Shown: piece after piece, positions 1 to 61,467 of the stretch
How the letters are laid out: the number at the start of each line of letters is the position of its first letter
Position numbering within the stretch: the stretch's first letter is position 1
Source: a virus
Virus record (IMG/VR): IMGVR_UViG_3300010148_005374
Coordinates: 1-61,467 of that record
Length of the DNA: 61,467 bases
Reading direction: 5' to 3' (one strand)
Translations under genes and position numbers: made by a program
Notes under the pieces: model-generated
Database searches by the model: none
What the model saw: only the letters and a program-made list of their open reading frames with translations
Told to the model about the DNA's origin: nothing

Positions 1-600
1 AGTTGATGAGGTAACAAAAAGAATACCATATTCACCTGCTGGTGAATTTGTCTTGAACGAGTTAGACCCACTCTGGTCTTCGATCTTAATAACACGGGTA
101 GTTCTAGCTACTTGGTCATATGCACCGGTCGGATCAACACTAAATTCCATACGGAATGTGCCTTTTTGTATTTCATCCTTAACAAGAAGTCTAGAAAAGT
201 TGAAGAATAAAGCATCATGAAACTTCTCTCCGGAAGTTAAATCACCATCCTTATCAAATTCTCTAATGCTTCCAGTGGCATCATGTCCGACTAGGACTTG
301 GGCCATCTGATTGTATAATTGTAGCTTTTGCTTACCTTGAACATTGGTTGATGCCGAGAGAGATGAATTAGCACTTAGTCCAACCGTAATGTCAAAAATA
401 TGATTTGCAGAAGAACTTAAAAAGGGATAATCAAAAACGCTTTGAAACATGCCGTGGCTAAAATTCTTTACGTTAGTTGATGCGTTAGCAACCAAGTAAG
501 TGCCTGAAACTATTGTCCCAGTAATCGGAATTGCCTCATGGAGCTTTGTTCTTGATGCTTGTATATCAGAAGCTTGTAGTGTTTTAAAAGAAGTTGCCAT
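1..600 (-). CDS. Virion structural protein, 3' part cut by window edge
   Basis: The reading frame is open from an ATG at 600 to the window edge, giving the first 200 residues of a protein that continues to the left. It begins MATSFKTLQASD and has a Ser/Thr/Asn-rich middle. Residues 20-60 look like a short beta-rich segment. I recognise no family motif. It is the last gene of the tail/baseplate run, 19 bases after the stop of the preceding structural gene, so a virion role is inferred from position only. Confidence 0.7.
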   Translation of the reverse strand, partial: MATSFKTLQASDIQASRTKLHEAIPITGTIVSGTYLVANASTNVKNFSHGMFQSVFDYPFLSSSANHIFDITVGLSANSSLSASTNVQGKQKLQLYNQMAQVLVGHDATGSIREFDKDGDLTSGEKFHDALFFNFSRLLVKDEIQKGTFRMEFSVDPTGAYDQVARTTRVIKIEDQSGSNSFKTNSPAGEYGILFVTSST

Positions 601-619
601 TATTTTTATTTAACCCTTA

Positions 620-1660
620 TTATGTTTTCTTAACGAATCTTACGGGAATATCAACTCTATATCCAGTCGTAAACCCGGTGATCCTAATTGTTGAGTCGAT
701 GAACCTGAAAACGTTCCCACTACTAACGTAGTCCGCTGCGGTGTTGCCACCTAACTTGTCGAACAGAACATTACTGGTTTGAAGGTTTTCTGCCGCCAAA
801 AGACGGAAAGCAAATCTTGTGCCGTAACGCCCGCCGTTTGTGTCGCCGATCACCGAGAAGGTATCAGCCGGTGAGTTCTCATTTGTTGATCTGTTAAATT
901 CAGCTACCCCAGGTGCGTTGCCATCAGGGGCCGCAAAATACTGTGCGTTGGAATTTAACGAAAAGTAATAACTTGCTATGTTATCGTCATCTATGAAAGA
1001 CGGTCGAGCGACTGTATTACCATCAAGTGATAATATTTGTCCTAGTCTGTTATCCATCTCTACAAGGTATTGTGTTTCCCTGAGCGCATCAGCATTGTCT
1101 AATTTCTGAACCGATAGATCTGTGTTATCAATTCCTTGGTCAAGACAAATAAATTGTCCGGCTGTTGCAAAACTGCGATTACCACGAATGACGCCAATAA
1201 ATGTTCTGAACGGTGACGTAGCAGTTGAGCCAGCAAAAGTGTCTGGGTCTGATGTTGTATAATCAGTAGTCACCAAATATCCACCCACAGGTATGTCGGT
1301 GAGTGCTGCTGTATTTTTGTCAACGGTTTGCGATACTGTATCATTGTTTTTAATAACAGGCAAGTAAAGCAAGTCATCTCGAACATATGAAACAAGTTTA
1401 TGGTTCATTATTGAAGTGTTGTTTGTGAAGGCCTCCAGTACAGGTGTTTGGAGAATGTTAATGTCATAATATGCAGAGCCACTTGGGTGTATGCCTTCAG
1501 CAGCGTTGCTATTTCTATAAAGAGTATAATCTATCTCGTCATCACCAACAGCAAATTTTGCGATGCGGAAACTTCCGTCACCTGCTGCCAGTCTTTTTCT
1601 ACCTGTATCAGTTAAAACCGCATCTAAAATGATATCACCACTGTTATCTAAAAATGCCAT
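620..1660 (-). CDS. Phage virion structural protein (346 aa)
   Basis: The N-terminal 45 residues (FLDNSGDIILDAVLTDTGR, then a GDGSF..KFAVGDDEIDY pattern) follow a style I associate with tail or virion proteins of marine T4-like phages. A similar pattern opens the gene at 8705-9715, so the two may share a docking domain. The remainder is beta-rich by composition and has no enzymatic motif. The ATG at 1660 follows a GAGGGA Shine-Dalgarno. The gene is preceded by an 83-base gap, the largest in the window, so it may have its own RNA processing or promoter signal. The structural role is inferred from context and the N-terminal pattern. Confidence 0.75.
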   Translation of the reverse strand: MAFLDNSGDIILDAVLTDTGRKRLAAGDGSFRIAKFAVGDDEIDYTLYRNSNAAEGIHPSGSAYYDINILQTPVLEAFTNNTSIMNHKLVSYVRDDLLYLPVIKNNDTVSQTVDKNTAALTDIPVGGYLVTTDYTTSDPDTFAGSTATSPFRTFIGVIRGNRSFATAGQFICLDQGIDNTDLSVQKLDNADALRETQYLVEMDNRLGQILSLDGNTVARPSFIDDDNIASYYFSLNSNAQYFAAPDGNAPGVAEFNRSTNENSPADTFSVIGDTNGGRYGTRFAFRLLAAENLQTSNVLFDKLGGNTAADYVSSGNVFRFIDSTIRITGFTTGYRVDIPVRFVKKT

Positions 1661-1681
1661 TTTGGCTCCCTCATATGAATA

Positions 1682-1719
1682 ACTATTACTATTGAACGTC
1701 GAAGTTCTTAATAAGTAGT
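1682..1719 (-). repeat. Imperfect inverted repeat in the longest intergenic gap
   Basis: On the minus strand the gap 1661-1743 contains a pairable structure: ACTA..TATT..GAAC, a six-base loop TTCGAC, then GTTC.AATA..TAGT. Stems of four bases are separated by an internal loop and an AA bulge. No U-tract follows, so it is not a classical terminator. It could be an RNA processing or stability element upstream of the 620-1660 gene. The rest of the gap is A-rich with no recognisable promoter. Confidence 0.3.
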
Positions 1720-1743
1720 ATTGTTTTTACCTTTTTGTTCCTT

Positions 1744-4700
1744 TTACCTTTTTTCGGTGCTTGTGAAGTTAACAACAATATTAACTTTACGTCCTGTATC
1801 ACGAGATGTTAACCTAACAATGAATTTATTCCCCGTGATACCATTAACACCTGTTTGCTGAACAAGGCTCTTCTCCGAAGAAAAAAGTCCAGTCCTTGAA
1901 TCTACAAAACCGCTATTCTGACTGACTTCAGCAAAAGGAAGCGTCTGGATATCAGCACCCTTTATTTCTATAAACCTATTCATCTTTTTTGTTGGTGTTT
2001 TTGCTGTGGATATAGTCGGGGTAAACTCTTTTATTATTGGAGAGTAAAATCCATTAACCAGCCTAAGTTCCACTTCATATATCGGTGTAGGGTTAGAAAA
2101 ATATTGTCCAGAAGCAGACCTAAAAGTGTAGTAATACTTTCTATTAGGCTCAATGTCATCTATAAAATCATACGCTAAAGCATAATTTTCTGAGCTAGCT
2201 TCAGCTAAAGGATTCAACCGTTTTATCAATTTACCCGAAAAGGACTTATATAGGTCTTCATGTGTCGCTACGTTTGTGTTTATTTCGTCCGTTCTGTAAA
2301 TATACATTTCAGTTGGTAGCCTACTTTCTTTATAGCTTATAGTAAGCGCCCTTTGATTTGTATCCTGTACCCTCTGGTTTGCTGACACTTCATCAAGAAA
2401 TTCTTTTTCTTCCTGGTCAAAGTGAATATATGGCAGTGCATTCTGTCCAATATATTCACCAACGGATGGCGAAATATTTATTAGTATCTTGTTGCTAGTA
2501 TTTTGATATGAGAATATGCTAGCCTCTGGCGTCAATGGCGGATAGGGAATAATCTTAACAATCGGATAAGATACGCCGCCGACAACTAAATCCGGCCTAG
2601 TTGCCACCGCTGGGACAGCAAAGCCGCCTAAACGACCTCCGGTACCAAGGCGTCGTCTCCAGTTACCTATCATAAGAGGATACTCAACTATTTTAACGTT
2701 AGGTTGAGTGTCTACATTGAAAGAATAAAACCCCAAAGTTCCGCCTGAATTTCCCCTCCTAGTTATCAACTCATCATTAAAACTAGGGAACGCAGCAAAC
2801 CTTGTTCGAAAAAGAAATTTTGAACCATACACGACATCATAAGCATATAATTCATACTGATAGAATTTGTTTGATTTTACTTGTGTATCAACAAAATTTA
2901 GCAAGTCAATTTCATTGGTGTTTGCAAAGTAATAATTTTGCAAAACCCTTCGCCTACCTGAGTTATGATCAGGACCACGGGAACTATATTTTACTAGCTT
3001 GTACATTATGGTTTCGGATTCAGATAAAGTTTTTCTTCCCTCTAATAGCTCTTTGTACTTTACTGCTCTTTGACGGGATTGAGTTCTTACCAAACTATTA
3101 ACTTGGCTAGCCCAGGCACCAATCGCTGCCTGCCCACCATTGCGCTCTCGCCAGGGTCCATTTAAACTGAGTTCTGATAATTCGCCTGAATTTAGGGCCG
3201 CTCTAGTTTCTCTAAACCAATCACTAAATTCATATACTTTAGCAGGTTGTCTTGTTTCAACAATAGCTATTTCTCTTTCTCTTGAATCAAACTGATCCGG
3301 ACCTAACTGACTAACACCCTGAGGGGCAATAGCGCCATATGTTGTAAACGAGAAGGGTTCTGTCTCATTAACAGTCGCATTAATTATTGAGTTAACCATT
3401 GAGGTAGCGCCGAGCGTTTCATTAAGAAGTCCATTTAAACTACCCTGCTCAACCATGGGAATTGAAATTTCAGCATACAGTGGAAATTGTTCCTTGTATG
3501 CGTTAAACTCTTCAAATAAGTTCATAGAAGTTGCATCAGTAGTTTGATTATAATACCTTCTTGCAATGGAGGAAGTCAGATCTATAACCACATTTGAATT
3601 TCTTGTTGCACGTCCATATTGTATGAGATAATCAGATATACCTCTGTCTTCTCCCCCTGCTTGTTGTGCCCGAAGTCTAGGCAATGTGCCGGTTATAAAT
3701 TCATTTAATCTAACTAACCCGTCATACCCTCTTCTAACTTCATCGCCCTGAGGTGAGGAGTCCCAGCCTCGACCAGATAGTCCACTTATAGGATCAGAGC
3801 CAGCGGCTAACTGATAAACATAAAGGTTTGGCAATGCCGATTCTGGTATGGCCCTGTTGTTTATTGAGTCTTCGTATCCTGGCAAGGGGTAGTTGTAAAC
3901 ACCTTCTATTTTTGCGGGTCGAGCCACGTTAGCTTCTCTGCTTAATTGAGTCCTAGTAGAAGGCACTTCATTCAACACAGTGGTAAAAGGATCTCGAACA
4001 AAACTAGTCCTGGTTTCAAAATCATAAAATTCAAAAACAACCGGCTCTGCTTGACGAGCCAAAATAATTCTTTCTTGTCTTGTCAAAGCAGCGTTAGCTG
4101 CCTCTAAAGCTTTATCAAGACTATACTCGGATCTTATCCTTAACAAAACAGCATGAATAGAATTGTTGTAGCCATTATAAGGCGACGATCTAAGATTACT
4201 TGGAATATGCCTATTACTATAATATGCGTTTGAAAAATTTTCAGGTATGAACATTCTATGATCTTCTGAAAATTCATCAAAGTCATCGTAATCTAAAACA
4301 CGAAGAATTCTTCTCATTCTCGGACTAGGTTGCCATAATCTTTGGGTGCCACGATTATCTCTAACTACGTTTGGTGGCCCGCCAATAGTCTTTGTAAGAT
4401 TACTGGGCTGATACCCTGGTTTTCTTGGGAAAAAATCTGCCACTTGATCAAAGGTTTCAAATATCTCTGGGAAACCCTGACTTGCTAAGTTGTTTATTTC
4501 ATTATAAAAATTAAATTTTTGTTCGCCCGCAGTGGGACTTGGGTACCCAGCAGGAAAAACATAACCCCTATACTTATCTTCAGAGAATGGCAGGTTAGGA
4601 TTTTTTTCTCTTGTCCTACCAGCACGAGCAGCGATAATATCGCTTTTATCCTCCTCTGATATGCCCCTGACAATTGTTCTAGACCCTTCCCGAGTATAGC

Positions 4701-5112
4701 CGCCAATATTAAAGTTAACGTTAACTGATGTTGGTTTTTCAGGAGACAGCGCTAAGTTACTATATGCGTTGTCTGATTCTAAGGGAGTAAACGTAACTTT
4801 AGTAGCAAGATGACGGTCGCCACCCATCGCATAATATCTGTTTATAGGATCTAGCGTAGTTAGATTTCTCTGCCCGATAACCTGTCTTGAGGTAAAGTCT
4901 GGACTCCGCTCTCCGGACAATACATTGATAGAATTTGCTTTTTGGGTTGTCGATCCCTCTGGGCGCACAAACTCATAGAATTCCTGTCCGCTGCCAACTA
5001 CGTTTAAACCAGATTCATCAGTAAGTCTGTCTAAAAATTGTTCTCTTCTATCTGCTAAATCCTCACTATTAACTTGAGGTGATTGAGATTCGTTTCTATC
5101 TCCGGCGGCCAT
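1744..5112 (-). CDS. Large virion structural protein (1122 aa)
   Basis: An unrecognised large protein that lies between other structural genes. The N-terminus is rich in charged and polar residues, and there are many Arg/Asn/Tyr-rich stretches with no transmembrane segment. Residues roughly 880-1010 resemble a fibronectin type III-like beta sandwich (EMYIYRTDE, YYYTFRSASG, TPIYEVELR), as seen in tail appendage proteins; this is a weak resemblance. The ATG at 5112 lies one base after the stop of the upstream gene, with an AGAGGAC ribosome-binding site inside that gene's end, so the two are probably translationally coupled. A tail or baseplate component is the likely role, from position. Confidence 0.75.
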   Translation of the reverse strand: MAAGDRNESQSPQVNSEDLADRREQFLDRLTDESGLNVVGSGQEFYEFVRPEGSTTQKANSINVLSGERSPDFTSRQVIGQRNLTTLDPINRYYAMGGDRHLATKVTFTPLESDNAYSNLALSPEKPTSVNVNFNIGGYTREGSRTIVRGISEEDKSDIIAARAGRTREKNPNLPFSEDKYRGYVFPAGYPSPTAGEQKFNFYNEINNLASQGFPEIFETFDQVADFFPRKPGYQPSNLTKTIGGPPNVVRDNRGTQRLWQPSPRMRRILRVLDYDDFDEFSEDHRMFIPENFSNAYYSNRHIPSNLRSSPYNGYNNSIHAVLLRIRSEYSLDKALEAANAALTRQERIILARQAEPVVFEFYDFETRTSFVRDPFTTVLNEVPSTRTQLSREANVARPAKIEGVYNYPLPGYEDSINNRAIPESALPNLYVYQLAAGSDPISGLSGRGWDSSPQGDEVRRGYDGLVRLNEFITGTLPRLRAQQAGGEDRGISDYLIQYGRATRNSNVVIDLTSSIARRYYNQTTDATSMNLFEEFNAYKEQFPLYAEISIPMVEQGSLNGLLNETLGATSMVNSIINATVNETEPFSFTTYGAIAPQGVSQLGPDQFDSREREIAIVETRQPAKVYEFSDWFRETRAALNSGELSELSLNGPWRERNGGQAAIGAWASQVNSLVRTQSRQRAVKYKELLEGRKTLSESETIMYKLVKYSSRGPDHNSGRRRVLQNYYFANTNEIDLLNFVDTQVKSNKFYQYELYAYDVVYGSKFLFRTRFAAFPSFNDELITRRGNSGGTLGFYSFNVDTQPNVKIVEYPLMIGNWRRRLGTGGRLGGFAVPAVATRPDLVVGGVSYPIVKIIPYPPLTPEASIFSYQNTSNKILINISPSVGEYIGQNALPYIHFDQEEKEFLDEVSANQRVQDTNQRALTISYKESRLPTEMYIYRTDEINTNVATHEDLYKSFSGKLIKRLNPLAEASSENYALAYDFIDDIEPNRKYYYTFRSASGQYFSNPTPIYEVELRLVNGFYSPIIKEFTPTISTAKTPTKKMNRFIEIKGADIQTLPFAEVSQNSGFVDSRTGLFSSEKSLVQQTGVNGITGNKFIVRLTSRDTGRKVNIVVNFTSTEKR

Positions 5113-5113
5113 T

Positions 5114-8100
5114 TTATTGTCCTCTTAGAATAAAGTATCTGTTGTAAATAGGAAGATCAAACATTTCCTTAAAGTCTACATCTATACCTTTATTTAGGTT
5201 TGACACTGAACCTGACATAGTTTCTGGTGAAAATACCATATCATTTTTTGATATATTTCTTACACGACACAATAACGTTTGTTGGTTAGTGGAGTTGTAT
5301 TCGTCTGGTGTGAATTTTCTCCAAACTGGCAGTAATGGTTTTCTTGAAAACGTTGGATCAGACTCGCCAACTCTTACACCAAAGGGTGTATTTCCAAGAT
5401 CGTTGAAGCCAGACAAATACTCAATCACACCTATCTGCTTATAGTTCATCCAGAATGCTAAAAATTTAGCGTAAGTTTTCATTGGATCTCGTGTGGAGAG
5501 GTAAGGAGGGAAATCCTCGTTTTCGTTTATGTAAGATATAGAATCCGAAAAATCAGCTACGTCCGTATCTTCAAGTTGTGGCCTGACGGCATCAAAGCCT
5601 GCTCCGCCTAAAGACTTCGCTTTCTGAGAGGCAGCTATCACAAACATAGACTTAAACTGGTTTGGTATGGCTGCATATTTATTCTCTATAGCACTCTGAA
5701 CACTGACGTCATCCAACCCCAACTTATTGACATTAGTAATCATAGAATTAAAAGTTTCTTTAAGATAACTGGTGGCATCTATTTTTGAGTCTAGTTCTAG
5801 TTCACCAAGAATAGCAAAAGTTAATTTTGTAGGTGGTAGCCCAGCCGGGACAAAAGGTATTTCATCTTTATCAATCGAGGATGGATCAATAACTGCTCCA
5901 TAAGTACCAGTGGCGTAGGGCGTCAGTTCTCTTTCTGTTGATTTGAGAAAGTCATTAGTTTCCAAGTCAGTGTCTTCGTTACCTCCCAAAAATGTCCCAA
6001 TAAGTCTAGGGGAATCTACCTCAGTTTTTTCATTACCCTGTTTTCCAATTTTGATAACCTTGCTGATGCTTTCACCAACACTAGGAATACTAAATTGTTG
6101 TTCTGTTCCCTCACTTACTAAACACCCATGGGCGTATAATGACTTGTTAGCACTATTAAATAAATCTCTTGGCGTTACATCAAAATCCTGGGCCGAGAAA
6201 AAAGGTAACTTATAGTCTTGGGAATAGATTCTATTACTAACTAAGTCAGAAAATAAATCTGCATACTTGTTTATATCATAAGATAAAATGTTTTCGTCCT
6301 GTGAGCGTGCCGCAGTTTGAACTATGGTTTGTTTACCAAAGTTTTTAATTGCCTTAGGAGTAAAATATTGATAACTTGATTGTTCATAGGATGTTCCATC
6401 TGGGCTAGCAAAAGAATTTGGAGATCCTACTTGGTTATAAGATCCGAAATATTTATTAAACTCTTCGCTTCTTCTGTCATTAAAAAAGTCTCTGGAAAAA
6501 GTGGGTAGACCGCCAGGATTACTAATATTACCAGCAACCTTCTCAGACAAATACAAATAACCTGTACCATACCTTTTTCCAAACTCAAACAAGTCACTAA
6601 AATAATGCTTGTGTGTAAGGATGTTTATTTTTGTTGGGGTTGTGTTAGCTGCTAGTTTTTGAACAGCCGTGGTTGACTCAAGATTAGGATCTTTTGGCAT
6701 TTTAGCTTCAAGTATTTGCTCCAACCCTCTTTTGAAGTTTTCAGCAATATCCGAAAATTCCTTAATACCATAGGGGTCTTTCTTTCTAACCATCGATAAC
6801 AACATATTGGTTATACCGTCCACGCTAAGAGGATTAGTCGGAGACATTTTTGTAAAAAGAGTAACAAAACTATTGATATCTTTTGTTAGTGATTCTAATA
6901 AAGTTTGACCATTAAAAGCTATTGAGTCAAGTGGCACAATTCTCTCATTTCTGCCGCTATCATATAGCCCAACACCATCAGCAACAATATCTATTTTTCT
7001 TTCAAGTTCAGCCGGTGGAGAATTTGATATTAGATCATACGCACCCATAGCTCTTGAGGATATCTGAGATAAAACTTGTGTGAACTTTCTTAAGTATGAT
7101 AACGAGGGGTCATAAACACTAACCGAAGCAGCGTATTGAAATGTTCCAGCAGTCAGACTTTTGAACTCATCCTCATAGGTATCATAACCCTCATAAAAGC
7201 TCATCCTCTTTGATATCGCAGGATTCAAAAAAGACCCTAAGTTAGGTATTAGAACTGGCTCAGGTATAATTTCTTCTGGGTGGTAATATGATTCATCAAA
7301 CTTCTTTTGGCGTCCAAAAGTTAATCTGTTAACACCCACCGTTGGTTCAACTCTAATTTGTCTCTTTGATAAGGTGATATCTAAACACTTAACTGTATCG
7401 CTATCTTCTATCTCTAAATCCCCGCCACCAATCAACAAATCTGTGGCCGTGGACGGATTTGTATACAAAAAAGGTAGCTCGCTGTTTTTAACTAGAAAAG
7501 CTAATTTATCAAAAACAAACCCAAATCTAGCGCTGTCATCTTCACATCTAGTTACCCAAAAGTCTGAGAAAAAGTTTTCGGAACCAATCTCCTCATAGAT
7601 TTTGTTGTTTAAGTCAATATCTTTAAGAAGCTCGGTTGTTGTTAGATTCATTTGCTTTTTGAAGTCAACCAAGCTCAATCTACCATAACCTCGCTGATCT
7701 GATAATTTAGCTGCCAGGGGAGGTGTTGAGATTTCAGATTCAATCTCGTCCCTGGTTACTGAGGTTGTTCTTTCTTGTTGAATAAAATTATGTTCAACGC
7801 CTCTGAAGACAGCCCTTTTAACAAAGCCCATTCCAGTTTCTAAAAGCCGATCCTCTTCCCCAATCGTGTAGTCCCTAGAAATGTTTTTATCTTCTAAGAA
7901 TGCTTGGTTATCCATATATGTAAATGCATAGAATCTTATGTTAGACAGGTTAGTATTAGTATAAACCTCATTTTTACCCATCTTAAAAATAAAAGGCTTG
8001 AGCACGATATTATCTAAAACATAATTTTGGAAATTGTCTGCTCCCTCGGCGCTATTATTTTTTCGAACTGGTTTGGTTTTTTTATCTCTAATAACTTTAC

Positions 8101-8704
8101 CGTTCTTATCTTTTAGCAGCGCATCATCGACAGGGATGTCACAAAGAATAATACCATCGTTGACAGTGGTAGCGTCATAATATATCTTATCTTCCAAATT
8201 TGTCTTAAGTGTGTTAAGAATAAAGTCAGATCCAAATGGCCCAGACGGGGAAACTAACGCATAATTTCTTGTACTCAAGCTGTTAACTAAGCTAACATAA
8301 AATTGATCGGCATTTTCTTCGCCAGAAATTGACATTAGCCCAGCTTGGTATTCATTCATTCTTTGTGTGATAAAGTCTAAATCAATACCTTGATTACCAA
8401 AACAGGCGATCATTCTTATGCGTAGATTCTTTATGTAGCTAGGAGTATCGTAAAACCTTCTAAACTCATCATCATCAACCAAGGTCTGTAGTATGGCCTC
8501 AGAAATTTTAGAACTTACGGTTACCGTTACAGTTTCTTCGCCAACACCTTCACCGACAGTTTTTATATCATTTGCTATCACAACCTCTTCTACCAAGACA
8601 CTAGGGTAGTTTGAATTTAGGTATGTTAAGGTTGTTTTGTTTTGAAGTCCTGGCACAAGGTCAGGAAAGAAAGTATTTTGATTTGTTGCTATATTAGTAG
8701 CCAT
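5114..8704 (-). CDS. Large virion structural protein (1196 aa)
   Basis: No known domain is recognised. The protein is long, acidic to neutral and soluble, with no signal peptide or membrane segment. It sits in a tightly spaced set with the 1122-residue protein (one-base gap) and the 336-residue protein (its ATG directly follows that stop codon). The ribosome-binding sequence GAGGAAG lies in the last codons of the upstream gene. Genes of this size next to gp6/gp25 homologues normally encode baseplate or tail-fibre parts, which is the basis for the call. Which part it is cannot be told from the sequence alone. Confidence 0.75.
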   Translation of the reverse strand: MATNIATNQNTFFPDLVPGLQNKTTLTYLNSNYPSVLVEEVVIANDIKTVGEGVGEETVTVTVSSKISEAILQTLVDDDEFRRFYDTPSYIKNLRIRMIACFGNQGIDLDFITQRMNEYQAGLMSISGEENADQFYVSLVNSLSTRNYALVSPSGPFGSDFILNTLKTNLEDKIYYDATTVNDGIILCDIPVDDALLKDKNGKVIRDKKTKPVRKNNSAEGADNFQNYVLDNIVLKPFIFKMGKNEVYTNTNLSNIRFYAFTYMDNQAFLEDKNISRDYTIGEEDRLLETGMGFVKRAVFRGVEHNFIQQERTTSVTRDEIESEISTPPLAAKLSDQRGYGRLSLVDFKKQMNLTTTELLKDIDLNNKIYEEIGSENFFSDFWVTRCEDDSARFGFVFDKLAFLVKNSELPFLYTNPSTATDLLIGGGDLEIEDSDTVKCLDITLSKRQIRVEPTVGVNRLTFGRQKKFDESYYHPEEIIPEPVLIPNLGSFLNPAISKRMSFYEGYDTYEDEFKSLTAGTFQYAASVSVYDPSLSYLRKFTQVLSQISSRAMGAYDLISNSPPAELERKIDIVADGVGLYDSGRNERIVPLDSIAFNGQTLLESLTKDINSFVTLFTKMSPTNPLSVDGITNMLLSMVRKKDPYGIKEFSDIAENFKRGLEQILEAKMPKDPNLESTTAVQKLAANTTPTKINILTHKHYFSDLFEFGKRYGTGYLYLSEKVAGNISNPGGLPTFSRDFFNDRRSEEFNKYFGSYNQVGSPNSFASPDGTSYEQSSYQYFTPKAIKNFGKQTIVQTAARSQDENILSYDINKYADLFSDLVSNRIYSQDYKLPFFSAQDFDVTPRDLFNSANKSLYAHGCLVSEGTEQQFSIPSVGESISKVIKIGKQGNEKTEVDSPRLIGTFLGGNEDTDLETNDFLKSTERELTPYATGTYGAVIDPSSIDKDEIPFVPAGLPPTKLTFAILGELELDSKIDATSYLKETFNSMITNVNKLGLDDVSVQSAIENKYAAIPNQFKSMFVIAASQKAKSLGGAGFDAVRPQLEDTDVADFSDSISYINENEDFPPYLSTRDPMKTYAKFLAFWMNYKQIGVIEYLSGFNDLGNTPFGVRVGESDPTFSRKPLLPVWRKFTPDEYNSTNQQTLLCRVRNISKNDMVFSPETMSGSVSNLNKGIDVDFKEMFDLPIYNRYFILRGQ

Positions 8705-9715
8705 TTATACTTCCTCACAAGGATCAACAGGATCAGTCGGACCACCTTGATACAACGTTTCACCGACTTCTAACACATCTTCTATACCATCATCTACCCT
8801 AATAGATAAGAAGTATTCAACATAAGTAGGATCTAACAAAGGAACATTTTCGCCAATTAGTTGATCATCACCTGCCAATGCACGAACATATTCATCCGGA
8901 TCTTGTTGTAAACTAAGCCCCCTAGCCCCAGCAAAGTTTTCGTTAATAAAGCCAAGTCTCTGAAGTTCCATTTCTTGTCCCTCTCTTATTGGGGCACGAA
9001 AAACTTCTATATCAAAGTTGCCATTAGTTTTATACACTGTATTAAATTCTTGAACATCCAGGAGCAAACGTCCTTCTTTGGTTATTTCGAAAATATCCTC
9101 TGTTACTTCTCTTCCCCCATCCTGCACAACAATGTCATTTGCATCAACATTTATTGTTATGGTATCCACCTCATATTCTAAAGGAAGGCTAGCTGAAAAG
9201 TAAGGAATAATAACTTCAGAGCCCGATGCGCCGCTTCTGTACGGAAACTCCTCCGTTCCCGAAACAAACATTGGCTCGCTGCCATTCATTGCTTTTATTT
9301 CCCAAGCCGGAGCAAATTGCTTAAACGGACTACTTGTCCCGATCGGCCTAAGAAATTTTGCCGTCGCTGGGGAAACTTGGTCTGGGTTTAACGCTCCAGC
9401 GTTTGTGCTTTCTGTGCTAACTTCACCAGTTGCAGTAAAAAATTTGTGATTCTTTTCCCAACCACCATCGCTTATAATAGAGACTCTCGGTGTTGTCTTG
9501 ATTCTTTCAACAATGTCGTTTTGATTTTCTTCCGAGACTTTTGGATTAGCTTTTTGTATGCTACCACTTGGTGTAAACTCTGTATCATATAAGATATCAT
9601 CATCATGAAAAGAATAAAACTTTGGAGTAAACTTACCCATAGAAAAAGATCTCTTACCGTACTTGGTAAGCTCTACCTCTATAACTTGCTCTTTTCTATT
9701 AAGAAATTTAGACAT
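8705..9715 (-). CDS. Virion structural protein with N-terminal domain like 620-1660 (336 aa)
   Basis: The N-terminus (MSKFLNRKEQVIEVELTKYG, then KFTPKFYSFHDDDILYDTEF) has the same layout as the start of the 346-residue gene: a short beta strand, 'LT..G+R', then an aromatic-rich strand and an acidic 'DD.I.Y'. This suggests two paralogous proteins with a common attachment domain. The C-terminus ends in an acidic DPCEEV. Because the terminus is short of hydrophobic segments, a soluble virion part is likely. The ATG at 9715 has only a weak ribosome-binding site and follows a 36-base gap after the giant 3596-residue gene. Confidence 0.7.
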   Translation of the reverse strand: MSKFLNRKEQVIEVELTKYGKRSFSMGKFTPKFYSFHDDDILYDTEFTPSGSIQKANPKVSEENQNDIVERIKTTPRVSIISDGGWEKNHKFFTATGEVSTESTNAGALNPDQVSPATAKFLRPIGTSSPFKQFAPAWEIKAMNGSEPMFVSGTEEFPYRSGASGSEVIIPYFSASLPLEYEVDTITINVDANDIVVQDGGREVTEDIFEITKEGRLLLDVQEFNTVYKTNGNFDIEVFRAPIREGQEMELQRLGFINENFAGARGLSLQQDPDEYVRALAGDDQLIGENVPLLDPTYVEYFLSIRVDDGIEDVLEVGETLYQGGPTDPVDPCEEV

Positions 9716-9751
9716 ACAATAAATACATTCCGTTACAAATTAGTTCACCAT

Positions 9752-12700
9752 TTAATATCCACCGCCGCCGGATCCCCCGCCGCCGAAGCTGCCACCTCGA
9801 TTAACAGGGGGGACAGGTGCTGAACTTGGTGCTTCCTGAGCTTGACGAGGTTCCCTGGATTTTGCTAATTCTTCTGTTCTACGACGCTCCATTTGTGCAG
9901 GTGTCATATTTCTAAACTCCTCAGGGAGATCTCCCTGTTGTGCTTTGGCTACGTCAAATTGTTCAGGAGATGGCGGTGCCTCGCCAGCAAATGGGTCAAT
10001 TTGATCCTGTCCAATTGGAGGTGGTGCCATACCTTCAGGCGGTAGATCATCCGGAAGCAATGGTATACTTTCTGCGCCTGGTGCTGTTGGGCGGGTATCT
10101 AAGTCTGGTATTATTTCGCCTGCGCCGGCTGGTGGTGCGGGCCTCGGCAGAACTAATCTTCTTTGTTCTAGTTGTTTATTTTCTAAAACTTTTTTATTTC
10201 GCTGTCCACGACTTCTAGCATTTGTTTCTTGCTCTTCGGATATGTCTTCAATTTCCCGATCAAGTTCTGGTCGGAATCCGACATTGACAGACAGTTTTCC
10301 TAGTTCAACTAAAGAACAATAATCATAAGGCCAGTTATAGGTATTGCCAGCGATACCAAGATCATCACTGACAAAGAGTCCCTTAGTGTATTCAGCTTTT
10401 CTTCTTTGTAAGAAATCTTTTTGCTCTTGTGGTAAATTATCAGCTATGACACCAAACACGCTATCATAAGAGAAAGATCCAGGTCCGCCATTTAATTCTT
10501 CTGAAACAAACCTAAAGAATGTGTCAACACCACGCTCCTTGACTTTAAATATCATCCATTTTATTTCTGGTATAAAGCCATCTCTAGAACCCAAAGGAGC
10601 AACGTCTATAAGATCAACTCTAGGATGTCCATTTCTTGGTATGCCTAATTCTAATTCTTTTAGTAAAAGCTCTGGGAACACAGTCTTGTTGCCTACTCCT
10701 GAAGATCTTTCACCTGGCATATAGTGATCTATGGCCGATACGCTTGTCTTCATTGTAGCGGCGATATCTGGCATAATTCCCTGCCATATATCCGCCAAAT
10801 CTTGTCTGGATAAGGCGACTGTGTGCTCTAAAAGATAGACAATAGGTATATTAACGTCTTCTTCTGTTGGCAGTATAGAATCATAATCATCTCCACCAAA
10901 GGGATTTATAAACTTAGAAACTTTTGGAAAGTTTGGCGGCAACAAGGACGTTAGTTGTTTCTTAAGAGAAGGCGGTAAAGAATATTTTGTAAAATTCTTT
11001 CTAAACTCCTTGACTTTTGGACCCAAGGCATCCATATTGCCTTTCAATGTCATAACTTTCATTTCTTGAGTTGTAGGCTCTAAATAGTATGGTATGGCTA
11101 GCACAGCTTCAGAAATTGTTTTTTCTCCGCTTTCAGCTAATTGTCCTAGTCTTCTTGCTTTTTCTGGTTGGAAGGTTCCCGGAGCTTGTATGTCTCCTTC
11201 AGAGAATCCTACCAACCTAGCTAATGAATCGACCTCTCGCCCAGAGTCAATAACAAATTTAGGAACCTTTCTAACTACTTCGACTTTTGCAGTACCAGAC
11301 AAAACAATACCAGTAGCCTCGTTAACTCGTTGAGCACCGGACCCGGTTGGGTTACCTAAAAGTCTTAACTCAGTTGAATCAACGGAAACATCTGATATAA
11401 ACATAAACACACCTTCGACAGATGATGATGGCATAACCCCATACTGGTGCCACATTCCTGTTACCTTCGGATCATGTTCTCCAACATTCACAGATGCGCT
11501 AAAGTTATATCCGCCATCCGTTGTTGGAAAATCTAATATTGGGCACTCCCACTTGGGCATAATCACCCATTTGTTTTGATCTCTTGGAGACACATCGGCT
11601 GCATCTGTAGGATAAACATTATCAATAACCACTGAAGAATCTAAATCCTGTCTATTTTGCCAAGCACGATTAAACCCATAGGCCGGAACACCGTCAAGAC
11701 TTAATATTTGATCGTTGGCTCCAATAAAAGAGCCCGAGTCAAAATCATAGTAGTAGCCATTTTCATTATTGTATTCAACAAACAATTCCTCGCCACTCAA
11801 TATATCGCTAAGAGTTACTTCGCCAGACTTGCGTGGAACATAGGTTATTCTTACAACGCTTGGTCCGTAAAAATATGTTGGAGCGTATGGAGCAAATTCT
11901 GCTCGATGGTAAGGCCATTCTCTACCTTGAGGAACACCACCACTTTGTTGTGTAGTGGCAACTGTAAATAATGGTGCTAATTGCCCGCCCGCAAATGGAC
12001 CCGCAACAGTTACGCCGGCTCCAGCCTGGTCTGGATCAACAGCAGATCCAACTATTTCATTGCCATTAAATTTAGCCGTTAAGAGTCTTTGTTTTACGCT
12101 TACAACTCCGGTTGAACCATTAACAGACGTTGTTGTTTTGAAATCTCCATTAGTATCGGCTAAAACTAGACAGTTTGCAATTGCATTTCCAACAGCAACC
12201 TGATCAGCGGCACCTTGACACCCTATGGTGTATTCCGCTGCGCTAACTTTTGCAGGGGACCCTGGTGCTACAGTCTTAGAAAATTCAAAATTAACTGTAA
12301 CAGTTGTGCCATCGTTACTTGATCCTGTCATTCCAATAAATTTGCCGTCCAAAATATTCTCGTCAAACGTATTAATCTCTAGGCTAGCTGTTGCTTGTGC
12401 TCCATATTCAACAGTTGCAGGAGTAGTGGCACCTGGGCCAGCAGCGAGCATTTCATTCCAGTCAAATGATCCAGTCGCAGTCGCAGGACCAAACGCTGCT
12501 GGGTTACTATACATCATATGTCTATCGGTCTGTTTCATACCAATTTCCATAATGTATGCTTTATCCTTAGATACCGTTACAGTTCTAGCCTCATTTTGCT
12601 GAGTTGCTGCGGCACCTGCGGGATTATCTGCTGGTGCTTTAGCAGGTATTTCGGCGACAAACTTGGACATAAACCCACCATCTTTTTTCTTTTTAAGGAA

Positions 12701-15700
12701 AAATCTTGGAACGTTTGCCATAAAGTTTGACATTCCTAGGCGGTACAAATCGTCATCAAATTTAACAAATGATACTGATGATTCCAGCCCGCTGTCGCCC
12801 TCGGTAACACTTGTGACTAAAGCACCGGTCGTTGGTACTGAGGCTGTAATTTCCTGATATAAAACGGGATTTGAATCGGCTAACACAATTCCTCGTTTAT
12901 CAGATGAAATGTGCTCCATTGGTTTGAAAATCCCCTCGAATGGAACAACATCAGAATAAAACATGCGGTGTGGTGCGCCACGGTTACCGTCTTTGAGTTG
13001 GTCACCTTCAACCGCTACGTCTAACTTGAAGAAATCAAAGTTATCAGCCGCACCCTCTTTTCTTCTTCTGCGCCCACCTGGCAAAGTAATAGCAGTTTCA
13101 GAAGCCCCTGACATCTGCAAGTCGCCGGTTGCTAAAGAGAAAAAGACCGAGGAACTAAGCTGCCCCGCAAGAGGATCTTGTATTGAGGCAGAGGTAAACG
13201 CACTCATACCCTTTCGAAGTATAGGATAATGAACAGCCACCCCGGCCTTAATAGAGTTGTATACAATCCCTGGTGCAAAAAATGGACGGGATATTGTTCT
13301 GAAAGAACGTGGGTTCTTATCGTCATTTTCACCTGGAGTTGTGGATGTTATATCTTTAAAGTTAGGTGCCCCTGGTGTGTAGCCTTCTCCAGAATATTCA
13401 ATCGCAGGTCCATATGATTGCGAAAATAATCTAGCCAATTCTAAAGTTCTTAAAACAGGATAAAAACCCTCATAAGGCAAAAGCTTTAACAACGCTTCTG
13501 ATTTAATCTCAAGATGTCTTGGGTTTTTATTGAATTCAAGATCCTTAGAGCCTGGTTTCATAAATGACTTTAGGTACTCAACAGCATCACTAGTTGCATA
13601 CCTAGGCAGAAAATCTCTGTCGGCACTAGTAAAGGTAGAGTTTGAACCTGTATCATTGGTGGTCCCGGTCACACTTAAAGCACCTGAAACAATAGTTCCA
13701 AAACTACCAAGTTCTTTATATGTGGGCATAAGTTCACTGATGCGATACTCAGGGATAATTGTAAAATCTTTGCCAAGGTTTCTTAATTCTTGTTGCCAAT
13801 CTTCGTAGCTATTATACCACGGAAATCTAGCTGGTGCAAGAGTATTTTTCTTTGGCCCATCAACAAATTTTCTTCTTCGAGCAGCGGTCCAAGCAGGTCT
13901 TGTAACTGCCCCCGCAACAGCCATTGGCTCAGCAATAAACTTCGATAAACCATTGGCTAAGTCAGTTGTGTATATTTTTTCCGTTGGTACACTATAAACA
14001 TATTGAGGGGAGTTAATGCTCGAAGTATTAAATCTAATACCGCCAAGTTCTGAACTACTATTAGCAGCATTACCACTCATCACAATACCATAGTGTGGCA
14101 TCATAAGTTCGCCCGCTGGCATAGTAGAAGCCATAACGAATAATAGGTTATTGCCAGGACTTGTTCCACTATAAGAAGATGTTGCTAGGGTACCTGAAAA
14201 CTCTGAGTAATAGAAAGAATCCAAAGGCCACATAGATCCAGTCCCAGGGTTTCTGCGATTTTCACCGTCAACATAGGGTGTTGTTTTTACTGGAGGTATG
14301 TAACCTTGGTTACCAGAAGTGTTACCTTGGAATATCGGTATTGGGAACTGTTCATCCATTTTTACAAAATAATCAAAGGATGAAGAGAAGTTAGTAACTC
14401 TTCTTTCCCAAGAGTTGTTAAATCGTTCTATATTCTCATCGTGCAATAATCCCGAAAGCTCAGTGATGTTCCTAGCAATTAGCTCTGTCTTTGAGCCTGT
14501 TGGAATATCTGATCTCCAGAAACTATTTCTATAGAAGTTTCTTGCTCTTGTTGCCGACAGATAAGTATAAATTTCTTTTGGATATATTGTCTCTTTATAA
14601 CTCATTAATTTGATAAGTTCTACGCCATCTACAGATGGGTCAACATTATCAACGAACGTGTCCCTAATAACTTCATATGGTCTTTTAAATGCACCAAGCT
14701 TAAAGTCTTGCTTGTTACCTAAATCTATATTAAGGCCTCTGTTTGCAAAACCCTGTAATTCATTTCCGTAGGAATATTTAACAGTCACATCAACAGATTT
14801 ATCTTCTGTCGATGCAGCAGTGCCACGCCTTGTTTTTATCTGGTGTAACACTGGCTTATATCTTGATGTAAGAGGCGGCTCTTTATATTTCTTAGAGATG
14901 TGATGTCTTACAATATTACCGCCGCCGCCAGGGAAAGATACTAAAGCATTATCGTTATCTGTTACTAGCGACTTAGCAAAGTCTGTAAACACTTTCATCT
15001 TTTCAGAGGTCATTAATTTTTTACCACTTTGCTGCTCAACAGACTCTGCTTTCTTTGTAACATTAGCAGCGTCAATAAGATAAAAGTTTTGTCTGGCATT
15101 AAACATACCCTTAGTGGTAAATTGTCCATACCTTGTTTGTGTCCAAGGTGCCCACAATCCTGCACCATTACGCTCCCAAATGTATGTTATTCCACCAGCA
15201 GAGTTACTAAATACACCACTAGCTTGGGAGGCAAAAGATCCAGGATACAAGCGATATTTTTCATCGTGAGCTATAGAGGATGTATATAAAGTAATGTCCT
15301 CTGGGAATCTAGAGGATGACAAAATAAAGTTGTGATAATTATCACCAACGTTCTGCCCAGGATGATCACCAGGTGTACCTTGTGAATGAGACAAGGCCAG
15401 GAACCAAGCATAGCGATCGCCAGCAGGTATTGGTCTTGTAACAAAAGCATTATCTCTAACAGATCCGGTTGTCATAATCGGTACTAAGGGTGATTGCAAA
15501 TTACCTGATACAAGTTCAACTCTCAGCGTGGTGTTTCTTTGTGTCTTGTGAATAGCCACTAACGAAGCTGTGTGTATGGAAAGATCATCGCCATAAACAG
15601 CAGGTAAACCGCCAGACGGTATGACAATACCCTCATTAAATACACCCAGGTCTATAGAATCATATCTGTCTAGTAATGTCACTAACGATGAGGTTTGGAA

Positions 15701-18700
15701 CCCGCCAAAGCCTGTGTGTCTCTTTAGTAAGGTGTTATACCGTTGTCTAACTTTTATGTTTCTAAATGGCAGCGCATTATTTGGAGAAAATTGATCAGAT
15801 GCTCTGTCTCTAAATAACTGTTTAGAATCTTCTTTACTGCCAGGGGCAGAGAATCTATCAGCTATAATTGTATTGTTTGTTCTAACTCCCGACCTTTGTC
15901 TTGGGGCCGTAAACTCAGCCGAGCCAGATAGCCCCTGGGTTCTTCTTGGAACAGAGGTTAAAAACGCAGTTGGCATTGTACCGGTGGGAAGCGAACTTGT
16001 ATGATAAGCATCCGGGTTGAATACAAAATCAACATTAGTAGCGGCTCGATTGTTCGTATTCAACACCTCATAAAATTTAGTAAAGTTACCTAGAACTCTA
16101 ACACCACCTACTGGCGATATGGTTCCAGTTGTCGATTGAATGTTGGCAAGGTTAACTGGACTAGAAGCACCAGTGCCACGCTTGTATTGACCTTTGGGCG
16201 TCAATGCTGTTGGTTTATCAAATTCACCGGCACCATCAGCAATTTCTAGTTTATATGATTCTTTACGAACATTATCTGACTGGTTTAACTGTGCTCCCAC
16301 AGGAGCGGAACGAGCCTGTTGTCCACCAACATGTGCCAAAGTAAATGGTGATTGAAGTGCTGTGGGCCTAACATGCAGATTAGAAAAATCAACATTTGTC
16401 AGACCTGCATCCTGTAGTTGCTTTTGATAACCTGCGTGTACTGTTGAACTAACAGGAGTAAATGGCAAAACCACCTGCCCCTTAACATCTCTCTCGTCAA
16501 CAGACGCACTTAGTTCTCTTTGCCTTTTTACGTTCGGAACAATAACGTCCTTAACATCCTGATCTAACGTAAGTCCACCAAATTTTACTTTTGCGTTTGC
16601 TACTTCAGTTTTTGATTCTTTAACATTGCCGATACCTTGGTTTGTCGGGAGATTCTCTTGAGGTAAGAAAGCCCCTATCGAAACTAATCGATTCGGTGCA
16701 TAATAAGATTGTGCTTGTTTAAATATTGCTCTTCTGGACGCTTGAACCCCGGCGTCGGATTGACGAATAGTAACAGTGTCTCTTTCAGCACGAGTCATCC
16801 ACCACCAGCGGTTTTGGTTTTCTGGAGGGGGTGATTCTGGTAATGGTGCTCTTTTCTTTTTGTATGGTATTGGATCAATAAACCCAGAACCTTGCGGCGA
16901 GGACACAACCAATCCTTTTGGTACCGCAACGTTGGCGGGAGGATTAGTTGGTCGTCCAGAGTTAATTTGCGCTTGTTCTGGTCTCTCTGGTGCATCTGCA
17001 TCGTGAATTTGTAATCCGGCCGGCTCAGGAGTTGAAATAACATTTGCTTCATCGCCACCAGCGACTGATTGACGAGTTGATTTTTTACGATTACCCATAA
17101 ATGTGTAATTAAATTTAGCTCGTTCCAACAGGTGACTTTCAACTATGTTTCTAACCCCAGGCGCAACTTTTGCCGAGGCAGGGAAAAGTTGTTCTAGCAT
17201 CTGCCCAAGCGCAGCATCTAACCACTTGTAGTAATCAATATATTTCTGTAGATCTGGAATGTTGCCAACTTTTGAAAAGAATATCTGTCTAAGTTTCTCC
17301 ATAGACTTATAGTTTGGCCTGTACCTGTTTACTGGGTCACCTATTAGGTTGTTTAACTCTTCTACCGAGGCAAACAAGTGAAGCATTCTTTCTGAAACGC
17401 TCCTGTACATACTCTTCTCTACAGCATAGAAAAGTCTCTCTGGTCTTATCATTGGTGCATATGCTTGATCGTCCAGGTTTTTTACTTGCACCATATCGCT
17501 ACTAATAGCATATTCTGGCAGTTCAAGCCTATCAGTATAAAGAAGTTCTTTTCTAATTGGCTTCCCAGAGGCTGGGAAGAAATCACCCCTACCTGTATGT
17601 TGTCTAGAGTTTATATGTTGTGGTGATTCATGAAATAAATCACCAGCGCTGCCAGAGTTCAAAGACCCTGATGAAAAATCGTTTACATTAAATCGACCCG
17701 AAGCGTCACTTCCTGTTACATCTGCAAAATCCCAATGCACTGCTAAGGTGTCTGCTTGTGGTACATATATTCCAGGGTTCTTACTTTGGAAAGTGTAGGC
17801 CTGTCTAGTTGGGTTAAGCGTCCCGTAACTATCAACACTTCTAGCATGCATATCAATAGCACCTGTAGGAAGGACATCTGTCCAGTACCTGAAACTAGAT
17901 GCTCGTACATCACTAGCAGTTAATACAGTGCCAGTAAAGTTAGTTCTGTGTGCTCCAATATAATATCTTTTAGCTGCCGAAATGATATCTGAACCAGACT
18001 TGTATGTTAGCGATCCGGTCTTAAAATAACTCTCTTGTCTTATACCCGAGTCGTAATTAACAGCGTAAAAGTCTATGTCATACCCATCGTGGACATTTGC
18101 ATTGGCCCCTGAGTTTTGTGCAAAAGGAAATCTTTTTGGGTGAACCGATAATGCGAAGTTCCATTTTTGATTGTCATATACGTTTCGGAATACAGGCGAA
18201 ACTATTAATTCATTGTTGTGCCTATCAACAACTTTAAATAATACGTCCTTAACCTTGTAGTTGGGTGATATCACCTCAGCCATTTGTGACGCAGATTTAA
18301 TTGCAACCACATGTAAGCCAGCATCAGCCTGGGCTCCAAGGAAGGTTGTATCTGTAGACGAAGACAAAAGCTTATGCTCACCCTGAGGCGTGTGCCAACC
18401 AAATAGTGATGAAGTTATGACTTGATTAGGTGTATAAGAGAGTGTATCAATTTCTTTTTTGTTCGGGAACACAAACTCACACTGCGCAGTAAAGCCAAAT
18501 TCTATCAAACTTAGACTTCCACTACTACCACTTATGATACCATATGATTCTGGTAAATCAGAATTGGGATATTGATAAATGGTTGCCTCTGAGGAGTCCC
18601 TATCTACTAGCCCTGTAAAATCTGCGTACTTCTTATTACTTGTATCGACTCTATAGTTGTTATCAAGTTTGTATATCGAATTATCAGAATAAACATTTAC

Positions 18701-20542
18701 TTTTACTATTTCTTCATCAACTCCAAAACAACGAACCAAGTTTCTAATTGATTTCTCGTTACCTTTGGATTTTAAGATATGATTAAGATTGTTGTATATG
18801 TTTTTATATATTGTATTCTTTATTGATGCAAGGTCATGTTCAAAATTTATGTCCTCATCTCTTTTCAAGAATTGAGATAGAATATCAGCGTTCTGAAATA
18901 GTTCAGGGGCTTCTACGCCCATTTGCTCGACTAGACGATCATTATGGGGGAATTCAAATATACTCCCTGTGGCACTGCCGCTAATATAATCCATTGATTT
19001 TATCTTAGTAAGATAAGAAATCTGTGAATACAAAGTGTCAAAATAGGTTGATATTATCTGCGTTGAATTTCTTAATTCTGATCCAACTTGAGAATCTTCT
19101 TCAACTATCCAATCAGGGAAGGTGTTTAATATAAAAGAAGAGTTTTTTAAGTCGTGATATTCACCGATTTCTTTTAACTCGTTCTTTCTAACTGTCAGGG
19201 CCGAGGCCGATGGAATAACTATTGGATCCTCTGGTTCTGTTCTTCCTGATACTGATTGAGTTAAAGCCTGAAGTGTTATAGCAGACCCTGTATCCCTAGC
19301 TCCAGCGGCATATCCAGTCCAAGCTCCGTTTGATAATCTACCTGAATAATCAAGAACCACATTATCAACACTACTGGTTCCAAAAACTCCCTCATTGAAC
19401 TTATAATAAACTCCAAGTCCGACGTTAGCATCTTGAGTATTTGTGCCTCCATTAACGTGAGTAAACCAGTTTCTCCCTATATCCTCGCCATTTCTTGCTG
19501 CCTTCCAAAACCTGAACTCGTCTATAGAACCAGATAGCTTGCCTCGTCCTTCCATTGAGTTGGTGTCAGATACGCCAGACGGCGCAACACGAAGAGCGCC
19601 AATATTACCTATCAGTGTGCCAGTAACAAGACTAATCTGACCGGCCTGATGCCCTGTTGGCGAAATTCCGGTCTCGTGGCAAACTCCATTAATGTAAAAG
19701 TCAATAGTTGGCGAACTTTCAGATGTGTTAAACACAAATGCAAAGTGATTAAAACCACTGCCTGTAATATAGTTGCCAACTCCACCAGTAGTTGGTATTG
19801 ATTGTGTTACATAGCCTTTTGTTCCCGAGAGCATCGTAACTAAAAAACGATCCTCTAGACTCTTAGAGAGTTCAATTCTTAGATTACCATAGCATCCATT
19901 TGTTTCGGACTGATCTGATGACCCAGTAGGAACACCGTTCCATAAATCAAATATGACCTGCCTTGGTGACTGAGCAGTTGATACAGTGCCACCACCTGGT
20001 ATATCTGATTTAGAAAGAAAGAATTCAACGGTTGATCCACTTGGTCCACCAAACTCTAAATTGTTCTGTCTGAAGTTAGAAGAAAATAAAGTGCCCGAAT
20101 GTGGACCACCCTTGATCTGTATATATTCTGTTTTTGGCGATGAGAAATAGTGGGAACTATGAGATACGGCCGTACCATAATTTGTCCCAATGCTAACAAA
20201 ACCTGTTGATTTAGGATATCTCTCGTTGAAAATGTATTTCTCTAGAGGGTTAAGTTCGTTATAGAATTTTTCTTTTTCAAAAGCAGACCCATCATAGGGA
20301 TAGTTTTGTAAGATATAGTCAAAAGCATTTTCATAGTATTTTTCTGCCGAGCCATATTTTGCAAACTCATCAGGATTACCGTAATCTAGAGGTGCTGTAA
20401 ACTCTTTTTGTCTTTTTAAGCTTTCGCTTAAATGTTGGGACGACTCCATACCGCCGCTCAAAGCTGCTACTGCACTACTCTTGAGGTACTTGCCTACAGA
20501 GTTTGCCTGCTTATTATTTTCAAATAACTTTTTTATGCTCAT
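9752..20542 (-). CDS. Giant virion protein (3596 aa), LamG-like domain, probable baseplate wedge/adhesin
   Basis: One uninterrupted frame of 10.8 kb. Residues about 135-405 have the layout of a LamG/concanavalin-like jelly roll (VEFFLS, FDLWNG, HFAFVFNT, DFYINGV, GSIDEFRFWKAAR, YYKFNEG). Residues about 565-615 contain an 'LNHILKSKGNEKSIRNLVRC' segment, reminiscent of the gpI/gp7-type baseplate wedge region where a helix is followed by KG. A second jelly-roll-like stretch follows. Residues about 2720-2850 look like an inserted beta-rich module common in marine phage appendage proteins. The last 150 residues are Pro-rich and end in a Gly-rich tail (GGSFGGGGSGGGGY). The gene overlaps the upstream one by ATGA and follows the gp6-like gene by one gene, so a baseplate wedge fused to receptor-binding modules is the best inference. 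Confidence 0.75.
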   Translation of the reverse strand: MSIKKLFENNKQANSVGKYLKSSAVAALSGGMESSQHLSESLKRQKEFTAPLDYGNPDEFAKYGSAEKYYENAFDYILQNYPYDGSAFEKEKFYNELNPLEKYIFNERYPKSTGFVSIGTNYGTAVSHSSHYFSSPKTEYIQIKGGPHSGTLFSSNFRQNNLEFGGPSGSTVEFFLSKSDIPGGGTVSTAQSPRQVIFDLWNGVPTGSSDQSETNGCYGNLRIELSKSLEDRFLVTMLSGTKGYVTQSIPTTGGVGNYITGSGFNHFAFVFNTSESSPTIDFYINGVCHETGISPTGHQAGQISLVTGTLIGNIGALRVAPSGVSDTNSMEGRGKLSGSIDEFRFWKAARNGEDIGRNWFTHVNGGTNTQDANVGLGVYYKFNEGVFGTSSVDNVVLDYSGRLSNGAWTGYAAGARDTGSAITLQALTQSVSGRTEPEDPIVIPSASALTVRKNELKEIGEYHDLKNSSFILNTFPDWIVEEDSQVGSELRNSTQIISTYFDTLYSQISYLTKIKSMDYISGSATGSIFEFPHNDRLVEQMGVEAPELFQNADILSQFLKRDEDINFEHDLASIKNTIYKNIYNNLNHILKSKGNEKSIRNLVRCFGVDEEIVKVNVYSDNSIYKLDNNYRVDTSNKKYADFTGLVDRDSSEATIYQYPNSDLPESYGIISGSSGSLSLIEFGFTAQCEFVFPNKKEIDTLSYTPNQVITSSLFGWHTPQGEHKLLSSSTDTTFLGAQADAGLHVVAIKSASQMAEVISPNYKVKDVLFKVVDRHNNELIVSPVFRNVYDNQKWNFALSVHPKRFPFAQNSGANANVHDGYDIDFYAVNYDSGIRQESYFKTGSLTYKSGSDIISAAKRYYIGAHRTNFTGTVLTASDVRASSFRYWTDVLPTGAIDMHARSVDSYGTLNPTRQAYTFQSKNPGIYVPQADTLAVHWDFADVTGSDASGRFNVNDFSSGSLNSGSAGDLFHESPQHINSRQHTGRGDFFPASGKPIRKELLYTDRLELPEYAISSDMVQVKNLDDQAYAPMIRPERLFYAVEKSMYRSVSERMLHLFASVEELNNLIGDPVNRYRPNYKSMEKLRQIFFSKVGNIPDLQKYIDYYKWLDAALGQMLEQLFPASAKVAPGVRNIVESHLLERAKFNYTFMGNRKKSTRQSVAGGDEANVISTPEPAGLQIHDADAPERPEQAQINSGRPTNPPANVAVPKGLVVSSPQGSGFIDPIPYKKKRAPLPESPPPENQNRWWWMTRAERDTVTIRQSDAGVQASRRAIFKQAQSYYAPNRLVSIGAFLPQENLPTNQGIGNVKESKTEVANAKVKFGGLTLDQDVKDVIVPNVKRQRELSASVDERDVKGQVVLPFTPVSSTVHAGYQKQLQDAGLTNVDFSNLHVRPTALQSPFTLAHVGGQQARSAPVGAQLNQSDNVRKESYKLEIADGAGEFDKPTALTPKGQYKRGTGASSPVNLANIQSTTGTISPVGGVRVLGNFTKFYEVLNTNNRAATNVDFVFNPDAYHTSSLPTGTMPTAFLTSVPRRTQGLSGSAEFTAPRQRSGVRTNNTIIADRFSAPGSKEDSKQLFRDRASDQFSPNNALPFRNIKVRQRYNTLLKRHTGFGGFQTSSLVTLLDRYDSIDLGVFNEGIVIPSGGLPAVYGDDLSIHTASLVAIHKTQRNTTLRVELVSGNLQSPLVPIMTTGSVRDNAFVTRPIPAGDRYAWFLALSHSQGTPGDHPGQNVGDNYHNFILSSSRFPEDITLYTSSIAHDEKYRLYPGSFASQASGVFSNSAGGITYIWERNGAGLWAPWTQTRYGQFTTKGMFNARQNFYLIDAANVTKKAESVEQQSGKKLMTSEKMKVFTDFAKSLVTDNDNALVSFPGGGGNIVRHHISKKYKEPPLTSRYKPVLHQIKTRRGTAASTEDKSVDVTVKYSYGNELQGFANRGLNIDLGNKQDFKLGAFKRPYEVIRDTFVDNVDPSVDGVELIKLMSYKETIYPKEIYTYLSATRARNFYRNSFWRSDIPTGSKTELIARNITELSGLLHDENIERFNNSWERRVTNFSSSFDYFVKMDEQFPIPIFQGNTSGNQGYIPPVKTTPYVDGENRRNPGTGSMWPLDSFYYSEFSGTLATSSYSGTSPGNNLLFVMASTMPAGELMMPHYGIVMSGNAANSSSELGGIRFNTSSINSPQYVYSVPTEKIYTTDLANGLSKFIAEPMAVAGAVTRPAWTAARRRKFVDGPKKNTLAPARFPWYNSYEDWQQELRNLGKDFTIIPEYRISELMPTYKELGSFGTIVSGALSVTGTTNDTGSNSTFTSADRDFLPRYATSDAVEYLKSFMKPGSKDLEFNKNPRHLEIKSEALLKLLPYEGFYPVLRTLELARLFSQSYGPAIEYSGEGYTPGAPNFKDITSTTPGENDDKNPRSFRTISRPFFAPGIVYNSIKAGVAVHYPILRKGMSAFTSASIQDPLAGQLSSSVFFSLATGDLQMSGASETAITLPGGRRRRKEGAADNFDFFKLDVAVEGDQLKDGNRGAPHRMFYSDVVPFEGIFKPMEHISSDKRGIVLADSNPVLYQEITASVPTTGALVTSVTEGDSGLESSVSFVKFDDDLYRLGMSNFMANVPRFFLKKKKDGGFMSKFVAEIPAKAPADNPAGAAATQQNEARTVTVSKDKAYIMEIGMKQTDRHMMYSNPAAFGPATATGSFDWNEMLAAGPGATTPATVEYGAQATASLEINTFDENILDGKFIGMTGSSNDGTTVTVNFEFSKTVAPGSPAKVSAAEYTIGCQGAADQVAVGNAIANCLVLADTNGDFKTTTSVNGSTGVVSVKQRLLTAKFNGNEIVGSAVDPDQAGAGVTVAGPFAGGQLAPLFTVATTQQSGGVPQGREWPYHRAEFAPYAPTYFYGPSVVRITYVPRKSGEVTLSDILSGEELFVEYNNENGYYYDFDSGSFIGANDQILSLDGVPAYGFNRAWQNRQDLDSSVVIDNVYPTDAADVSPRDQNKWVIMPKWECPILDFPTTDGGYNFSASVNVGEHDPKVTGMWHQYGVMPSSSVEGVFMFISDVSVDSTELRLLGNPTGSGAQRVNEATGIVLSGTAKVEVVRKVPKFVIDSGREVDSLARLVGFSEGDIQAPGTFQPEKARRLGQLAESGEKTISEAVLAIPYYLEPTTQEMKVMTLKGNMDALGPKVKEFRKNFTKYSLPPSLKKQLTSLLPPNFPKVSKFINPFGGDDYDSILPTEEDVNIPIVYLLEHTVALSRQDLADIWQGIMPDIAATMKTSVSAIDHYMPGERSSGVGNKTVFPELLLKELELGIPRNGHPRVDLIDVAPLGSRDGFIPEIKWMIFKVKERGVDTFFRFVSEELNGGPGSFSYDSVFGVIADNLPQEQKDFLQRRKAEYTKGLFVSDDLGIAGNTYNWPYDYCSLVELGKLSVNVGFRPELDREIEDISEEQETNARSRGQRNKKVLENKQLEQRRLVLPRPAPPAGAGEIIPDLDTRPTAPGAESIPLLPDDLPPEGMAPPPIGQDQIDPFAGEAPPSPEQFDVAKAQQGDLPEEFRNMTPAQMERRRTEELAKSREPRQAQEAPSSAPVPPVNRGGSFGGGGSGGGGY

Positions 20543-22047
20543 ACGGGTTCTTCATCAACCTTGAATTTAAATACTTCTGGCTGTTCTACATATTGTCCAT
20601 TGACTTGGTAAACAAACTGTAACCCATAAGCATAACCTTCATCTAGAATATTCGTGTCAACCTCAAAGTAGTTTCCACTAACATCATAGGACATCCTAGT
20701 GTGGTTGGATGACCCTGTTCCATATTCCACCACCTCTAAATTATCGACTATTCTAAACAGCCTCCAATATGCATCTTCGATTATCTGACTAGGTGGCTCA
20801 GATGCAGCGACACTATAAACATTCGGGTTCCAGTTTTTCTCTCTAGCATAAACTCTTAGAACAGGCTTCTGCCCTTTTACATATGACTTTTTAAGGTTTG
20901 TTATATCGCTTATGTGTTGGGTTTCATATTGAACGAAACTAGCGGTCAAGCCCTCCAGATTTATAGATCCTGTAAAATATTCTATACTCCCGGAATGCCA
21001 AACATCATGCACTGTAGATAAAGAACTTGTTATTGCGAAGGAACAGCTATAAATACCAGTCTGTGCAACACCATTTTCCACAACAATACCACCTGTGATC
21101 TCTTGTTGAACCAACCCATTCGTATCTAATACATGAAGGCGATGGCCCGTTGGTAAATCATCATTACTGCCGCTAAAAAAGCTTACATATATTATTTGGT
21201 CTGTCCCAATTAAACTTGGGATATCTTTTAAGTTACCTCTGATTCTATTGTAGAGATATACAGTATTAAGATTATCAGCAGGTGGAGCCAAGGCGCTAGA
21301 AATAAAACTTAAGCCTCTTTGGTCTTTCCTGGAAGAATCCCATCTAGCCTCAATGTATGGTCTCTTGAGAAAGTATTCACTTGTTCGTCCAAAAAACTTC
21401 TTTGTAAAAAATGACCCTGAGGATCCAGAAATTATATCATCATCATGCTTTATCATAAAGCCAAAATTTGATGTGGTTCCAGCGCCGTCAGATCTCCACA
21501 AATCAATTGCGAAACTTACGTCAACATCTAAATCTTCAGCACCACCAGATAGGTAAAAACTTGAGGAATAAGCCGTGTCGCCAACACTTGCACTATTAAA
21601 AAAATCGCCGCCCTGATGTTCCCAAGCTATTCCCTCAGAGCTAGAAATCCAATTACACACACCAAAATCTGTGTACTCGTTCATATCTAACCCTCGGCCT
21701 TCTGTCCAAAAGTTACCACTAACCACGGCTACTTTCAAAGGATACTCATATGGTAAACTATCAGCGTGAGGCGCATTAAACATTTTCAATCTGTATTCAA
21801 CGCTAGATGATGGGACATTACCATTTGTAACATCTGAGACAATTGCGTCTACTGGGAACTGAATTAGTATCCTAGCTTGCTCGGCGTTATCAGCATCTAT
21901 TGAGGCTGAGGTTTGTCCATGTATAACAAAAGCCTCTAAAATATCAGAGGCACCCATATTAGAGCCAGTGCCTCTAATTCTAAGGTTAGCCTTAAAAGCG
22001 TTCGTAATCGTATTATCTTGTGTTGCAAAGTATCTTTTTATAGCCAT
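20539..22047 (-). CDS. Baseplate-associated virion structural protein (502 aa)
   Basis: The protein starts MAIKRYFATQDNTITNAF and is rich in Ser/Gly and aromatic residues with many short beta strands. The arrangement (aligned 'RILIQFPVD', 'RLKMFNAPHADSLP', 'YPLKVAVVSGNFWTEGRG') recalls DNRLRE-type beta-sandwich domains that bind carbohydrate or act as appendage stalks; this is a resemblance only. It is coupled on both sides: its ATG shares one base with the stop of the gp6-like gene (TAATG), and its stop overlaps the start of the giant protein (ATGA). The location directly after gp6 makes a baseplate or wedge role likely. Confidence 0.7.
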   Translation of the reverse strand: MAIKRYFATQDNTITNAFKANLRIRGTGSNMGASDILEAFVIHGQTSASIDADNAEQARILIQFPVDAIVSDVTNGNVPSSSVEYRLKMFNAPHADSLPYEYPLKVAVVSGNFWTEGRGLDMNEYTDFGVCNWISSSEGIAWEHQGGDFFNSASVGDTAYSSSFYLSGGAEDLDVDVSFAIDLWRSDGAGTTSNFGFMIKHDDDIISGSSGSFFTKKFFGRTSEYFLKRPYIEARWDSSRKDQRGLSFISSALAPPADNLNTVYLYNRIRGNLKDIPSLIGTDQIIYVSFFSGSNDDLPTGHRLHVLDTNGLVQQEITGGIVVENGVAQTGIYSCSFAITSSLSTVHDVWHSGSIEYFTGSINLEGLTASFVQYETQHISDITNLKKSYVKGQKPVLRVYAREKNWNPNVYSVAASEPPSQIIEDAYWRLFRIVDNLEVVEYGTGSSNHTRMSYDVSGNYFEVDTNILDEGYAYGLQFVYQVNGQYVEQPEVFKFKVDEEPV

Positions 22048-23840
22048 TATTTAACAACTCCAGTGATATCATCCTCAGGAAATAAAACATCTGCAACTGC
22101 ATCTTCGGGAACCACAAGAAATCTGCCGTCATTAGATAGATTTTTTTCAATCTCATAGTTAAACGAACTATATGATCCGCCTGTCTTGTTAATTAGTTTG
22201 ACCATCGTTGTATCCACAACACCATCAACACTGTTTAAAGATTTAAATATTTCTGATAAATATACAGGTTCACCCATTTCTTTAGCTACGTTTAAAACCT
22301 TCTCTTGTAACTTACTTACACAGGCATTTAGAACCTCAAAACGATTAGCGTCGGTTTCAGCTATGACCTCGAACTGTATTCCGTAGTTTATGATTTTTCC
22401 GTCCAAAATATCCACGCTGTCGTTTATCATTCTATATCGATCAATCCAGGTTTTCAGATTTGTTTTTAGCTTACTTGTGGGGGCCGAAAACTTCCCATTT
22501 GCATTCTCTGCTAAAACGTATAAATTTAAGTTTCTTCTTGTTGACCTTGGGTCTTGTACAATGTTAACACGCTTAACTTTGCCGAAACCTGCTGGCATGC
22601 GGTAACATATACTAATGTAATCAGATCTTGTTACGGCTCTGTTCTGAGAGGCGTAAGATGCGTAAGCACGGACCCTGACTTCATCAGCGGACAACTCCTC
22701 TGTATCCCCAAGAATAGGCTCAGGGTTTTCGACTTCTAGTGAGCTTTCTACTCCTGCAATGAGTGTGTCCGACAAAGCGTCACGGTTTGTAAAAGTAAAT
22801 GACCTTTCTACAATTTGGTTTACTGTGCTAGCAGCAGCATTAACCGTAGTTGCTTCATTAGACCTGTAAGTTACAGTTAGTGTTGTATTTTCAGGAACCA
22901 CACCGAATTTATCAGTCTTTATTAGATTACTAGGATCAAATGTGGTGTCTGATACATACTCTCTACCTGTAACATCTAATACAACGTCCGCAGGGTTGGC
23001 CACCAAATCTCCGGTTAGGTTTGCAGATGACCCATATCCAAACTGAAGAAAAGTGGCTCCCTCAGTGTTATGCTCTGTAACAAACCTTCTTGGGCAAGGT
23101 TTTGTTTTCATAATAAAAGGAACAGTATCTCTACTTGTCCCTCGATTAGGTTCTTTTGATAATATAATATCTTGAGTTAAATAATCAACCTGAAAATATT
23201 CATTTCCTTGGGAGTCAACAACAGATAAAATTTCAGAAACTTCGTCAGCAGCCATTCTTAATCTTAAAAATCTTTGGTAATCACCAACTATTATTTCTTC
23301 CTCACGCAGTCTACCAGAAACTACTGTTCCTTTTCCTTTTATAGCAAACTCAGTTGGCACACCAGTGTCTGAGTCTACTTTGGCCACAGTTATCTCGTTA
23401 TTACTATCGGTAAAATCTATATCCTGGTTCACTGTGTACAATCCGCCGCCGGAACCACCAACTATAGTTCCCCTTTTTAATATGGGAATATAAGTTGTGT
23501 CTGGACCACCCGTAGTCGATGCTGCTGGGACTAGTACATAAAAATTACAGACACCTGTTGAAGTTGGCGAGCCGGGCATCTTATATCCCATTTGCTTAGC
23601 TAATCTTTGAACATTAGATAATTCTATTGCAGTGTCTAAAAAGCTTTCATTTGCTTGATAATCCGTATAGAAAGAAAGCTGATCACCAACATAGGCTACT
23701 AGATCTAACATCAAAGCACCAAAAGATGCTTCGTTAAAATCTTGAAATGTGTTAGCATAATAACGTTTTGCGTAGTTTACAAGCGATTCTTTGATTGTAT
23801 CAAATTCTCTGTTTGTATAATTTATCGGGCGTTTTGGCAT
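22047..23840 (-). CDS. Baseplate wedge protein, gp6/J-like (597 aa)
   Basis: This is probably the phage baseplate wedge protein that links the hub and periphery of the contractile tail. The N-terminus has the signature of the gp6/baseplate J-like group: INYTNREFDTIKESLVNYAK, then FGALMLDLVAYVGDQLSFY and YQANESFLDTA (residues about 8-75), followed by a long beta-rich middle and a C-terminal mixed domain. The longest open frame would begin at a TTG at 23861, but the ATG at 23840 is preferred because GAGG lies seven bases before it. It sits directly downstream of the gp25-like gene, matching the T4-like order gp25-gp6. Confidence 0.88.
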   Translation of the reverse strand: MPKRPINYTNREFDTIKESLVNYAKRYYANTFQDFNEASFGALMLDLVAYVGDQLSFYTDYQANESFLDTAIELSNVQRLAKQMGYKMPGSPTSTGVCNFYVLVPAASTTGGPDTTYIPILKRGTIVGGSGGGLYTVNQDIDFTDSNNEITVAKVDSDTGVPTEFAIKGKGTVVSGRLREEEIIVGDYQRFLRLRMAADEVSEILSVVDSQGNEYFQVDYLTQDIILSKEPNRGTSRDTVPFIMKTKPCPRRFVTEHNTEGATFLQFGYGSSANLTGDLVANPADVVLDVTGREYVSDTTFDPSNLIKTDKFGVVPENTTLTVTYRSNEATTVNAAASTVNQIVERSFTFTNRDALSDTLIAGVESSLEVENPEPILGDTEELSADEVRVRAYASYASQNRAVTRSDYISICYRMPAGFGKVKRVNIVQDPRSTRRNLNLYVLAENANGKFSAPTSKLKTNLKTWIDRYRMINDSVDILDGKIINYGIQFEVIAETDANRFEVLNACVSKLQEKVLNVAKEMGEPVYLSEIFKSLNSVDGVVDTTMVKLINKTGGSYSSFNYEIEKNLSNDGRFLVVPEDAVADVLFPEDDITGVVK

Positions 23841-23864
23841 TACTAAACCTCGGGGCTTCAATAA

Positions 23865-24269
23865 TTAGTCTTTGTTCTGAGTTATTATCAAGGTATCGCT
23901 GTCATTAATTGGACCTATACCATACTTTAAAATCAACCTTACGGCGTTAGGGGACAAACTATCGTCTTCATCAGCAGTTAAAACAATGATATCATCCACC
24001 TCAACAAAAGGCATAAACTTACTAATTTGTGTTGAAATTCTTTCTCTAACTGAGTTAGATGTGTTGTTTATGTCCGGCTCGAAAAGCAATCGACGCACAC
24101 CTGCACCAAACTCTGGTAACATGACTCTCTCGCCTGGTGATGTTAAAATCAAATTTTTCAAATTTTGTTTAACAACATCTTTTAAAGTTTTGTTAAGTTC
24201 ATATGGACCATCAACATTATCATAAGTCAACGGCAATGAAACTGAAAGACCCTCTAGTTTATTAGCCAT
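23865..24269 (-). CDS. Baseplate wedge subunit, gp25/GpW family (134 aa)
   Basis: Small lysozyme-like-fold baseplate protein that initiates sheath assembly in contractile tails. The family signature is visible: 'DVVKQNLKNLILTSPGERVM' followed by LPEFGAGVRRLLFEP (residues about 27-62), and a C-terminal 'AVRLILKYGIGP'. Length fits the family (about 120-140 residues). Its ATG directly abuts the upstream stop (TAAATG) with GAGGGG as ribosome-binding site. It is followed after a 24-base gap by the gp6-like gene, the usual neighbour. Confidence 0.92.
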   Translation of the reverse strand: MANKLEGLSVSLPLTYDNVDGPYELNKTLKDVVKQNLKNLILTSPGERVMLPEFGAGVRRLLFEPDINNTSNSVRERISTQISKFMPFVEVDDIIVLTADEDDSLSPNAVRLILKYGIGPINDSDTLIITQNKD

Positions 24270-27200
24270 TTAGTTGCCCCTCGCACGCTCTTGTACATTA
24301 GTCATCTCAGTAATTATACTCTCAACACGATTTCTTTGCGCTGGATCCCAAGAGCTAATATTAAGATCTTGGAATAAGTTATCTTCATCAATTTCAGCAA
24401 CCTTCAAGGTAATTGATGCTATAAGTCCAGTAATAGTATCATTTCTTTCCGCCCGTTGATCAATGCGCTGGAGGCCATAATCAGATACACTTCGTAGTTG
24501 TCTCGGTGGAGGACGATCAGCGAATCCAGTAAACTTGATTGCTGCGCCTGTGATTCTACCATAAAAATTAGTAGTTTCTCTACTGTCTTTTAGACCAGCA
24601 TAAGTTGATTCCATACCCTCTAACATTAGAGACTCTAGAAACCCTAGTGTTCTCTGCCCAAAGGCCTGACGCTTACTAAAGGGAGCGTTTGGGTGAAACA
24701 ATGCGGCAGTATTAATATCAACCTGAGTTATGCTATCTTTGTTAGATATTTTTAAATCAGTGTTAGAATTATAAGCTCGTTGTTGATTAGCTAACCCACC
24801 ATCAGAAGCATTTGTTCCGTACTGAGAAATCCCCAACGAACTTAAACGATTTAAGGTAAGGACAATCTCATGTATCTTGCCACGGAATGCTGTCTCCCCT
24901 CTTCCGACTCTCACAAAATCCTGGTACCCATCACTTTTACCACTAAAATTAAACCCTGTAGTTTTGTATAGTTGCTCTGATTGAGAAACCTGATCTGCAA
25001 ATGCTCCAAATCTTGCTTCAAGGGCACCCTTCAAGGATCTAATCTGGTTGCACTTTTCCCACAAAGACTGATATTTGGCTTTATCCGCCCTAAGCTCTGT
25101 CAGGTTGTTATAGGTTCTTCCTCCAACTTGAGCCGGGAAAACTCTAGGTCTTTGTTGCTGCTGCTGTTGTTGCTGTTGTTGTTGACGTTGTTGCCCTTGA
25201 GAACCCTCTTGTCTAATCCTCTCACGGATTTCAGCAGCACGACGTTCACGCTCAGACTGCGATATGCCCTCTTCTTGCTGTTGTCGCTGCATGTCCCTTG
25301 TGCTCTGATTAGCAGGCGGTTGGTTGCCTGGCGGTCCATTCTGAACTCTGTCCGCAAGGTTCTGCCCTACATCTTCATCTCTGGGGGCTCCTTGGCGGTT
25401 TTCCTCACCAGCTTGAGCGAGTTCAGCTTGTTGTCTTCGTTGGGCTCGATTAGCCTCCTCTCGCAGCCTTGCTAGTTTAGCGTTTAAATCATCATTTCTT
25501 TTTTTGTCGTCTCTTATTAGCTCATCTAGGGTTTTTGGTTGAGATGGGGCAACTTCTTCCACAAGGTAATTTAGCGAACTAGCGGGCTCTAAAGCTGTCC
25601 TCAAAGCTTCATCGGCAGTGTTAATTCTTTTCTTTGCATAGAAGGCCATCTGAGAGAAATTATCAGTAACAGAAACCACCTTATCGTAATAAATGTACTG
25701 CAATCCTACTAATAATGGTATCGGTACAAGCCCTAAAAATTCTCGATTCTTAAACGTTTCATAGTCAGCACTAAAACCTAGCGCACCACCTCGGCTAATA
25801 AATTCATCTGCACCTGGGGTTCTTTCGTCAAGATAGTCTGGCAAATTATAACGTCTTCGGTTTGTATCTGGAAATTGTTGTATACCAAAACTGTGCCCAC
25901 TATGAAAATAATTAACCAACATATCATAGGCGACCTTTCTGTTTGTCACAGAGACACCCTCACTATTTTGTATAACCGCTTCTTCTTCGATATCTTTAAA
26001 AAGATTTTTGGTCATGACCGCCCAGCCGCTAAAATCATTGTCGTTGTCAGGCGCTTCTTGCGATAGGTTGTAAAAAGTTTTTCTGAGCATTTGAATTATA
26101 ATATATTCTAACTGCTCTTGTGGGTCTTGAATTAAAGCCGGGTTGAATTCTATACCTGAAGTATCAACTTCTGTAGATGAACAAGTACGAGAAACAAAAT
26201 CTAATCCGTCGATAATATATCCAAACATGCCTCTTTCTTGAAAATCTCTAGTAATTTTGTTAGCCATATATGATTTTAACATATTCAAAGTATCTGGCGT
26301 ATCTAGAGAGTACCCGTTGTTAAAAAGAGGCGCTACATTTAATACAAAGTTAAATATTCTTTGGTGTATGGCATTCAAGGTGACTAAGGCATTTTGTTCA
26401 TCTGGTCCCAAATTGCAAGGATCACCGCTTGGGCCAAATGGTGGAATAGATGCAGCTTCTATTGTATCGTCAACTCTATCTTTAACTCTTTCATTAGCAT
26501 AAAGATTTACAGACATTGTTCTAGTCACATTGTAGAAACTGTTTAAATAAGGGCTAGGTATTGACCTAACCACTGCGTAATCAACAGGTGTATTGCCAAA
26601 TGTTCTTGTTGCTATATCTGTGGCTACTGTTCTAGTACCTGTGCCACCTTTGCTAGTTTTATTGTTAGTTAAATTTCCATACGCTATATGCATAAGATTA
26701 CTATTAATATTGTTAACTGTAGCGGCTTGTGCGTTCCTAACATTTTCATTATCAGCTAGTAGTGAAGTAGCTATTCTGGATAGTGAATTTTTAACACTAT
26801 ATTTACTATCATGTCCGGGCAAATTATCCTCAGATAAATCAAACTCACAAAGGAGTTCAGAGGGGACATCTCTATATCTTATCTGCGGGTTATCATCGGG
26901 CGAAGTAATTGTTAGTGGCTCAATCGTATCTGCCAGACCCACTATACCTTTTTCTTTTCTGTTAAAATATACTCTAACTTTTTGATCACTAGCATCCCTT
27001 CGTGGTATGTAGTCCAATTGTAATCTACCAAATGAAGTTTCATTTGGGGCTTCAGCCTGTCCCTCTTCCGTTTGCAGTTGAGCCATTACACCTATAGTGG
27101 TTTTTGTAAGCCCAATATCATAATGAGGGTGATCGCCCTCAATATCAGCTACTTGACCAGTGGCATATTTAATGGTGAGCGGTAACACGAACTGATTATT

Positions 27201-30200
27201 CAATCCTTGTACATCACCAACTCTAGGATAGGTATCGCCAAAATAGTGTCTATAATACTGGTAAATTTGTGTCTGTTGTAAGCGAGCGAGACTACTCACT
27301 GGACGATCTGTTCCTGCTGAACTTCTCATACCTGCACAAATAGCTCGGGCTTGGATACCTTGAGCCCTGCGTGAAGCATCAGCTATGAATCTTAACAAAT
27401 CTAAGAACCAGTCTGCTAATCCAATTCTGTCCCAAAAGTTTTGTATCTCAAATGCAAAATCAAAGTTTTTAGCAGCCAATTCACACAAAAGTTCTATCTT
27501 AAAAGACGTTGAATCTATTTCTTGATTTATTTGAGATCTCAACTGTCTCTTAGTTAACCCTCCGGCTACTGGTGTTGAGTCATCATCTCCAATATTGGCC
27601 AAATCTTCTAGTCCAACATCAAGCCCAGAACCAAGCCCATATGCTAGCAAGTCTCGGGCATCACAATATGCTTCTTTTGTATCAAGAGGTCTCTCAATGC
27701 CAAGCGAGATTCCAGGACCTAAGAGTTGCCCAAGTCTTTTAAAGTATCTTACAATAACATCTTTTTCAAGCCCAAGAGTAGCGTACCTAACATCACCAGG
27801 GTACAAAGAATCCTGGACTTGGTTTAATAGTACCGTTATCAATTCATCTGAATATGTGCGATCTCGAATACCCCTTTGGTCAGCGGCCGAAAGTTCACTA
27901 GCATTGAGACCAACAAGGTTGAACCCCTTGTGCAATGAATCTATTAGTGCCTGCCCACCTGAACCTTGTAAAATTGCTACGACATCAGTATCAACCATTA
28001 GGTCCGAGGCATCATCATTTAGTTGTCTCAATTGTTCATTGGTAGCTGCACTTTTTACAAATTCACTTCTAACAACAAATGTATTTTGAATGTCAAGCTC
28101 TCTGGCTATTTCCTCTAGGTCGATACCAGCATAATCTACAAGATCATTTATTCTAACAATACCATACGGAGAATTAACTCTTGGATTCCTGTTTCTCGTT
28201 ATGTTTGCTTGATCTACGACAGTTTCGGGACCACATCCAGAAACAGCTAATAGCAATTGTTTAAAGGCCTGAAGAATTAGTTGCTTCACAAACTCTATTA
28301 TCAATTTTAATAATTGTTTTCTCCAAAGTGCCCACAGATCAGCAGTTGGAGTTTTACCAAGTTTTATCCCTCTTGGCGGAGTTAACCCTTTCTTAACGAG
28401 AGCCTGAACATCTGGTGGTACGCCGCCAGGTTCTAAAACTTCTTTTGCTAAGATGTCACCTAAAACTCTAAAACAAGCAAAAAATTGTCTGTTAACTTCT
28501 CGCTCGATATCACGAACGAAACTTTCAGGGTCATCTAAATACCCAGCACCTTGCAAAAGCAATTCTTCGTTTTTCTTAAGTTCAATAACTTCATCTCTAA
28601 GAATTTTAACAACCACGCCAACAATTTGTTTAATACTAGCTTTGCCGCCAAAAAGCTGATATATTAAAAAAGCATCATTAAGATACTTGGCTAAAGGTGT
28701 TTCACATCCAGCATTATTGAGAGTGCTTGTAAAAAACCCTAAAGCATTTTTGCCTTTGTTAAATCTTCTTTGAAATTCTTTTTCGGCCTCGGCTTTTGTT
28801 TTTGCTTTTGCTGTCTTTTTCTTTTTTTCTGGGGTGACCTCAAAAGTATTTTTACCAAGTCCAGATCCCGAGTTTTCTTCTGGATATTTGTTAGTATTTT
28901 TGTTTTCTTCTTGTTTATTTTTTACATCTGTCGGTTTAATGACTGGACTTGGGTACATATATTTTTGTACAAATTCTACAGCAGATGGTTTTGAATCAGA
29001 ATCAAACAGTGCTGAAATTTCGTTCGCATAGAAAACAAGCGCAAAGGTCCCTTTAGAGACTGATCCAAATTGTGTATACAGTCCAGTTTTTGGATCCGCT
29101 ATTCCAGCATATTGAGCACCATTATAATATACGTTGATTAACTTGTACTTTGAATCAAAGACAAATTCTATTTTATCGTTTATTGTTATATCAAGGTTAA
29201 TGTCATCAATATATCTCTCAACAACACTATAGAACCTTTTAAGGTCCTCACCCCTTATTCTGACATTTGTGCTGGGCGTCATCATACCGGGATTTATACC
29301 CTCTTTGTCAAGCTCGTCAGCATACCTATCAACAACAATAGCAGCAGTAGCTATCGTCGATTGAAGTTCTGACATGCTGTAGGGGGCTCGGCGTAAACCT
29401 TCTTCACCTTGTACGCCTTTATCAGCCAGAAGATTTTGAGCACGATTCAATACACTTGGGGCTTCATCAGATTTTGATTTTGCTCCTATAGGATTAAGTT
29501 TCTCTACCTCGTCCTGTGGTATGCTAACGGCCAGCAGCCAAGCGCCCTGACCCTCTGGTAAAGGTTGCGGTCTGTAACGATCGCCATATCGACTTACAAA
29601 CTTAACCTTTGAGGGATCGATCTGAGTTCTATTGATCTCGTTGTCTCTGTCAGCAAACTTTAATATTTCTGGAACTGCGATATCAAATTGAAAACTTGAT
29701 ATATTTTCTGCTGCCTGGTCACCGCCACCGATATCATAAGACTCAGGGTTTAGGGCGAGAGTTCTAAAGACACACCAATAGTTTTTTTCAGTTGGGTTAT
29801 AATATACCTTTGTTAATTCGTCTCTTCTTACATATGCAGCTAAATCAACAGGAACTTCTACTGTGGCATTTAAAACAGGGCTAACCCCAGTGCCAACACT
29901 AGGGTACGGTTTAGCATTTGCTGTCCAGTCTTGCAAGTCAACTTCTGGATCAACTTTTCTTTTTTCCTCTGCTAAATCCTTCTTGATAACTGACAAACCA
30001 GATGGTATTGATCCTGTTGGCCTACCACTGGCTTCCAATAACTGGTTTACCCTGGAGGTTGAATATGATGGTATTACTTCTGGTATTCTTGCGTTAACTG
30101 CATTGAAAGGTAATTTAACAACATCTCCAGCGCTAAGATTTTGTCCATTAATATTGTCTGCTTGGTTTGGTTCTGGTCTTTTAGTGTCGCTATTGATATC

Positions 30201-30857
30201 TAATAATATTGCGGCAGCCACGCCAAATTTATTACCAATCGTAGAAAAACTCTCGCCATTACTCTTAACTGTATACGTTGATTTTTTTGGCTGTGAAAAT
30301 GGATCTGGATTATCTACATCATTTTGATTTGAGGCTTTTTGTGCTTGTTCTGTAGTAACAGTATCAAAAGCAGAGTTTTTTATAGAAGAACCAAGACGTG
30401 TTGTTATGTCCGTAAGAATCTGTTGTTTCTCTTCTTTTCCAACGAAGAAAATACTAAAGCTCTTACCCTGTAATCTAGGGTTCTGAGGGTATGGCGTAGC
30501 AGAGGGAGATAATCCTACTTTTGCGTTCTGTGGATATAATGCAGCATAAGCTAAGGCATCTTTAACTGATATAAACCTATTAGCGGTAGTAAATCCAAAC
30601 CTTCCGTTTGGGATTCCTCTAGAAACTTCCATGCCGATACTTAAAAATCCAATACCACTCAAATAAGCCGTATGAATCATATCAATGATAAACTTGTTTC
30701 TTTCATCCTCATAGTCGTAACCCACACCACGCCTAATGAAACGTTTCTCTTCATCAGGTAGGTTGCTCCATCCTGTTATAACGCCATTATCGTTTTTGAT
30801 GGCCTCTGGTAGGGCGTCAGCAAAATCTGTTGGTCTTGGGTTTACAATGTTCTTCAT
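24270..30857 (-). CDS. Very large LysM-containing baseplate/virion protein (2195 aa)
   Basis: Residues 194-251 form a LysM-like motif (TYTVKSNGESFSTIGNKFGV, then LSAGDVVKLPF), which in phage proteins serves baseplate or peptidoglycan binding. Residues about 650-730 are Lys-rich, and residues about 1780-1910 are a low-complexity charged helix (DELIRDDKKRNDDLNAKL, ERERRAAEIRERIRQEG) ending in a run of 11 glutamines at 1892-1902. No membrane segment or catalytic motif stands out. It lies between the spike-like gene (30866) and gp25, so it belongs to the baseplate cluster. It could replace several smaller T4 baseplate proteins, but that is speculation. Confidence 0.75.
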   Translation of the reverse strand: MKNIVNPRPTDFADALPEAIKNDNGVITGWSNLPDEEKRFIRRGVGYDYEDERNKFIIDMIHTAYLSGIGFLSIGMEVSRGIPNGRFGFTTANRFISVKDALAYAALYPQNAKVGLSPSATPYPQNPRLQGKSFSIFFVGKEEKQQILTDITTRLGSSIKNSAFDTVTTEQAQKASNQNDVDNPDPFSQPKKSTYTVKSNGESFSTIGNKFGVAAAILLDINSDTKRPEPNQADNINGQNLSAGDVVKLPFNAVNARIPEVIPSYSTSRVNQLLEASGRPTGSIPSGLSVIKKDLAEEKRKVDPEVDLQDWTANAKPYPSVGTGVSPVLNATVEVPVDLAAYVRRDELTKVYYNPTEKNYWCVFRTLALNPESYDIGGGDQAAENISSFQFDIAVPEILKFADRDNEINRTQIDPSKVKFVSRYGDRYRPQPLPEGQGAWLLAVSIPQDEVEKLNPIGAKSKSDEAPSVLNRAQNLLADKGVQGEEGLRRAPYSMSELQSTIATAAIVVDRYADELDKEGINPGMMTPSTNVRIRGEDLKRFYSVVERYIDDINLDITINDKIEFVFDSKYKLINVYYNGAQYAGIADPKTGLYTQFGSVSKGTFALVFYANEISALFDSDSKPSAVEFVQKYMYPSPVIKPTDVKNKQEENKNTNKYPEENSGSGLGKNTFEVTPEKKKKTAKAKTKAEAEKEFQRRFNKGKNALGFFTSTLNNAGCETPLAKYLNDAFLIYQLFGGKASIKQIVGVVVKILRDEVIELKKNEELLLQGAGYLDDPESFVRDIEREVNRQFFACFRVLGDILAKEVLEPGGVPPDVQALVKKGLTPPRGIKLGKTPTADLWALWRKQLLKLIIEFVKQLILQAFKQLLLAVSGCGPETVVDQANITRNRNPRVNSPYGIVRINDLVDYAGIDLEEIARELDIQNTFVVRSEFVKSAATNEQLRQLNDDASDLMVDTDVVAILQGSGGQALIDSLHKGFNLVGLNASELSAADQRGIRDRTYSDELITVLLNQVQDSLYPGDVRYATLGLEKDVIVRYFKRLGQLLGPGISLGIERPLDTKEAYCDARDLLAYGLGSGLDVGLEDLANIGDDDSTPVAGGLTKRQLRSQINQEIDSTSFKIELLCELAAKNFDFAFEIQNFWDRIGLADWFLDLLRFIADASRRAQGIQARAICAGMRSSAGTDRPVSSLARLQQTQIYQYYRHYFGDTYPRVGDVQGLNNQFVLPLTIKYATGQVADIEGDHPHYDIGLTKTTIGVMAQLQTEEGQAEAPNETSFGRLQLDYIPRRDASDQKVRVYFNRKEKGIVGLADTIEPLTITSPDDNPQIRYRDVPSELLCEFDLSEDNLPGHDSKYSVKNSLSRIATSLLADNENVRNAQAATVNNINSNLMHIAYGNLTNNKTSKGGTGTRTVATDIATRTFGNTPVDYAVVRSIPSPYLNSFYNVTRTMSVNLYANERVKDRVDDTIEAASIPPFGPSGDPCNLGPDEQNALVTLNAIHQRIFNFVLNVAPLFNNGYSLDTPDTLNMLKSYMANKITRDFQERGMFGYIIDGLDFVSRTCSSTEVDTSGIEFNPALIQDPQEQLEYIIIQMLRKTFYNLSQEAPDNDNDFSGWAVMTKNLFKDIEEEAVIQNSEGVSVTNRKVAYDMLVNYFHSGHSFGIQQFPDTNRRRYNLPDYLDERTPGADEFISRGGALGFSADYETFKNREFLGLVPIPLLVGLQYIYYDKVVSVTDNFSQMAFYAKKRINTADEALRTALEPASSLNYLVEEVAPSQPKTLDELIRDDKKRNDDLNAKLARLREEANRAQRRQQAELAQAGEENRQGAPRDEDVGQNLADRVQNGPPGNQPPANQSTRDMQRQQQEEGISQSERERRAAEIRERIRQEGSQGQQRQQQQQQQQQQQRPRVFPAQVGGRTYNNLTELRADKAKYQSLWEKCNQIRSLKGALEARFGAFADQVSQSEQLYKTTGFNFSGKSDGYQDFVRVGRGETAFRGKIHEIVLTLNRLSSLGISQYGTNASDGGLANQQRAYNSNTDLKISNKDSITQVDINTAALFHPNAPFSKRQAFGQRTLGFLESLMLEGMESTYAGLKDSRETTNFYGRITGAAIKFTGFADRPPPRQLRSVSDYGLQRIDQRAERNDTITGLIASITLKVAEIDEDNLFQDLNISSWDPAQRNRVESIITEMTNVQERARGN
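25152..25184 (-). repeat. CAA/CAG microsatellite encoding 11 glutamines
   Basis: Eleven consecutive glutamine codons (mixed CAA and CAG) occur in frame inside the 2195-residue virion protein. They are flanked by QGQQR upstream and RPRV downstream. Mixed codon use shows it is not a perfect repeat, but it remains prone to slippage and could vary in length among relatives. Confidence 0.85.
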
Positions 30858-30865
30858 AAAATTAT

Positions 30866-31789
30866 TTAGTTAGTGTGGTTAAATAAACTATTGATATAAC
30901 CTGCTCCTGTTTCATAAGTAAAATCAAGCTTCGTTGATACAGTGTTTTTTTGGTGAATACCCAAATCAAAAAACAACTTTATTAGTTGTGAATACTGACT
31001 AACTGCTGTAGCGGCAAAATCAGGTGATGGTGATACCGGCGAACCCGGTGCGACGGCTATGTGAGTATGAAGAGTTAGCGCAGACATCATCTGAAGGTAC
31101 ATAGAGCTTAAAGTAGTAACCGCACCGTTTAAGTCAGCGATAAGATCAATTATCTCTCTTAGTGCTTCTTGTAAATTTTTACCCTTAACGAGAGGTTGCA
31201 TATCCTCATCATTATTGCCGGCGATAAGGTCTATGCCCTCTTGGATGTCAATTCGCACACCTTGACCATCATAAACATCGGTACCAGTCACAAGCTTGAT
31301 ACCATCCCTAGCAACAAGCCTAACAGCATCGGCCTTAACTGCAACTGCTGATTTGTTTGTTGATTTGCCAACTCGTCCGTCAGGCAAACCAAAATTATAA
31401 TCTACGTCAGTTCTTTGGCTAATATAAATTCTAGCTGAATCTAATTCTGGGCTTTTGTCTGTGTAAACGCTCTCGTTTTGTTCATTTACTTGTACACCAG
31501 TTGCACCGCCAAGACCCACAACTAGATCAATAGTTCCACATTGAGTTACGCCGATACCGCCATATCCAGACTCTATGTCCCTTGGCCTATCCCTGCCCAT
31601 CACAATGTAAGAATTATGTTTTCCTTTGTAGACAGTTTCAGCGTTGGTTGAATTATAGTTTGGAATAGCCTCAACAACCGAAGTATTAGATAAGCCGCTA
31701 TTATCCCTTTGAGCGTCAGGAAGGTCTTTTAGTTTTTGTAATTCAGATTCTGGCACACCAACTGTGCTTTGTGCTTTTTTTAATACCAT
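30866..31789 (-). CDS. Putative baseplate central spike-like protein (307 aa)
   Basis: The middle of the protein (residues about 135-180) is a run of short beta strands with alternating hydrophobic residues (SAVAVKADAVRLVARDGIKL), as in beta-helical or spike proteins. Residues about 245-262 carry an LHTHIAVAPGSPVSPSP stretch; HTH near a Gly/Pro-rich segment is typical of spike or baseplate tip proteins, where such histidines can bind metal. Helical residues 210-245 precede it. It lies directly after the OB-fold/M15 hub gene. The spike assignment is inference; the structural cluster membership is firm. Confidence 0.6.
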   Translation of the reverse strand: MVLKKAQSTVGVPESELQKLKDLPDAQRDNSGLSNTSVVEAIPNYNSTNAETVYKGKHNSYIVMGRDRPRDIESGYGGIGVTQCGTIDLVVGLGGATGVQVNEQNESVYTDKSPELDSARIYISQRTDVDYNFGLPDGRVGKSTNKSAVAVKADAVRLVARDGIKLVTGTDVYDGQGVRIDIQEGIDLIAGNNDEDMQPLVKGKNLQEALREIIDLIADLNGAVTTLSSMYLQMMSALTLHTHIAVAPGSPVSPSPDFAATAVSQYSQLIKLFFDLGIHQKNTVSTKLDFTYETGAGYINSLFNHTN

Positions 31790-31792
31790 AAT

Positions 31793-33349
31793 TTAAAATT
31801 TTGGGAATACAAATGATCGTCCAAGTTTTGGATCCACAACAACTTGCCCTATCTTCTCCTTATCTCTCATTTGCTGGATTGATGCTCTGAATACCTCGAA
31901 GTGTGGCCCATCAAAGAAAGTTGTAAAATTACCACCCCAAACAAACCCAAATTGCTTTCCAATAGCTCCTATTTCATACCATCTACTTTTTGGGTAAGCA
32001 TCATCAAAACCAGATTTACCAATCCCAGGGGTCGAAAATCTTTTACCCTTGTTTCGTTTATCTCTACCAAAAGCTACTTCAACACAATCAAAAGCTATAC
32101 CATATTGATGCGGGCTGCTTTTTGGTTTACCTCTTGCTTTTGTAACTGTTTTATTTGGCGGTCTGACTGTCCTGCCGTGTGAGTACAACTCGTTTTGTCT
32201 TTTCACAGTTCTATGAGTTTCTAAAACTCTTAGGTAATACCCTCTTTCTGCTGCATAATTTATAAAGTCAGCTACGATGATTCTTGCATCAGGATGCATT
32301 TTTTTAATTCTTCTATCAGTTCCTCTGTCCCAAGTAAAAGGCACACCATCCTTGTCTATCCCGGCTGCACCGCCAAGCGCTTCGGTATTAAAAAATCTGC
32401 CTCGTTGTTCAGCCTTACGAGCACGATAAGCAGATACAGTTTGAACCTGACCATCACATGGATCATTCTTTTTGGGCCCACCATTAGGTGTATCTTGATT
32501 TGACCCAGGAGAAGCCCGGAAAGGACCAGGACCAGACGACCTAGAGTTGGCAAAATTTTCTTGCGGAGTTGGCGTTGATGACCCCGCTGGTACATTCGAA
32601 CTTTGTTTTTGTTCGGGAAGTCTTGAATTGCTGATCGCATCTGTAGAGTCTTCAGTGGGAGAATTAAGCTTTCTGGGGTTTCTATCGCTAACAGTAGCGG
32701 CGGCGTTTGCGCCAACAAGTGTGGCTCCACCAGGGGGTGTTGTTTTAACTGGTGATTTTTTTCCTGGCTGAGAGCATTTATCTGGATTAGCACCAAACAG
32801 ATTTGACAATGCGCCAAGAATTCCTGAGCTATTTCTGTTTTGAACTCCGGCCACTGCTGTCGCTGATATAAGCTTCTTTATTCTTCCATTGCCAAATAGT
32901 TTTGTTTTGTTTGATTTGTTGTAGAATTCAACCTCAACAATATCCCCTATTTTTGGTTTACCGCCGATCTCATCTATATCACCCTCAAATTCGACCAGTA
33001 GATTTATTTTAGCTTGATCTTCTGCACTATCTGGTATTACTATGGTGCTATGAGCCGTGTCTGGTTCGTCTATTCTGGCACGGACTCTGATCGAGTTTGC
33101 GCCGAGTAGAAAATCAAAAAATCCTGCGTTTTCATCAACTCTATAGACAGTTGCAAAATGAGATGATTTTGTATCATTTTCAACTGCACTAACAGAAAGT
33201 TTATCAAACATAACCTCCTGCATAACATCAAAAAAATTCTCCCTATTAGGAGAATAAGGTCGGAGAAGCTTAGGCTGTTGCGGCCTTGATATAAGCTTAG
33301 ATGCAGTATTTGGTCTACTTGGTTTATCAGGATTAGAACTATCTGACAT
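31793..33349 (-). CDS. Baseplate hub-like protein with M15 peptidase domain (518 aa)
   Basis: This looks like a tail-associated lysin that opens peptidoglycan during infection. Residues about 60-165 resemble the OB-fold found in gp5-like baseplate hubs (VRARIDEPD, KIGDIVEVEFYN, KTKLFGNGRIKK). A long Ser/Pro/Asn-rich linker (about 175-300) leads to a C-terminal M15 (D-Ala-D-Ala carboxypeptidase/endolysin) domain. Predicted zinc ligands are H414 and D421 in SPHQYGIAFD and H483 in DGPHFEV; R382 in the ETHRTVKRQNELY helix segment fits the family. The ATG at 33349 has a strong AAGGAGG site. T4 gp5 carries a lysozyme domain in this position, so here a different enzyme fold replaces it. Confidence 0.85.
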   Translation of the reverse strand: MSDSSNPDKPSRPNTASKLISRPQQPKLLRPYSPNRENFFDVMQEVMFDKLSVSAVENDTKSSHFATVYRVDENAGFFDFLLGANSIRVRARIDEPDTAHSTIVIPDSAEDQAKINLLVEFEGDIDEIGGKPKIGDIVEVEFYNKSNKTKLFGNGRIKKLISATAVAGVQNRNSSGILGALSNLFGANPDKCSQPGKKSPVKTTPPGGATLVGANAAATVSDRNPRKLNSPTEDSTDAISNSRLPEQKQSSNVPAGSSTPTPQENFANSRSSGPGPFRASPGSNQDTPNGGPKKNDPCDGQVQTVSAYRARKAEQRGRFFNTEALGGAAGIDKDGVPFTWDRGTDRRIKKMHPDARIIVADFINYAAERGYYLRVLETHRTVKRQNELYSHGRTVRPPNKTVTKARGKPKSSPHQYGIAFDCVEVAFGRDKRNKGKRFSTPGIGKSGFDDAYPKSRWYEIGAIGKQFGFVWGGNFTTFFDGPHFEVFRASIQQMRDKEKIGQVVVDPKLGRSFVFPKF

Positions 33350-33351
33350 CT

Positions 33352-33648
33352 TTATTCCTCCTTAATCATTTTGAATATATTTTCACGATCTAAATCTGTA
33401 AGTCCTTCCTGCGCTGAAGCGGCTTCTCTTTTTTGTACAAGAGTTGCCAGCTTAACCAGTTGTTCGTTACTTCTTTGTAACGTTTCAACAAATTTGGCTG
33501 CGACTGGACCAGAATCGGAGTACCTGTCTTGATTACCAGGAACACCCATATATTCCTGCAATTCCATTAAGAGAGTTTCAGTAACTTGCCTGTCATTCTT
33601 AACGTTATCTAAAGCTTGTTCTATTAAGGAATCTAAGTCTTTCTTCAT
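33352..33648 (-). CDS. Small helical protein of unknown function (98 aa)
   Basis: Starts MKKDLDSLIEQALDNV with heptad-like hydrophobic spacing and is highly charged throughout, suggesting a short coiled coil. It contains no cysteine or recognisable motif. It is separated by two bases from the M15 hub gene and carries GGAGGT as a strong ribosome-binding site. A structural chaperone or tail-completion factor is possible, but nothing in the sequence decides. Confidence 0.65.
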   Translation of the reverse strand: MKKDLDSLIEQALDNVKNDRQVTETLLMELQEYMGVPGNQDRYSDSGPVAAKFVETLQRSNEQLVKLATLVQKREAASAQEGLTDLDRENIFKMIKEE

Positions 33649-33660
33649 TAATAATACCTC

Positions 33661-33679
33661 CGCTTATTGTAAATAGGCG
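33661..33679 (-). repeat. Small inverted repeat between sigma gene and 98-aa gene
   Basis: In the 35-base gap, the minus strand can form an eight-base stem with one mismatch (CGCCTATT / AATAAGCG) and a three-base loop, just upstream of the ribosome-binding site of the 98-residue gene. There is no T-run after it, so it is not a clear terminator. It may be a processing hairpin or chance. Confidence 0.3.
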
Positions 33680-33683
33680 CTTA

Positions 33684-34370
33684 CTATATTTCTCCATTGT
33701 CCCATTTTTTCTTGAAGGTGCCATATTTTTCTCTCATCTTGTTTAGAGAGCTTACAATTTGCTTGGTATTAAGACCAGTTATTTCTCTGAGATATAAGTA
33801 AATTGCTTTTTTGTTGAATATTTCTATCTGATCAATGCTTTCCATCAGCGTTAAAACAGCATTTAGGACACACTTTTCGTTATCCCTGAGGTTCGGACGA
33901 TCCCAGCTTTTTATCTCTGTTAAAAGATGAAGCCAAAACTCAGCGTCCTCCTGTTTATCCTCAAAGCTTTTTTTCTCACTAGCACTAACAACCTCTATCT
34001 CTTTGACAAGATCATCATAGTTTATTTCTCTTTTGTTTCTTTGAGTTTGTTTTTTTGCTTTATGAGTAAACCAATTCTTTGTAACAACTGAAAAATACGA
34101 AAAGGCCTTTGTTCCCTTATTGGCATCAAACTTACCTAAAATGGTAGTTAGCCAAATTTTACAATCATCCTTTAGAACATCAATGTTTTCTAGGGACGTA
34201 AATTTATATGTGTATACAATCTTGTCAACTAGTTCATCAAAGGCTGGCTGTATTTTACTTCGATAAAGATCTTCCCTAATCTGCTTGCAATCAGTCTCTG
34301 TGTAATCAATGATTGCCCGTTCAGTCTCTGATGTAAAATAGTAATTAGCTTTCTTCTTCTTCGGCATCAT
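33684..34370 (-). CDS. Late-transcription sigma factor, T4 gp55-like
   Basis: Probably directs host RNA polymerase to late promoters, as gp55 does in T4 together with sliding clamp and co-activator. The diagnostic segment is residues about 80-115, FDANKGTKAFSYFSVVTKNW and KKQTQRNKRE, which matches the conserved gp55 core (sigma region 2-like). Length 228 exceeds T4 gp55 (185). Two ATG codons lie in tandem at 34370 and 34367; GAGGAGG is six bases from the second, so translation may start at 34367. It overlaps the end of the upstream 102-residue gene by 26 bases. Its position just upstream of the structural run fits a late regulator. Confidence 0.8.
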   Translation of the reverse strand: MMPKKKKANYYFTSETERAIIDYTETDCKQIREDLYRSKIQPAFDELVDKIVYTYKFTSLENIDVLKDDCKIWLTTILGKFDANKGTKAFSYFSVVTKNWFTHKAKKQTQRNKREINYDDLVKEIEVVSASEKKSFEDKQEDAEFWLHLLTEIKSWDRPNLRDNEKCVLNAVLTLMESIDQIEIFNKKAIYLYLREITGLNTKQIVSSLNKMREKYGTFKKKWDNGEI

Positions 34371-34653
34371 ATTCCTCCTCTACTATGTCAGTTAGAAAGA
34401 ATACTTCTTCAATTTCCTGTAAATCAAGAACCAAAGCTTGTGTGTGTGCCAAAAGACCTTTCATGGTATCATCGCCATAAAAGGTAGGCAACTCATAAAC
34501 ACTTTGTAAGTGTTGTCTGTACCTCTCCACTTTTTCTTTTATAATAAAACTGTTGTCAGATAAAAATCTGAACCTCTTCAATAATTCTCTAATGTACCAA
34601 GCTAAGAATACAGATATTGTCACAAATATGAAGCATAAAAACCAAGAAAGCAT
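34345..34653 (-). CDS. Small membrane-anchored protein (102 aa), function unknown
   Basis: The N-terminus has a hydrophobic segment (residues 4-22, WFLCFIFVTISVFLAWYI), followed by a helix-like RELLKRFRFL and an acidic tail (EEEYDAEEEES). This is a single-pass inner-membrane protein, N-terminus likely in. Small phage proteins of this type include inhibitors of host functions and lysis accessory proteins, but no family was recognised. The start codon follows directly the FmdB gene's stop (TAGATG). Confidence 0.7.
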   Translation of the reverse strand: MLSWFLCFIFVTISVFLAWYIRELLKRFRFLSDNSFIIKEKVERYRQHLQSVYELPTFYGDDTMKGLLAHTQALVLDLQEIEEVFFLTDIVEEEYDAEEEES

Positions 34654-34908
34654 CTACTCTGATCGACTCCGTAGTTTTTCTTTGTCTTTTTTTATTTCTT
34701 CTTTTGTTTGCTCAATAGTATCTTTAATCACTTCGCCCGGTGTTGTTGTTTTCTTTTTTAACGTTTTTGTAATGTTTATAGGTGTATTGAGCATTTTTTG
34801 TAAAGACTCCTGTCCACAACTTTCGCAGGTAGTCCTTTTGACTCTAAAGGAGTGAAAATATTCAAATACTTCTTCGCAAGCATTACATTTGTAAACGTAA
34901 GTTGGCAT
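34654..34908 (-). CDS. FmdB-family zinc-ribbon protein (84 aa)
   Basis: A small regulatory-type zinc ribbon. The N-terminal 40 residues fit the FmdB domain: TYVYKCNACEEVFEYFHSF, with Cys8/Cys11 and Cys28/Cys31 positioned to bind one zinc. The C-terminal half is Lys-rich and likely helical. FmdB proteins are common small proteins in bacteria and phages, and no specific role is established here. Its start follows the upstream 62-residue gene with no gap (TAAATG). Confidence 0.85.
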   Translation of the reverse strand: MPTYVYKCNACEEVFEYFHSFRVKRTTCESCGQESLQKMLNTPINITKTLKKKTTTPGEVIKDTIEQTKEEIKKDKEKLRSRSE

Positions 34909-35097
34909 TTACTCTGTTTCAAACTTATTCATTTTATCATCGGACATGTAAACACCAGGGGGGTTATCGACCCAGACTTCTTCATCCCTAATTGAAAGAT
35001 TCCAGTCTGATAACAACTCTGTAATATCCTCTTCTTCTGCTAGACATTTCTGTAGTGTCATCAGTAAAGCACCAATGGCTTGTTTAGATAGTTTCAT
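34909..35097 (-). CDS. Hypothetical small protein (62 aa)
   Basis: MKLSKQAIGALLMTLQKCLA begins a short helix; the second half is acidic with a WVDNPPG loop. No family recognised. It is supported by an AAGGAG site before the ATG and by a 14-base overlap with the end of the HAD gene. Similar small proteins appear between regulatory genes in marine T4-like phages, but no homology can be stated from sequence alone. Confidence 0.65.
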   Translation of the reverse strand: MKLSKQAIGALLMTLQKCLAEEEDITELLSDWNLSIRDEEVWVDNPPGVYMSDDKMNKFETE

Positions 35098-35401
35098 TTT
35101 GCTTCTCCTTAAAATATTCTAAAGTGTTTATGGCCTTGTCACATATGAAAAGATCATATGGTGGTTTCCACATTTTAATTTCATGACACTTAACACCCCA
35201 TTCTTTAAGTTGTTTATGGGTAAGTTCTGTCCAATCAATTCCTGTGGTACCACCTCTGGCAGTCCAATAAATTATCTGATTACCCTCGTCATAAAGGTCA
35301 TTAATTTTTTGTATTCTTTCCCTAATCGGAATGGCGTCTGGATAATGTCGCCCTCCTTCATAAGTGCAAATTGTATCATCTATATCAACGTAAATTAACA
35401 T
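35084..35401 (-). CDS. HAD-superfamily phosphatase (105 aa), sugar-phosphate type
   Basis: Contains the HAD motifs: DIDDTIC (residues 6-12, nucleophile and acid/base Asp), YWTARG (motif II Thr), and KPPYDLFICDKAIN (motif III Lys and IV Asp). It is a small cap-less HAD of a kind often placed next to cytidylyltransferases in polysaccharide loci, where the phosphatase removes the C7 or related phosphate. The ATG at 35401 (MLIYVDID) is chosen over an upstream start at 35443 because the domain starts there; it overlaps the end of the cytidylyltransferase gene by 17 bases. With its two neighbours it suggests a heptose- or glycerol-type nucleotide-sugar branch. Confidence 0.8.
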   Translation of the reverse strand: MLIYVDIDDTICTYEGGRHYPDAIPIRERIQKINDLYDEGNQIIYWTARGGTTGIDWTELTHKQLKEWGVKCHEIKMWKPPYDLFICDKAINTLEYFKEKQNETI

Positions 35402-35783
35402 TTTGTAAAATCTTTGTTGTAGAATAATCACCAATACGATCAAAAAACTTTAGTTCTTTTGCGTATTGCGATCCGACTACATACTTTCCTTCCCAATCTG
35501 ATCCCACAACAAGAATATCAGGCTTTATAGATTTTATTAAGCTTTCTAAATCATTTTTTGAAGAAAACGATACTGTGTCATCAACATACCTGATGGAACT
35601 TACTAAGAACTCTCTGTCTTCTAGGGTATTAAATGGCCGAGCATCGCCTTTGTCAGACTTAACTTTATCATCTGTATCAAGTCCAACAATAAGTTTGTCT
35701 CCCAGAGATCTTGCATACTTAAACATTTCTATGTGTCCACGATGCAAAACATCAAAACATCCATTTGTCCATACAATTTTCAT
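35385..35783 (-). CDS. Cytidylyltransferase-like protein (RfaE/HldE C-terminal domain type)
   Basis: A 132-residue nucleotidyltransferase with the family signature TNGCFDVLHRGHIEMF (HxGH motif), the DTDDKVKSDKG nucleotide-binding stretch, and ILVVGSDWEGKYVVG. It activates a phosphorylated sugar or alditol with CTP/ATP, as the HldE C-terminal domain does for heptose-1-phosphate. The start at 35783 (MKIVWTNG) fits an ATGA junction with the kinase upstream. In bacteria HldE is a fused kinase/nucleotidyltransferase; here both parts are separate genes. Confidence 0.85.
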   Translation of the reverse strand: MKIVWTNGCFDVLHRGHIEMFKYARSLGDKLIVGLDTDDKVKSDKGDARPFNTLEDREFLVSSIRYVDDTVSFSSKNDLESLIKSIKPDILVVGSDWEGKYVVGSQYAKELKFFDRIGDYSTTKILQNVNLR

Positions 35784-36523
35784 ACTATACTTACACCTCG
35801 CTTTTGAACAACTTTTGTAGCACACTGGTTTGCAAAGTGTATTGCATCGTTTATATCGTAGTTTGTCAAATACTCAGCCACAAGTCCTGCTATAAATGTA
35901 TCCCCGGCACCTGAGGAATCTTTTATCTCCACTTTTTCTACTGGGTATATTTTTCCTCGATGTTCACACCCGTTAGACCCAAGCGTTATTATAAGCTGAT
36001 CATATAGGCTTTTCTTCAACAAGTGTTTAGTTCTAGCGTGTTCGTAATAATTTATCTTAATAAACGCCATATTATCACACCAGTCACCTAACAATTTTTT
36101 TGTGTCTAAAAAAACCTTATCGTGCATTTGAGATATTTTTGCCATTATGTCTTCAGATAGGTAGCCCTTACAATAGTCAGAAATGATAACGGCATCATAG
36201 TTTCCTATGTTTTGCTCAATTAAAGATATATCAAGTTCATTTATAACTTCATCATTTTCATCAATTCTCAAAAGCATTTGATTGGTTTTATTGTCAATGT
36301 ACCTACTCTTTTTAATCAACTGCCAGTTATTGTTTGTTATAATGTCACATTCAATACCAAGTGACTTTATGTTGTGCAAAACATTCATGGCCATACCGTC
36401 TGAAACTACTGTTGCTGTTCCATTAAAAACTGGTACCGGTGCATCAGGACACATACGGTCACAATTACCATAATTAAAAACGTCCTTGCAGCTTTCGCCT
36501 ATGACCAAAACCTTAGCAGCCAT
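35780..36523 (-). CDS. PfkB/ribokinase-type sugar kinase (RfaE N-terminal domain type)
   Basis: A 247-residue PfkB-family kinase, shorter than the usual about 310. The N-terminal part shows GESCKDVFNYGNCDRMCPDAP, close to heptose-7-phosphate kinase (HldE domain I: G...D.......R..PEAPVPV). The catalytic C-terminal signature is KDSSGAGDTFIAGLVAEYL, with the general base Asp in GAGD. Part of the central lid region is reduced. Together with the next two genes it forms a kinase, nucleotidyltransferase and phosphatase set for an activated heptose or similar sugar. The isomerase GmhA that would feed it is not seen in this window. Confidence 0.8.
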   Translation of the reverse strand: MAAKVLVIGESCKDVFNYGNCDRMCPDAPVPVFNGTATVVSDGMAMNVLHNIKSLGIECDIITNNNWQLIKKSRYIDNKTNQMLLRIDENDEVINELDISLIEQNIGNYDAVIISDYCKGYLSEDIMAKISQMHDKVFLDTKKLLGDWCDNMAFIKINYYEHARTKHLLKKSLYDQLIITLGSNGCEHRGKIYPVEKVEIKDSSGAGDTFIAGLVAEYLTNYDINDAIHFANQCATKVVQKRGVSIV

Positions 36524-37533
36524 TACCTAGAAAGAAACTCCCTGTCACCTTGTACTTTCTCTCTCCAATAGTTCAATAAGTCAGTCATTGTTTTCTCAAA
36601 TGGTATTGTTGGTTCCCATCCGGTGTGGTTTGTAAACTTAGCCGTGTCAGGCACCTGTAAATCTGCATCAATCGGACGAAGCCTCTCTGGGTCTGTCTCA
36701 ATCTTAATGTCTTTAACTGTTGACTGACTAACCAAATAGTTTAACATCTCTTCAACAGTACAACTGTAAGTGCCGCCAATATTGTAATATTCCCCGGCTG
36801 TCGGATTGTGAGTAACAAGTAGGTAATATGCCCTAACTGCATCCCGAACATCTGACCATGTTCTTAGTGATTGTAAGTTACCAACCTTTATTACAGGTGG
36901 CAATTTACCAGCTTCAATCATAGCAATTTGTTTTGCAAAAGTTGACTCTGCAAATACATCGCCCCTTCTTGGTCCTGTGTGTGTAAACATTCTGGTTGTC
37001 ATCACCATCATTCCGTAGGCCTCTGCATAATATCTACCGATTAAATCCGTCCCTACTTTTGATATAGCATAAGGAGAAGCTGGATGAAACGTCACTTCCT
37101 CATTAATCGGCAAGTATTCTTTTGGCACTCTTCCAAAAACTTCAGAGGACGCACAAACATGAATTACTGGTCGTAATCCCGAGTCTCTGATTGACTCTAA
37201 TAATTTTGCTGTTCCTAAAATGTTAGTCTCAAGAGTTTCAAGCGGTGCCACAAAACTTGTTTGTGGATAACTTTGTGCAGCCAGATGAAAAACATAATCA
37301 GGATTACTTTTTTTAATAGCTTTAGTTATGGACGGATAATCATTCAGATCACCATAAACTAAATGAACTCTATCTTTAGAATTAATTTTTGGAAACAAGT
37401 GTTGTATGTTCTCAAAATTATCGTTCCACCTACAGAACCCATAGATTTCCCAGTCCGTATTATCTAGAAGAAAGTCGGCCAAATGAGAGCCGACCATCCC
37501 TGTAATACCAGTAATGAAAACACTTTTAGACAT
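36523..37533 (-). CDS. GDP-mannose 4,6-dehydratase-like SDR (336 aa)
   Basis: Extended SDR that most likely converts GDP-mannose (or a GDP-heptose) to the 4-keto-6-deoxy sugar. Visible are TGITGMVGSHL (Rossmann TGxxGxxG), HLAAQSYPQTSF, the SSEVFG motif (catalytic Ser/Thr region), PYAISKVGTDL (Tyr-xxx-Lys: active-site Tyr and Lys), THTGPRRGDVFAES, and a SDVRDAVRAYYLL late motif. Those features, notably GPRRG and SDVRD, are GMD-specific. It is directly followed by the sugar kinase (TAATG junction) and preceded by three further SDRs, so it is likely the entry enzyme for the GDP-sugar block (ColD, Fcl-like). Confidence 0.88.
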   Translation of the reverse strand: MSKSVFITGITGMVGSHLADFLLDNTDWEIYGFCRWNDNFENIQHLFPKINSKDRVHLVYGDLNDYPSITKAIKKSNPDYVFHLAAQSYPQTSFVAPLETLETNILGTAKLLESIRDSGLRPVIHVCASSEVFGRVPKEYLPINEEVTFHPASPYAISKVGTDLIGRYYAEAYGMMVMTTRMFTHTGPRRGDVFAESTFAKQIAMIEAGKLPPVIKVGNLQSLRTWSDVRDAVRAYYLLVTHNPTAGEYYNIGGTYSCTVEEMLNYLVSQSTVKDIKIETDPERLRPIDADLQVPDTAKFTNHTGWEPTIPFEKTMTDLLNYWREKVQGDREFLSR

Positions 37534-38488
37534 CTATATTTTCCCTATACCATTTCAAAGTTTTTTCTATGCCCTTATCAAGAGTTACCTCGGGGCACCA
37601 ACCCAACTTAGTAAAAGCTTTTTTCCAATTCAAGTATAAACTAGTTTTTATGGTTGGTTTAGTTAAATCCGATTCAATCTTCAAATCCTTACCAGAAGCG
37701 TTGATAATTTTTTGAACAAGTTCACGAACTGGGACAGCCTGTCCCAAGCCAACATTAAATAATTCATAATCTTCGGTCTGATTTTTTATCGATAATTCAA
37801 CAAACCTACACAAGTCGTCAACGTGAAGAAGGTCTCTTTTTTCTTCCCCTGTTCCCCACATAACAACTTTGTCTTTTGCGGTCATTACTTTAGTAACAGT
37901 AGCACCAAAAACATGACTTCTCTCTAGATCATACTTGTCGTGAGGACCGTATATATTTGAGTGCCTAATCACTGTGTGTTTTGTTCTTCCAAGTCTCGAA
38001 TAGAAATCACACATCTTCTCAATATAAACTTTTGTATTACCCACACCAAAATACTTCGGGTATATTTCATCCTCCCCAGAGAAATCATCTTCAGACAATG
38101 CTTCTTCACTTGGCTGGTACATTACCGTACAACTCGGGAAAACAAAGTGATCAACATTATTTTCGTAAGCAGATCGTAATAACAAAGAGTTCATGACTGC
38201 GTTATCTGTGACGTGAATAAACGGCTTAGTCGTAATATCTTTAGCACCAGAAGTTGTAGCCGCAAACTGGAGGACGATATTGATCCCTTCCATCACCCTA
38301 TCCACATCTTCTTTATTGTTTAAGTCTGCATAGATCCATTCAACATTAGGATGTTCACTTGGTTCAACATCAGGATGCTTGTTATGATAAATGGCCCGGA
38401 TGTTATATTCATCTCCAAAGGAGAAGTGCTCTAATAAATTCTTTCCAATAAATCCAGTAGCACCACACAGTAGAATTTTCTTTTTCAT
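37526..38488 (-). CDS. GDP-fucose synthase-like SDR (320 aa), altered YxxxK
   Basis: Extended SDR/epimerase-reductase of the GDP-L-fucose synthase (Fcl/WcaG) type. Seen: GATGFIGKNLLEHF, QFAATTSGAKD, PSCTVMYQP, RHSNIYGPHDKYDLERSHVF (the typical N-x-YGP-x-D loop), VMWGTGEEKRDLLHVDDL. The candidate active-site lysine is K153 in the FGVGNTKVYIEKMC segment; the residue four before it is V149, and the nearest Tyr is Y146, so the usual YxxxK is not present. It may use a different arrangement or have changed function. It overlaps the GMD gene by 8 bases and the next SDR by ATGA. Role: reduction/epimerisation of the 4-keto sugar made by the GMD-like enzyme. Confidence 0.75.
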   Translation of the reverse strand: MKKKILLCGATGFIGKNLLEHFSFGDEYNIRAIYHNKHPDVEPSEHPNVEWIYADLNNKEDVDRVMEGINIVLQFAATTSGAKDITTKPFIHVTDNAVMNSLLLRSAYENNVDHFVFPSCTVMYQPSEEALSEDDFSGEDEIYPKYFGVGNTKVYIEKMCDFYSRLGRTKHTVIRHSNIYGPHDKYDLERSHVFGATVTKVMTAKDKVVMWGTGEEKRDLLHVDDLCRFVELSIKNQTEDYELFNVGLGQAVPVRELVQKIINASGKDLKIESDLTKPTIKTSLYLNWKKAFTKLGWCPEVTLDKGIEKTLKWYRENIDV

Positions 38489-39219
38489 TTTTCTTTTTCC
38501 TTAATAAATCTTTCTATGTTACCTAAAGATGTGTGCCAGGCAGGAGGAAACTTTGCTTGAAGTGTCCCATTAGGTATAATTGGTGTTTCATAAGTGTATT
38601 GACCAAAAGTCACTTGCTTATCAAAATTTTCTGCAACATCCTGAAGTTTGATATTTTCTGATGAAACAAAATCAATGATCCCAGAATAGTTGTTTTTGGC
38701 TGACAACTGAATCATTGACAATATATCACTCTGTAAAACATAATTGAACGTGGAATCTTTAGATAGAGACAATTGAGGATCATTATCCTCTAATATTTTT
38801 ATCAAACTACTCTTTCTCATCATTGGTCCAATGATAGCACTGGACCTGAGTATTAAGGGGTTAGTCGCTATTTTATTGACTATGGATTCAGCCATCAATT
38901 TTGTTGTCTTATAAAGATCATCCTCTTTTTGATATACATCGATCGAAGATAGAAACACAAATTTGCTATGTGGCAACAAAGCTAAACTTTTTGTCAAAAA
39001 TATATTGTCTTGTAAAACTTTATAGTAATCGTTAGTGTTCCTTGTTGCGTTAAAGGCACAATGGATAATTAAATCAAATGAGTTATTCTTTTGCAAAACT
39101 TCTTTTGCGTTATCCCTTGTCATACCAACACAATCAATTTGTGATGCAATATATTTTCCTAGGCCGCTACCAGCGCCAGTAACTAAAGTATTACTTTCTA
39201 AAGGCATTATGCCTGTCAT
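38485..39219 (-). CDS. Extended SDR, NAD-dependent epimerase/reductase family (244 aa)
   Basis: Short extended SDR with TGAGSGLGKYIAS as the cofactor loop, FLSSIDVYQ in the catalytic strand and YKTTKLMAES carrying the YxxxK pair. Length (about 244) is below the typical 300-320, so the C-terminal substrate domain is reduced. The ATG at 39219 is preferred, with AGGAG eight bases upstream, over a TTG at 39222. It overlaps the preceding SDR's end by 29 bases. Its substrate is probably a nucleotide-linked keto-deoxysugar from the same block. Confidence 0.75.
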   Translation of the reverse strand: MTGIMPLESNTLVTGAGSGLGKYIASQIDCVGMTRDNAKEVLQKNNSFDLIIHCAFNATRNTNDYYKVLQDNIFLTKSLALLPHSKFVFLSSIDVYQKEDDLYKTTKLMAESIVNKIATNPLILRSSAIIGPMMRKSSLIKILEDNDPQLSLSKDSTFNYVLQSDILSMIQLSAKNNYSGIIDFVSSENIKLQDVAENFDKQVTFGQYTYETPIIPNGTLQAKFPPAWHTSLGNIERFIKEKEK

Positions 39220-40168
39220 CAATCATACTCCTGTTTTCTTCAAACCACTCAATCGTTTCTTGAATACCTTCTTCAAGGCTAATTGTTGTCTCGAACCCTA
39301 CTTCTTTTGCACGAGCAGAATCAAGGATTCTCTTCTTGTCCCCAGTTGGCTTGTCTGTCTGCCAGACTACATCAAGATCCTTAGGGCATTTGTCAACAAC
39401 GATATCCACAATCTGCTTGATTGCGATCCCTTCACCACTTCCAAGGTTAACAGGTTTTGTTACTTTATTGTCTACCATATGAAGCATACCCAAAGCTACA
39501 TCTCTGGAGTGGATAAAATCTCTAATCGGAGAGCCATCTCCCCAAACTTCCAGTTTATCGTTTTCAAACGCTTTGCGAATCAACGAAGGGATGACCATTG
39601 CATTCTCTGGGTCAAAGTTATCGTATGGTCCGTAAACGTTTGCGGGCCTTACAATTGAAACACAGTCCCAACCATATTGGATACTATATGCTTCTGCTTG
39701 CAACTCTCCAATTCTCTTAGCCCAGCCAGCAAACCTATCGTTGTTCGACGGAAAAGTTGACCAAACATCATCTTCTCTGAAGACTTCCGCTGGATGATAA
39801 ACGCCCACACTACTAGTATACAAATACCACTTTACTCCCGCACGCCTTGCTGCTTCCATCATATTGGTATTGAACTGGAGCATAGGAACCATAAAGTCTG
39901 CTGGCTGTTCCTTGCACATTTTTGGGGAGCCTTTAACGCCCACCAAGTTAAAAACATAATCCATACCTTCACAAACTTCCTGACAAGCAGAAAAGTCTGT
40001 AAGATCTGCAAGCTTGTACATCACACCGTCAGGCAGTCCCCTCGGAGGGTCCAAAGATACAACGTATACCTTAGCCCCTCTCTCCACTAACAGATCAACA
40101 AGTTGGCGACCTATCATTCCAGTCCCGCCAGTAACTAAAACACTTTGGTTTTTAAAATCAACAGTCAT
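39191..40168 (-). CDS. GDP-fucose synthase/ColC-like SDR (325 aa)
   Basis: Extended SDR. TGGTGMIGRQLVDLL is the cofactor loop, NLVGVKGSPKMC and YTSSVGVYHP match Fcl/WcaG-like proteins, and RPANVYGPYDNFDPENAMVI is a GDP-fucose-synthase hallmark. The expected YxxxK is replaced by ANALOGUE-type sequence: K151 lies in a FAGWAKRIGE stretch, and the residue four before it is A147. The nearest aromatic is F146. This pattern is also common in a subset of related proteins, so it may be a lineage trait. It probably acts after the GMD-like and ColD-like enzymes, as ColC does for colitose. It starts with ATG at 40168 after GAGG. Confidence 0.78.
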   Translation of the reverse strand: MTVDFKNQSVLVTGGTGMIGRQLVDLLVERGAKVYVVSLDPPRGLPDGVMYKLADLTDFSACQEVCEGMDYVFNLVGVKGSPKMCKEQPADFMVPMLQFNTNMMEAARRAGVKWYLYTSSVGVYHPAEVFREDDVWSTFPSNNDRFAGWAKRIGELQAEAYSIQYGWDCVSIVRPANVYGPYDNFDPENAMVIPSLIRKAFENDKLEVWGDGSPIRDFIHSRDVALGMLHMVDNKVTKPVNLGSGEGIAIKQIVDIVVDKCPKDLDVVWQTDKPTGDKKRILDSARAKEVGFETTISLEEGIQETIEWFEENRSMIDDRHNAFRK

Positions 40169-41333
40169 TTATAACCTCACACAATTTAATAATATTTTCT
40201 TCTTCAAGTTCAGTATGGTTACCAATATAAAGCCCAAAATCATGTATGTGATCTGAGATTTCTAAGTCACCTACAATCCTATGATCGTACTTTTCTAGAT
40301 AAGGTTGTCTGGCTTGGTTGCCACCACCAGCAGTTCCAATGCGATACTCTACTCTTTCTTGTTGCAAAACAGAGCAGACTCTCTCAAACAAATCTTTATC
40401 TTTTTCTCTAAGAATTAGTGGCAGTGCAAAACTACTGTTTCCTTCTTCAAGATAGTTTGTTTGAAATTTGCTAGTATCTAAGTTACTAATCCAAGTCTTA
40501 AAATTTTCTGCTCTAATCGTAGCTGCCCTATCTAGCCTTCCTAATTGTTCAAGGCCCAACACAGCATTAAATTCTGTATTCCTCAAATTATAGCCAGGAA
40601 CAGCAAAAAGAAATAAAGGATTTAAGTCTGGGTATTTCGCTGTATATGTGTTATACACTTCATCCCCAGCTTCTCTAATCATTCCATGTGACCTAAACAT
40701 CTTTGCTAGCTCATAGATATTCTTGTCATTTGTGCAAACAACCCCGCCTTCAACTGTTGTAATGTGGTGCCCAAAATAAAAAGAAAAGTTTGACATATCG
40801 CCAACAGTTCCAATTTTTTTCCCATCAAACGTAGCGCCGTGAGACTCGCAACAATCCTCAATCAAAATTAGGTTGTGTTTTTCTGCAAGTTCTACAAGCT
40901 TGTCAGTCAAGCCATTAAAACCTAAGGCGTGAACAAGAACAATGCCAACTGTTTTGTCTGTGATTGCGTTTTCAATATTTTCAGCAGTGATGGCCAGACT
41001 TTCTGGGTCAACGTCTACAAACACAGGGGTCATCCCCAAATTGACTACTGGGGCAATATCAGAAACCCACCCAATGGGTGGAACAATAACCTCGCCATCT
41101 CCTTTAATCTCTTTCATAATTGAAGTCATAATGTAGTTGGCAGACGCACCAGAGTTTACAAAGACTGTATACTTAACTCCAAGCCAATCAGACCAAGCTT
41201 GCTCAAACTTTTTTACATACTTTGATTGAGTAAATCTAACATTCGGCTCTTGAAGCCACTTAATTAGAGCAGCTTTATCCTCCTCTGTTATATTGTCATT
41301 TATCAAAGGCCAGGAAAAACTATTTTGTTCCAT
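40158..41333 (-). CDS. GDP-4-keto-6-deoxymannose 3-dehydratase-like, ColD family (391 aa)
   Basis: DegT/DnrJ/EryC1 fold enzyme that probably removes the C3 hydroxyl with pyridoxamine phosphate. The PLP lysine of this fold is replaced by His189 in SFYFGHHITTVEGG, as in ColD of the colitose pathway (SFYSHHIATMEGG), which uses that His as base. Other ColD-like features: NSGASANYIM, LVHALGFNG, LIEDCCESHGATF, VPGYNLRNTEFNAVLGLEQL, and GLYIGNH near the end. The ATG at 41333 has GGAG six bases upstream; upstream ATG/TTG options overlap the previous gene further. It is followed by Fcl/ColC-like SDRs and preceded by a split PDH-like ThDP enzyme. Confidence 0.88.
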   Translation of the reverse strand: MEQNSFSWPLINDNITEEDKAALIKWLQEPNVRFTQSKYVKKFEQAWSDWLGVKYTVFVNSGASANYIMTSIMKEIKGDGEVIVPPIGWVSDIAPVVNLGMTPVFVDVDPESLAITAENIENAITDKTVGIVLVHALGFNGLTDKLVELAEKHNLILIEDCCESHGATFDGKKIGTVGDMSNFSFYFGHHITTVEGGVVCTNDKNIYELAKMFRSHGMIREAGDEVYNTYTAKYPDLNPLFLFAVPGYNLRNTEFNAVLGLEQLGRLDRAATIRAENFKTWISNLDTSKFQTNYLEEGNSSFALPLILREKDKDLFERVCSVLQQERVEYRIGTAGGGNQARQPYLEKYDHRIVGDLEISDHIHDFGLYIGNHTELEEENIIKLCEVINDC

Positions 41334-41856
41334 AGAACTCTCCATGTTCAATTATTAATGTTGATTTTGAATCTGGTCTTTCATAAGCCTCCTTGAAGGC
41401 TGGGAATATATCCTCTGGCTCATAAAGATCAACAACATTTACCTCGGTTAACATTTTGCGAAAAGCCTCTGTATGATCCTGGGTATGTTGTGGTCCTGCA
41501 TCAATAGGGTTTTTTGTACCGACAGCAACCCTTATAATCACACGAGGAGTCATTTCTCCCTTTGACATATCTCTCATCTTATCAAGATGGTTTACTAGTT
41601 GATTACAGGCTAAGATAAAGAAATCAAATCGAGGATACATTGTGATTGGCACATATCCTTCTAGGGCCATCCCTGTTGAGATGCCCATCTGTGTTTCCTC
41701 AAACACAGGTAGTTCAATTCTTTTTTCATCGGGTACTTCAACTAGGGTGCTAGAAATTGCGTGTCCACTAACCTTACAAGCTTGCCCAAGAAATATTGTA
41801 TCTCTTTGTTTTGCAAGCCAGTTCATTGATCTGATAAGTTCGCTTTTATATTTCAT
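41320..41856 (-). CDS. ThDP-dependent enzyme, PDH E1-beta-like (pyrimidine-binding) subunit (178 aa)
   Basis: Pyrimidine-binding half of a thiamine diphosphate enzyme. The catalytic Glu is E54 in PVFEETQMGISTGMAL (canonical SEQ/E..GMA pattern), with LEGYVPITMYPRFDFFILA as the following strand and RVAVGTKNPIDAGPQHTQDH in the active-site loop. It has only 178 residues, so the E1-beta C-terminal domain is missing. The start at 41856 forms a TAATG junction with the E1-alpha-like gene. It is the partner of the next gene and neighbours ColD, so it may transfer a two-carbon unit to a 3,6-dideoxy-4-keto sugar; that is inference. Confidence 0.8.
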   Translation of the reverse strand: MKYKSELIRSMNWLAKQRDTIFLGQACKVSGHAISSTLVEVPDEKRIELPVFEETQMGISTGMALEGYVPITMYPRFDFFILACNQLVNHLDKMRDMSKGEMTPRVIIRVAVGTKNPIDAGPQHTQDHTEAFRKMLTEVNVVDLYEPEDIFPAFKEAYERPDSKSTLIIEHGEFYGTK

Positions 41857-42482
41857 TAAAAATTTACCCACTTTCCTGTTCCGTGGTGAGGATATTCCAT
41901 TTCATACTTGTAATAAATAACGCCATCAGGCACCTCTTGTTTTTCACCCCAGGCCATATCTGTTGGAGTGTGGACGCTCATATCATTATCCTCGACAACC
42001 CACTGAATAGGTAGGTCAAAGTTCTTACTATATTTGTAAGCCTCGTGGAACACCCCTGTCTCCATAGTCATATCGCCAACAAAGCACCAAACACGATTGT
42101 TTTTGCCTTTTTGTTTGATCCCCAAAGCGACGCCTAATGCGAGAGGTATAATACCACCAACAATCGATGATGCATAAAAGTTTGGTTTTAGATTATTAGT
42201 TCCCATACTTCTTCCCTCTACAATTGAATTAAACAATTTGTCAGGATCAACTCCGTGCAAAAGAGCGTGATAATGGTTTCTCCAAGGAACAAAAACCCAG
42301 TCATCGGGACTTATATACTGAAATATTTCTATTAGTTCATTTTCATTATTCTTAGCTAGATGAATTGGTCCTTTAATTTTTCCGGCTTCATATGTCTCTT
42401 TAACTTTTGTCTCAAAATCAATTAGATCCTGAGGAGTCAAAGACACCTCTCTAACTTTCTCTAAATGGTTAGGTATGTTCAT
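41856..42482 (-). CDS. ThDP-dependent enzyme, PDH E1-alpha-like (ThDP-binding) subunit (208 aa)
   Basis: Carries the ThDP-binding signature GDMTMETGVFHEA to EDN (residues 136-166; canonical GDG...NN). Also seen: WRNHYHALLHGVDPDKLF and SSIVGGIIPLALGVALGIKQ, both typical E1-alpha elements. It is shorter than PDH E1-alpha (about 320-360), lacking the C-terminal extension, as its partner also does. ATGA junctions on both sides couple it to RmlC-like and E1-beta-like genes. I infer an acyl- or ketol-transfer role in sugar branching; central metabolism is unlikely because no E2/E3 is present. Confidence 0.83.
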   Translation of the reverse strand: MNIPNHLEKVREVSLTPQDLIDFETKVKETYEAGKIKGPIHLAKNNENELIEIFQYISPDDWVFVPWRNHYHALLHGVDPDKLFNSIVEGRSMGTNNLKPNFYASSIVGGIIPLALGVALGIKQKGKNNRVWCFVGDMTMETGVFHEAYKYSKNFDLPIQWVVEDNDMSVHTPTDMAWGEKQEVPDGVIYYKYEMEYPHHGTGKWVNF

Positions 42483-42961
42483 TTATCCCTCGCCTGTAAA
42501 ATTGGATTGTCTATTGGCCAGTTTATACTAACACGAGTATCATTCCACTTTAAGGTAAATTGTTGATCAACATCTGAATACTGTCCTTCGTATGCTAGTT
42601 TGTAGCTAAAGACGGCAGAATCGCTCATAACACAAAAACCATTCCCAAAACCAGGAGGCAATAAAACCTGTCTTCTATCTTTGTCATCAAGCATCATACA
42701 ATCCCATTTCAAATAATTTTTTGATTCTTGTCGATTGTCAACTACAACAAAATACAATTCACCTTGCAGGCAACTTACTAACTTCCAAGTCTTATAGTCG
42801 CCATGAATTCCTCGTATAACATTTTTTCGAGAAGAAGAAAACTTATCGTGTACAAAGTTTAAATCTACTGGGAATGTATTCTTTTTATATGTTGTCCAGA
42901 TATCTCCACGATACTCCCTAAACATATCAGCTTCAAAAATTTTAACTTCTGAAAAAAGCAT
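42479..42961 (-). CDS. RmlC-like nucleotide-sugar 3,5-epimerase (160 aa)
   Basis: Cupin-fold epimerase. Features: FREYRGDIWTTY near the start, NVIRGIHGDYKTWKLVSCLQG (the conserved RG-H motif with catalytic His in the RGIHG strand), VLLPPGFGNGFCVMSD and the KLAYEGQYS Tyr motif. It is short for RmlC (about 180). Similar proteins act on GDP-linked 4-keto sugars (C3/C5 epimerisation of GDP-6-deoxy-4-keto-heptose in Campylobacter), which would fit the GMD-like gene here. It starts 2 bases after the upstream gene and overlaps the E1-alpha-like gene by ATGA. Confidence 0.83.
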   Translation of the reverse strand: MLFSEVKIFEADMFREYRGDIWTTYKKNTFPVDLNFVHDKFSSSRKNVIRGIHGDYKTWKLVSCLQGELYFVVVDNRQESKNYLKWDCMMLDDKDRRQVLLPPGFGNGFCVMSDSAVFSYKLAYEGQYSDVDQQFTLKWNDTRVSINWPIDNPILQARDK

Positions 42962-42963
42962 TG

Positions 42964-43362
42964 CTACCAGCTAATATCCCAGTCCTTAAAATCGGCAGCT
43001 AAACAATCTATCTTATAATCTTTTCGTCCGCCAGCAATCTCTTGAATTTTATTTTTGGCCGTATTACGAATACCATTAAGACCGTGAGTTAATTCCAAGT
43101 TGTTACCATCCTTTATACCTTTTCTATAATTTGATTCGTTATGCCAAATATGAAGATTCATCTGGGATAATACAACCACGGCTCTGATAACTTCTGCGTC
43201 TACATTTTTTGTTTCTTTTAGACACAAATCTATATCGTGAACAATGTCTTTAATCTCTTGTGCATATTCTTCTTTGTGATCAGTAATAAACACCTCTTTA
43301 AGTTGGGCGATAGACAGCCTATCAATCAATTCTGAGAGTGTTGGTAAATATTTTCTAGTCAT
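42964..43362 (-). CDS. Uncharacterised protein (132 aa), possibly DUF4254-like
   Basis: A helical protein with a distinctive internal pattern: LSELIDRLSIAQLKEVFI, IWHNESNYRKG, LELTHGLNGIRNTAKNKIQE, KIDCLAADF. The W-H-x-E followed by N-x-x-RN pattern recalls DUF4254 proteins found in lipopolysaccharide loci, but the match is only a resemblance. It overlaps the GT10-like gene by eight bases and lies two bases upstream of the RmlC-like gene, so it likely takes part in sugar biosynthesis or transfer. Confidence 0.6.
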   Translation of the reverse strand: MTRKYLPTLSELIDRLSIAQLKEVFITDHKEEYAQEIKDIVHDIDLCLKETKNVDAEVIRAVVVLSQMNLHIWHNESNYRKGIKDGNNLELTHGLNGIRNTAKNKIQEIAGGRKDYKIDCLAADFKDWDISW

Positions 43363-44278
43363 CTAGTAGCTCCGGAAATTCGTTTATTAAGTTTGTAGCA
43401 AAAGTATCATCCATTGAGATGTATTTTTTAGCTAGCTCATAGTTTTCTTTAACTGCATCAAGTTTACTTTCGTACAAGTTTTCAGAAAGATTGTCAAGTA
43501 TATTAAAAAGCTCTTGCCCTGTGTTAAAATGTAAAATACCGTCTTCATTAAAATATTCACCAATATTTGGACAGCCCCAAAAAATTGGAATTGTACCCTG
43601 TCGGAACACATCTACCAAAGTTTCTGTAAAATAGTTTTTTTCACTCGAATTCATAATCGTAATACTGAATCTGTAATCCTGTAGAGGTTCGTTTTTTCCC
43701 TCTCTAATGGCTCCAGCAGTTCTTCCAGATATGCTTTTCCCAAAGGGTTGATATCCACCACCCCACATATCAACTTCATACCTACCCTTAATAGCTTCTG
43801 CTACTTTGTGTCTCAGTCTGTGTCCACGGGTTAAAACTTGTTTAGACGCAATCATTGATAGCATTTTACTCTTTTTATGAATACCCGCATCCTCATGTGA
43901 GACCCTCGATGTGCCGATCAGGTTTTTAACATACTTGTCACCTCTTGACAATAACTCCTCATCAAAAGTAAAAATCTTATCAAATTTGTGCTCAACTCGC
44001 TTAATTTGTTCGTAGGCCCAATCATGTACCCCACGACACTCAACAATAAAAGCAACCTTGCGTTTTGACTTAACTTTATCCACCCAAGGGTCAACTAAAT
44101 TTTTATCGGTAAACACTGTAATACCGTTAAATTCTGGATATCCCATTCCAATACTTTGCTTCATCCATTCAATCTTTTGAGGTTCAAATTCGCTTGAAAA
44201 ATTGTGGAAGCCCCAAAATTCATCATAAAATTCTGGAGTGAGATTATCAAATAAATTTACCTTTACTTTTTTAGTCAC
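43355..44278 (-). CDS. GT10 (fucosyltransferase-like) glycosyltransferase (307 aa)
   Basis: The C-terminal half carries the alpha-1,3-fucosyltransferase (GT10) signature: YRFSITIMNSSEKNYFTETL then VDVFRQGTIPIFWGCPNI (residues about 203-240), matching the family's acceptor/GDP-fucose-binding 'YKF...EN...Y.TEK....G..P...G'. The N-terminus lacks a signal peptide or transmembrane anchor. Donor is probably a GDP-6-deoxy or GDP-dideoxy sugar made by the neighbouring GMD/Fcl/ColD-like set. Translation probably starts with GTG at 44278, because the next in-frame ATG is well inside the domain; a GGTGG site precedes it. Confidence 0.85.
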   Translation of the reverse strand: MTKKVKVNLFDNLTPEFYDEFWGFHNFSSEFEPQKIEWMKQSIGMGYPEFNGITVFTDKNLVDPWVDKVKSKRKVAFIVECRGVHDWAYEQIKRVEHKFDKIFTFDEELLSRGDKYVKNLIGTSRVSHEDAGIHKKSKMLSMIASKQVLTRGHRLRHKVAEAIKGRYEVDMWGGGYQPFGKSISGRTAGAIREGKNEPLQDYRFSITIMNSSEKNYFTETLVDVFRQGTIPIFWGCPNIGEYFNEDGILHFNTGQELFNILDNLSENLYESKLDAVKENYELAKKYISMDDTFATNLINEFPELLDD

Positions 44279-44636
44279 CTTTTACCACCCTATAACTGTC
44301 ACTATCAAAATGTTGTGTTGAAAACTCAAATAATTCTGAATCTTCTAACGCTATCATTTGATGTCTTAGTCCCACATAAACATAGAAGTTATCTCCTGGG
44401 TTAAGGACCACTTCTTTTGCTTCGTCAAGACTATCTGTGTCTCCATACTTTACAATCATTCTACCAGACTGCAAGTAAAAAACTTCATCTTTTATTTTAT
44501 GATAATGCCAAGAGCATCTTTTATCTTTGTTAAAGAATAGTAACTTGCCACAATACTCCTCTTTGTTAACGATCCAACGTTCAAAGCCCCAGCCTTTGTC
44601 AACGTGTTTCATATCTAGTGAAACTTTGTTTACCAT
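44271..44636 (-). CDS. Cupin-domain protein (121 aa)
   Basis: Single cupin: GWGFERWIVNKEEYCGKLLF, CSWHYHKIKDEVFYLQSGRM (metal-binding HxH and E) and LNPGDNFYVYVGLRHQMIAL (second motif with His). Resembles the C-terminal cupin of type II mannose-6-phosphate isomerase/WbuC-type proteins, which act on sugar phosphates or serve as small epimerases. Its exact substrate cannot be inferred. It overlaps the GT10-like gene by 8 bases and the PtmA-like SDR by 7. Confidence 0.8.
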   Translation of the reverse strand: MVNKVSLDMKHVDKGWGFERWIVNKEEYCGKLLFFNKDKRCSWHYHKIKDEVFYLQSGRMIVKYGDTDSLDEAKEVVLNPGDNFYVYVGLRHQMIALEDSELFEFSTQHFDSDSYRVVKGD

Positions 44637-45457
44637 ACTGTTTTACCACCATCAATAACCATATTCTCACCAGTCATATAGGTGCTAGCATCCGAGCACA
44701 GAAATGCAATCGCACCTTTATATTCATCAATATGGGCCATTCGACCCATTGGGATAATATTAGATAATTTCTTAACAAATTCCTCTGGGTGATCATTGTA
44801 GACACCTGTTGGACTTAGGCAATTAACTCTAATGTTTTTATTTGCAAAATATACGGCCAGATATTTTGTCATGCCAATAATAGCCCACTTCGCTGCTGAA
44901 TATGTAATTGGCTTAACATTTTGCATATCTTCTGCAACGTCTGGCTTTCTATAAATTCTTTGATCTGGGGCGATGACACCAAGGTCAGAGGAGATATTAA
45001 GAATTACACCCCTTTGGTCATTCTCTAGCATTTTGTTAGCAGCAACTTGCGAACAAATAAAAGTTCCGTTAACGGCTGCATCAATACCCTCTGACCAATA
45101 CTCTTGAGACATTGTTTCAAACCTTGAGTCTGGTTTAAGTCCACCGCCCTTTTTAACCTTTGGATCTTTGGCTGCATTGTTAATCAAAATATCAATGGTA
45201 TCATATTTTGAAAATACTTGTTCAACTTCGCTCTTGTTTGTTACATCCATACGATGAGAAGTAGCTACAAGTTTACCATATTTTTTATTCAACTCTTCTG
45301 CTCTGGTAATTGCTCGATCCTCGTGATGATCTGTTATGACCACCTGTGCTCCACATTCAATTAGTGCCTCTGCATGTTTTGGCCCCAGCAATCCACCGCC
45401 GCCAGTTATTAGTGCTGTTTTACCAGTCAAATCAAATAAGTCAGGAGTTCGTTGCAT
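44630..45457 (-). CDS. SDR oxidoreductase, PtmA-like (275 aa)
   Basis: Classical SDR: TGGGGLLGPKHAEAL (cofactor loop), NNAAKDP, ISSDLGVIAP (catalytic Ser), TYSAAKWAIIGMTKYLAVYF (YxxxK) and LCSDASTYMTGENMVIDGGK near the C-terminus. The pattern with IPMGRMAHIDEYKGAI matches PtmA-type proteins of flagellin modification and legionaminic-acid loci. ATG 45457 is preferred: AAAGGA lies six bases before it, whereas the longer frame would need TTG. Adjacent to NeuA/NeuB-like genes, it likely belongs to the nonulosonic-acid block. Confidence 0.85.
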   Translation of the reverse strand: MQRTPDLFDLTGKTALITGGGGLLGPKHAEALIECGAQVVITDHHEDRAITRAEELNKKYGKLVATSHRMDVTNKSEVEQVFSKYDTIDILINNAAKDPKVKKGGGLKPDSRFETMSQEYWSEGIDAAVNGTFICSQVAANKMLENDQRGVILNISSDLGVIAPDQRIYRKPDVAEDMQNVKPITYSAAKWAIIGMTKYLAVYFANKNIRVNCLSPTGVYNDHPEEFVKKLSNIIPMGRMAHIDEYKGAIAFLCSDASTYMTGENMVIDGGKTVW

Positions 45458-46214
45458 GATATATCCTTTCAAAAATATTCTTATGCTGTTTCATAGTCAT
45501 CAATTCAGAGCCCGTAACACCACGAGCAGTCTGCATAGTGTATAGGTTATTATAGTTTAGGGTTGACAAAGTGTTAAAAATCTCATCAAACGGAGTATCG
45601 CCGCTAAGTGGGATAACAGTTTTTGCGTCAAATGTCCTGTCCTTCAAATGAACGTTACTTATCCTGCTGTGTGTTTTTTGGATATAATCCTTATGGTCAA
45701 TCCTTTCAGAGGTTATGTTTCCTGTATCATAGGTAATCCAAAAATTATTACTTTCCTTAACTATATCTAAAACATTCTCTGCTGTAGTTTCGGCCTCAAA
45801 CGAGAAATTTAACCCTGGGTATTTGTCAGCATATTTTAGTATTTCTTGTTTAAATGCTTGTCTTCTTTGTGTGTCGTATATGGCACTCTTCTCTAGTAGT
45901 GGAACTGTAACCCACATCACTTTATTGTCAATAGCAGCTTTACAGATTGGGTCTAAGTTATCACGCAAAAATCCACTTTGAGTGAATCGATCATCAACAA
46001 GATTATCAGCACATAGTGAACTGATAGGAAATCTAGAACAATCCTTAGAGAAGATTGCATTATAACCAAAAGATCTAGTTGTTACAATCCACTCAATGTG
46101 GTTCAGTCCTAAGTTTTTTGCCCTATCAAACTCCTCTTCCCAACAAACTGGAAATTCTTGAATACCACCGTCTTCAGGTCTAAGTAATCTTCCTTGTATC
46201 ATTCCAAGTTTCAT
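45441..46214 (-). CDS. TIM-barrel sugar isomerase/epimerase-like (AP endonuclease 2 fold, 257 aa)
   Basis: Xylose isomerase-like TIM barrel. Seen: LGMIQGRLLRPEDG at strand 1, NLGLNHIEWIV, FSFEAETTAEN, ITYDTGNITSE and VHLKDRTFD (metal-ligand positions Glu, Asp, His of the family). It probably interconverts keto and aldo sugars or acids. The ATG at 46214 follows GGAGG and shares one base with the VOC gene's stop (TGATG). Genes of this type occur in sialic/legionaminic-like biosynthesis operons, but no specific substrate can be assigned. Confidence 0.78.
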   Translation of the reverse strand: MKLGMIQGRLLRPEDGGIQEFPVCWEEEFDRAKNLGLNHIEWIVTTRSFGYNAIFSKDCSRFPISSLCADNLVDDRFTQSGFLRDNLDPICKAAIDNKVMWVTVPLLEKSAIYDTQRRQAFKQEILKYADKYPGLNFSFEAETTAENVLDIVKESNNFWITYDTGNITSERIDHKDYIQKTHSRISNVHLKDRTFDAKTVIPLSGDTPFDEIFNTLSTLNYNNLYTMQTARGVTGSELMTMKQHKNIFERIYHATNS

Positions 46215-46636
46215 CAAATTTCCTCCACTAGTTCTATAAAAGTTCCATCGGGATCTTTACAAAAAACAACCCTTGCAAATCCATCTGGTGAATATTGTGG
46301 CTCACTAACAAACTCAACTCCTGTTAACACAAGGTCGTTATATGTTTTTTCTAAATTGTCAACAGTCATAGCAAAATGAGTGCAACCAATATTGGTTAAC
46401 CTGCCTGGTGTCGGCATCTCCTGGTGATTTTTAAAATGAAGAAGTTCCACCATCCCCCCATCCCTCAAGCTCATTTTAACTGTATTGACCTCGCCATTAT
46501 CTATAGAGAGTAAACTATCAATGTAAGGGCCAGACTCTATCATATCTTTTTTTATCTCAAACCCCAGACTCTTGTAGAAGGCTATGGACCTCTGCATATC
46601 TGTTACAACTATTCCAGTATGTCTAATGTTTAACAT
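46214..46636 (-). CDS. VOC (glyoxalase/dioxygenase) family protein (140 aa)
   Basis: Compact VOC protein: NIRHTGIVVTDMQRSIAFYK with the metal-binding His, then a beta-alpha repeat; CTHFAMTVDNLEKTY (second His), and KDPDGTFIELVEEI (final Glu), so three metal ligands are visible. It could act as isomerase, epimerase or lyase on a small acid or sugar. Placed between the class III aminotransferase and the TIM-barrel gene, it likely belongs to the same pathway. Confidence 0.83.
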   Translation of the reverse strand: MLNIRHTGIVVTDMQRSIAFYKSLGFEIKKDMIESGPYIDSLLSIDNGEVNTVKMSLRDGGMVELLHFKNHQEMPTPGRLTNIGCTHFAMTVDNLEKTYNDLVLTGVEFVSEPQYSPDGFARVVFCKDPDGTFIELVEEI

Positions 46637-46638
46637 GA

Positions 46639-47904
46639 CTAAATGTTCTTATTGATACATTGCTCTATTACATTAAAAGCTTCGTTAATAGCTTCAATGG
46701 GTAAAGTTAATGGTGGTCCTAATTTTATTGACTCTCTAAAAGTGCAGACTGGTAGGACTCCATTTTCAATACAATCAGTAACAATTTTGTTCGTTCTTTC
46801 TGTTGTATCAAAAACAATACCAGCCACCATACCCCTAGCGTTAACATTAGTAACACAATCATAGTCAAGAAGTTTATGACTTCTCTTTTCAAAAACCTGT
46901 ATTCTTTTATTAAGTTCCTTTTGAAACTTTTTATCTGTTAAGAATTTTATGTTTGCTAGACAAGCTGCACACCCCAAAGTATTTCCGGCGTGTGTGCCAC
47001 TTAGATTAGCGTTTAAATCGACATCAATAATTTCTTTTGTTCCAAGTATAGCTGACATAGGAATTGACGAAGATATGCCTTTTCCAAGACAAATAAGATC
47101 TGGCTCTATGTTATCACCATAGGTCATGTATCCATATAACTCACCCATCCTATAGAACCCTGATTGAACCTCATCAAAACAAATAAGTGCTCCATTGTCT
47201 CTTGCAAACTTATAAAGAGCTTGAATATATTGAGGTGGGTACATCCAGGCGGCCCAGCCTTGATACGTCTCTAGGAAAAATGCTGCGATCTGATCAGCAG
47301 GTGGTAGGATATTAGGATCAAACTCAACATCTGGATCTACAGGAAAGTCTATAAACACCACATCATCATCTACCATAGAAGACCATTCTGTTGCATCTTT
47401 AGACCCACATATAAAGGCCGACCCGAGAACTCTTCCGTGATAACTACCGTTAAAAGTTATAATATATTTTTTGTTATTCTTTTTTGCCCAAGATTTAACC
47501 AGTCGATAGGCTGCATCAGTAGCTTCAGAACCAGTATTAAGAAGTATCGATTTTTCAAAGTGATTAGGAGAAACCTCTAAAAGCTTGTTAACATATTCCT
47601 GTCTTATCTCGGTTATATACTGGTAGGCGAATATTAGATCAGAATCAACCTGATCTTTGATAGCTTTTTTAATTTGTGGATTAGCATGACCAGCATTAGT
47701 GACAAATATGCCAGAAGTCATATCAATCCATTTGTTGCCATCCTTATCAAAGACATTATAATCGTATGCACGATCCCAAACGACCGGCACTTGGTGTCCG
47801 TTTGCTTCGGTCTCTGTAGAGTATCGCTTATCGTGTAATTTGTTTTTCTTTAAACTGTAGCCATTGTTTATGGATCTATGATTTGTTTTTACTTTTTGCT
47901 TCAT
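46639..47904 (-). CDS. Class III PLP-dependent aminotransferase (421 aa)
   Basis: Full-length aminotransferase of the glutamate-semialdehyde/4-aminobutyrate type. Signature features: NTGSEATDAAYRLVKSW, FNGSYHGRVLG, FETYQG-like LETYQGWAAWMYPP, LICFDEVQSGFYRMGELYG (Asp244 contacting PLP) and CLGKGISSSIPMSAIL with the PLP-binding Lys275. It probably aminates a keto sugar or an aldehyde. It overlaps the NeuA-like gene by 29 bases and runs two bases before the VOC gene. In usual nonulosonic-acid pathways the aminotransferase is of DegT type, so a class III enzyme here is unusual. Confidence 0.88.
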   Translation of the reverse strand: MKQKVKTNHRSINNGYSLKKNKLHDKRYSTETEANGHQVPVVWDRAYDYNVFDKDGNKWIDMTSGIFVTNAGHANPQIKKAIKDQVDSDLIFAYQYITEIRQEYVNKLLEVSPNHFEKSILLNTGSEATDAAYRLVKSWAKKNNKKYIITFNGSYHGRVLGSAFICGSKDATEWSSMVDDDVVFIDFPVDPDVEFDPNILPPADQIAAFFLETYQGWAAWMYPPQYIQALYKFARDNGALICFDEVQSGFYRMGELYGYMTYGDNIEPDLICLGKGISSSIPMSAILGTKEIIDVDLNANLSGTHAGNTLGCAACLANIKFLTDKKFQKELNKRIQVFEKRSHKLLDYDCVTNVNARGMVAGIVFDTTERTNKIVTDCIENGVLPVCTFRESIKLGPPLTLPIEAINEAFNVIEQCINKNI

Positions 47905-48616
47905 TTAATTTATCCAACAACTTATGACCTCTTGTGGCCAGATGATAATCTATAAGTTCAAACTCATACTCAGTGTCAACCTCCAAAACAAAATCAGTGA
48001 TTATAGGCAAGACCGTTTCTCCAAACGCATCACCATCTTGAAGTGTAACTCTTTTTACAATGTCTAAATAACCATTTGGTTGGTAGGCTGCTGGAAACAC
48101 TTGTCTTGGTAAGTTTGTGTAATTTTTTTCTCCTTTGAAGTCTTCAAAAAACCCACAACAATAACCGTTCTTATCAAGTTGAAACATCTTATGAGGAGAT
48201 TCAGGCAACTTGTGCATTGACCTTACGCCAGTCGAAACAAGTATCTTAGTATGAAAATATCTTTTAATCTCTTCGTCTATGACTTCTGGATCTCTTAGAG
48301 GCGTAGTAGGCCTGACATAAGCAATATCAGACCCCCCTAGAGAATCAAAATAATGTTGTATTACTTCCTCATCCCTAGATCGGTCACCAGCTAATTCAGA
48401 TGGCCTTAAGAACGGAACCTCTGCCCCATACTGTAAGGCCACATTAGCGATTTCTTGATCGTCTGTAGATACAATAACTTTATTGATCATTTTCGATTGC
48501 TGGCAAGCAATGATCGAATAAGCTATTAGCGGGTGACCGTGAAGGAGTTTAATATTCTTCTTGGGTAAACCTTTACTGCCGCCCCTTGCAGGTATTAGAG
48601 CATCTATTTTACTCAC
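47876..48616 (-). CDS. neuA: CMP-nonulosonate cytidylyltransferase (NeuA/LegF-like, 246 aa)
   Basis: Activates a nonulosonic acid (sialic, legionaminic or similar) with CTP. Seen: IPARGGSKGLPKKNIKLLHG (nucleotide-binding loop with conserved Arg/Lys), VSTDDQEIANVALQYG, and ITDFVLEVDTEYEFELID (metal-binding Asp). Length matches NeuA (about 230). It starts with GTG at 48616, overlapping the NeuB-like stop as GTGA. The chemical identity of the substrate cannot be decided. Confidence 0.88.
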   Translation of the reverse strand: MSKIDALIPARGGSKGLPKKNIKLLHGHPLIAYSIIACQQSKMINKVIVSTDDQEIANVALQYGAEVPFLRPSELAGDRSRDEEVIQHYFDSLGGSDIAYVRPTTPLRDPEVIDEEIKRYFHTKILVSTGVRSMHKLPESPHKMFQLDKNGYCCGFFEDFKGEKNYTNLPRQVFPAAYQPNGYLDIVKRVTLQDGDAFGETVLPIITDFVLEVDTEYEFELIDYHLATRGHKLLDKLNEAKSKNKS

Positions 48617-49449
48617 AGAGTATCTACCTTTCGTAGCTTCTCAGCGATAGATACTTCAGTATCCATGACCCTCTTTTCAGGCGAGCCCATACAGGCAATG
48701 ATATCTCTAACATAATCCATCATTCTTTTAAGTCCAACAACCTCCAAGGACGCAGACTGATCTGATCCATACATCGCCCGATCAAGAGTAATGTGTCTTT
48801 CCAAAGATGAGGCACCAACAGCAACAGCAGCACAACTAATAATGATACCTGTTTCGTGGCCACTATATCCAACATTACAGCCGTACCTATTTTGCAGCGT
48901 GTGCATCACACGAAGATTTGCATCTTCAAGTTGCATTGGGTAGGTACTGTTACAATGCATAAGCTCAAAAGAGCAGTCATGGCTTTTAAAGATTTCAACT
49001 ACTTTATCAATTTGCTCAAGTGTGCTCATCCCAGTAGAAATAAAAGTATGCTTCTTTTCGGATGCAATTTCTTCTAGAAGTTCTCTGTGTGTAAGCATAG
49101 CCGACGCAACTTTATTGTATTTGCAATTAAACCGACGCATGAAAATTTGACTATCAACATCCCAGGCAGATGCGAACCATTCAATATTTTTTTCTTTACA
49201 ATATGCATCAATCTGCTCGTAATCAGATTCGGTAAACTCTAGCCCAAGTTTTTGTTCTCTATTTGTTGTCCCCCAGGGACTCTCTCTTGGTTTATCAAGC
49301 TCTTCTTTCGTGTAAACCTTATCAATAGTTCTCTTTTGAAATTTTACCGCATTGCATCCTGCTGCTGCGGCCTCATCAATAAGTTGTTTGGCAATATCCA
49401 GACTGCCGTTATGGTTAATACCAATTTCTGCAATTACAAAAACACTCAT
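48613..49449 (-). CDS. neuB: Nonulosonic acid synthase, NeuB-like, lacking SAF domain (278 aa)
   Basis: Condenses phosphoenolpyruvate with an N-acyl-mannosamine-type sugar. Features: VIAEIGINHNGSLDIAKQLIDEA, AVKFQKRTIDKVY, STGMSTLEQID, MHCNSTYPM and metal-binding histidines in GYSGHETGI and ERHITLD. Usual NeuB has about 350 residues with a C-terminal SAF (antifreeze-like) domain; this protein stops at 278, so it has only the TIM barrel. Phage and some marine members also do so. It lies upstream of NeuA (GTGA junction), as in many NulO operons. Confidence 0.88.
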   Translation of the reverse strand: MSVFVIAEIGINHNGSLDIAKQLIDEAAAAGCNAVKFQKRTIDKVYTKEELDKPRESPWGTTNREQKLGLEFTESDYEQIDAYCKEKNIEWFASAWDVDSQIFMRRFNCKYNKVASAMLTHRELLEEIASEKKHTFISTGMSTLEQIDKVVEIFKSHDCSFELMHCNSTYPMQLEDANLRVMHTLQNRYGCNVGYSGHETGIIISCAAVAVGASSLERHITLDRAMYGSDQSASLEVVGLKRMMDYVRDIIACMGSPEKRVMDTEVSIAEKLRKVDTL

Positions 49450-50399
49450 ACCAGTAAATCTCCTTTGGTAAATTCATCATACCATGCTTCTTTGTTTAGG
49501 TTAATAATTTTTGCACCTTTTAGAGCGGCGCTTTCTCTTAATATTTTCATATCATCAAGTAAGAAATCCTTGTAGACATATCTCCAGTGTCCAATCTGTG
49601 CTACATTAGGGATATAGTAGTTCTTATCTTCTGGGTAACCGTCAGCGTAGCCTAAAGAATAATCTAAATCAAGTCCAACAATGTAGATATTTTCAAACCC
49701 CATAAGGATAGCCAAAGCAACACAAAAAAGACCAACAGTTTGTCCCACGCCACAATGACGTTCGTGGCCTGAGTATTCTTGGAGTTTCTCCTGCAAAGTA
49801 AGACTGCCATCCCTGAGGTGGCAACAATGTCCTGTCTTTGACCATCCGCCAGCTAGACCTGCATGTACCTGCGCACACCACTGGTTGACATTTTCATTCT
49901 TAATATCGGGCACTTGCCACATTTGCTTATTGTTGCCATAATATTCAAAATCAAGGTTTTTATTTTCTTCATAATATTTTTTGAAGTTTTTCAAAACCTC
50001 AATACAACTGTGCCCCTTGAAATGTTTATTATCATAGGGAAGATATTCAAAGTCAAGATTATCTTCAACAAACGCTGGGTCTGTTAAGTCAGCCGCACGA
50101 TTATATATCAGAGGCACCTTATAAGTATTAAAAACATCAATGGGGTAATCCCTAATCTTCCAGACATTCTCATTTAGTATAGAATCACGAATATTAAATT
50201 CTGTGTTGGATACAACCCAATAGTCGGGCTTTGTGCTAAAATAATCAAACCACTCGTTGACAGAAAACCTGGTTATCTTTTTACTCTTTTGTAGCTCTTG
50301 TATCTTTTCGATATACGGCGCTAAACTTGGTCCGTGCAACGCTATAACACAAGACTGTCCTTTGTGTTTATCTACAATATCGTCAAAAGTTAGTTTCAT
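49446..50399 (-). CDS. DUF115/Maf-like or sialyltransferase-like protein (317 aa)
   Basis: Rossmann-type fold. The motif ALHGPSLAPYIEKI (residues 20-33) resembles the GxGPSL loop of Maf/DUF115 proteins and of GT42 sialyltransferases. Later, VGQTVGLFCVALAILMGFEN followed by IYIVGLDLDYS also fits DUF115. Maf proteins transfer CMP-nonulosonates onto flagellin; GT42 enzymes transfer sialic acid onto glycans. With NeuB/NeuA next door, a nonulosonic-acid transferase is the likely role. Start ATG at 50399 has a GGTGAT site. Confidence 0.65.
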   Translation of the reverse strand: MKLTFDDIVDKHKGQSCVIALHGPSLAPYIEKIQELQKSKKITRFSVNEWFDYFSTKPDYWVVSNTEFNIRDSILNENVWKIRDYPIDVFNTYKVPLIYNRAADLTDPAFVEDNLDFEYLPYDNKHFKGHSCIEVLKNFKKYYEENKNLDFEYYGNNKQMWQVPDIKNENVNQWCAQVHAGLAGGWSKTGHCCHLRDGSLTLQEKLQEYSGHERHCGVGQTVGLFCVALAILMGFENIYIVGLDLDYSLGYADGYPEDKNYYIPNVAQIGHWRYVYKDFLLDDMKILRESAALKGAKIINLNKEAWYDEFTKGDLLV

Positions 50400-50402
50400 A
50401 TA

Positions 50403-51353
50403 TCACCAAATAAAATTTTTCTTGTAATAGTCTACAATGGATTGTATCTCATTGTCAAATATTTTTTTAGGCTTCCATCCAAGTTTTCTAATTTTTTCGT
50501 CATTTAGACAATACCTTACATCTTGTCCTTTCCTCACATAAGAATAGTCAATATGTTCTTTCCAGTCAACGTCAGTTCCATAAAATGCCTTTATAATCTT
50601 TCTAACAGTTTCAGAATTTTGCTGCTCAAAGTCTCCCGAAACGTTGTATATCTCATTTACGACTTCATTGTCAACCAAGGTTAGAACGGCCTCAGCAGTA
50701 TCATCTGCATGTAACCAATTTCTGATTGGAGTGCCGTCATTATGAAGAGAAATCTTTCTGCCTCTAAGTAAGTTTTTCACACTAAGAGGAATTAATTTTT
50801 CAGGGTATTGTCTAATTCCATAATTGTTAGTAGGTCTAACTATCAAATACTGCAAATCATAAGTTCTAGACCAAGCTAACACAAGCATATCGGCTGCGGC
50901 TTTCGCTGCTGAGTACGGATTACTTGGATGCAATAAATCATCTTCAGTGTGGTGTCCCTCTAAGATATCACCATAAACCTCATCTGTACTAATGTGAAGA
51001 AATATAGGCCTTTTACCACAGTTCTTTGGCTTGAACCTAACGAGATCTAATAGGTTTTTGGTGCCCACAATATTTGTGTTTATGAACTCATCACTATTTA
51101 TTATGCTATTCCCAACATGAGATTCGGCGGCAAAATTGACCACATAATCGCAATCACACAAAGAGTTAAGATCTTTTATGTCAGCTTTTAAAAACTTAAA
51201 GTTATCATATGTGTTCAACTGCTGTAAAAGAGACTCGTTAGCCGCATATGTAACTTTGTCAATCCCATACACCATCCATCCTCTCTCTAAACATTTAAGG
51301 ACAAAATATGAAGGAATAAAACCCAAACACCCTGTTACACATAATATTTTCAT
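50403..51353 (-). CDS. dTDP/CDP-glucose 4,6-dehydratase-like (RmlB family, 316 aa)
   Basis: Extended SDR that produces an NDP-4-keto-6-deoxyhexose. The pattern is RmlB-like: DKVTYAANESLL (nucleotide-binding loop), FAAESHVGNSI, HISTDEVYGD (catalytic Thr/Asp/Glu), NPYSAAKAAADMLVLAW (YxxxK), RPTNNYG. The cofactor loop reads TGCLGFIPS, so the third Gly of TGxxGxxG is Pro. The ATG at 51353 is chosen as it follows the RfbH-like stop by one base; an upstream ATG would overlap that gene. Substrate is probably CDP- or dTDP-glucose for the adjacent 3-dehydrase. Confidence 0.85.
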   Translation of the reverse strand: MKILCVTGCLGFIPSYFVLKCLERGWMVYGIDKVTYAANESLLQQLNTYDNFKFLKADIKDLNSLCDCDYVVNFAAESHVGNSIINSDEFINTNIVGTKNLLDLVRFKPKNCGKRPIFLHISTDEVYGDILEGHHTEDDLLHPSNPYSAAKAAADMLVLAWSRTYDLQYLIVRPTNNYGIRQYPEKLIPLSVKNLLRGRKISLHNDGTPIRNWLHADDTAEAVLTLVDNEVVNEIYNVSGDFEQQNSETVRKIIKAFYGTDVDWKEHIDYSYVRKGQDVRYCLNDEKIRKLGWKPKKIFDNEIQSIVDYYKKNFIW

Positions 51354-51354
51354 G

Positions 51355-52704
51355 TTACCTTTTGCTGAAGAATTCATCCACGACCCCTTCAATATAATTT
51401 ATCTTCTCATCTGTTACACCAATAAAAGTTCCCAAGAAAAAAGATCCAACTGTTGCCTTATAAGCATTTGGAAAACGTTCTTTAATATTATCATATCTCT
51501 TAGCGTAATCCACATAAGCAGGATGATATAAACAATTACCAGCAAAATAAGATCTTGTCTGTATCTTATTGGATTCAAGATGCTTAACAAAATCTTCTCT
51601 AGTAAAACCACTGTTGTCTTTGACAGTCAATAAAAAACCAAACCAATTAGGGTCAGACTTATCAGTTTTTTCTGGAAGCATAAAATACTCTTCATACTTC
51701 GAGAATATTTTCTTTAGTGATTTAAAGTTTCTTCTTCTAGCATCATCCATATCTTGCAATTTATCTAACTGCTTTAATCCTATGGCGGCTTGCATCTCTA
51801 ATGGCTTAAGATTGAAACCTATCTCATCAAAAACATACCTATGATCATAGTTTATTCTCTCTTTACCATCTTTAAGCCAAGGCCTAAACCTGTTCCCGCA
51901 AGCCGTGCCTGCCGTAACATCTCCTGGTTTTTGCTCGTTACAATAACAAGCCCTGCCCCAATCTCTGAAACTAGCTAAGACTCTCCTTAGCCGAGGATCG
52001 TCAGTCGCTACAAACCCTCCTTCACCCATAGTCATATGATGTGCGGGATAAAAAGAACAAGTTGACATCAATCCAAATGATCCTAATTTCTTTCCATCAT
52101 AAAAGGAACCCATAGCATCACAAGAATCCTCTAAAAAAATTAAATTGTATTTATCAACTAAATGCATTAACCTGTCCATATCAGGAGGGTTTCCTAAAAC
52201 GTGAGCAAATATAATACCCCTGATACTACTATCTTTCTTCAAAGCATCTTCAACCTGGTCTAGGTTGAGATTCAAAGAAGGCAAGTCAACGTCTACAAAT
52301 ACTGGCTCGAATCCTGTTTGTATAATCGGGTTTAGAGTTGTAGGGAAACAAACCACTGGGGTTATAAACTTACTACCCTTAGGTAAATGAAACTTTTTCA
52401 TAAAGCTTTTTTTGCTAGTCAAAGCTTGGGTCATAATAAGGTTTGCTGAACTTCCAGAATTTGTCAGCATCCCAAAATTCTTGCCTAAAAACATTGGGAA
52501 AGTTTCTTCAAACTCTCTCGCTTTTTTACCAAAAACAAGCCAACCATCAAGAATAGCTGATACAGCTTCTCTAAATTCTACGGAACTAAAATTAGGCCCT
52601 GAGTAATTTACCCAATCTCCTGGAGTCCACGATTTACGAAGCAAGTTCTCTTCTGCGTACTCTTCTACAAGAGACAATATTTTTTCTAGCTTTTTGTCCT
52701 TCAT
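51355..52704 (-). CDS. rfbH: NDP-4-keto-6-deoxyglucose 3-dehydrase, RfbH/E1-like (449 aa)
   Basis: PMP- and iron-sulfur-dependent enzyme of 3,6-dideoxysugar synthesis (ascarylose, tyvelose, yersiniose pathways). The PLP lysine is replaced by His222 in CSFYPAHHMTMGEGG. The [2Fe-2S] ligands of E1 (C-X57-C-X1-C-X7-C) can be traced: C195, C253, C255 and C269, so the spacing is X57, X1 and X13; a six-residue insertion lies in the last gap. Length and motifs (NSGSSANLIM, RDWGRACYC, GFNLKPLEMQAAIGLKQL, SYFAGNCLYHPAY) fit RfbH. Its usual reductase partner (E3) is not in this window. Confidence 0.9.
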   Translation of the reverse strand: MKDKKLEKILSLVEEYAEENLLRKSWTPGDWVNYSGPNFSSVEFREAVSAILDGWLVFGKKAREFEETFPMFLGKNFGMLTNSGSSANLIMTQALTSKKSFMKKFHLPKGSKFITPVVCFPTTLNPIIQTGFEPVFVDVDLPSLNLNLDQVEDALKKDSSIRGIIFAHVLGNPPDMDRLMHLVDKYNLIFLEDSCDAMGSFYDGKKLGSFGLMSTCSFYPAHHMTMGEGGFVATDDPRLRRVLASFRDWGRACYCNEQKPGDVTAGTACGNRFRPWLKDGKERINYDHRYVFDEIGFNLKPLEMQAAIGLKQLDKLQDMDDARRRNFKSLKKIFSKYEEYFMLPEKTDKSDPNWFGFLLTVKDNSGFTREDFVKHLESNKIQTRSYFAGNCLYHPAYVDYAKRYDNIKERFPNAYKATVGSFFLGTFIGVTDEKINYIEGVVDEFFSKR

Positions 52705-53540
52705 TTACAAACCTCATTTAAACCCTGGATAAATCCAACAAAAATATCCCTTGGAAACGTTTTATTAAAAGTTTTTGAACTACCTGTATAGTTTTTTACG
52801 TCTTCATTTTTTAGGATGAGATTAGGATTATGAGACCCTAATCTATTCTCTACTATATCAGATATTTGCTTTAAGTTAAATTTTTCTGGGTAGGTAAGAT
52901 TGACATCTCTGGGTAGATCTTGTTTTTTAAAATTGGAAATATAAAAGCCTATAGCTCGACAAACGTCTTGGTCATAAAAAAAGTCCATCTCTTTTTTAGC
53001 ATCAATGGTAACTTCTGTATTTTTTTCAATACCAGATTTTAATACCTTGATTAATCTATTTTCCTCTTCGTTTTTACCAAAACAGCCAAACAGCCTAAAG
53101 TTGTAAAGATGTTCATTTAGTTCTACTATCTTTCTTGAGATTACATTCTTAGAACGGCCATAATAATCTGATGGCAGTTGGTCATAGATTCTTGATTCTT
53201 CGAAGTTTGATATATCTCTTGCCCTATCAAACTCAGCACCCGAACCAAAATTTATCAAAATTGAATACTGGTCTTTGTTATTAAGAAGATTGTTAAACAT
53301 CTTGAGGTTTGTAACATAATCTTCTGGGTTATCTTTGTGATTTCTTCTGCCACCTTTAACCGCAGTGTGTAAAACTATATCGACACTATGGTCTTGTAAA
53401 AAATTCTTGACCTTGTTTGGGTTCGAGACATCTAGTTCTTGCCTAGTACAAGCTAGGGTATTATAGCCCTTAGAAGAAAAATATCTGTTTAATGATTTCC
53501 CCAGGAAACCATTAGCACCTGTAATGAGAATCGTATTCAT
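52701..53540 (-). CDS. NAD-dependent sugar epimerase/reductase, RmlD-like (279 aa)
   Basis: Extended SDR of RmlD/GalE-type. TGANGFLGKSLNRYF is the cofactor loop, INFGSGAEFD the middle strand, DYYGRSKNVISR the YxxxK active site. It is rather short and has a distinct C-terminal part. It overlaps both neighbours by ATGA and lies between the RfbH-like and transketolase-like genes. A 4-reductase finishing the 3,6-dideoxy (possibly branched) sugar is the inferred role. Confidence 0.8.
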   Translation of the reverse strand: MNTILITGANGFLGKSLNRYFSSKGYNTLACTRQELDVSNPNKVKNFLQDHSVDIVLHTAVKGGRRNHKDNPEDYVTNLKMFNNLLNNKDQYSILINFGSGAEFDRARDISNFEESRIYDQLPSDYYGRSKNVISRKIVELNEHLYNFRLFGCFGKNEEENRLIKVLKSGIEKNTEVTIDAKKEMDFFYDQDVCRAIGFYISNFKKQDLPRDVNLTYPEKFNLKQISDIVENRLGSHNPNLILKNEDVKNYTGSSKTFNKTFPRDIFVGFIQGLNEVCK

Positions 53541-54013
53541 CTGCTAAGGTTCATATAGTTTGGTCTACCATCAAAAAGGTAGTCATCAATATTTTGTTCA
53601 AGAGATTCTTCGTCAGATGGCCAGATAGATTTTATGTTAGAAAAATTAGACATTACTTTACTATCATCCTCTGCCCAATGAGAGAAGCCCAAGTAACCAT
53701 AGTCTTTTTCTCTGCCACCTCCAAGTAATTTAACAGGTATCTTTTCATGGTCAATGTAGTTCCTGATGAACTCATACGGACGATATAAAACAAAAGGAGT
53801 TATTGAGTACACAACGGGTATGATACCAGAGGTAGCCATTCCGCAAGCAGCGCCGACCATTAGTTGTTCAGAAGAACCAAAATTATGAAACCTATTTGGG
53901 AAGTCTATTTTTATTCTGTCCCAAAGTCCATAACCAAGATCACCTGTCAACAAGTGTATCTCGTTGTGTTCTGCCATTTTTGTATGCAATAAGTTACTAA
54001 ACTTTTTTCTCAT
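53537..54013 (-). CDS. Transketolase-like, pyrimidine-binding subunit (158 aa)
   Basis: Second half of a split ThDP enzyme. Catalytic Glu49 is in FGSSEQLMVGAACGMAT, the transketolase-family signature, followed by PVVYSITPFVLYRPYEFIRN and KLLGGGREKDYGYLGFSHWAED (His/Asp loop). With 158 residues it lacks the third, C-terminal transketolase domain. The ATG at 54013 overlaps the N-terminal subunit's end by 17 bases. With its partner it may transfer a ketol unit to a 4-keto-3,6-dideoxy sugar; inference from context. Confidence 0.82.
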   Translation of the reverse strand: MRKKFSNLLHTKMAEHNEIHLLTGDLGYGLWDRIKIDFPNRFHNFGSSEQLMVGAACGMATSGIIPVVYSITPFVLYRPYEFIRNYIDHEKIPVKLLGGGREKDYGYLGFSHWAEDDSKVMSNFSNIKSIWPSDEESLEQNIDDYLFDGRPNYMNLSR

Positions 54014-54641
54014 CTAATTCCCTAAGTGCCAGCTTATAATCATCCTGATTCATTATGTGGTAGTGGGCATTCAATCCTTTTAAAAAGGAGAACTCATTAA
54101 CCTTGCTGTATCTTATATTGATACTTGGTAAGAAACACTGAAGACGTTCTACAAGGTATCCTGTATCAACAGAATCGTAGGCCGCAAAACCATTAACACA
54201 TACATAGACTTGTATGTTTTTTACATTGTTCTCGTAGATAAACTTTAGACTTTCCCATATAGATCCTTCTGCACATTCGCCGTCGCTTATTAAACAATGG
54301 ACTGTTATGTTTTTATTTGCAAGAGCTTTACCCACTGCAAATGTCAACCCCATACCTAAGCTACCTGTCGAACAGTACACCCCATCACTTTCTTTTCTAT
54401 GTGGGTGACCCCCGTGCCTATCAAATAAATCTGCTGCGTTTTTTCCTTCGTATTTTTCTAAAGCAACATACTGCGCCAAAGAAGCATGCCCACAGGACAA
54501 TATAAAAATATCATCTTTATTTTTATTGCGATATATTTCATCAACAATAGGGAGACAAGAAAAATAACTACCCAAATGAGATAACTTATTTTTGTAGGCT
54601 ATCTCAACAATCCTTTTCTTCAGTTGAATCAAAGGCCCCAC
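53997..54641 (-). CDS. Transketolase-like, ThDP-binding subunit (214 aa)
   Basis: First half of the split enzyme. The ThDP motif is SDGECAEGSIWESLKFIYEN to VNG (residues 119-151; canonical GDGE...N). Also STGSLGMGLTFAVGKAL and LSCGHASLAQYVAL, both transketolase-typical. The start is GTG at 54641: GGAGG lies five bases upstream. No ATG occurs early in this frame. The usual transketolase is about 620-680 residues in one chain, so with its partner (158) this pair is compact. Confidence 0.83.
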   Translation of the reverse strand: MGPLIQLKKRIVEIAYKNKLSHLGSYFSCLPIVDEIYRNKNKDDIFILSCGHASLAQYVALEKYEGKNAADLFDRHGGHPHRKESDGVYCSTGSLGMGLTFAVGKALANKNITVHCLISDGECAEGSIWESLKFIYENNVKNIQVYVCVNGFAAYDSVDTGYLVERLQCFLPSINIRYSKVNEFSFLKGLNAHYHIMNQDDYKLALRELDEKKV

Positions 54642-55363
54642 TTAGACCTCCACTTATTCTGTAGCATAAAATCATAGTTTACGGGTTGTCTTTGCATACC
54701 CCAAGTAGCTTGCTTCTCGTGCCATCGATAATAATAACCAAGCCACTCATTATTAGGATGAATGTAGATATCATTATCTAATAGGTTGAAATATAGTTCA
54801 TAATCAGAGGCACCTAAATAATTTTCAGAGTCCCACTTGACCAACCCTTGTTTGTATAATTTTCTTGAATAAACAACAGATGGTGTTGCAACAACACATC
54901 TTTCTAGCATCTTGTTTTTTAGATCATCTATGTCATCATAACTATTTGTTAAATCACCACCCTGTTCAATACCTTTTTTATTGACACATTTTAAAGCGCT
55001 CTGAAAGCAATCTATATCCTTATCGGACTCTTCGATATATTTAACAATATTAGAAACATAGTTTGGAGCTAAGTAATCATCAGCCCCAAGTATAGTGACA
55101 TAATCACCTGTAAATATTTCTAATGCCTTTTCTACTGGTTCTTGCCACGAAAAAGGATATATATTTGCAACGGTGTCTAAGTGAAAATTTTGATGTTCTT
55201 CATAAATGCTTTCAACTATCTCTAGACTATCATCACCGCTATCATTATCAATAACTATAACTTCGCAGTTCTCATAGTCTTGATTCAAAGCCGATGTGAC
55301 ACACTGTTCAATATAATCCTCTGCGTTATAACAAGGTATGATTATTGTAAACTTAGGTTTCAT
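54629..55363 (-). CDS. Family 2 glycosyltransferase (244 aa)
   Basis: GT-A fold transferase: FTIIIPCYNAEDYIEQCV at the N-terminus, VIDNDSGDDSLEIV and TILGADDYLAPN (DxD-like metal motif in GADD), then ASDYELYFNLL (general base region). ATG at 55363 is preferred because AGGAGG lies seven bases upstream; the longer frame begins with TTG. It is soluble, without membrane helices. Donor and acceptor are unknown. Confidence 0.88.
   Translation of the reverse strand: MKPKFTIIIPCYNAEDYIEQCVTSALNQDYENCEVIVIDNDSGDDSLEIVESIYEEHQNFHLDTVANIYPFSWQEPVEKALEIFTGDYVTILGADDYLAPNYVSNIVKYIEESDKDIDCFQSALKCVNKKGIEQGGDLTNSYDDIDDLKNKMLERCVVATPSVVYSRKLYKQGLVKWDSENYLGASDYELYFNLLDNDIYIHPNNEWLGYYYRWHEKQATWGMQRQPVNYDFMLQNKWRSKWGL
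54647..54651 (-). promoter_or_regulatory. Ribosome-binding site deciding a GTG start
   Basis: GGAGG on the minus strand is five bases before GTG 54641. It lies inside the last codons of the GT2 gene, linking its translation with the transketolase-like N subunit. Confidence 0.75.
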
Positions 55364-56201
55364 ATAAGGCCTCCTCAACTCTTAGACGAATCTGGTGCTT
55401 CTTAGTCGCCATATATTCTATCAGTTCTTCGCCTTTTAGTTTAAACCACTCTTCGCTTGATGCGCCTATTTTTTTATTTGTTATGACTTTCATTCCAGCC
55501 ATACGACATTCAACAGCAACTCGACATAAAGTTTCCAATGTTTGTGGTAAGAATATAAAAGTGTTATTTTCAGAGATCTTCTCTAGGAACTCTTTGTATG
55601 GCATAAAACCGACCAAATCAAAAGGAATATTTTTTCTGGTACAATAGGCCACTGTTAAAGGTGTGTTTTTAATTGGATTTGAAGAATCCCATATAGAATA
55701 TCGATCTGCCTTATCTTTCTTTGACATCTTGCGCAACAATTCTAGAGTTGTGTCATCCCACAAGTTACCACCAACTGATACTATATTATCAAGTTTTAAA
55801 TTTTTCTGTACAACACTCCTGTGAAGTTCTGATTGGCAAAAAACTGTTTTTGCTGCTGCATAAAATTCTTTGTTTATAACTTGATCTTCTGGGGCCTCAT
55901 AATTATCATAAACAGATGGGTCTCTAGAAGTTAGATATTTGTGATCGTGTTCGTATATAACATAATCACAATTCTTGATTAGGACTTTCTTAGCTTGCTC
56001 ATTGATTCCTAGAAAGTTACCAATGATAAATTTGTGTTCTTTATTTTCAAGCAAGAAATCTTCTGTCACTTGTGTAGAAAAGACTTGCTCTACTTCTTTA
56101 CCCTCTTTCCTTAAAAGGTTCATCAACTCCTGGTTACTAAGTTCTCCACCACCCAGATGCTGCTCAGCAAACACATCTGCGATAAAATTAATCTTACTCA
56201 T
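55353..56201 (-). CDS. Glycosyltransferase, GT4-like (282 aa)
   Basis: A short GT-B-like protein. N-terminal FIADVFAEQHLGGGELSNQE is the start typical of GT4 (GGGE/S acceptor loop); the C-terminal region FLPQTLETLCRVAVECRMAG is the E-x7-E-like donor site. At 282 residues it is shorter than standard GT4 (about 370), so one lobe may be trimmed. It overlaps the GT2 gene and the following GT by 8-11 bases. Confidence 0.75.
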   Translation of the reverse strand: MSKINFIADVFAEQHLGGGELSNQELMNLLRKEGKEVEQVFSTQVTEDFLLENKEHKFIIGNFLGINEQAKKVLIKNCDYVIYEHDHKYLTSRDPSVYDNYEAPEDQVINKEFYAAAKTVFCQSELHRSVVQKNLKLDNIVSVGGNLWDDTTLELLRKMSKKDKADRYSIWDSSNPIKNTPLTVAYCTRKNIPFDLVGFMPYKEFLEKISENNTFIFLPQTLETLCRVAVECRMAGMKVITNKKIGASSEEWFKLKGEELIEYMATKKHQIRLRVEEALYET

Positions 56202-57468
56202 GAACCTCTAATTCTTCAGATAAACTATTGAAGAACCCTTCTAGCTCAACAAAGTCTTGAGGACAAACTTTTAAAACCTGATCTACAACATACTCAAGCA
56301 TCTTTTCGTGGTTAAGTTTTTGTTTAAGAGACTTTTGAAGATCCTCTGCAACTTTCTTCTTTGATCGGTAAGCGTTCTTAACACTTCTCAGAGCTTTTTT
56401 GAAAGACTTTTCATCCGGATAGCACCATTCTGTTTCAGCGTTGAGAACAGTATTCCAAACAGCTTCTTGTTGTATAGGCCCTAAAGTGTATTTAACTTTT
56501 GTGAACATTGGTGTTCTTTTTGATTTGCCAGATTTTTCATTCTTAACATTATCATACAAAAAGTCAACCTGTCCAGACCAGGCTGGAGCCACAACCGGCA
56601 TTCCATTGCACGCTGCCTCAAAAATTGGTAACCCAAACCCCTCGCCGTGAGTGGCTGTAATATAGGCATGTATATCTGGGTGTGTAAAGATAGAATTCAT
56701 TTCATCGTCTCTCATTGATCCATGAACCAAATAAACTTTGCACTTTCTGTGTGGGACACTGTGAATAGCTGCCGCTAACTGAACGACCATCTTTTGTCGG
56801 TCGATATGACTATTATTCATATGGTGAGCTTTAACCACCAAACCAACATCTTCATCATCCTTGAATTCTTGTACAAACCAATGAATAGTATTCATTAAGT
56901 TTTTTCTTGGACCTAATTGAGCGGACGTGAAAAAATTGAACTTAGTTTCAAGCTTTACTTTTTCATGCACAGTCTTATCTTCTTCAAATTCTCTAAAAGG
57001 ATAGGAAATAACTTCGACTGGTTTTTGCATCACAATATTATATGTTTTCCCGTCTTCAGCTTGTACAGAATATTTCGGTGTTACCAAAGATTTTTTTGCG
57101 TGCTCAGAAGTTACAAAAACCATATCCATAAAGTTAGCTTTGTTAATCCACTCAGGGGAGGCTGCGGTGGTTTCAACAGCGGCTGTAACACCAATATTTT
57201 TTGTGGCCAGATTCTCAAATTCACTAGGAATCAAAACTTGTAACGAGACATCGAATGTCCCTTTAAAGTGGTGTAACTTTTCAATATACTTTTCTACACC
57301 GTCGGTTTCTTTGCCAGACAACACCCAACTGGACTGTCCCCAACCAGTAGGGTACACATACAAATCAAAAATATCTGGACGTGAAGATAGTGCCCTATAC
57401 ATATACCTTGTGTGTTCGCCGTAACCACTGCGACTTAGAATTGGACCCTTTAAAACTACTTTAATCAT
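56194..57468 (-). CDS. Glycosyltransferase group 1, GT4-like (424 aa)
   Basis: GT-B fold transferase. N-terminal LKGPILSRSGYGEHTRYMYR (sugar acceptor loop), middle FFTSAQLGPRKNLMNTIHWF (the typical 'GRxxxRKN' start of the donor domain) and TATHGEGFGLPIFEAACNGM (E-x7-E donor motif). No transmembrane or signal segment, so cytosolic. Overlaps the downstream GT gene and the upstream GT4 gene (ATGA). Confidence 0.88.
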   Translation of the reverse strand: MIKVVLKGPILSRSGYGEHTRYMYRALSSRPDIFDLYVYPTGWGQSSWVLSGKETDGVEKYIEKLHHFKGTFDVSLQVLIPSEFENLATKNIGVTAAVETTAASPEWINKANFMDMVFVTSEHAKKSLVTPKYSVQAEDGKTYNIVMQKPVEVISYPFREFEEDKTVHEKVKLETKFNFFTSAQLGPRKNLMNTIHWFVQEFKDDEDVGLVVKAHHMNNSHIDRQKMVVQLAAAIHSVPHRKCKVYLVHGSMRDDEMNSIFTHPDIHAYITATHGEGFGLPIFEAACNGMPVVAPAWSGQVDFLYDNVKNEKSGKSKRTPMFTKVKYTLGPIQQEAVWNTVLNAETEWCYPDEKSFKKALRSVKNAYRSKKKVAEDLQKSLKQKLNHEKMLEYVVDQVLKVCPQDFVELEGFFNSLSEELEVHE

Positions 57469-58730
57469 AATTCAATACACTCCCACGCTTGATAATTTTT
57501 TCTGTTACCCCAGGATCCGTTCTCCTCATGAACCCTAAGCATTATGTCTACCCACTGTTTGTTAAACTTTTCAAAGCTGTAATTATTACGAACATATTCT
57601 GCTCCTAAAATGCCAAGCTTATCCCGTTCCTCTTTGGATAGGTCAAACATTTTTTTCAGGGCGGCCACGAAAACCTCTTCGTTAATTCTATCTTCAAAGA
57701 TATATGGTACTTGTTGTGAACCAATCACTGCCCTAGAGGTTGGCTCAATTCCAACCCCAAATTCAATCTCGCCATCTGTTACCTGCTCTTGTAGTCCACC
57801 AGTTTTAGTAAGTACAACCGGAGTGCCGCACGATAATGACTCTAAAGTCGCAAGCCCAAAACCCTCTGCATCAGCAATATTAATTGTGATGTCTGCTAAG
57901 TTATAATAGACAGCTAAGTGATCCGGGCTTACCTTATCTTTTGAAAAGGTTATTTGTCCCGAAGTAAGCCCTAATTCATGGGCTAAGAATTCTAAAGGTT
58001 GTCCATTTACATCCACAGTATCAGTGTGCATTATAAGAGTTGCCTTGTCGTGACCAACTACATCACAAAAAGCTTTCCACCACCAAACAACTGATCCACT
58101 CATCTTTCTTCTGGCATTTCTATTATTCCAAAAGGCAACGAACTTTCCTTCAAGATTATTATCTTTTCTTATTTTATTCAAAGTAGAAATTTCTGTAGGC
58201 GTTGTGTGCTTCCGAAAAACAATAGGATTCACAGCGTGAGGCACATATTCCTCTACCACTTCCGGTGCAACTTTTTGAACGATGTCTGAAGTTACCTTTG
58301 ATATTGTAGCAATAAAATCATTAGACAAATAAAATGGCTTGTTATATTTAGGAAGTGGATAATTATCCCAAACGTGATAATACACCATTGGGACAACGGC
58401 CCTAATCTCATCTTCAAAAGACCACAACCATTCATAAAATCTAGGATCTGTCATAAACCACAGAATATCTGGCTTGTGACTAGTAATAGTATTTCTGATA
58501 ATCTCTTGGTTGCCGTACCCATCAACTGGATGAATAATCCAATCATCTCCATACTCTTCTGTTCTGGTAGGTTCATAACTAGGGTGCTTAATAGCACCAC
58601 CCAAGGAAATTACCTGAAATTTACCAGTGCTAAGAAGTGCCTGGATAACATATTTTGTTTGTGTTCCAACTCCAGATGGTAATAGTGGATGATCACTAAT
58701 TGTTAGAACCTTTATTTTCTTCTCGGACAA
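57465..58730 (-). CDS. Glycosyltransferase group 1, GT4-like (421 aa), TTG start
   Basis: GT-B transferase with TISDHPLLPSGVGTQTKYVI at the N-terminus, WNNRNARRKMSGSVVWWW at the start of the donor domain and DAEGFGLATLESLSCGTPV (E-x7-E motif). A longer frame would begin at 58775, but a TTG at 58730 with AGGAGGT six bases upstream is the much better start. This start sits just after the nuclease stop. A homologue of the next GT (56194), so the pair may add successive residues of one glycan. Confidence 0.88.
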   Translation of the reverse strand: MSEKKIKVLTISDHPLLPSGVGTQTKYVIQALLSTGKFQVISLGGAIKHPSYEPTRTEEYGDDWIIHPVDGYGNQEIIRNTITSHKPDILWFMTDPRFYEWLWSFEDEIRAVVPMVYYHVWDNYPLPKYNKPFYLSNDFIATISKVTSDIVQKVAPEVVEEYVPHAVNPIVFRKHTTPTEISTLNKIRKDNNLEGKFVAFWNNRNARRKMSGSVVWWWKAFCDVVGHDKATLIMHTDTVDVNGQPLEFLAHELGLTSGQITFSKDKVSPDHLAVYYNLADITINIADAEGFGLATLESLSCGTPVVLTKTGGLQEQVTDGEIEFGVGIEPTSRAVIGSQQVPYIFEDRINEEVFVAALKKMFDLSKEERDKLGILGAEYVRNNYSFEKFNKQWVDIMLRVHEENGSWGNRKNYQAWECIEL

Positions 58731-58736
58731 AATTTT

Positions 58737-58743
58737 ACCTCCT
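58737..58743 (-). promoter_or_regulatory. Strong ribosome-binding site before a TTG start
   Basis: AGGAGGT on the minus strand, six bases before TTG 58730. It overlaps the stop codon of the nuclease gene (58742-58744), so the first glycosyltransferase is coupled to the replication/nuclease genes. Confidence 0.8.
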
Positions 58744-59581
58744 ATGTGCAATATTCCGTCTGGTAAAACTCGCAAATGCCGAAACGGTCTTTACAGTTTG
58801 TACAAGCAGTACGGTTCTTGATATAATTCTGTTTGTTAATATTATGCAACGCTTTTGTTAAGGCGTTAAGTGCATCTGTTGTTCTTTTTTTCGCTGCGGT
58901 CACTCGCACAAACTCGGCCTTCTTGCCTGGCTTTGCAGTGCGCTTTAGTAATACAAAGTGACAATCCACATCTTTTGGGTCAACTTCATATTTGCGAGCA
59001 TAAAAATGTTTATAAAATACAAGCTGATAAGCCATAATCTTATCGCTTTTCTTTTCACGACGCCAGCCCCAGGAGCAGGTCTTCCAATCAATTAGGTGAA
59101 CTTTCTCATCCCTCTTGGAATAGACCACAAGGTCGATAAAACCTTTGAAGTTTTTTTCAACTTCCGTAAATTCAGTAATGGGCACATAAAGCTGCTCTTC
59201 TGCCCTGAGAACTTCCCAGTCTTCACCGAGCTTACCGAACTTGTCTACTAGACAGCGATAAAGGTCAGGAATAATATCGAGACCATTTACAAGCCACTCT
59301 TTGAGTTTGAAATTGGCTTTGGCATCGTGCTGCGCTGCTTCAGGTAGAGCCTTCAGTTCTTTCAGGAACTGGTCTTTAACTAACGCCTCGATGGCACCAG
59401 CATCTCTGTATTTTTCGGGAGAGGTCAAAGTATATTCACAAACAGTATGAATAGCCTTCCCAAAAGCAGTATAAATATTGCCCTCAAACTGAGCAACTTT
59501 ATCAATGTAAGTAAGTTTATGATAGTGTGGACAAATGTGCCAGTTCCGCCACTCGGAATAGGAAATATGTTTTCCGGCCAA
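58742..59581 (-). CDS. PD-(D/E)XK nuclease, Cas4/RecB-like, with Fe-S cysteines (279 aa)
   Basis: Exonuclease-type protein probably acting in phage replication or recombination. N-terminal ISYSEWRNWHICPHYHKLTY with Cys17, then AFGKAIHTVCEY (His45), KGFIDLVVYS (Asp150), HLIDWKTCSW (Asp165 and Lys167 of the PD-D/E-XK core) and AYQLVFYKHFYA (Gln motif). Cys260, Cys263 and Cys270 near the C-terminus with Cys17 match a Cas4-like [4Fe-4S] site. There is no other CRISPR gene here. It begins with TTG at 59581 because the domain starts at once; an AAGGT site precedes it. The next ATG would cut the domain. Confidence 0.85.
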   Translation of the reverse strand: MAGKHISYSEWRNWHICPHYHKLTYIDKVAQFEGNIYTAFGKAIHTVCEYTLTSPEKYRDAGAIEALVKDQFLKELKALPEAAQHDAKANFKLKEWLVNGLDIIPDLYRCLVDKFGKLGEDWEVLRAEEQLYVPITEFTEVEKNFKGFIDLVVYSKRDEKVHLIDWKTCSWGWRREKKSDKIMAYQLVFYKHFYARKYEVDPKDVDCHFVLLKRTAKPGKKAEFVRVTAAKKRTTDALNALTKALHNINKQNYIKNRTACTNCKDRFGICEFYQTEYCT

Positions 59582-59598
59582 TGTAACCTTCTTTCTTA

Positions 59599-60270
59599 CT
59601 ATTTTAGCTTGTTATTTAAGAGATCAATTTTCTTATACAATTCAGGACTAAGATTAAAGAGCAAATCTTTATCCTCTGTATTTAAATAGTATGCCTCAAA
59701 ACCAGTGGCAAAATATTCTCTAACTGAGACCGATGCGTATGGCCTAACAAATATTCCACTAGTTGTCATTTTCAACATTCTCTGTCCAACACGGTTGTAC
59801 AAGAATTTGTCTAAATCGTCAGAGAATTTTATCTGTGTAAAATCGTAGTCAGAGGTCCAATAGCCTTCGCTACGCAATTCAAACTCTAATTGTTTTCTCT
59901 TTTTGACAAACTCTCTTTGAACCAAACCATCACCGTATATTTCCTCAGGGAACTTTTCTTCTACATGGTGAGCTATTTCGTGAACAATATCGTCCAGAAG
60001 GTCTGGTGCATCATCTTGTTGATTTGTAATAAAAAGGGTGTCGTCTCTATAGATAGCGTTAATACCACGATCTCTAAATTCTTGGCGGTCGCCGATAACT
60101 ATCTTCTCAAGATCTGAATAACAAACCCTGGGTATGCGATCTTCTATTGCTCTCAAAACAGTCTTAATATTAATATCACTAGGAAGATCCTCATCAAAAA
60201 TAACATCAACTCCTTTAAAGTTGAAATCTTTGTATGATTCATTTAATCTTTGTTTGATGTAATCTCTCAC
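59599..60270 (-). CDS. Zincin-like metallopeptidase with HEXXH motif (223 aa)
   Basis: Residues 97-102 read HEIAHH, the zinc-binding HEXXH. The later REYFATGFEAYYL (Glu185) resembles the third-ligand helix of anthrax lethal factor-like (ATLF/M34) zincins. N-terminal part (FDEDLPSDINIKTVLRAIED) is not recognised. It may process a virion or host protein; no signal peptide, so cytosolic. It starts with GTG at 60270, coupled to PhoH through GTGA; GGAG is five bases before it. Confidence 0.72.
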   Translation of the reverse strand: MRDYIKQRLNESYKDFNFKGVDVIFDEDLPSDINIKTVLRAIEDRIPRVCYSDLEKIVIGDRQEFRDRGINAIYRDDTLFITNQQDDAPDLLDDIVHEIAHHVEEKFPEEIYGDGLVQREFVKKRKQLEFELRSEGYWTSDYDFTQIKFSDDLDKFLYNRVGQRMLKMTTSGIFVRPYASVSVREYFATGFEAYYLNTEDKDLLFNLSPELYKKIDLLNNKLK

Positions 60271-61467
60271 AGTATCTCCGAAGCTAGTGTAGCTAATTTG
60301 GATCTCTCTCCCTTTAACAGAGAGACATGTCCTGAAATATCATATTGTTTAAATTTCTCAACAGCATAGGTAAGTCCGTTGGAAACAGCATCAACATATG
60401 AGTTATCAATCTGCTGAACATCGCCAGTCAAAATTAATTTTGTACCGTGTCCAACTCTTGTTATTATAGTCTTAAGTTCGTGAGGAGTTAAGTTTTGTGC
60501 TTCATCAACTATCATAAAAGCATTAGCTATTGATCGTCCTCGAATATATGTCATAGCTTCAATTTCGATTACGCCCTGATCTAAGTGCATATCTAAAGCA
60601 GCCCGATCACCAAACAAATGTTCCAAATTATCTCTAATTGGCGCTATCCAAGGCATCATTTTCTCCTCAAGGGTTCCTGGTAAAAATCCTATATCTCTAC
60701 CCATAGGTTGCACGGGCCTGGTGATAATCAACTTATCATACCCTCCTTGAGATTTTGTACTACTTAACACTTGTTCTAACCCACAAGCAGTGGCTATTAA
60801 TGTTTTACCAGTTCCTGCTTGACCTGTCAAGGAAACAATGTCAATTTCTTTGTCAAAAAGAAGATCCATGGCAAATTGTTGCTCTTTGTTTCTGGCGGAC
60901 AAACCCCATATATCCTTATAGGTAAAGACTCTCTTGAGGGGTAAATCCTGCCCAAGATACCTAGCTATGGCAGATTTATTATTAGCGTCTTTCATAACCA
61001 GAAAGTGATTTGGATAAAGCCTCTTGGTTACTTCTTCAGTTAGAAATATATCTTCGTTTGCATAGAATTTATCAATACAATCGTCCTCTACTTCTATTGT
61101 TTCTGAACCATCATATAATTTTTCTACAGACCTAATAATTTTCTGTGGCTGATAATCGTGACACTCTAAACCAAAAGCATCGCACTTAACTCTCATATTC
61201 AAATCACGAGAGATGACAGCTACATCTCGGCCCTCTAATTTTATCTTGAGGGCTATAGCTATGATTTTATTATCGCTATCGTCGAGCGCCATTCCTGCTG
61301 GCATATACCTTGGATCATATTGGGCTGCAAACACTTTACCCTTGCCTCTACCAAGATTAACGCCCTCAAACAAACTTCCTTTTCTTCGTAAGCTATCCAA
61401 AATTCTGTTCATCATTCTAGCATTATAACCGGCAGTATCTTGACGGTGTTTGTGTTTGTCAATCTCA
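60267..61467 (-). CDS. phoH: PhoH-family ATPase with N-terminal PIN domain (5' end beyond window)
   Basis: The open frame runs to the window edge past the first ATG at 61415; the extra codons (EIDKHKHRQDTAGYNAR) fit a PIN domain that leads into MMNRILDSLRRKGSLFEG, so the true start is outside. The central part has TGQAGTGKTLIATA (Walker A), RPVQPMGRDIGFLPGTLEEK (PhoH signature) and MIVDEAQNLTPHEL (Walker B), then LILTGDVQQID (sensor). PhoH ATPases are common in marine phages; proposed roles in RNA metabolism or phosphate stress are not settled. Confidence 0.93.
   Translation of the reverse strand, partial: EIDKHKHRQDTAGYNARMMNRILDSLRRKGSLFEGVNLGRGKGKVFAAQYDPRYMPAGMALDDSDNKIIAIALKIKLEGRDVAVISRDLNMRVKCDAFGLECHDYQPQKIIRSVEKLYDGSETIEVEDDCIDKFYANEDIFLTEEVTKRLYPNHFLVMKDANNKSAIARYLGQDLPLKRVFTYKDIWGLSARNKEQQFAMDLLFDKEIDIVSLTGQAGTGKTLIATACGLEQVLSSTKSQGGYDKLIITRPVQPMGRDIGFLPGTLEEKMMPWIAPIRDNLEHLFGDRAALDMHLDQGVIEIEAMTYIRGRSIANAFMIVDEAQNLTPHELKTIITRVGHGTKLILTGDVQQIDNSYVDAVSNGLTYAVEKFKQYDISGHVSLLKGERSKLATLASEIL

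Follow-up and report, generated by a model that had tools for sequence, protein, structure and literature searches.

A phage cassette pairing an RfbH-type 3-dehydrase with a minimal two-chain transketolase: a putative route to a branched deoxysugar

Genes of the cassette

The window analyzed here comprises positions 1 to 61,467 of IMG/VR record IMGVR_UViG_3300010148_005374, and the genes of interest lie on its minus strand. An RmlB-like NDP-glucose 4,6-dehydratase (50403-51392) overlaps RfbH (449 aa; 51355-52704), which is adjoined by an RmlD-like SDR (PF01370/PF04321; 52701-53540), the 158-aa Transket_pyr half of a transketolase (TK), here the Pyr chain (PF02779; 53537-54013), and the 214-aa Transketolase_N (TKN) half, here the PP chain (PF00456, above cut-off; 53997-54641). 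The overlaps amount to 4 bp for RfbH/RmlD, 4 bp for RmlD/Pyr and 17 bp for Pyr/TKN. A family 2 glycosyltransferase (GT2; PF00535; 54629-55378), whose gene overlaps TKN, is a possible user of the cassette product; a GT2 gene occupies the matching position in the related loci L003 and L004 and in the sister locus L018. The initial annotation had described RfbH, the RmlD-like gene and two transketolase halves as adjacent and overlapping, and all four genes were recovered as such. It had overlooked the RmlB-like dehydratase, which belongs to the block, and had not noticed that the transketolase, correctly read as split, has no transketolase C-terminal (TKC) domain. A 1196-aa protein encoded elsewhere in the window (5114-8704) was without a match in the annotated phage collection.

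RfbH scored 463.3 bits against NCBIfam NF011936 (cut-off 423 bits), and its best PDB match was the E1 3-dehydrase 3BCX (3e-103). A histidine, H222, replaces the PLP-binding lysine in 127 of 127 relatives, and cysteines C195, C253, C255 and C269 are each kept in all 127; the gap ahead of the last cysteine is longer than in 3BCX. As judged from these residues, RfbH is a PMP-dependent [2Fe-2S] 3-dehydrase of the E1 type. The RmlB-like dehydratase matched 2HUN in the PDB, retains the catalytic TDE found in 137/137 relatives, and scored 308 bits against TIGR01181 versus 80 bits against the CDP-glucose type TIGR02622. Because the block's dehydratase belongs to the dTDP-glucose type and no sugar-1-phosphate nucleotidyltransferase (PF00483) was found in the window, the CDP-sugar substrate assumed in the initial annotation is unsupported. 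A phage-encoded E3 reductase and nucleotidyltransferase were searched for in 28 viral records, including the window, and were essentially absent: the E3-type domains PF00970 and PF00111 were each found in 0/28 records, some of which may be fragments, and the nucleotidyltransferase in only three. The pathway must therefore depend on the host. In the RmlD-like SDR, proposed to be the ketoreductase of the new branch, Y127 and K131 of the YxxxK motif are retained in 139 of 140 relatives.

The PP and Pyr domains of the TK lie on two neighboring chains, as in known split-gene enzymes. The best PDB match of the PP chain was 6YAK, the split-chain TK of Carboxydothermus (sequence, 2.5e-15; Foldseek, 2.2e-8), and that of the Pyr chain was 6YAJ (5.1e-23 and 1.9e-8, respectively); predicted models had pLDDT values of 88 and 87. 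All ThDP/metal-binding and catalytic residues of split TKs (His and D..N in PP, Glu and His in Pyr) are kept. PP chain residues H22, H52, D120, E122 and N150 are invariant among 85 unique viral sequences, and Pyr chain residues E49 and H112 among 85/85 viral and 30/30 cellular relatives. No TKC domain was found on the Pyr chain, which ends at 158 aa; in ChTK-C this domain spans residues 164-312. The Pyr chain is likewise 140-179 aa long in 134 of 138 adjacent TKN-Pyr pairs from other loci. The window TK is a minimal enzyme of PP and Pyr domains without a C-terminal domain. That the halves are pieces of a broken gene was rejected, since more than 130 loci share both the two-chain form and the lack of TKC, and the residues above are invariant.

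Coupling to the 3-dehydrase and exchange of ThDP enzymes

A single-sequence RfbH scan returned two loci only, and an alignment-based scan was required. Among 56 non-redundant viral RfbH loci of at least 14 kb, 51 had a gene for a C-C-forming ThDP enzyme nearby, compared with 9/55 loci in a NeuB-anchored control; among the control loci, too, genes of the RfbH type went together with ThDP genes (odds ratio 77, p=5.9e-6). The pairing is not due to chance. The linked genes were YerE-like in 27 cases, an E1 alpha/beta pair in 12 and split TK in 11, and these three ThDP superfamilies alternate in one slot. Both this alternation and a co-occurrence far above the control uphold the earlier proposal that 3-deoxygenation is coupled to ThDP-dependent C-C bond formation, with 3-dehydrase and carboligase in one cluster as in YerE-type pathways. 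Cellular loci gave independent cases: in Pseudomonadota, 17 of 34 RfbH loci contained a YerE-like gene, and two (L409 and L431) had a larger split TK directly beside RfbH, in the setting of a cytidylyltransferase-RfbG-RfbH cluster.

Viral loci showed two gene orders, slot-RmlD-RfbH-RmlB and RfbH-RmlB-slot-RmlD, the slot holding TK, the E1 pair or a YerE-like gene (plus PanB). These are the three superfamilies that have been reviewed as sugar branchers (PMC12247030). The ThDP type requires 27 changes on the RfbH tree, and the starred branches force 15 changes for TK and 14 for the YerE-like type; the types thus switch at least about 14 times. One example of such an exchange is the close relative L018, which has an RfbH 85% identical and a NeuB 97% identical to those of the window. 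An acetolactate-synthase-like ThDP enzyme, absent from the window's locus, is present in L018 at the TK position, and its best PDB match was JanthE (437 bits, versus 262 for acetolactate synthase). Between the two loci the RmlD-like proteins are 38% identical, with flanks at 75% and 85%. Among RfbH loci, presence of the RmlD-like gene goes with that of a ThDP gene (50/0 versus 6/7, p=3e-6). The low RmlD identity between the window and L018 had pointed to co-inheritance of the reductase with ThDP type, but the RmlD tree required 26 type changes, compared with 28 for the RfbH tree, and such co-inheritance is therefore not general. Since a YerE-like enzyme or E1 pair fills the TK slot in related phages, the branch is the variable part, and related viruses probably vary their surface sugars by exchanging the branch-adding enzyme.

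A second module with the same logic had been noted at 40-42 kb, also on the minus strand. It contains an E1-alpha-like PP chain of the alpha-KADH2 type (41856-42482; PF00676; TIGR03182, 91 bits), an E1-beta-like Pyr chain without a TKC domain (41320-41871; PF02779; NF006667, 49 bits) and a ColD-like PMP 3-dehydratase (40158-41351; best PDB match ColD/WbdK 2GMS, 4.7e-55). The last is a DegT protein with His instead of Lys, in an SFYFGH motif at residue 190. The two E1 chains are adjacent, as in alpha-KADH2 pairs. An RmlC-like 3,5-epimerase (42479-42961; PF00908, 9e-39) adjoins E1-alpha, an order that recurs across viral loci, and a GMD/LegB-like NDP-sugar 4,6-dehydratase lies at 36523-37533 (PF16363, 1e-77; TIGR01472, 173 bits, below cut-off). 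The E1 pair and the dehydratase are thus present as noted, but a His-type DegT occurs in only 20 of 55 viral E1 loci (a Lys-type in none), so 3-deoxygenation is probably not general there and this module is the weaker case of the two. That the two modules yield two branched dideoxysugars, as the initial annotation suggested, is a prediction.

Proposed pathway and alternative readings

In the proposed pathway, host-supplied NDP-glucose would be converted to NDP-4-keto-6-deoxyglucose by the RmlB-like enzyme, and RfbH would remove the 3-hydroxyl to give an NDP-3,6-dideoxy-4-ketohexose. A ketose phosphate (or hydroxypyruvate) would then donate a two-carbon ketol unit, which the TK would attach to the C4 ketone, forming a tertiary alcohol that carries a hydroxyacetyl branch. 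Reduction of the ketone in this branch by the RmlD-like SDR would yield a 1,2-dihydroxyethyl branch, and the adjoining GT2 enzyme would move the resulting octose to a glycan. Overall this would be a yersiniose pathway with a minimal transketolase in place of YerE. The gene families, active-site residues, coupling and slot swapping are supported by the sequence comparisons; we infer the donor, nucleotide, stereochemistry, order of the last steps and location of the glycan. Taken as one explanation, it is considered likely that the carrier is a T4-type phage whose cassette, acting in the order RmlB, RfbH, TK and RmlD, makes an NDP-3,6-dideoxy-4-C-(two-carbon-branched) hexose.

All 53 non-redundant viral TK loci have an RmlD-like gene close to the TK, and 41 of them have a 3-dehydratase of the His (PMP) type. 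The remaining 12, about a quarter, have none within reach, and two-domain TKs of CPR and Omnitrophota adjoin GMD-like SDRs only, without RfbH; this TK family therefore does not require 3-deoxygenation. In a subgroup (L011-L013, L116 and others), TKN-PYR-RmlD is accompanied by PfkB and a cupin, and RmlB and RfbH are missing. These loci favor a reading in which the TK pair branches some other NDP-keto sugar of the same island and stands next to RfbH because both serve one glycan, though not one pathway. This seems unlikely, as RfbH-anchored loci almost always hold one ThDP gene, usually of one type, and YerE-like enzymes, known users of the RfbH/E3 product, fill the same slot. The closest matches in sequence and fold, transketolase first and then DXS for the Pyr chain, would also suit a metabolic transketolase or DXS-like auxiliary metabolic gene feeding pentose or isoprenoid metabolism during infection. 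However, the pair is accompanied by nucleotide-sugar SDRs and glycosyltransferases, YerE-like or E1 types take its place in other loci, and it has no TKC domain, unlike the known split-gene TKs, which makes this very improbable. Least probable is that a mosaic glycan island carries these genes as passengers, decayed or inactive and adjacent by hitch-hiking: gene content near the cassette varies among related contigs and the window is a linear fragment, but catalytic residues are invariant in highly diverged relatives and gene order is retained over many contigs.

Transketolases have been proposed as sugar branchers, an idea that is still unproven; a 2025 review (PMC12247030) lists 13 candidates, from streptomycetes. 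No papers on phage ThDP enzymes for branched sugars were found among the openly accessible ones searched. If the proposed pathway is correct, the TK would use a nucleotide-bound ketone acceptor, a reaction so far shown for no transketolase; the literature holds no demonstration of one accepting a keto sugar. The scans listed 80 of about 280 viral TK relatives, together with cellular ones, in a short cassette whose acceptor can be inferred, and the question of transketolase branching thereby becomes directly testable. Three unrelated C-C-forming enzymes trading one slot amount to a natural replacement experiment, and their swapping suggests that phages diversify the glycan through its branch. 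The wider generalization has about even chances: in tailed phages, three ThDP superfamilies, one of them a minimal two-domain TK with a nucleotide-bound ketone acceptor, would rotate through one slot after a shared 3,6-dideoxy-4-ketohexose, changing only the octose branch. These small two-chain ThDP enzymes may also be candidates for making tertiary alcohols.

Comparison with known systems

In the yersiniose A pathway of Yersinia pseudotuberculosis, 3-dehydration by E1/E3 is followed by the ThDP carboligase YerE and a ketoreductase; the YerE substrate is CDP-3,6-dideoxy-4-keto-glucose, the product of RfbH/E3 (PMC12247030). The phage cassette shares an RfbH-type 3-dehydrase, a putative C4-branching ThDP enzyme and an adjoining reductase, and in sister L018 the slot is filled by a YerE/JanthE-like enzyme. 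It differs in its two-chain transketolase and dTDP-type 4,6-dehydratase, and E3, a cytidylyltransferase and a CDP-glucose 4,6-dehydratase were not found here. The nearest solved relative, the split TK of Carboxydothermus hydrogenoformans (6YAK/6YAJ), likewise has PP and Pyr on separate chains, but its Pyr chain is about 312 aa long with TKC, and the phage pair sits in a nucleotide-sugar cassette. A two-gene TK has likewise been proposed to add hydroxyacetyl to a keto sugar in the miharamycin and amipurimycin clusters of Streptomyces; split TKs of this type comprise 13 sequences, all streptomycete and uncharacterized in vitro (PMC12247030), whereas the window TK is phage-borne and tied to RfbH. 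The E1 alpha/beta-like pair at 40-42 kb is of the same class as the alpha-KADH2 sugar-branching pairs AviB1/AviB2, Pau11/Pau12 and KbDH, but lacks a TKC domain and adjoins RmlC and a ColD-like dehydratase; cyanophages S-SM2 and P-TIM68 carry the phage version of this pair as a fusion.

The RfbH cassette and its two-domain transketolase

The window, a linear virus record of 61,467 bases, encodes baseplate wedge genes, an endolysin and PhoH, and a T4-type Gp23 capsid was found in 10 of the 28 records searched (the window and 27 related records). Based upon these genes, the window very probably represents part of the genome of a tailed phage of the T4 type. Between 1744 and 30857 several ORFs are very large (1122, 1196, 3596 and 2195 amino acids); three large ORFs checked between 1744 and 9715 matched no PHROG family, and the 1196-residue ORF had no match among annotated phages. 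An HldE-like split pair, a nucleotidyltransferase (phrog_7878) overlapping a PfkB kinase, occupies 35385-36523, and a nonulosonate-like block at 46214-49449 contains NeuB, a CMP-sugar synthetase, a class III aminotransferase and a glyoxalase-like gene.

Six cassette genes on the minus strand overlap or abut their neighbours: GT2 (54629-55378), the transketolase (TK) PP half (53997-54641) and Pyr half (53537-54013), an RmlD-like SDR (52701-53540), RfbH (51355-52704) and an RmlB-like dehydratase (50403-51392), the last absent from the initial annotation. RfbH scored 463 bits against a curated cut-off of 423, and its closest solved relative was 3BCX, the E1 CDP-4-keto-6-deoxyglucose 3-dehydrase (3e-103). 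Histidine at the PLP-lysine position and four cysteines for a [2Fe-2S] cluster were invariant across 127 unique relatives, so the enzyme is expected to require an electron donor. Domains PF00970 and PF00111 were found in 0 of the 28 phage records searched, and the donor is therefore presumably the host's. A short RfbH-like family (380 amino acids, 32-34% identity to the window RfbH, histidine within the motif SFYASHVITAGG) adjoins TK pairs in loci L014, L015, L073, L079-L082, L087, L089, L092, L094, L096 and L103.

By sequence and predicted fold (models with pLDDT 87-88), the window ThDP pair is nearest to the split-gene transketolase of Carboxydothermus. That known enzyme has a Pyr chain of about 312 amino acids, whereas the third (TKC) domain is absent from the window pair; the Pyr chain was 140-179 amino acids long in 134 of 138 adjacent TK pairs. 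All 85 unique viral sequences retain the PP-chain residues H22, H52, D120 and N150, which are key histidines and metal ligands, together with glutamate E49 and histidine H112 of the Pyr chain. The same short form occurs in cells (CPR bacteria, Omnitrophota and Actinomarina), and the CPR and Omnitrophota sequences fall outside the viral group in the tree.

Coupling of RfbH with ThDP genes

Four anchor sets were compared, with flanks up to 10 kb; loci were dereplicated at 95% of the anchor protein, and those shorter than 14 kb were not counted. Co-occurrence of RfbH with ThDP genes, the check proposed in the initial annotation, was borne out: a ThDP gene was present in 51/56 RfbH-anchored loci and in 9/55 loci anchored on NeuB, which is one kind of control only. 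Same-sample contigs in these sets are not fully independent. Nine of the 55 NeuB loci carried a His-type dehydratase and seven carried both genes (odds ratio 77, p=5.9e-6). Most of the sequences in the alignment used as the RfbH query came from TK loci, which would favor TK neighbours; YerE-like genes were nevertheless the commonest (27 loci, against 12 E1-type, 11 TK-type and one with E1 and YerE-like). An RmlD-like gene was found in 50/56 RfbH loci with a ThDP gene versus 0/7 without one (p=3e-6), and in all 53 TK-anchored loci. The latter had a His-type dehydratase in 41 cases, 31 of them true RfbH, and a Lys-type aminotransferase in none of the 53.

Exchange of ThDP types and the 40-42 kb module

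The orders [ThDP] RmlD RfbH RmlB and RfbH RmlB [ThDP] RmlD were each seen with TK, the E1 pair and a YerE-like gene. On the RfbH tree, a quick tree with three long branches, the ThDP type changes 27 times, and well-supported branches by themselves require the TK type to change 15 times and the YerE-like type 14 times. The sister phage locus L018 shares about 97% identity with the window across NeuB and the 40-42 kb module's E1 pair, and 85% across RfbH, but at the position of the TK pair it encodes a 595-residue YerE-like protein (top solved match 8RPH, the YerE-like enzyme JanthE) followed by PanB. A second sister, L017, has no ThDP gene at that position. Two loci (L118 and L120, 5129-11315) carry E1 and TK pairs side by side, in the order RfbH RmlB E1a E1b .. 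TKN PYR .. RmlD.

PanB, ketopantoate hydroxymethyltransferase, is encoded at 8240-9169 of L018 and also in L083, L147, L175, L187, L215 and others. All 16 loci with PanB had a YerE-like gene (p=1.5e-16), mostly directly adjacent. Since ErwE prefers 4-hydroxy-2-oxo acids, PanB may by analogy make a hydroxymethylated 2-oxo acid as branch donor.

The E1-alpha-like and Pyr chains, ColD-like DegT and RmlC initially annotated at 40-42 kb are all present, the His-type DegT having 2GMS as its top match. Further viral loci share the gene order RmlC-E1a-E1b-DegT(His). The suggestion that this module repeats the logic of the RfbH module holds as an analogy, but 3-deoxygenation as its purpose is weaker, as only 20 of 55 viral E1 loci have a His-type DegT and many have RmlC and no DegT. 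The cultured cyanophages Synechococcus phage S-SM2 (L019, 15001-16209) and P-TIM68 (L020, 12049-13194) encode E1 alpha and beta chains of this 40-42 kb type as one fused protein; a zinc alcohol dehydrogenase gene lies beside it, and no DegT is annotated in the vicinity.

Proposed pathway and cellular counterparts

CDP-3,6-dideoxy-4-keto-glucose is the product of E1/E3. It is the substrate of YerE, and keto-sugar branching has been linked to three ThDP superfamilies: YerE-like, alpha-KADH2 and split-gene TK (PMC12247030). The C4 acetyl branch is subsequently reduced by a ketoreductase, as demonstrated for Pau7 (PMC4753412). By analogy with the YerE and Pau7 cases, the phage cassette would yield an NDP-3,6-dideoxy-4-C-(two-carbon) hexose: a ketose donor would give a hydroxyacetyl branch on the sugar, which would be reduced afterwards. 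We infer the donor, nucleotide, stereochemistry and destination of this product.

The cassette is real, conserved and functionally coherent; sequence data support the assigned families and residues as well as the coupling and the swapping. As judged from its genes, it follows the yersiniose-type pathway in a new version, which has a putative transketolase reaction at its center.

In a Candidatus Actinomarina single cell (L026, 8571-11080), a two-domain TK pair comes immediately after RfbH (702 bits). Among 34 Pseudomonadota RfbH loci, 17 had a YerE-like gene and three a split TK. TK genes directly follow RfbH in two Pseudomonadota loci, L409 (2708-8704) and L431 (4886-10113), so the coupling of RfbH with split TK extends beyond phages. 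Both clusters, candidate cellular branched-sugar loci with TK, also contain SDR-like genes and, identified by eye from N-termini, cytidylyltransferase-like and RfbG-like genes, with an E3-like protein, identified likewise, in L409. Their Pyr chains, at about 300 amino acids, are long enough for a TKC domain. Compared with these Pseudomonadota loci, the phage version is distinguished by its minimal TK of two domains and its dehydratase of the dTDP type.
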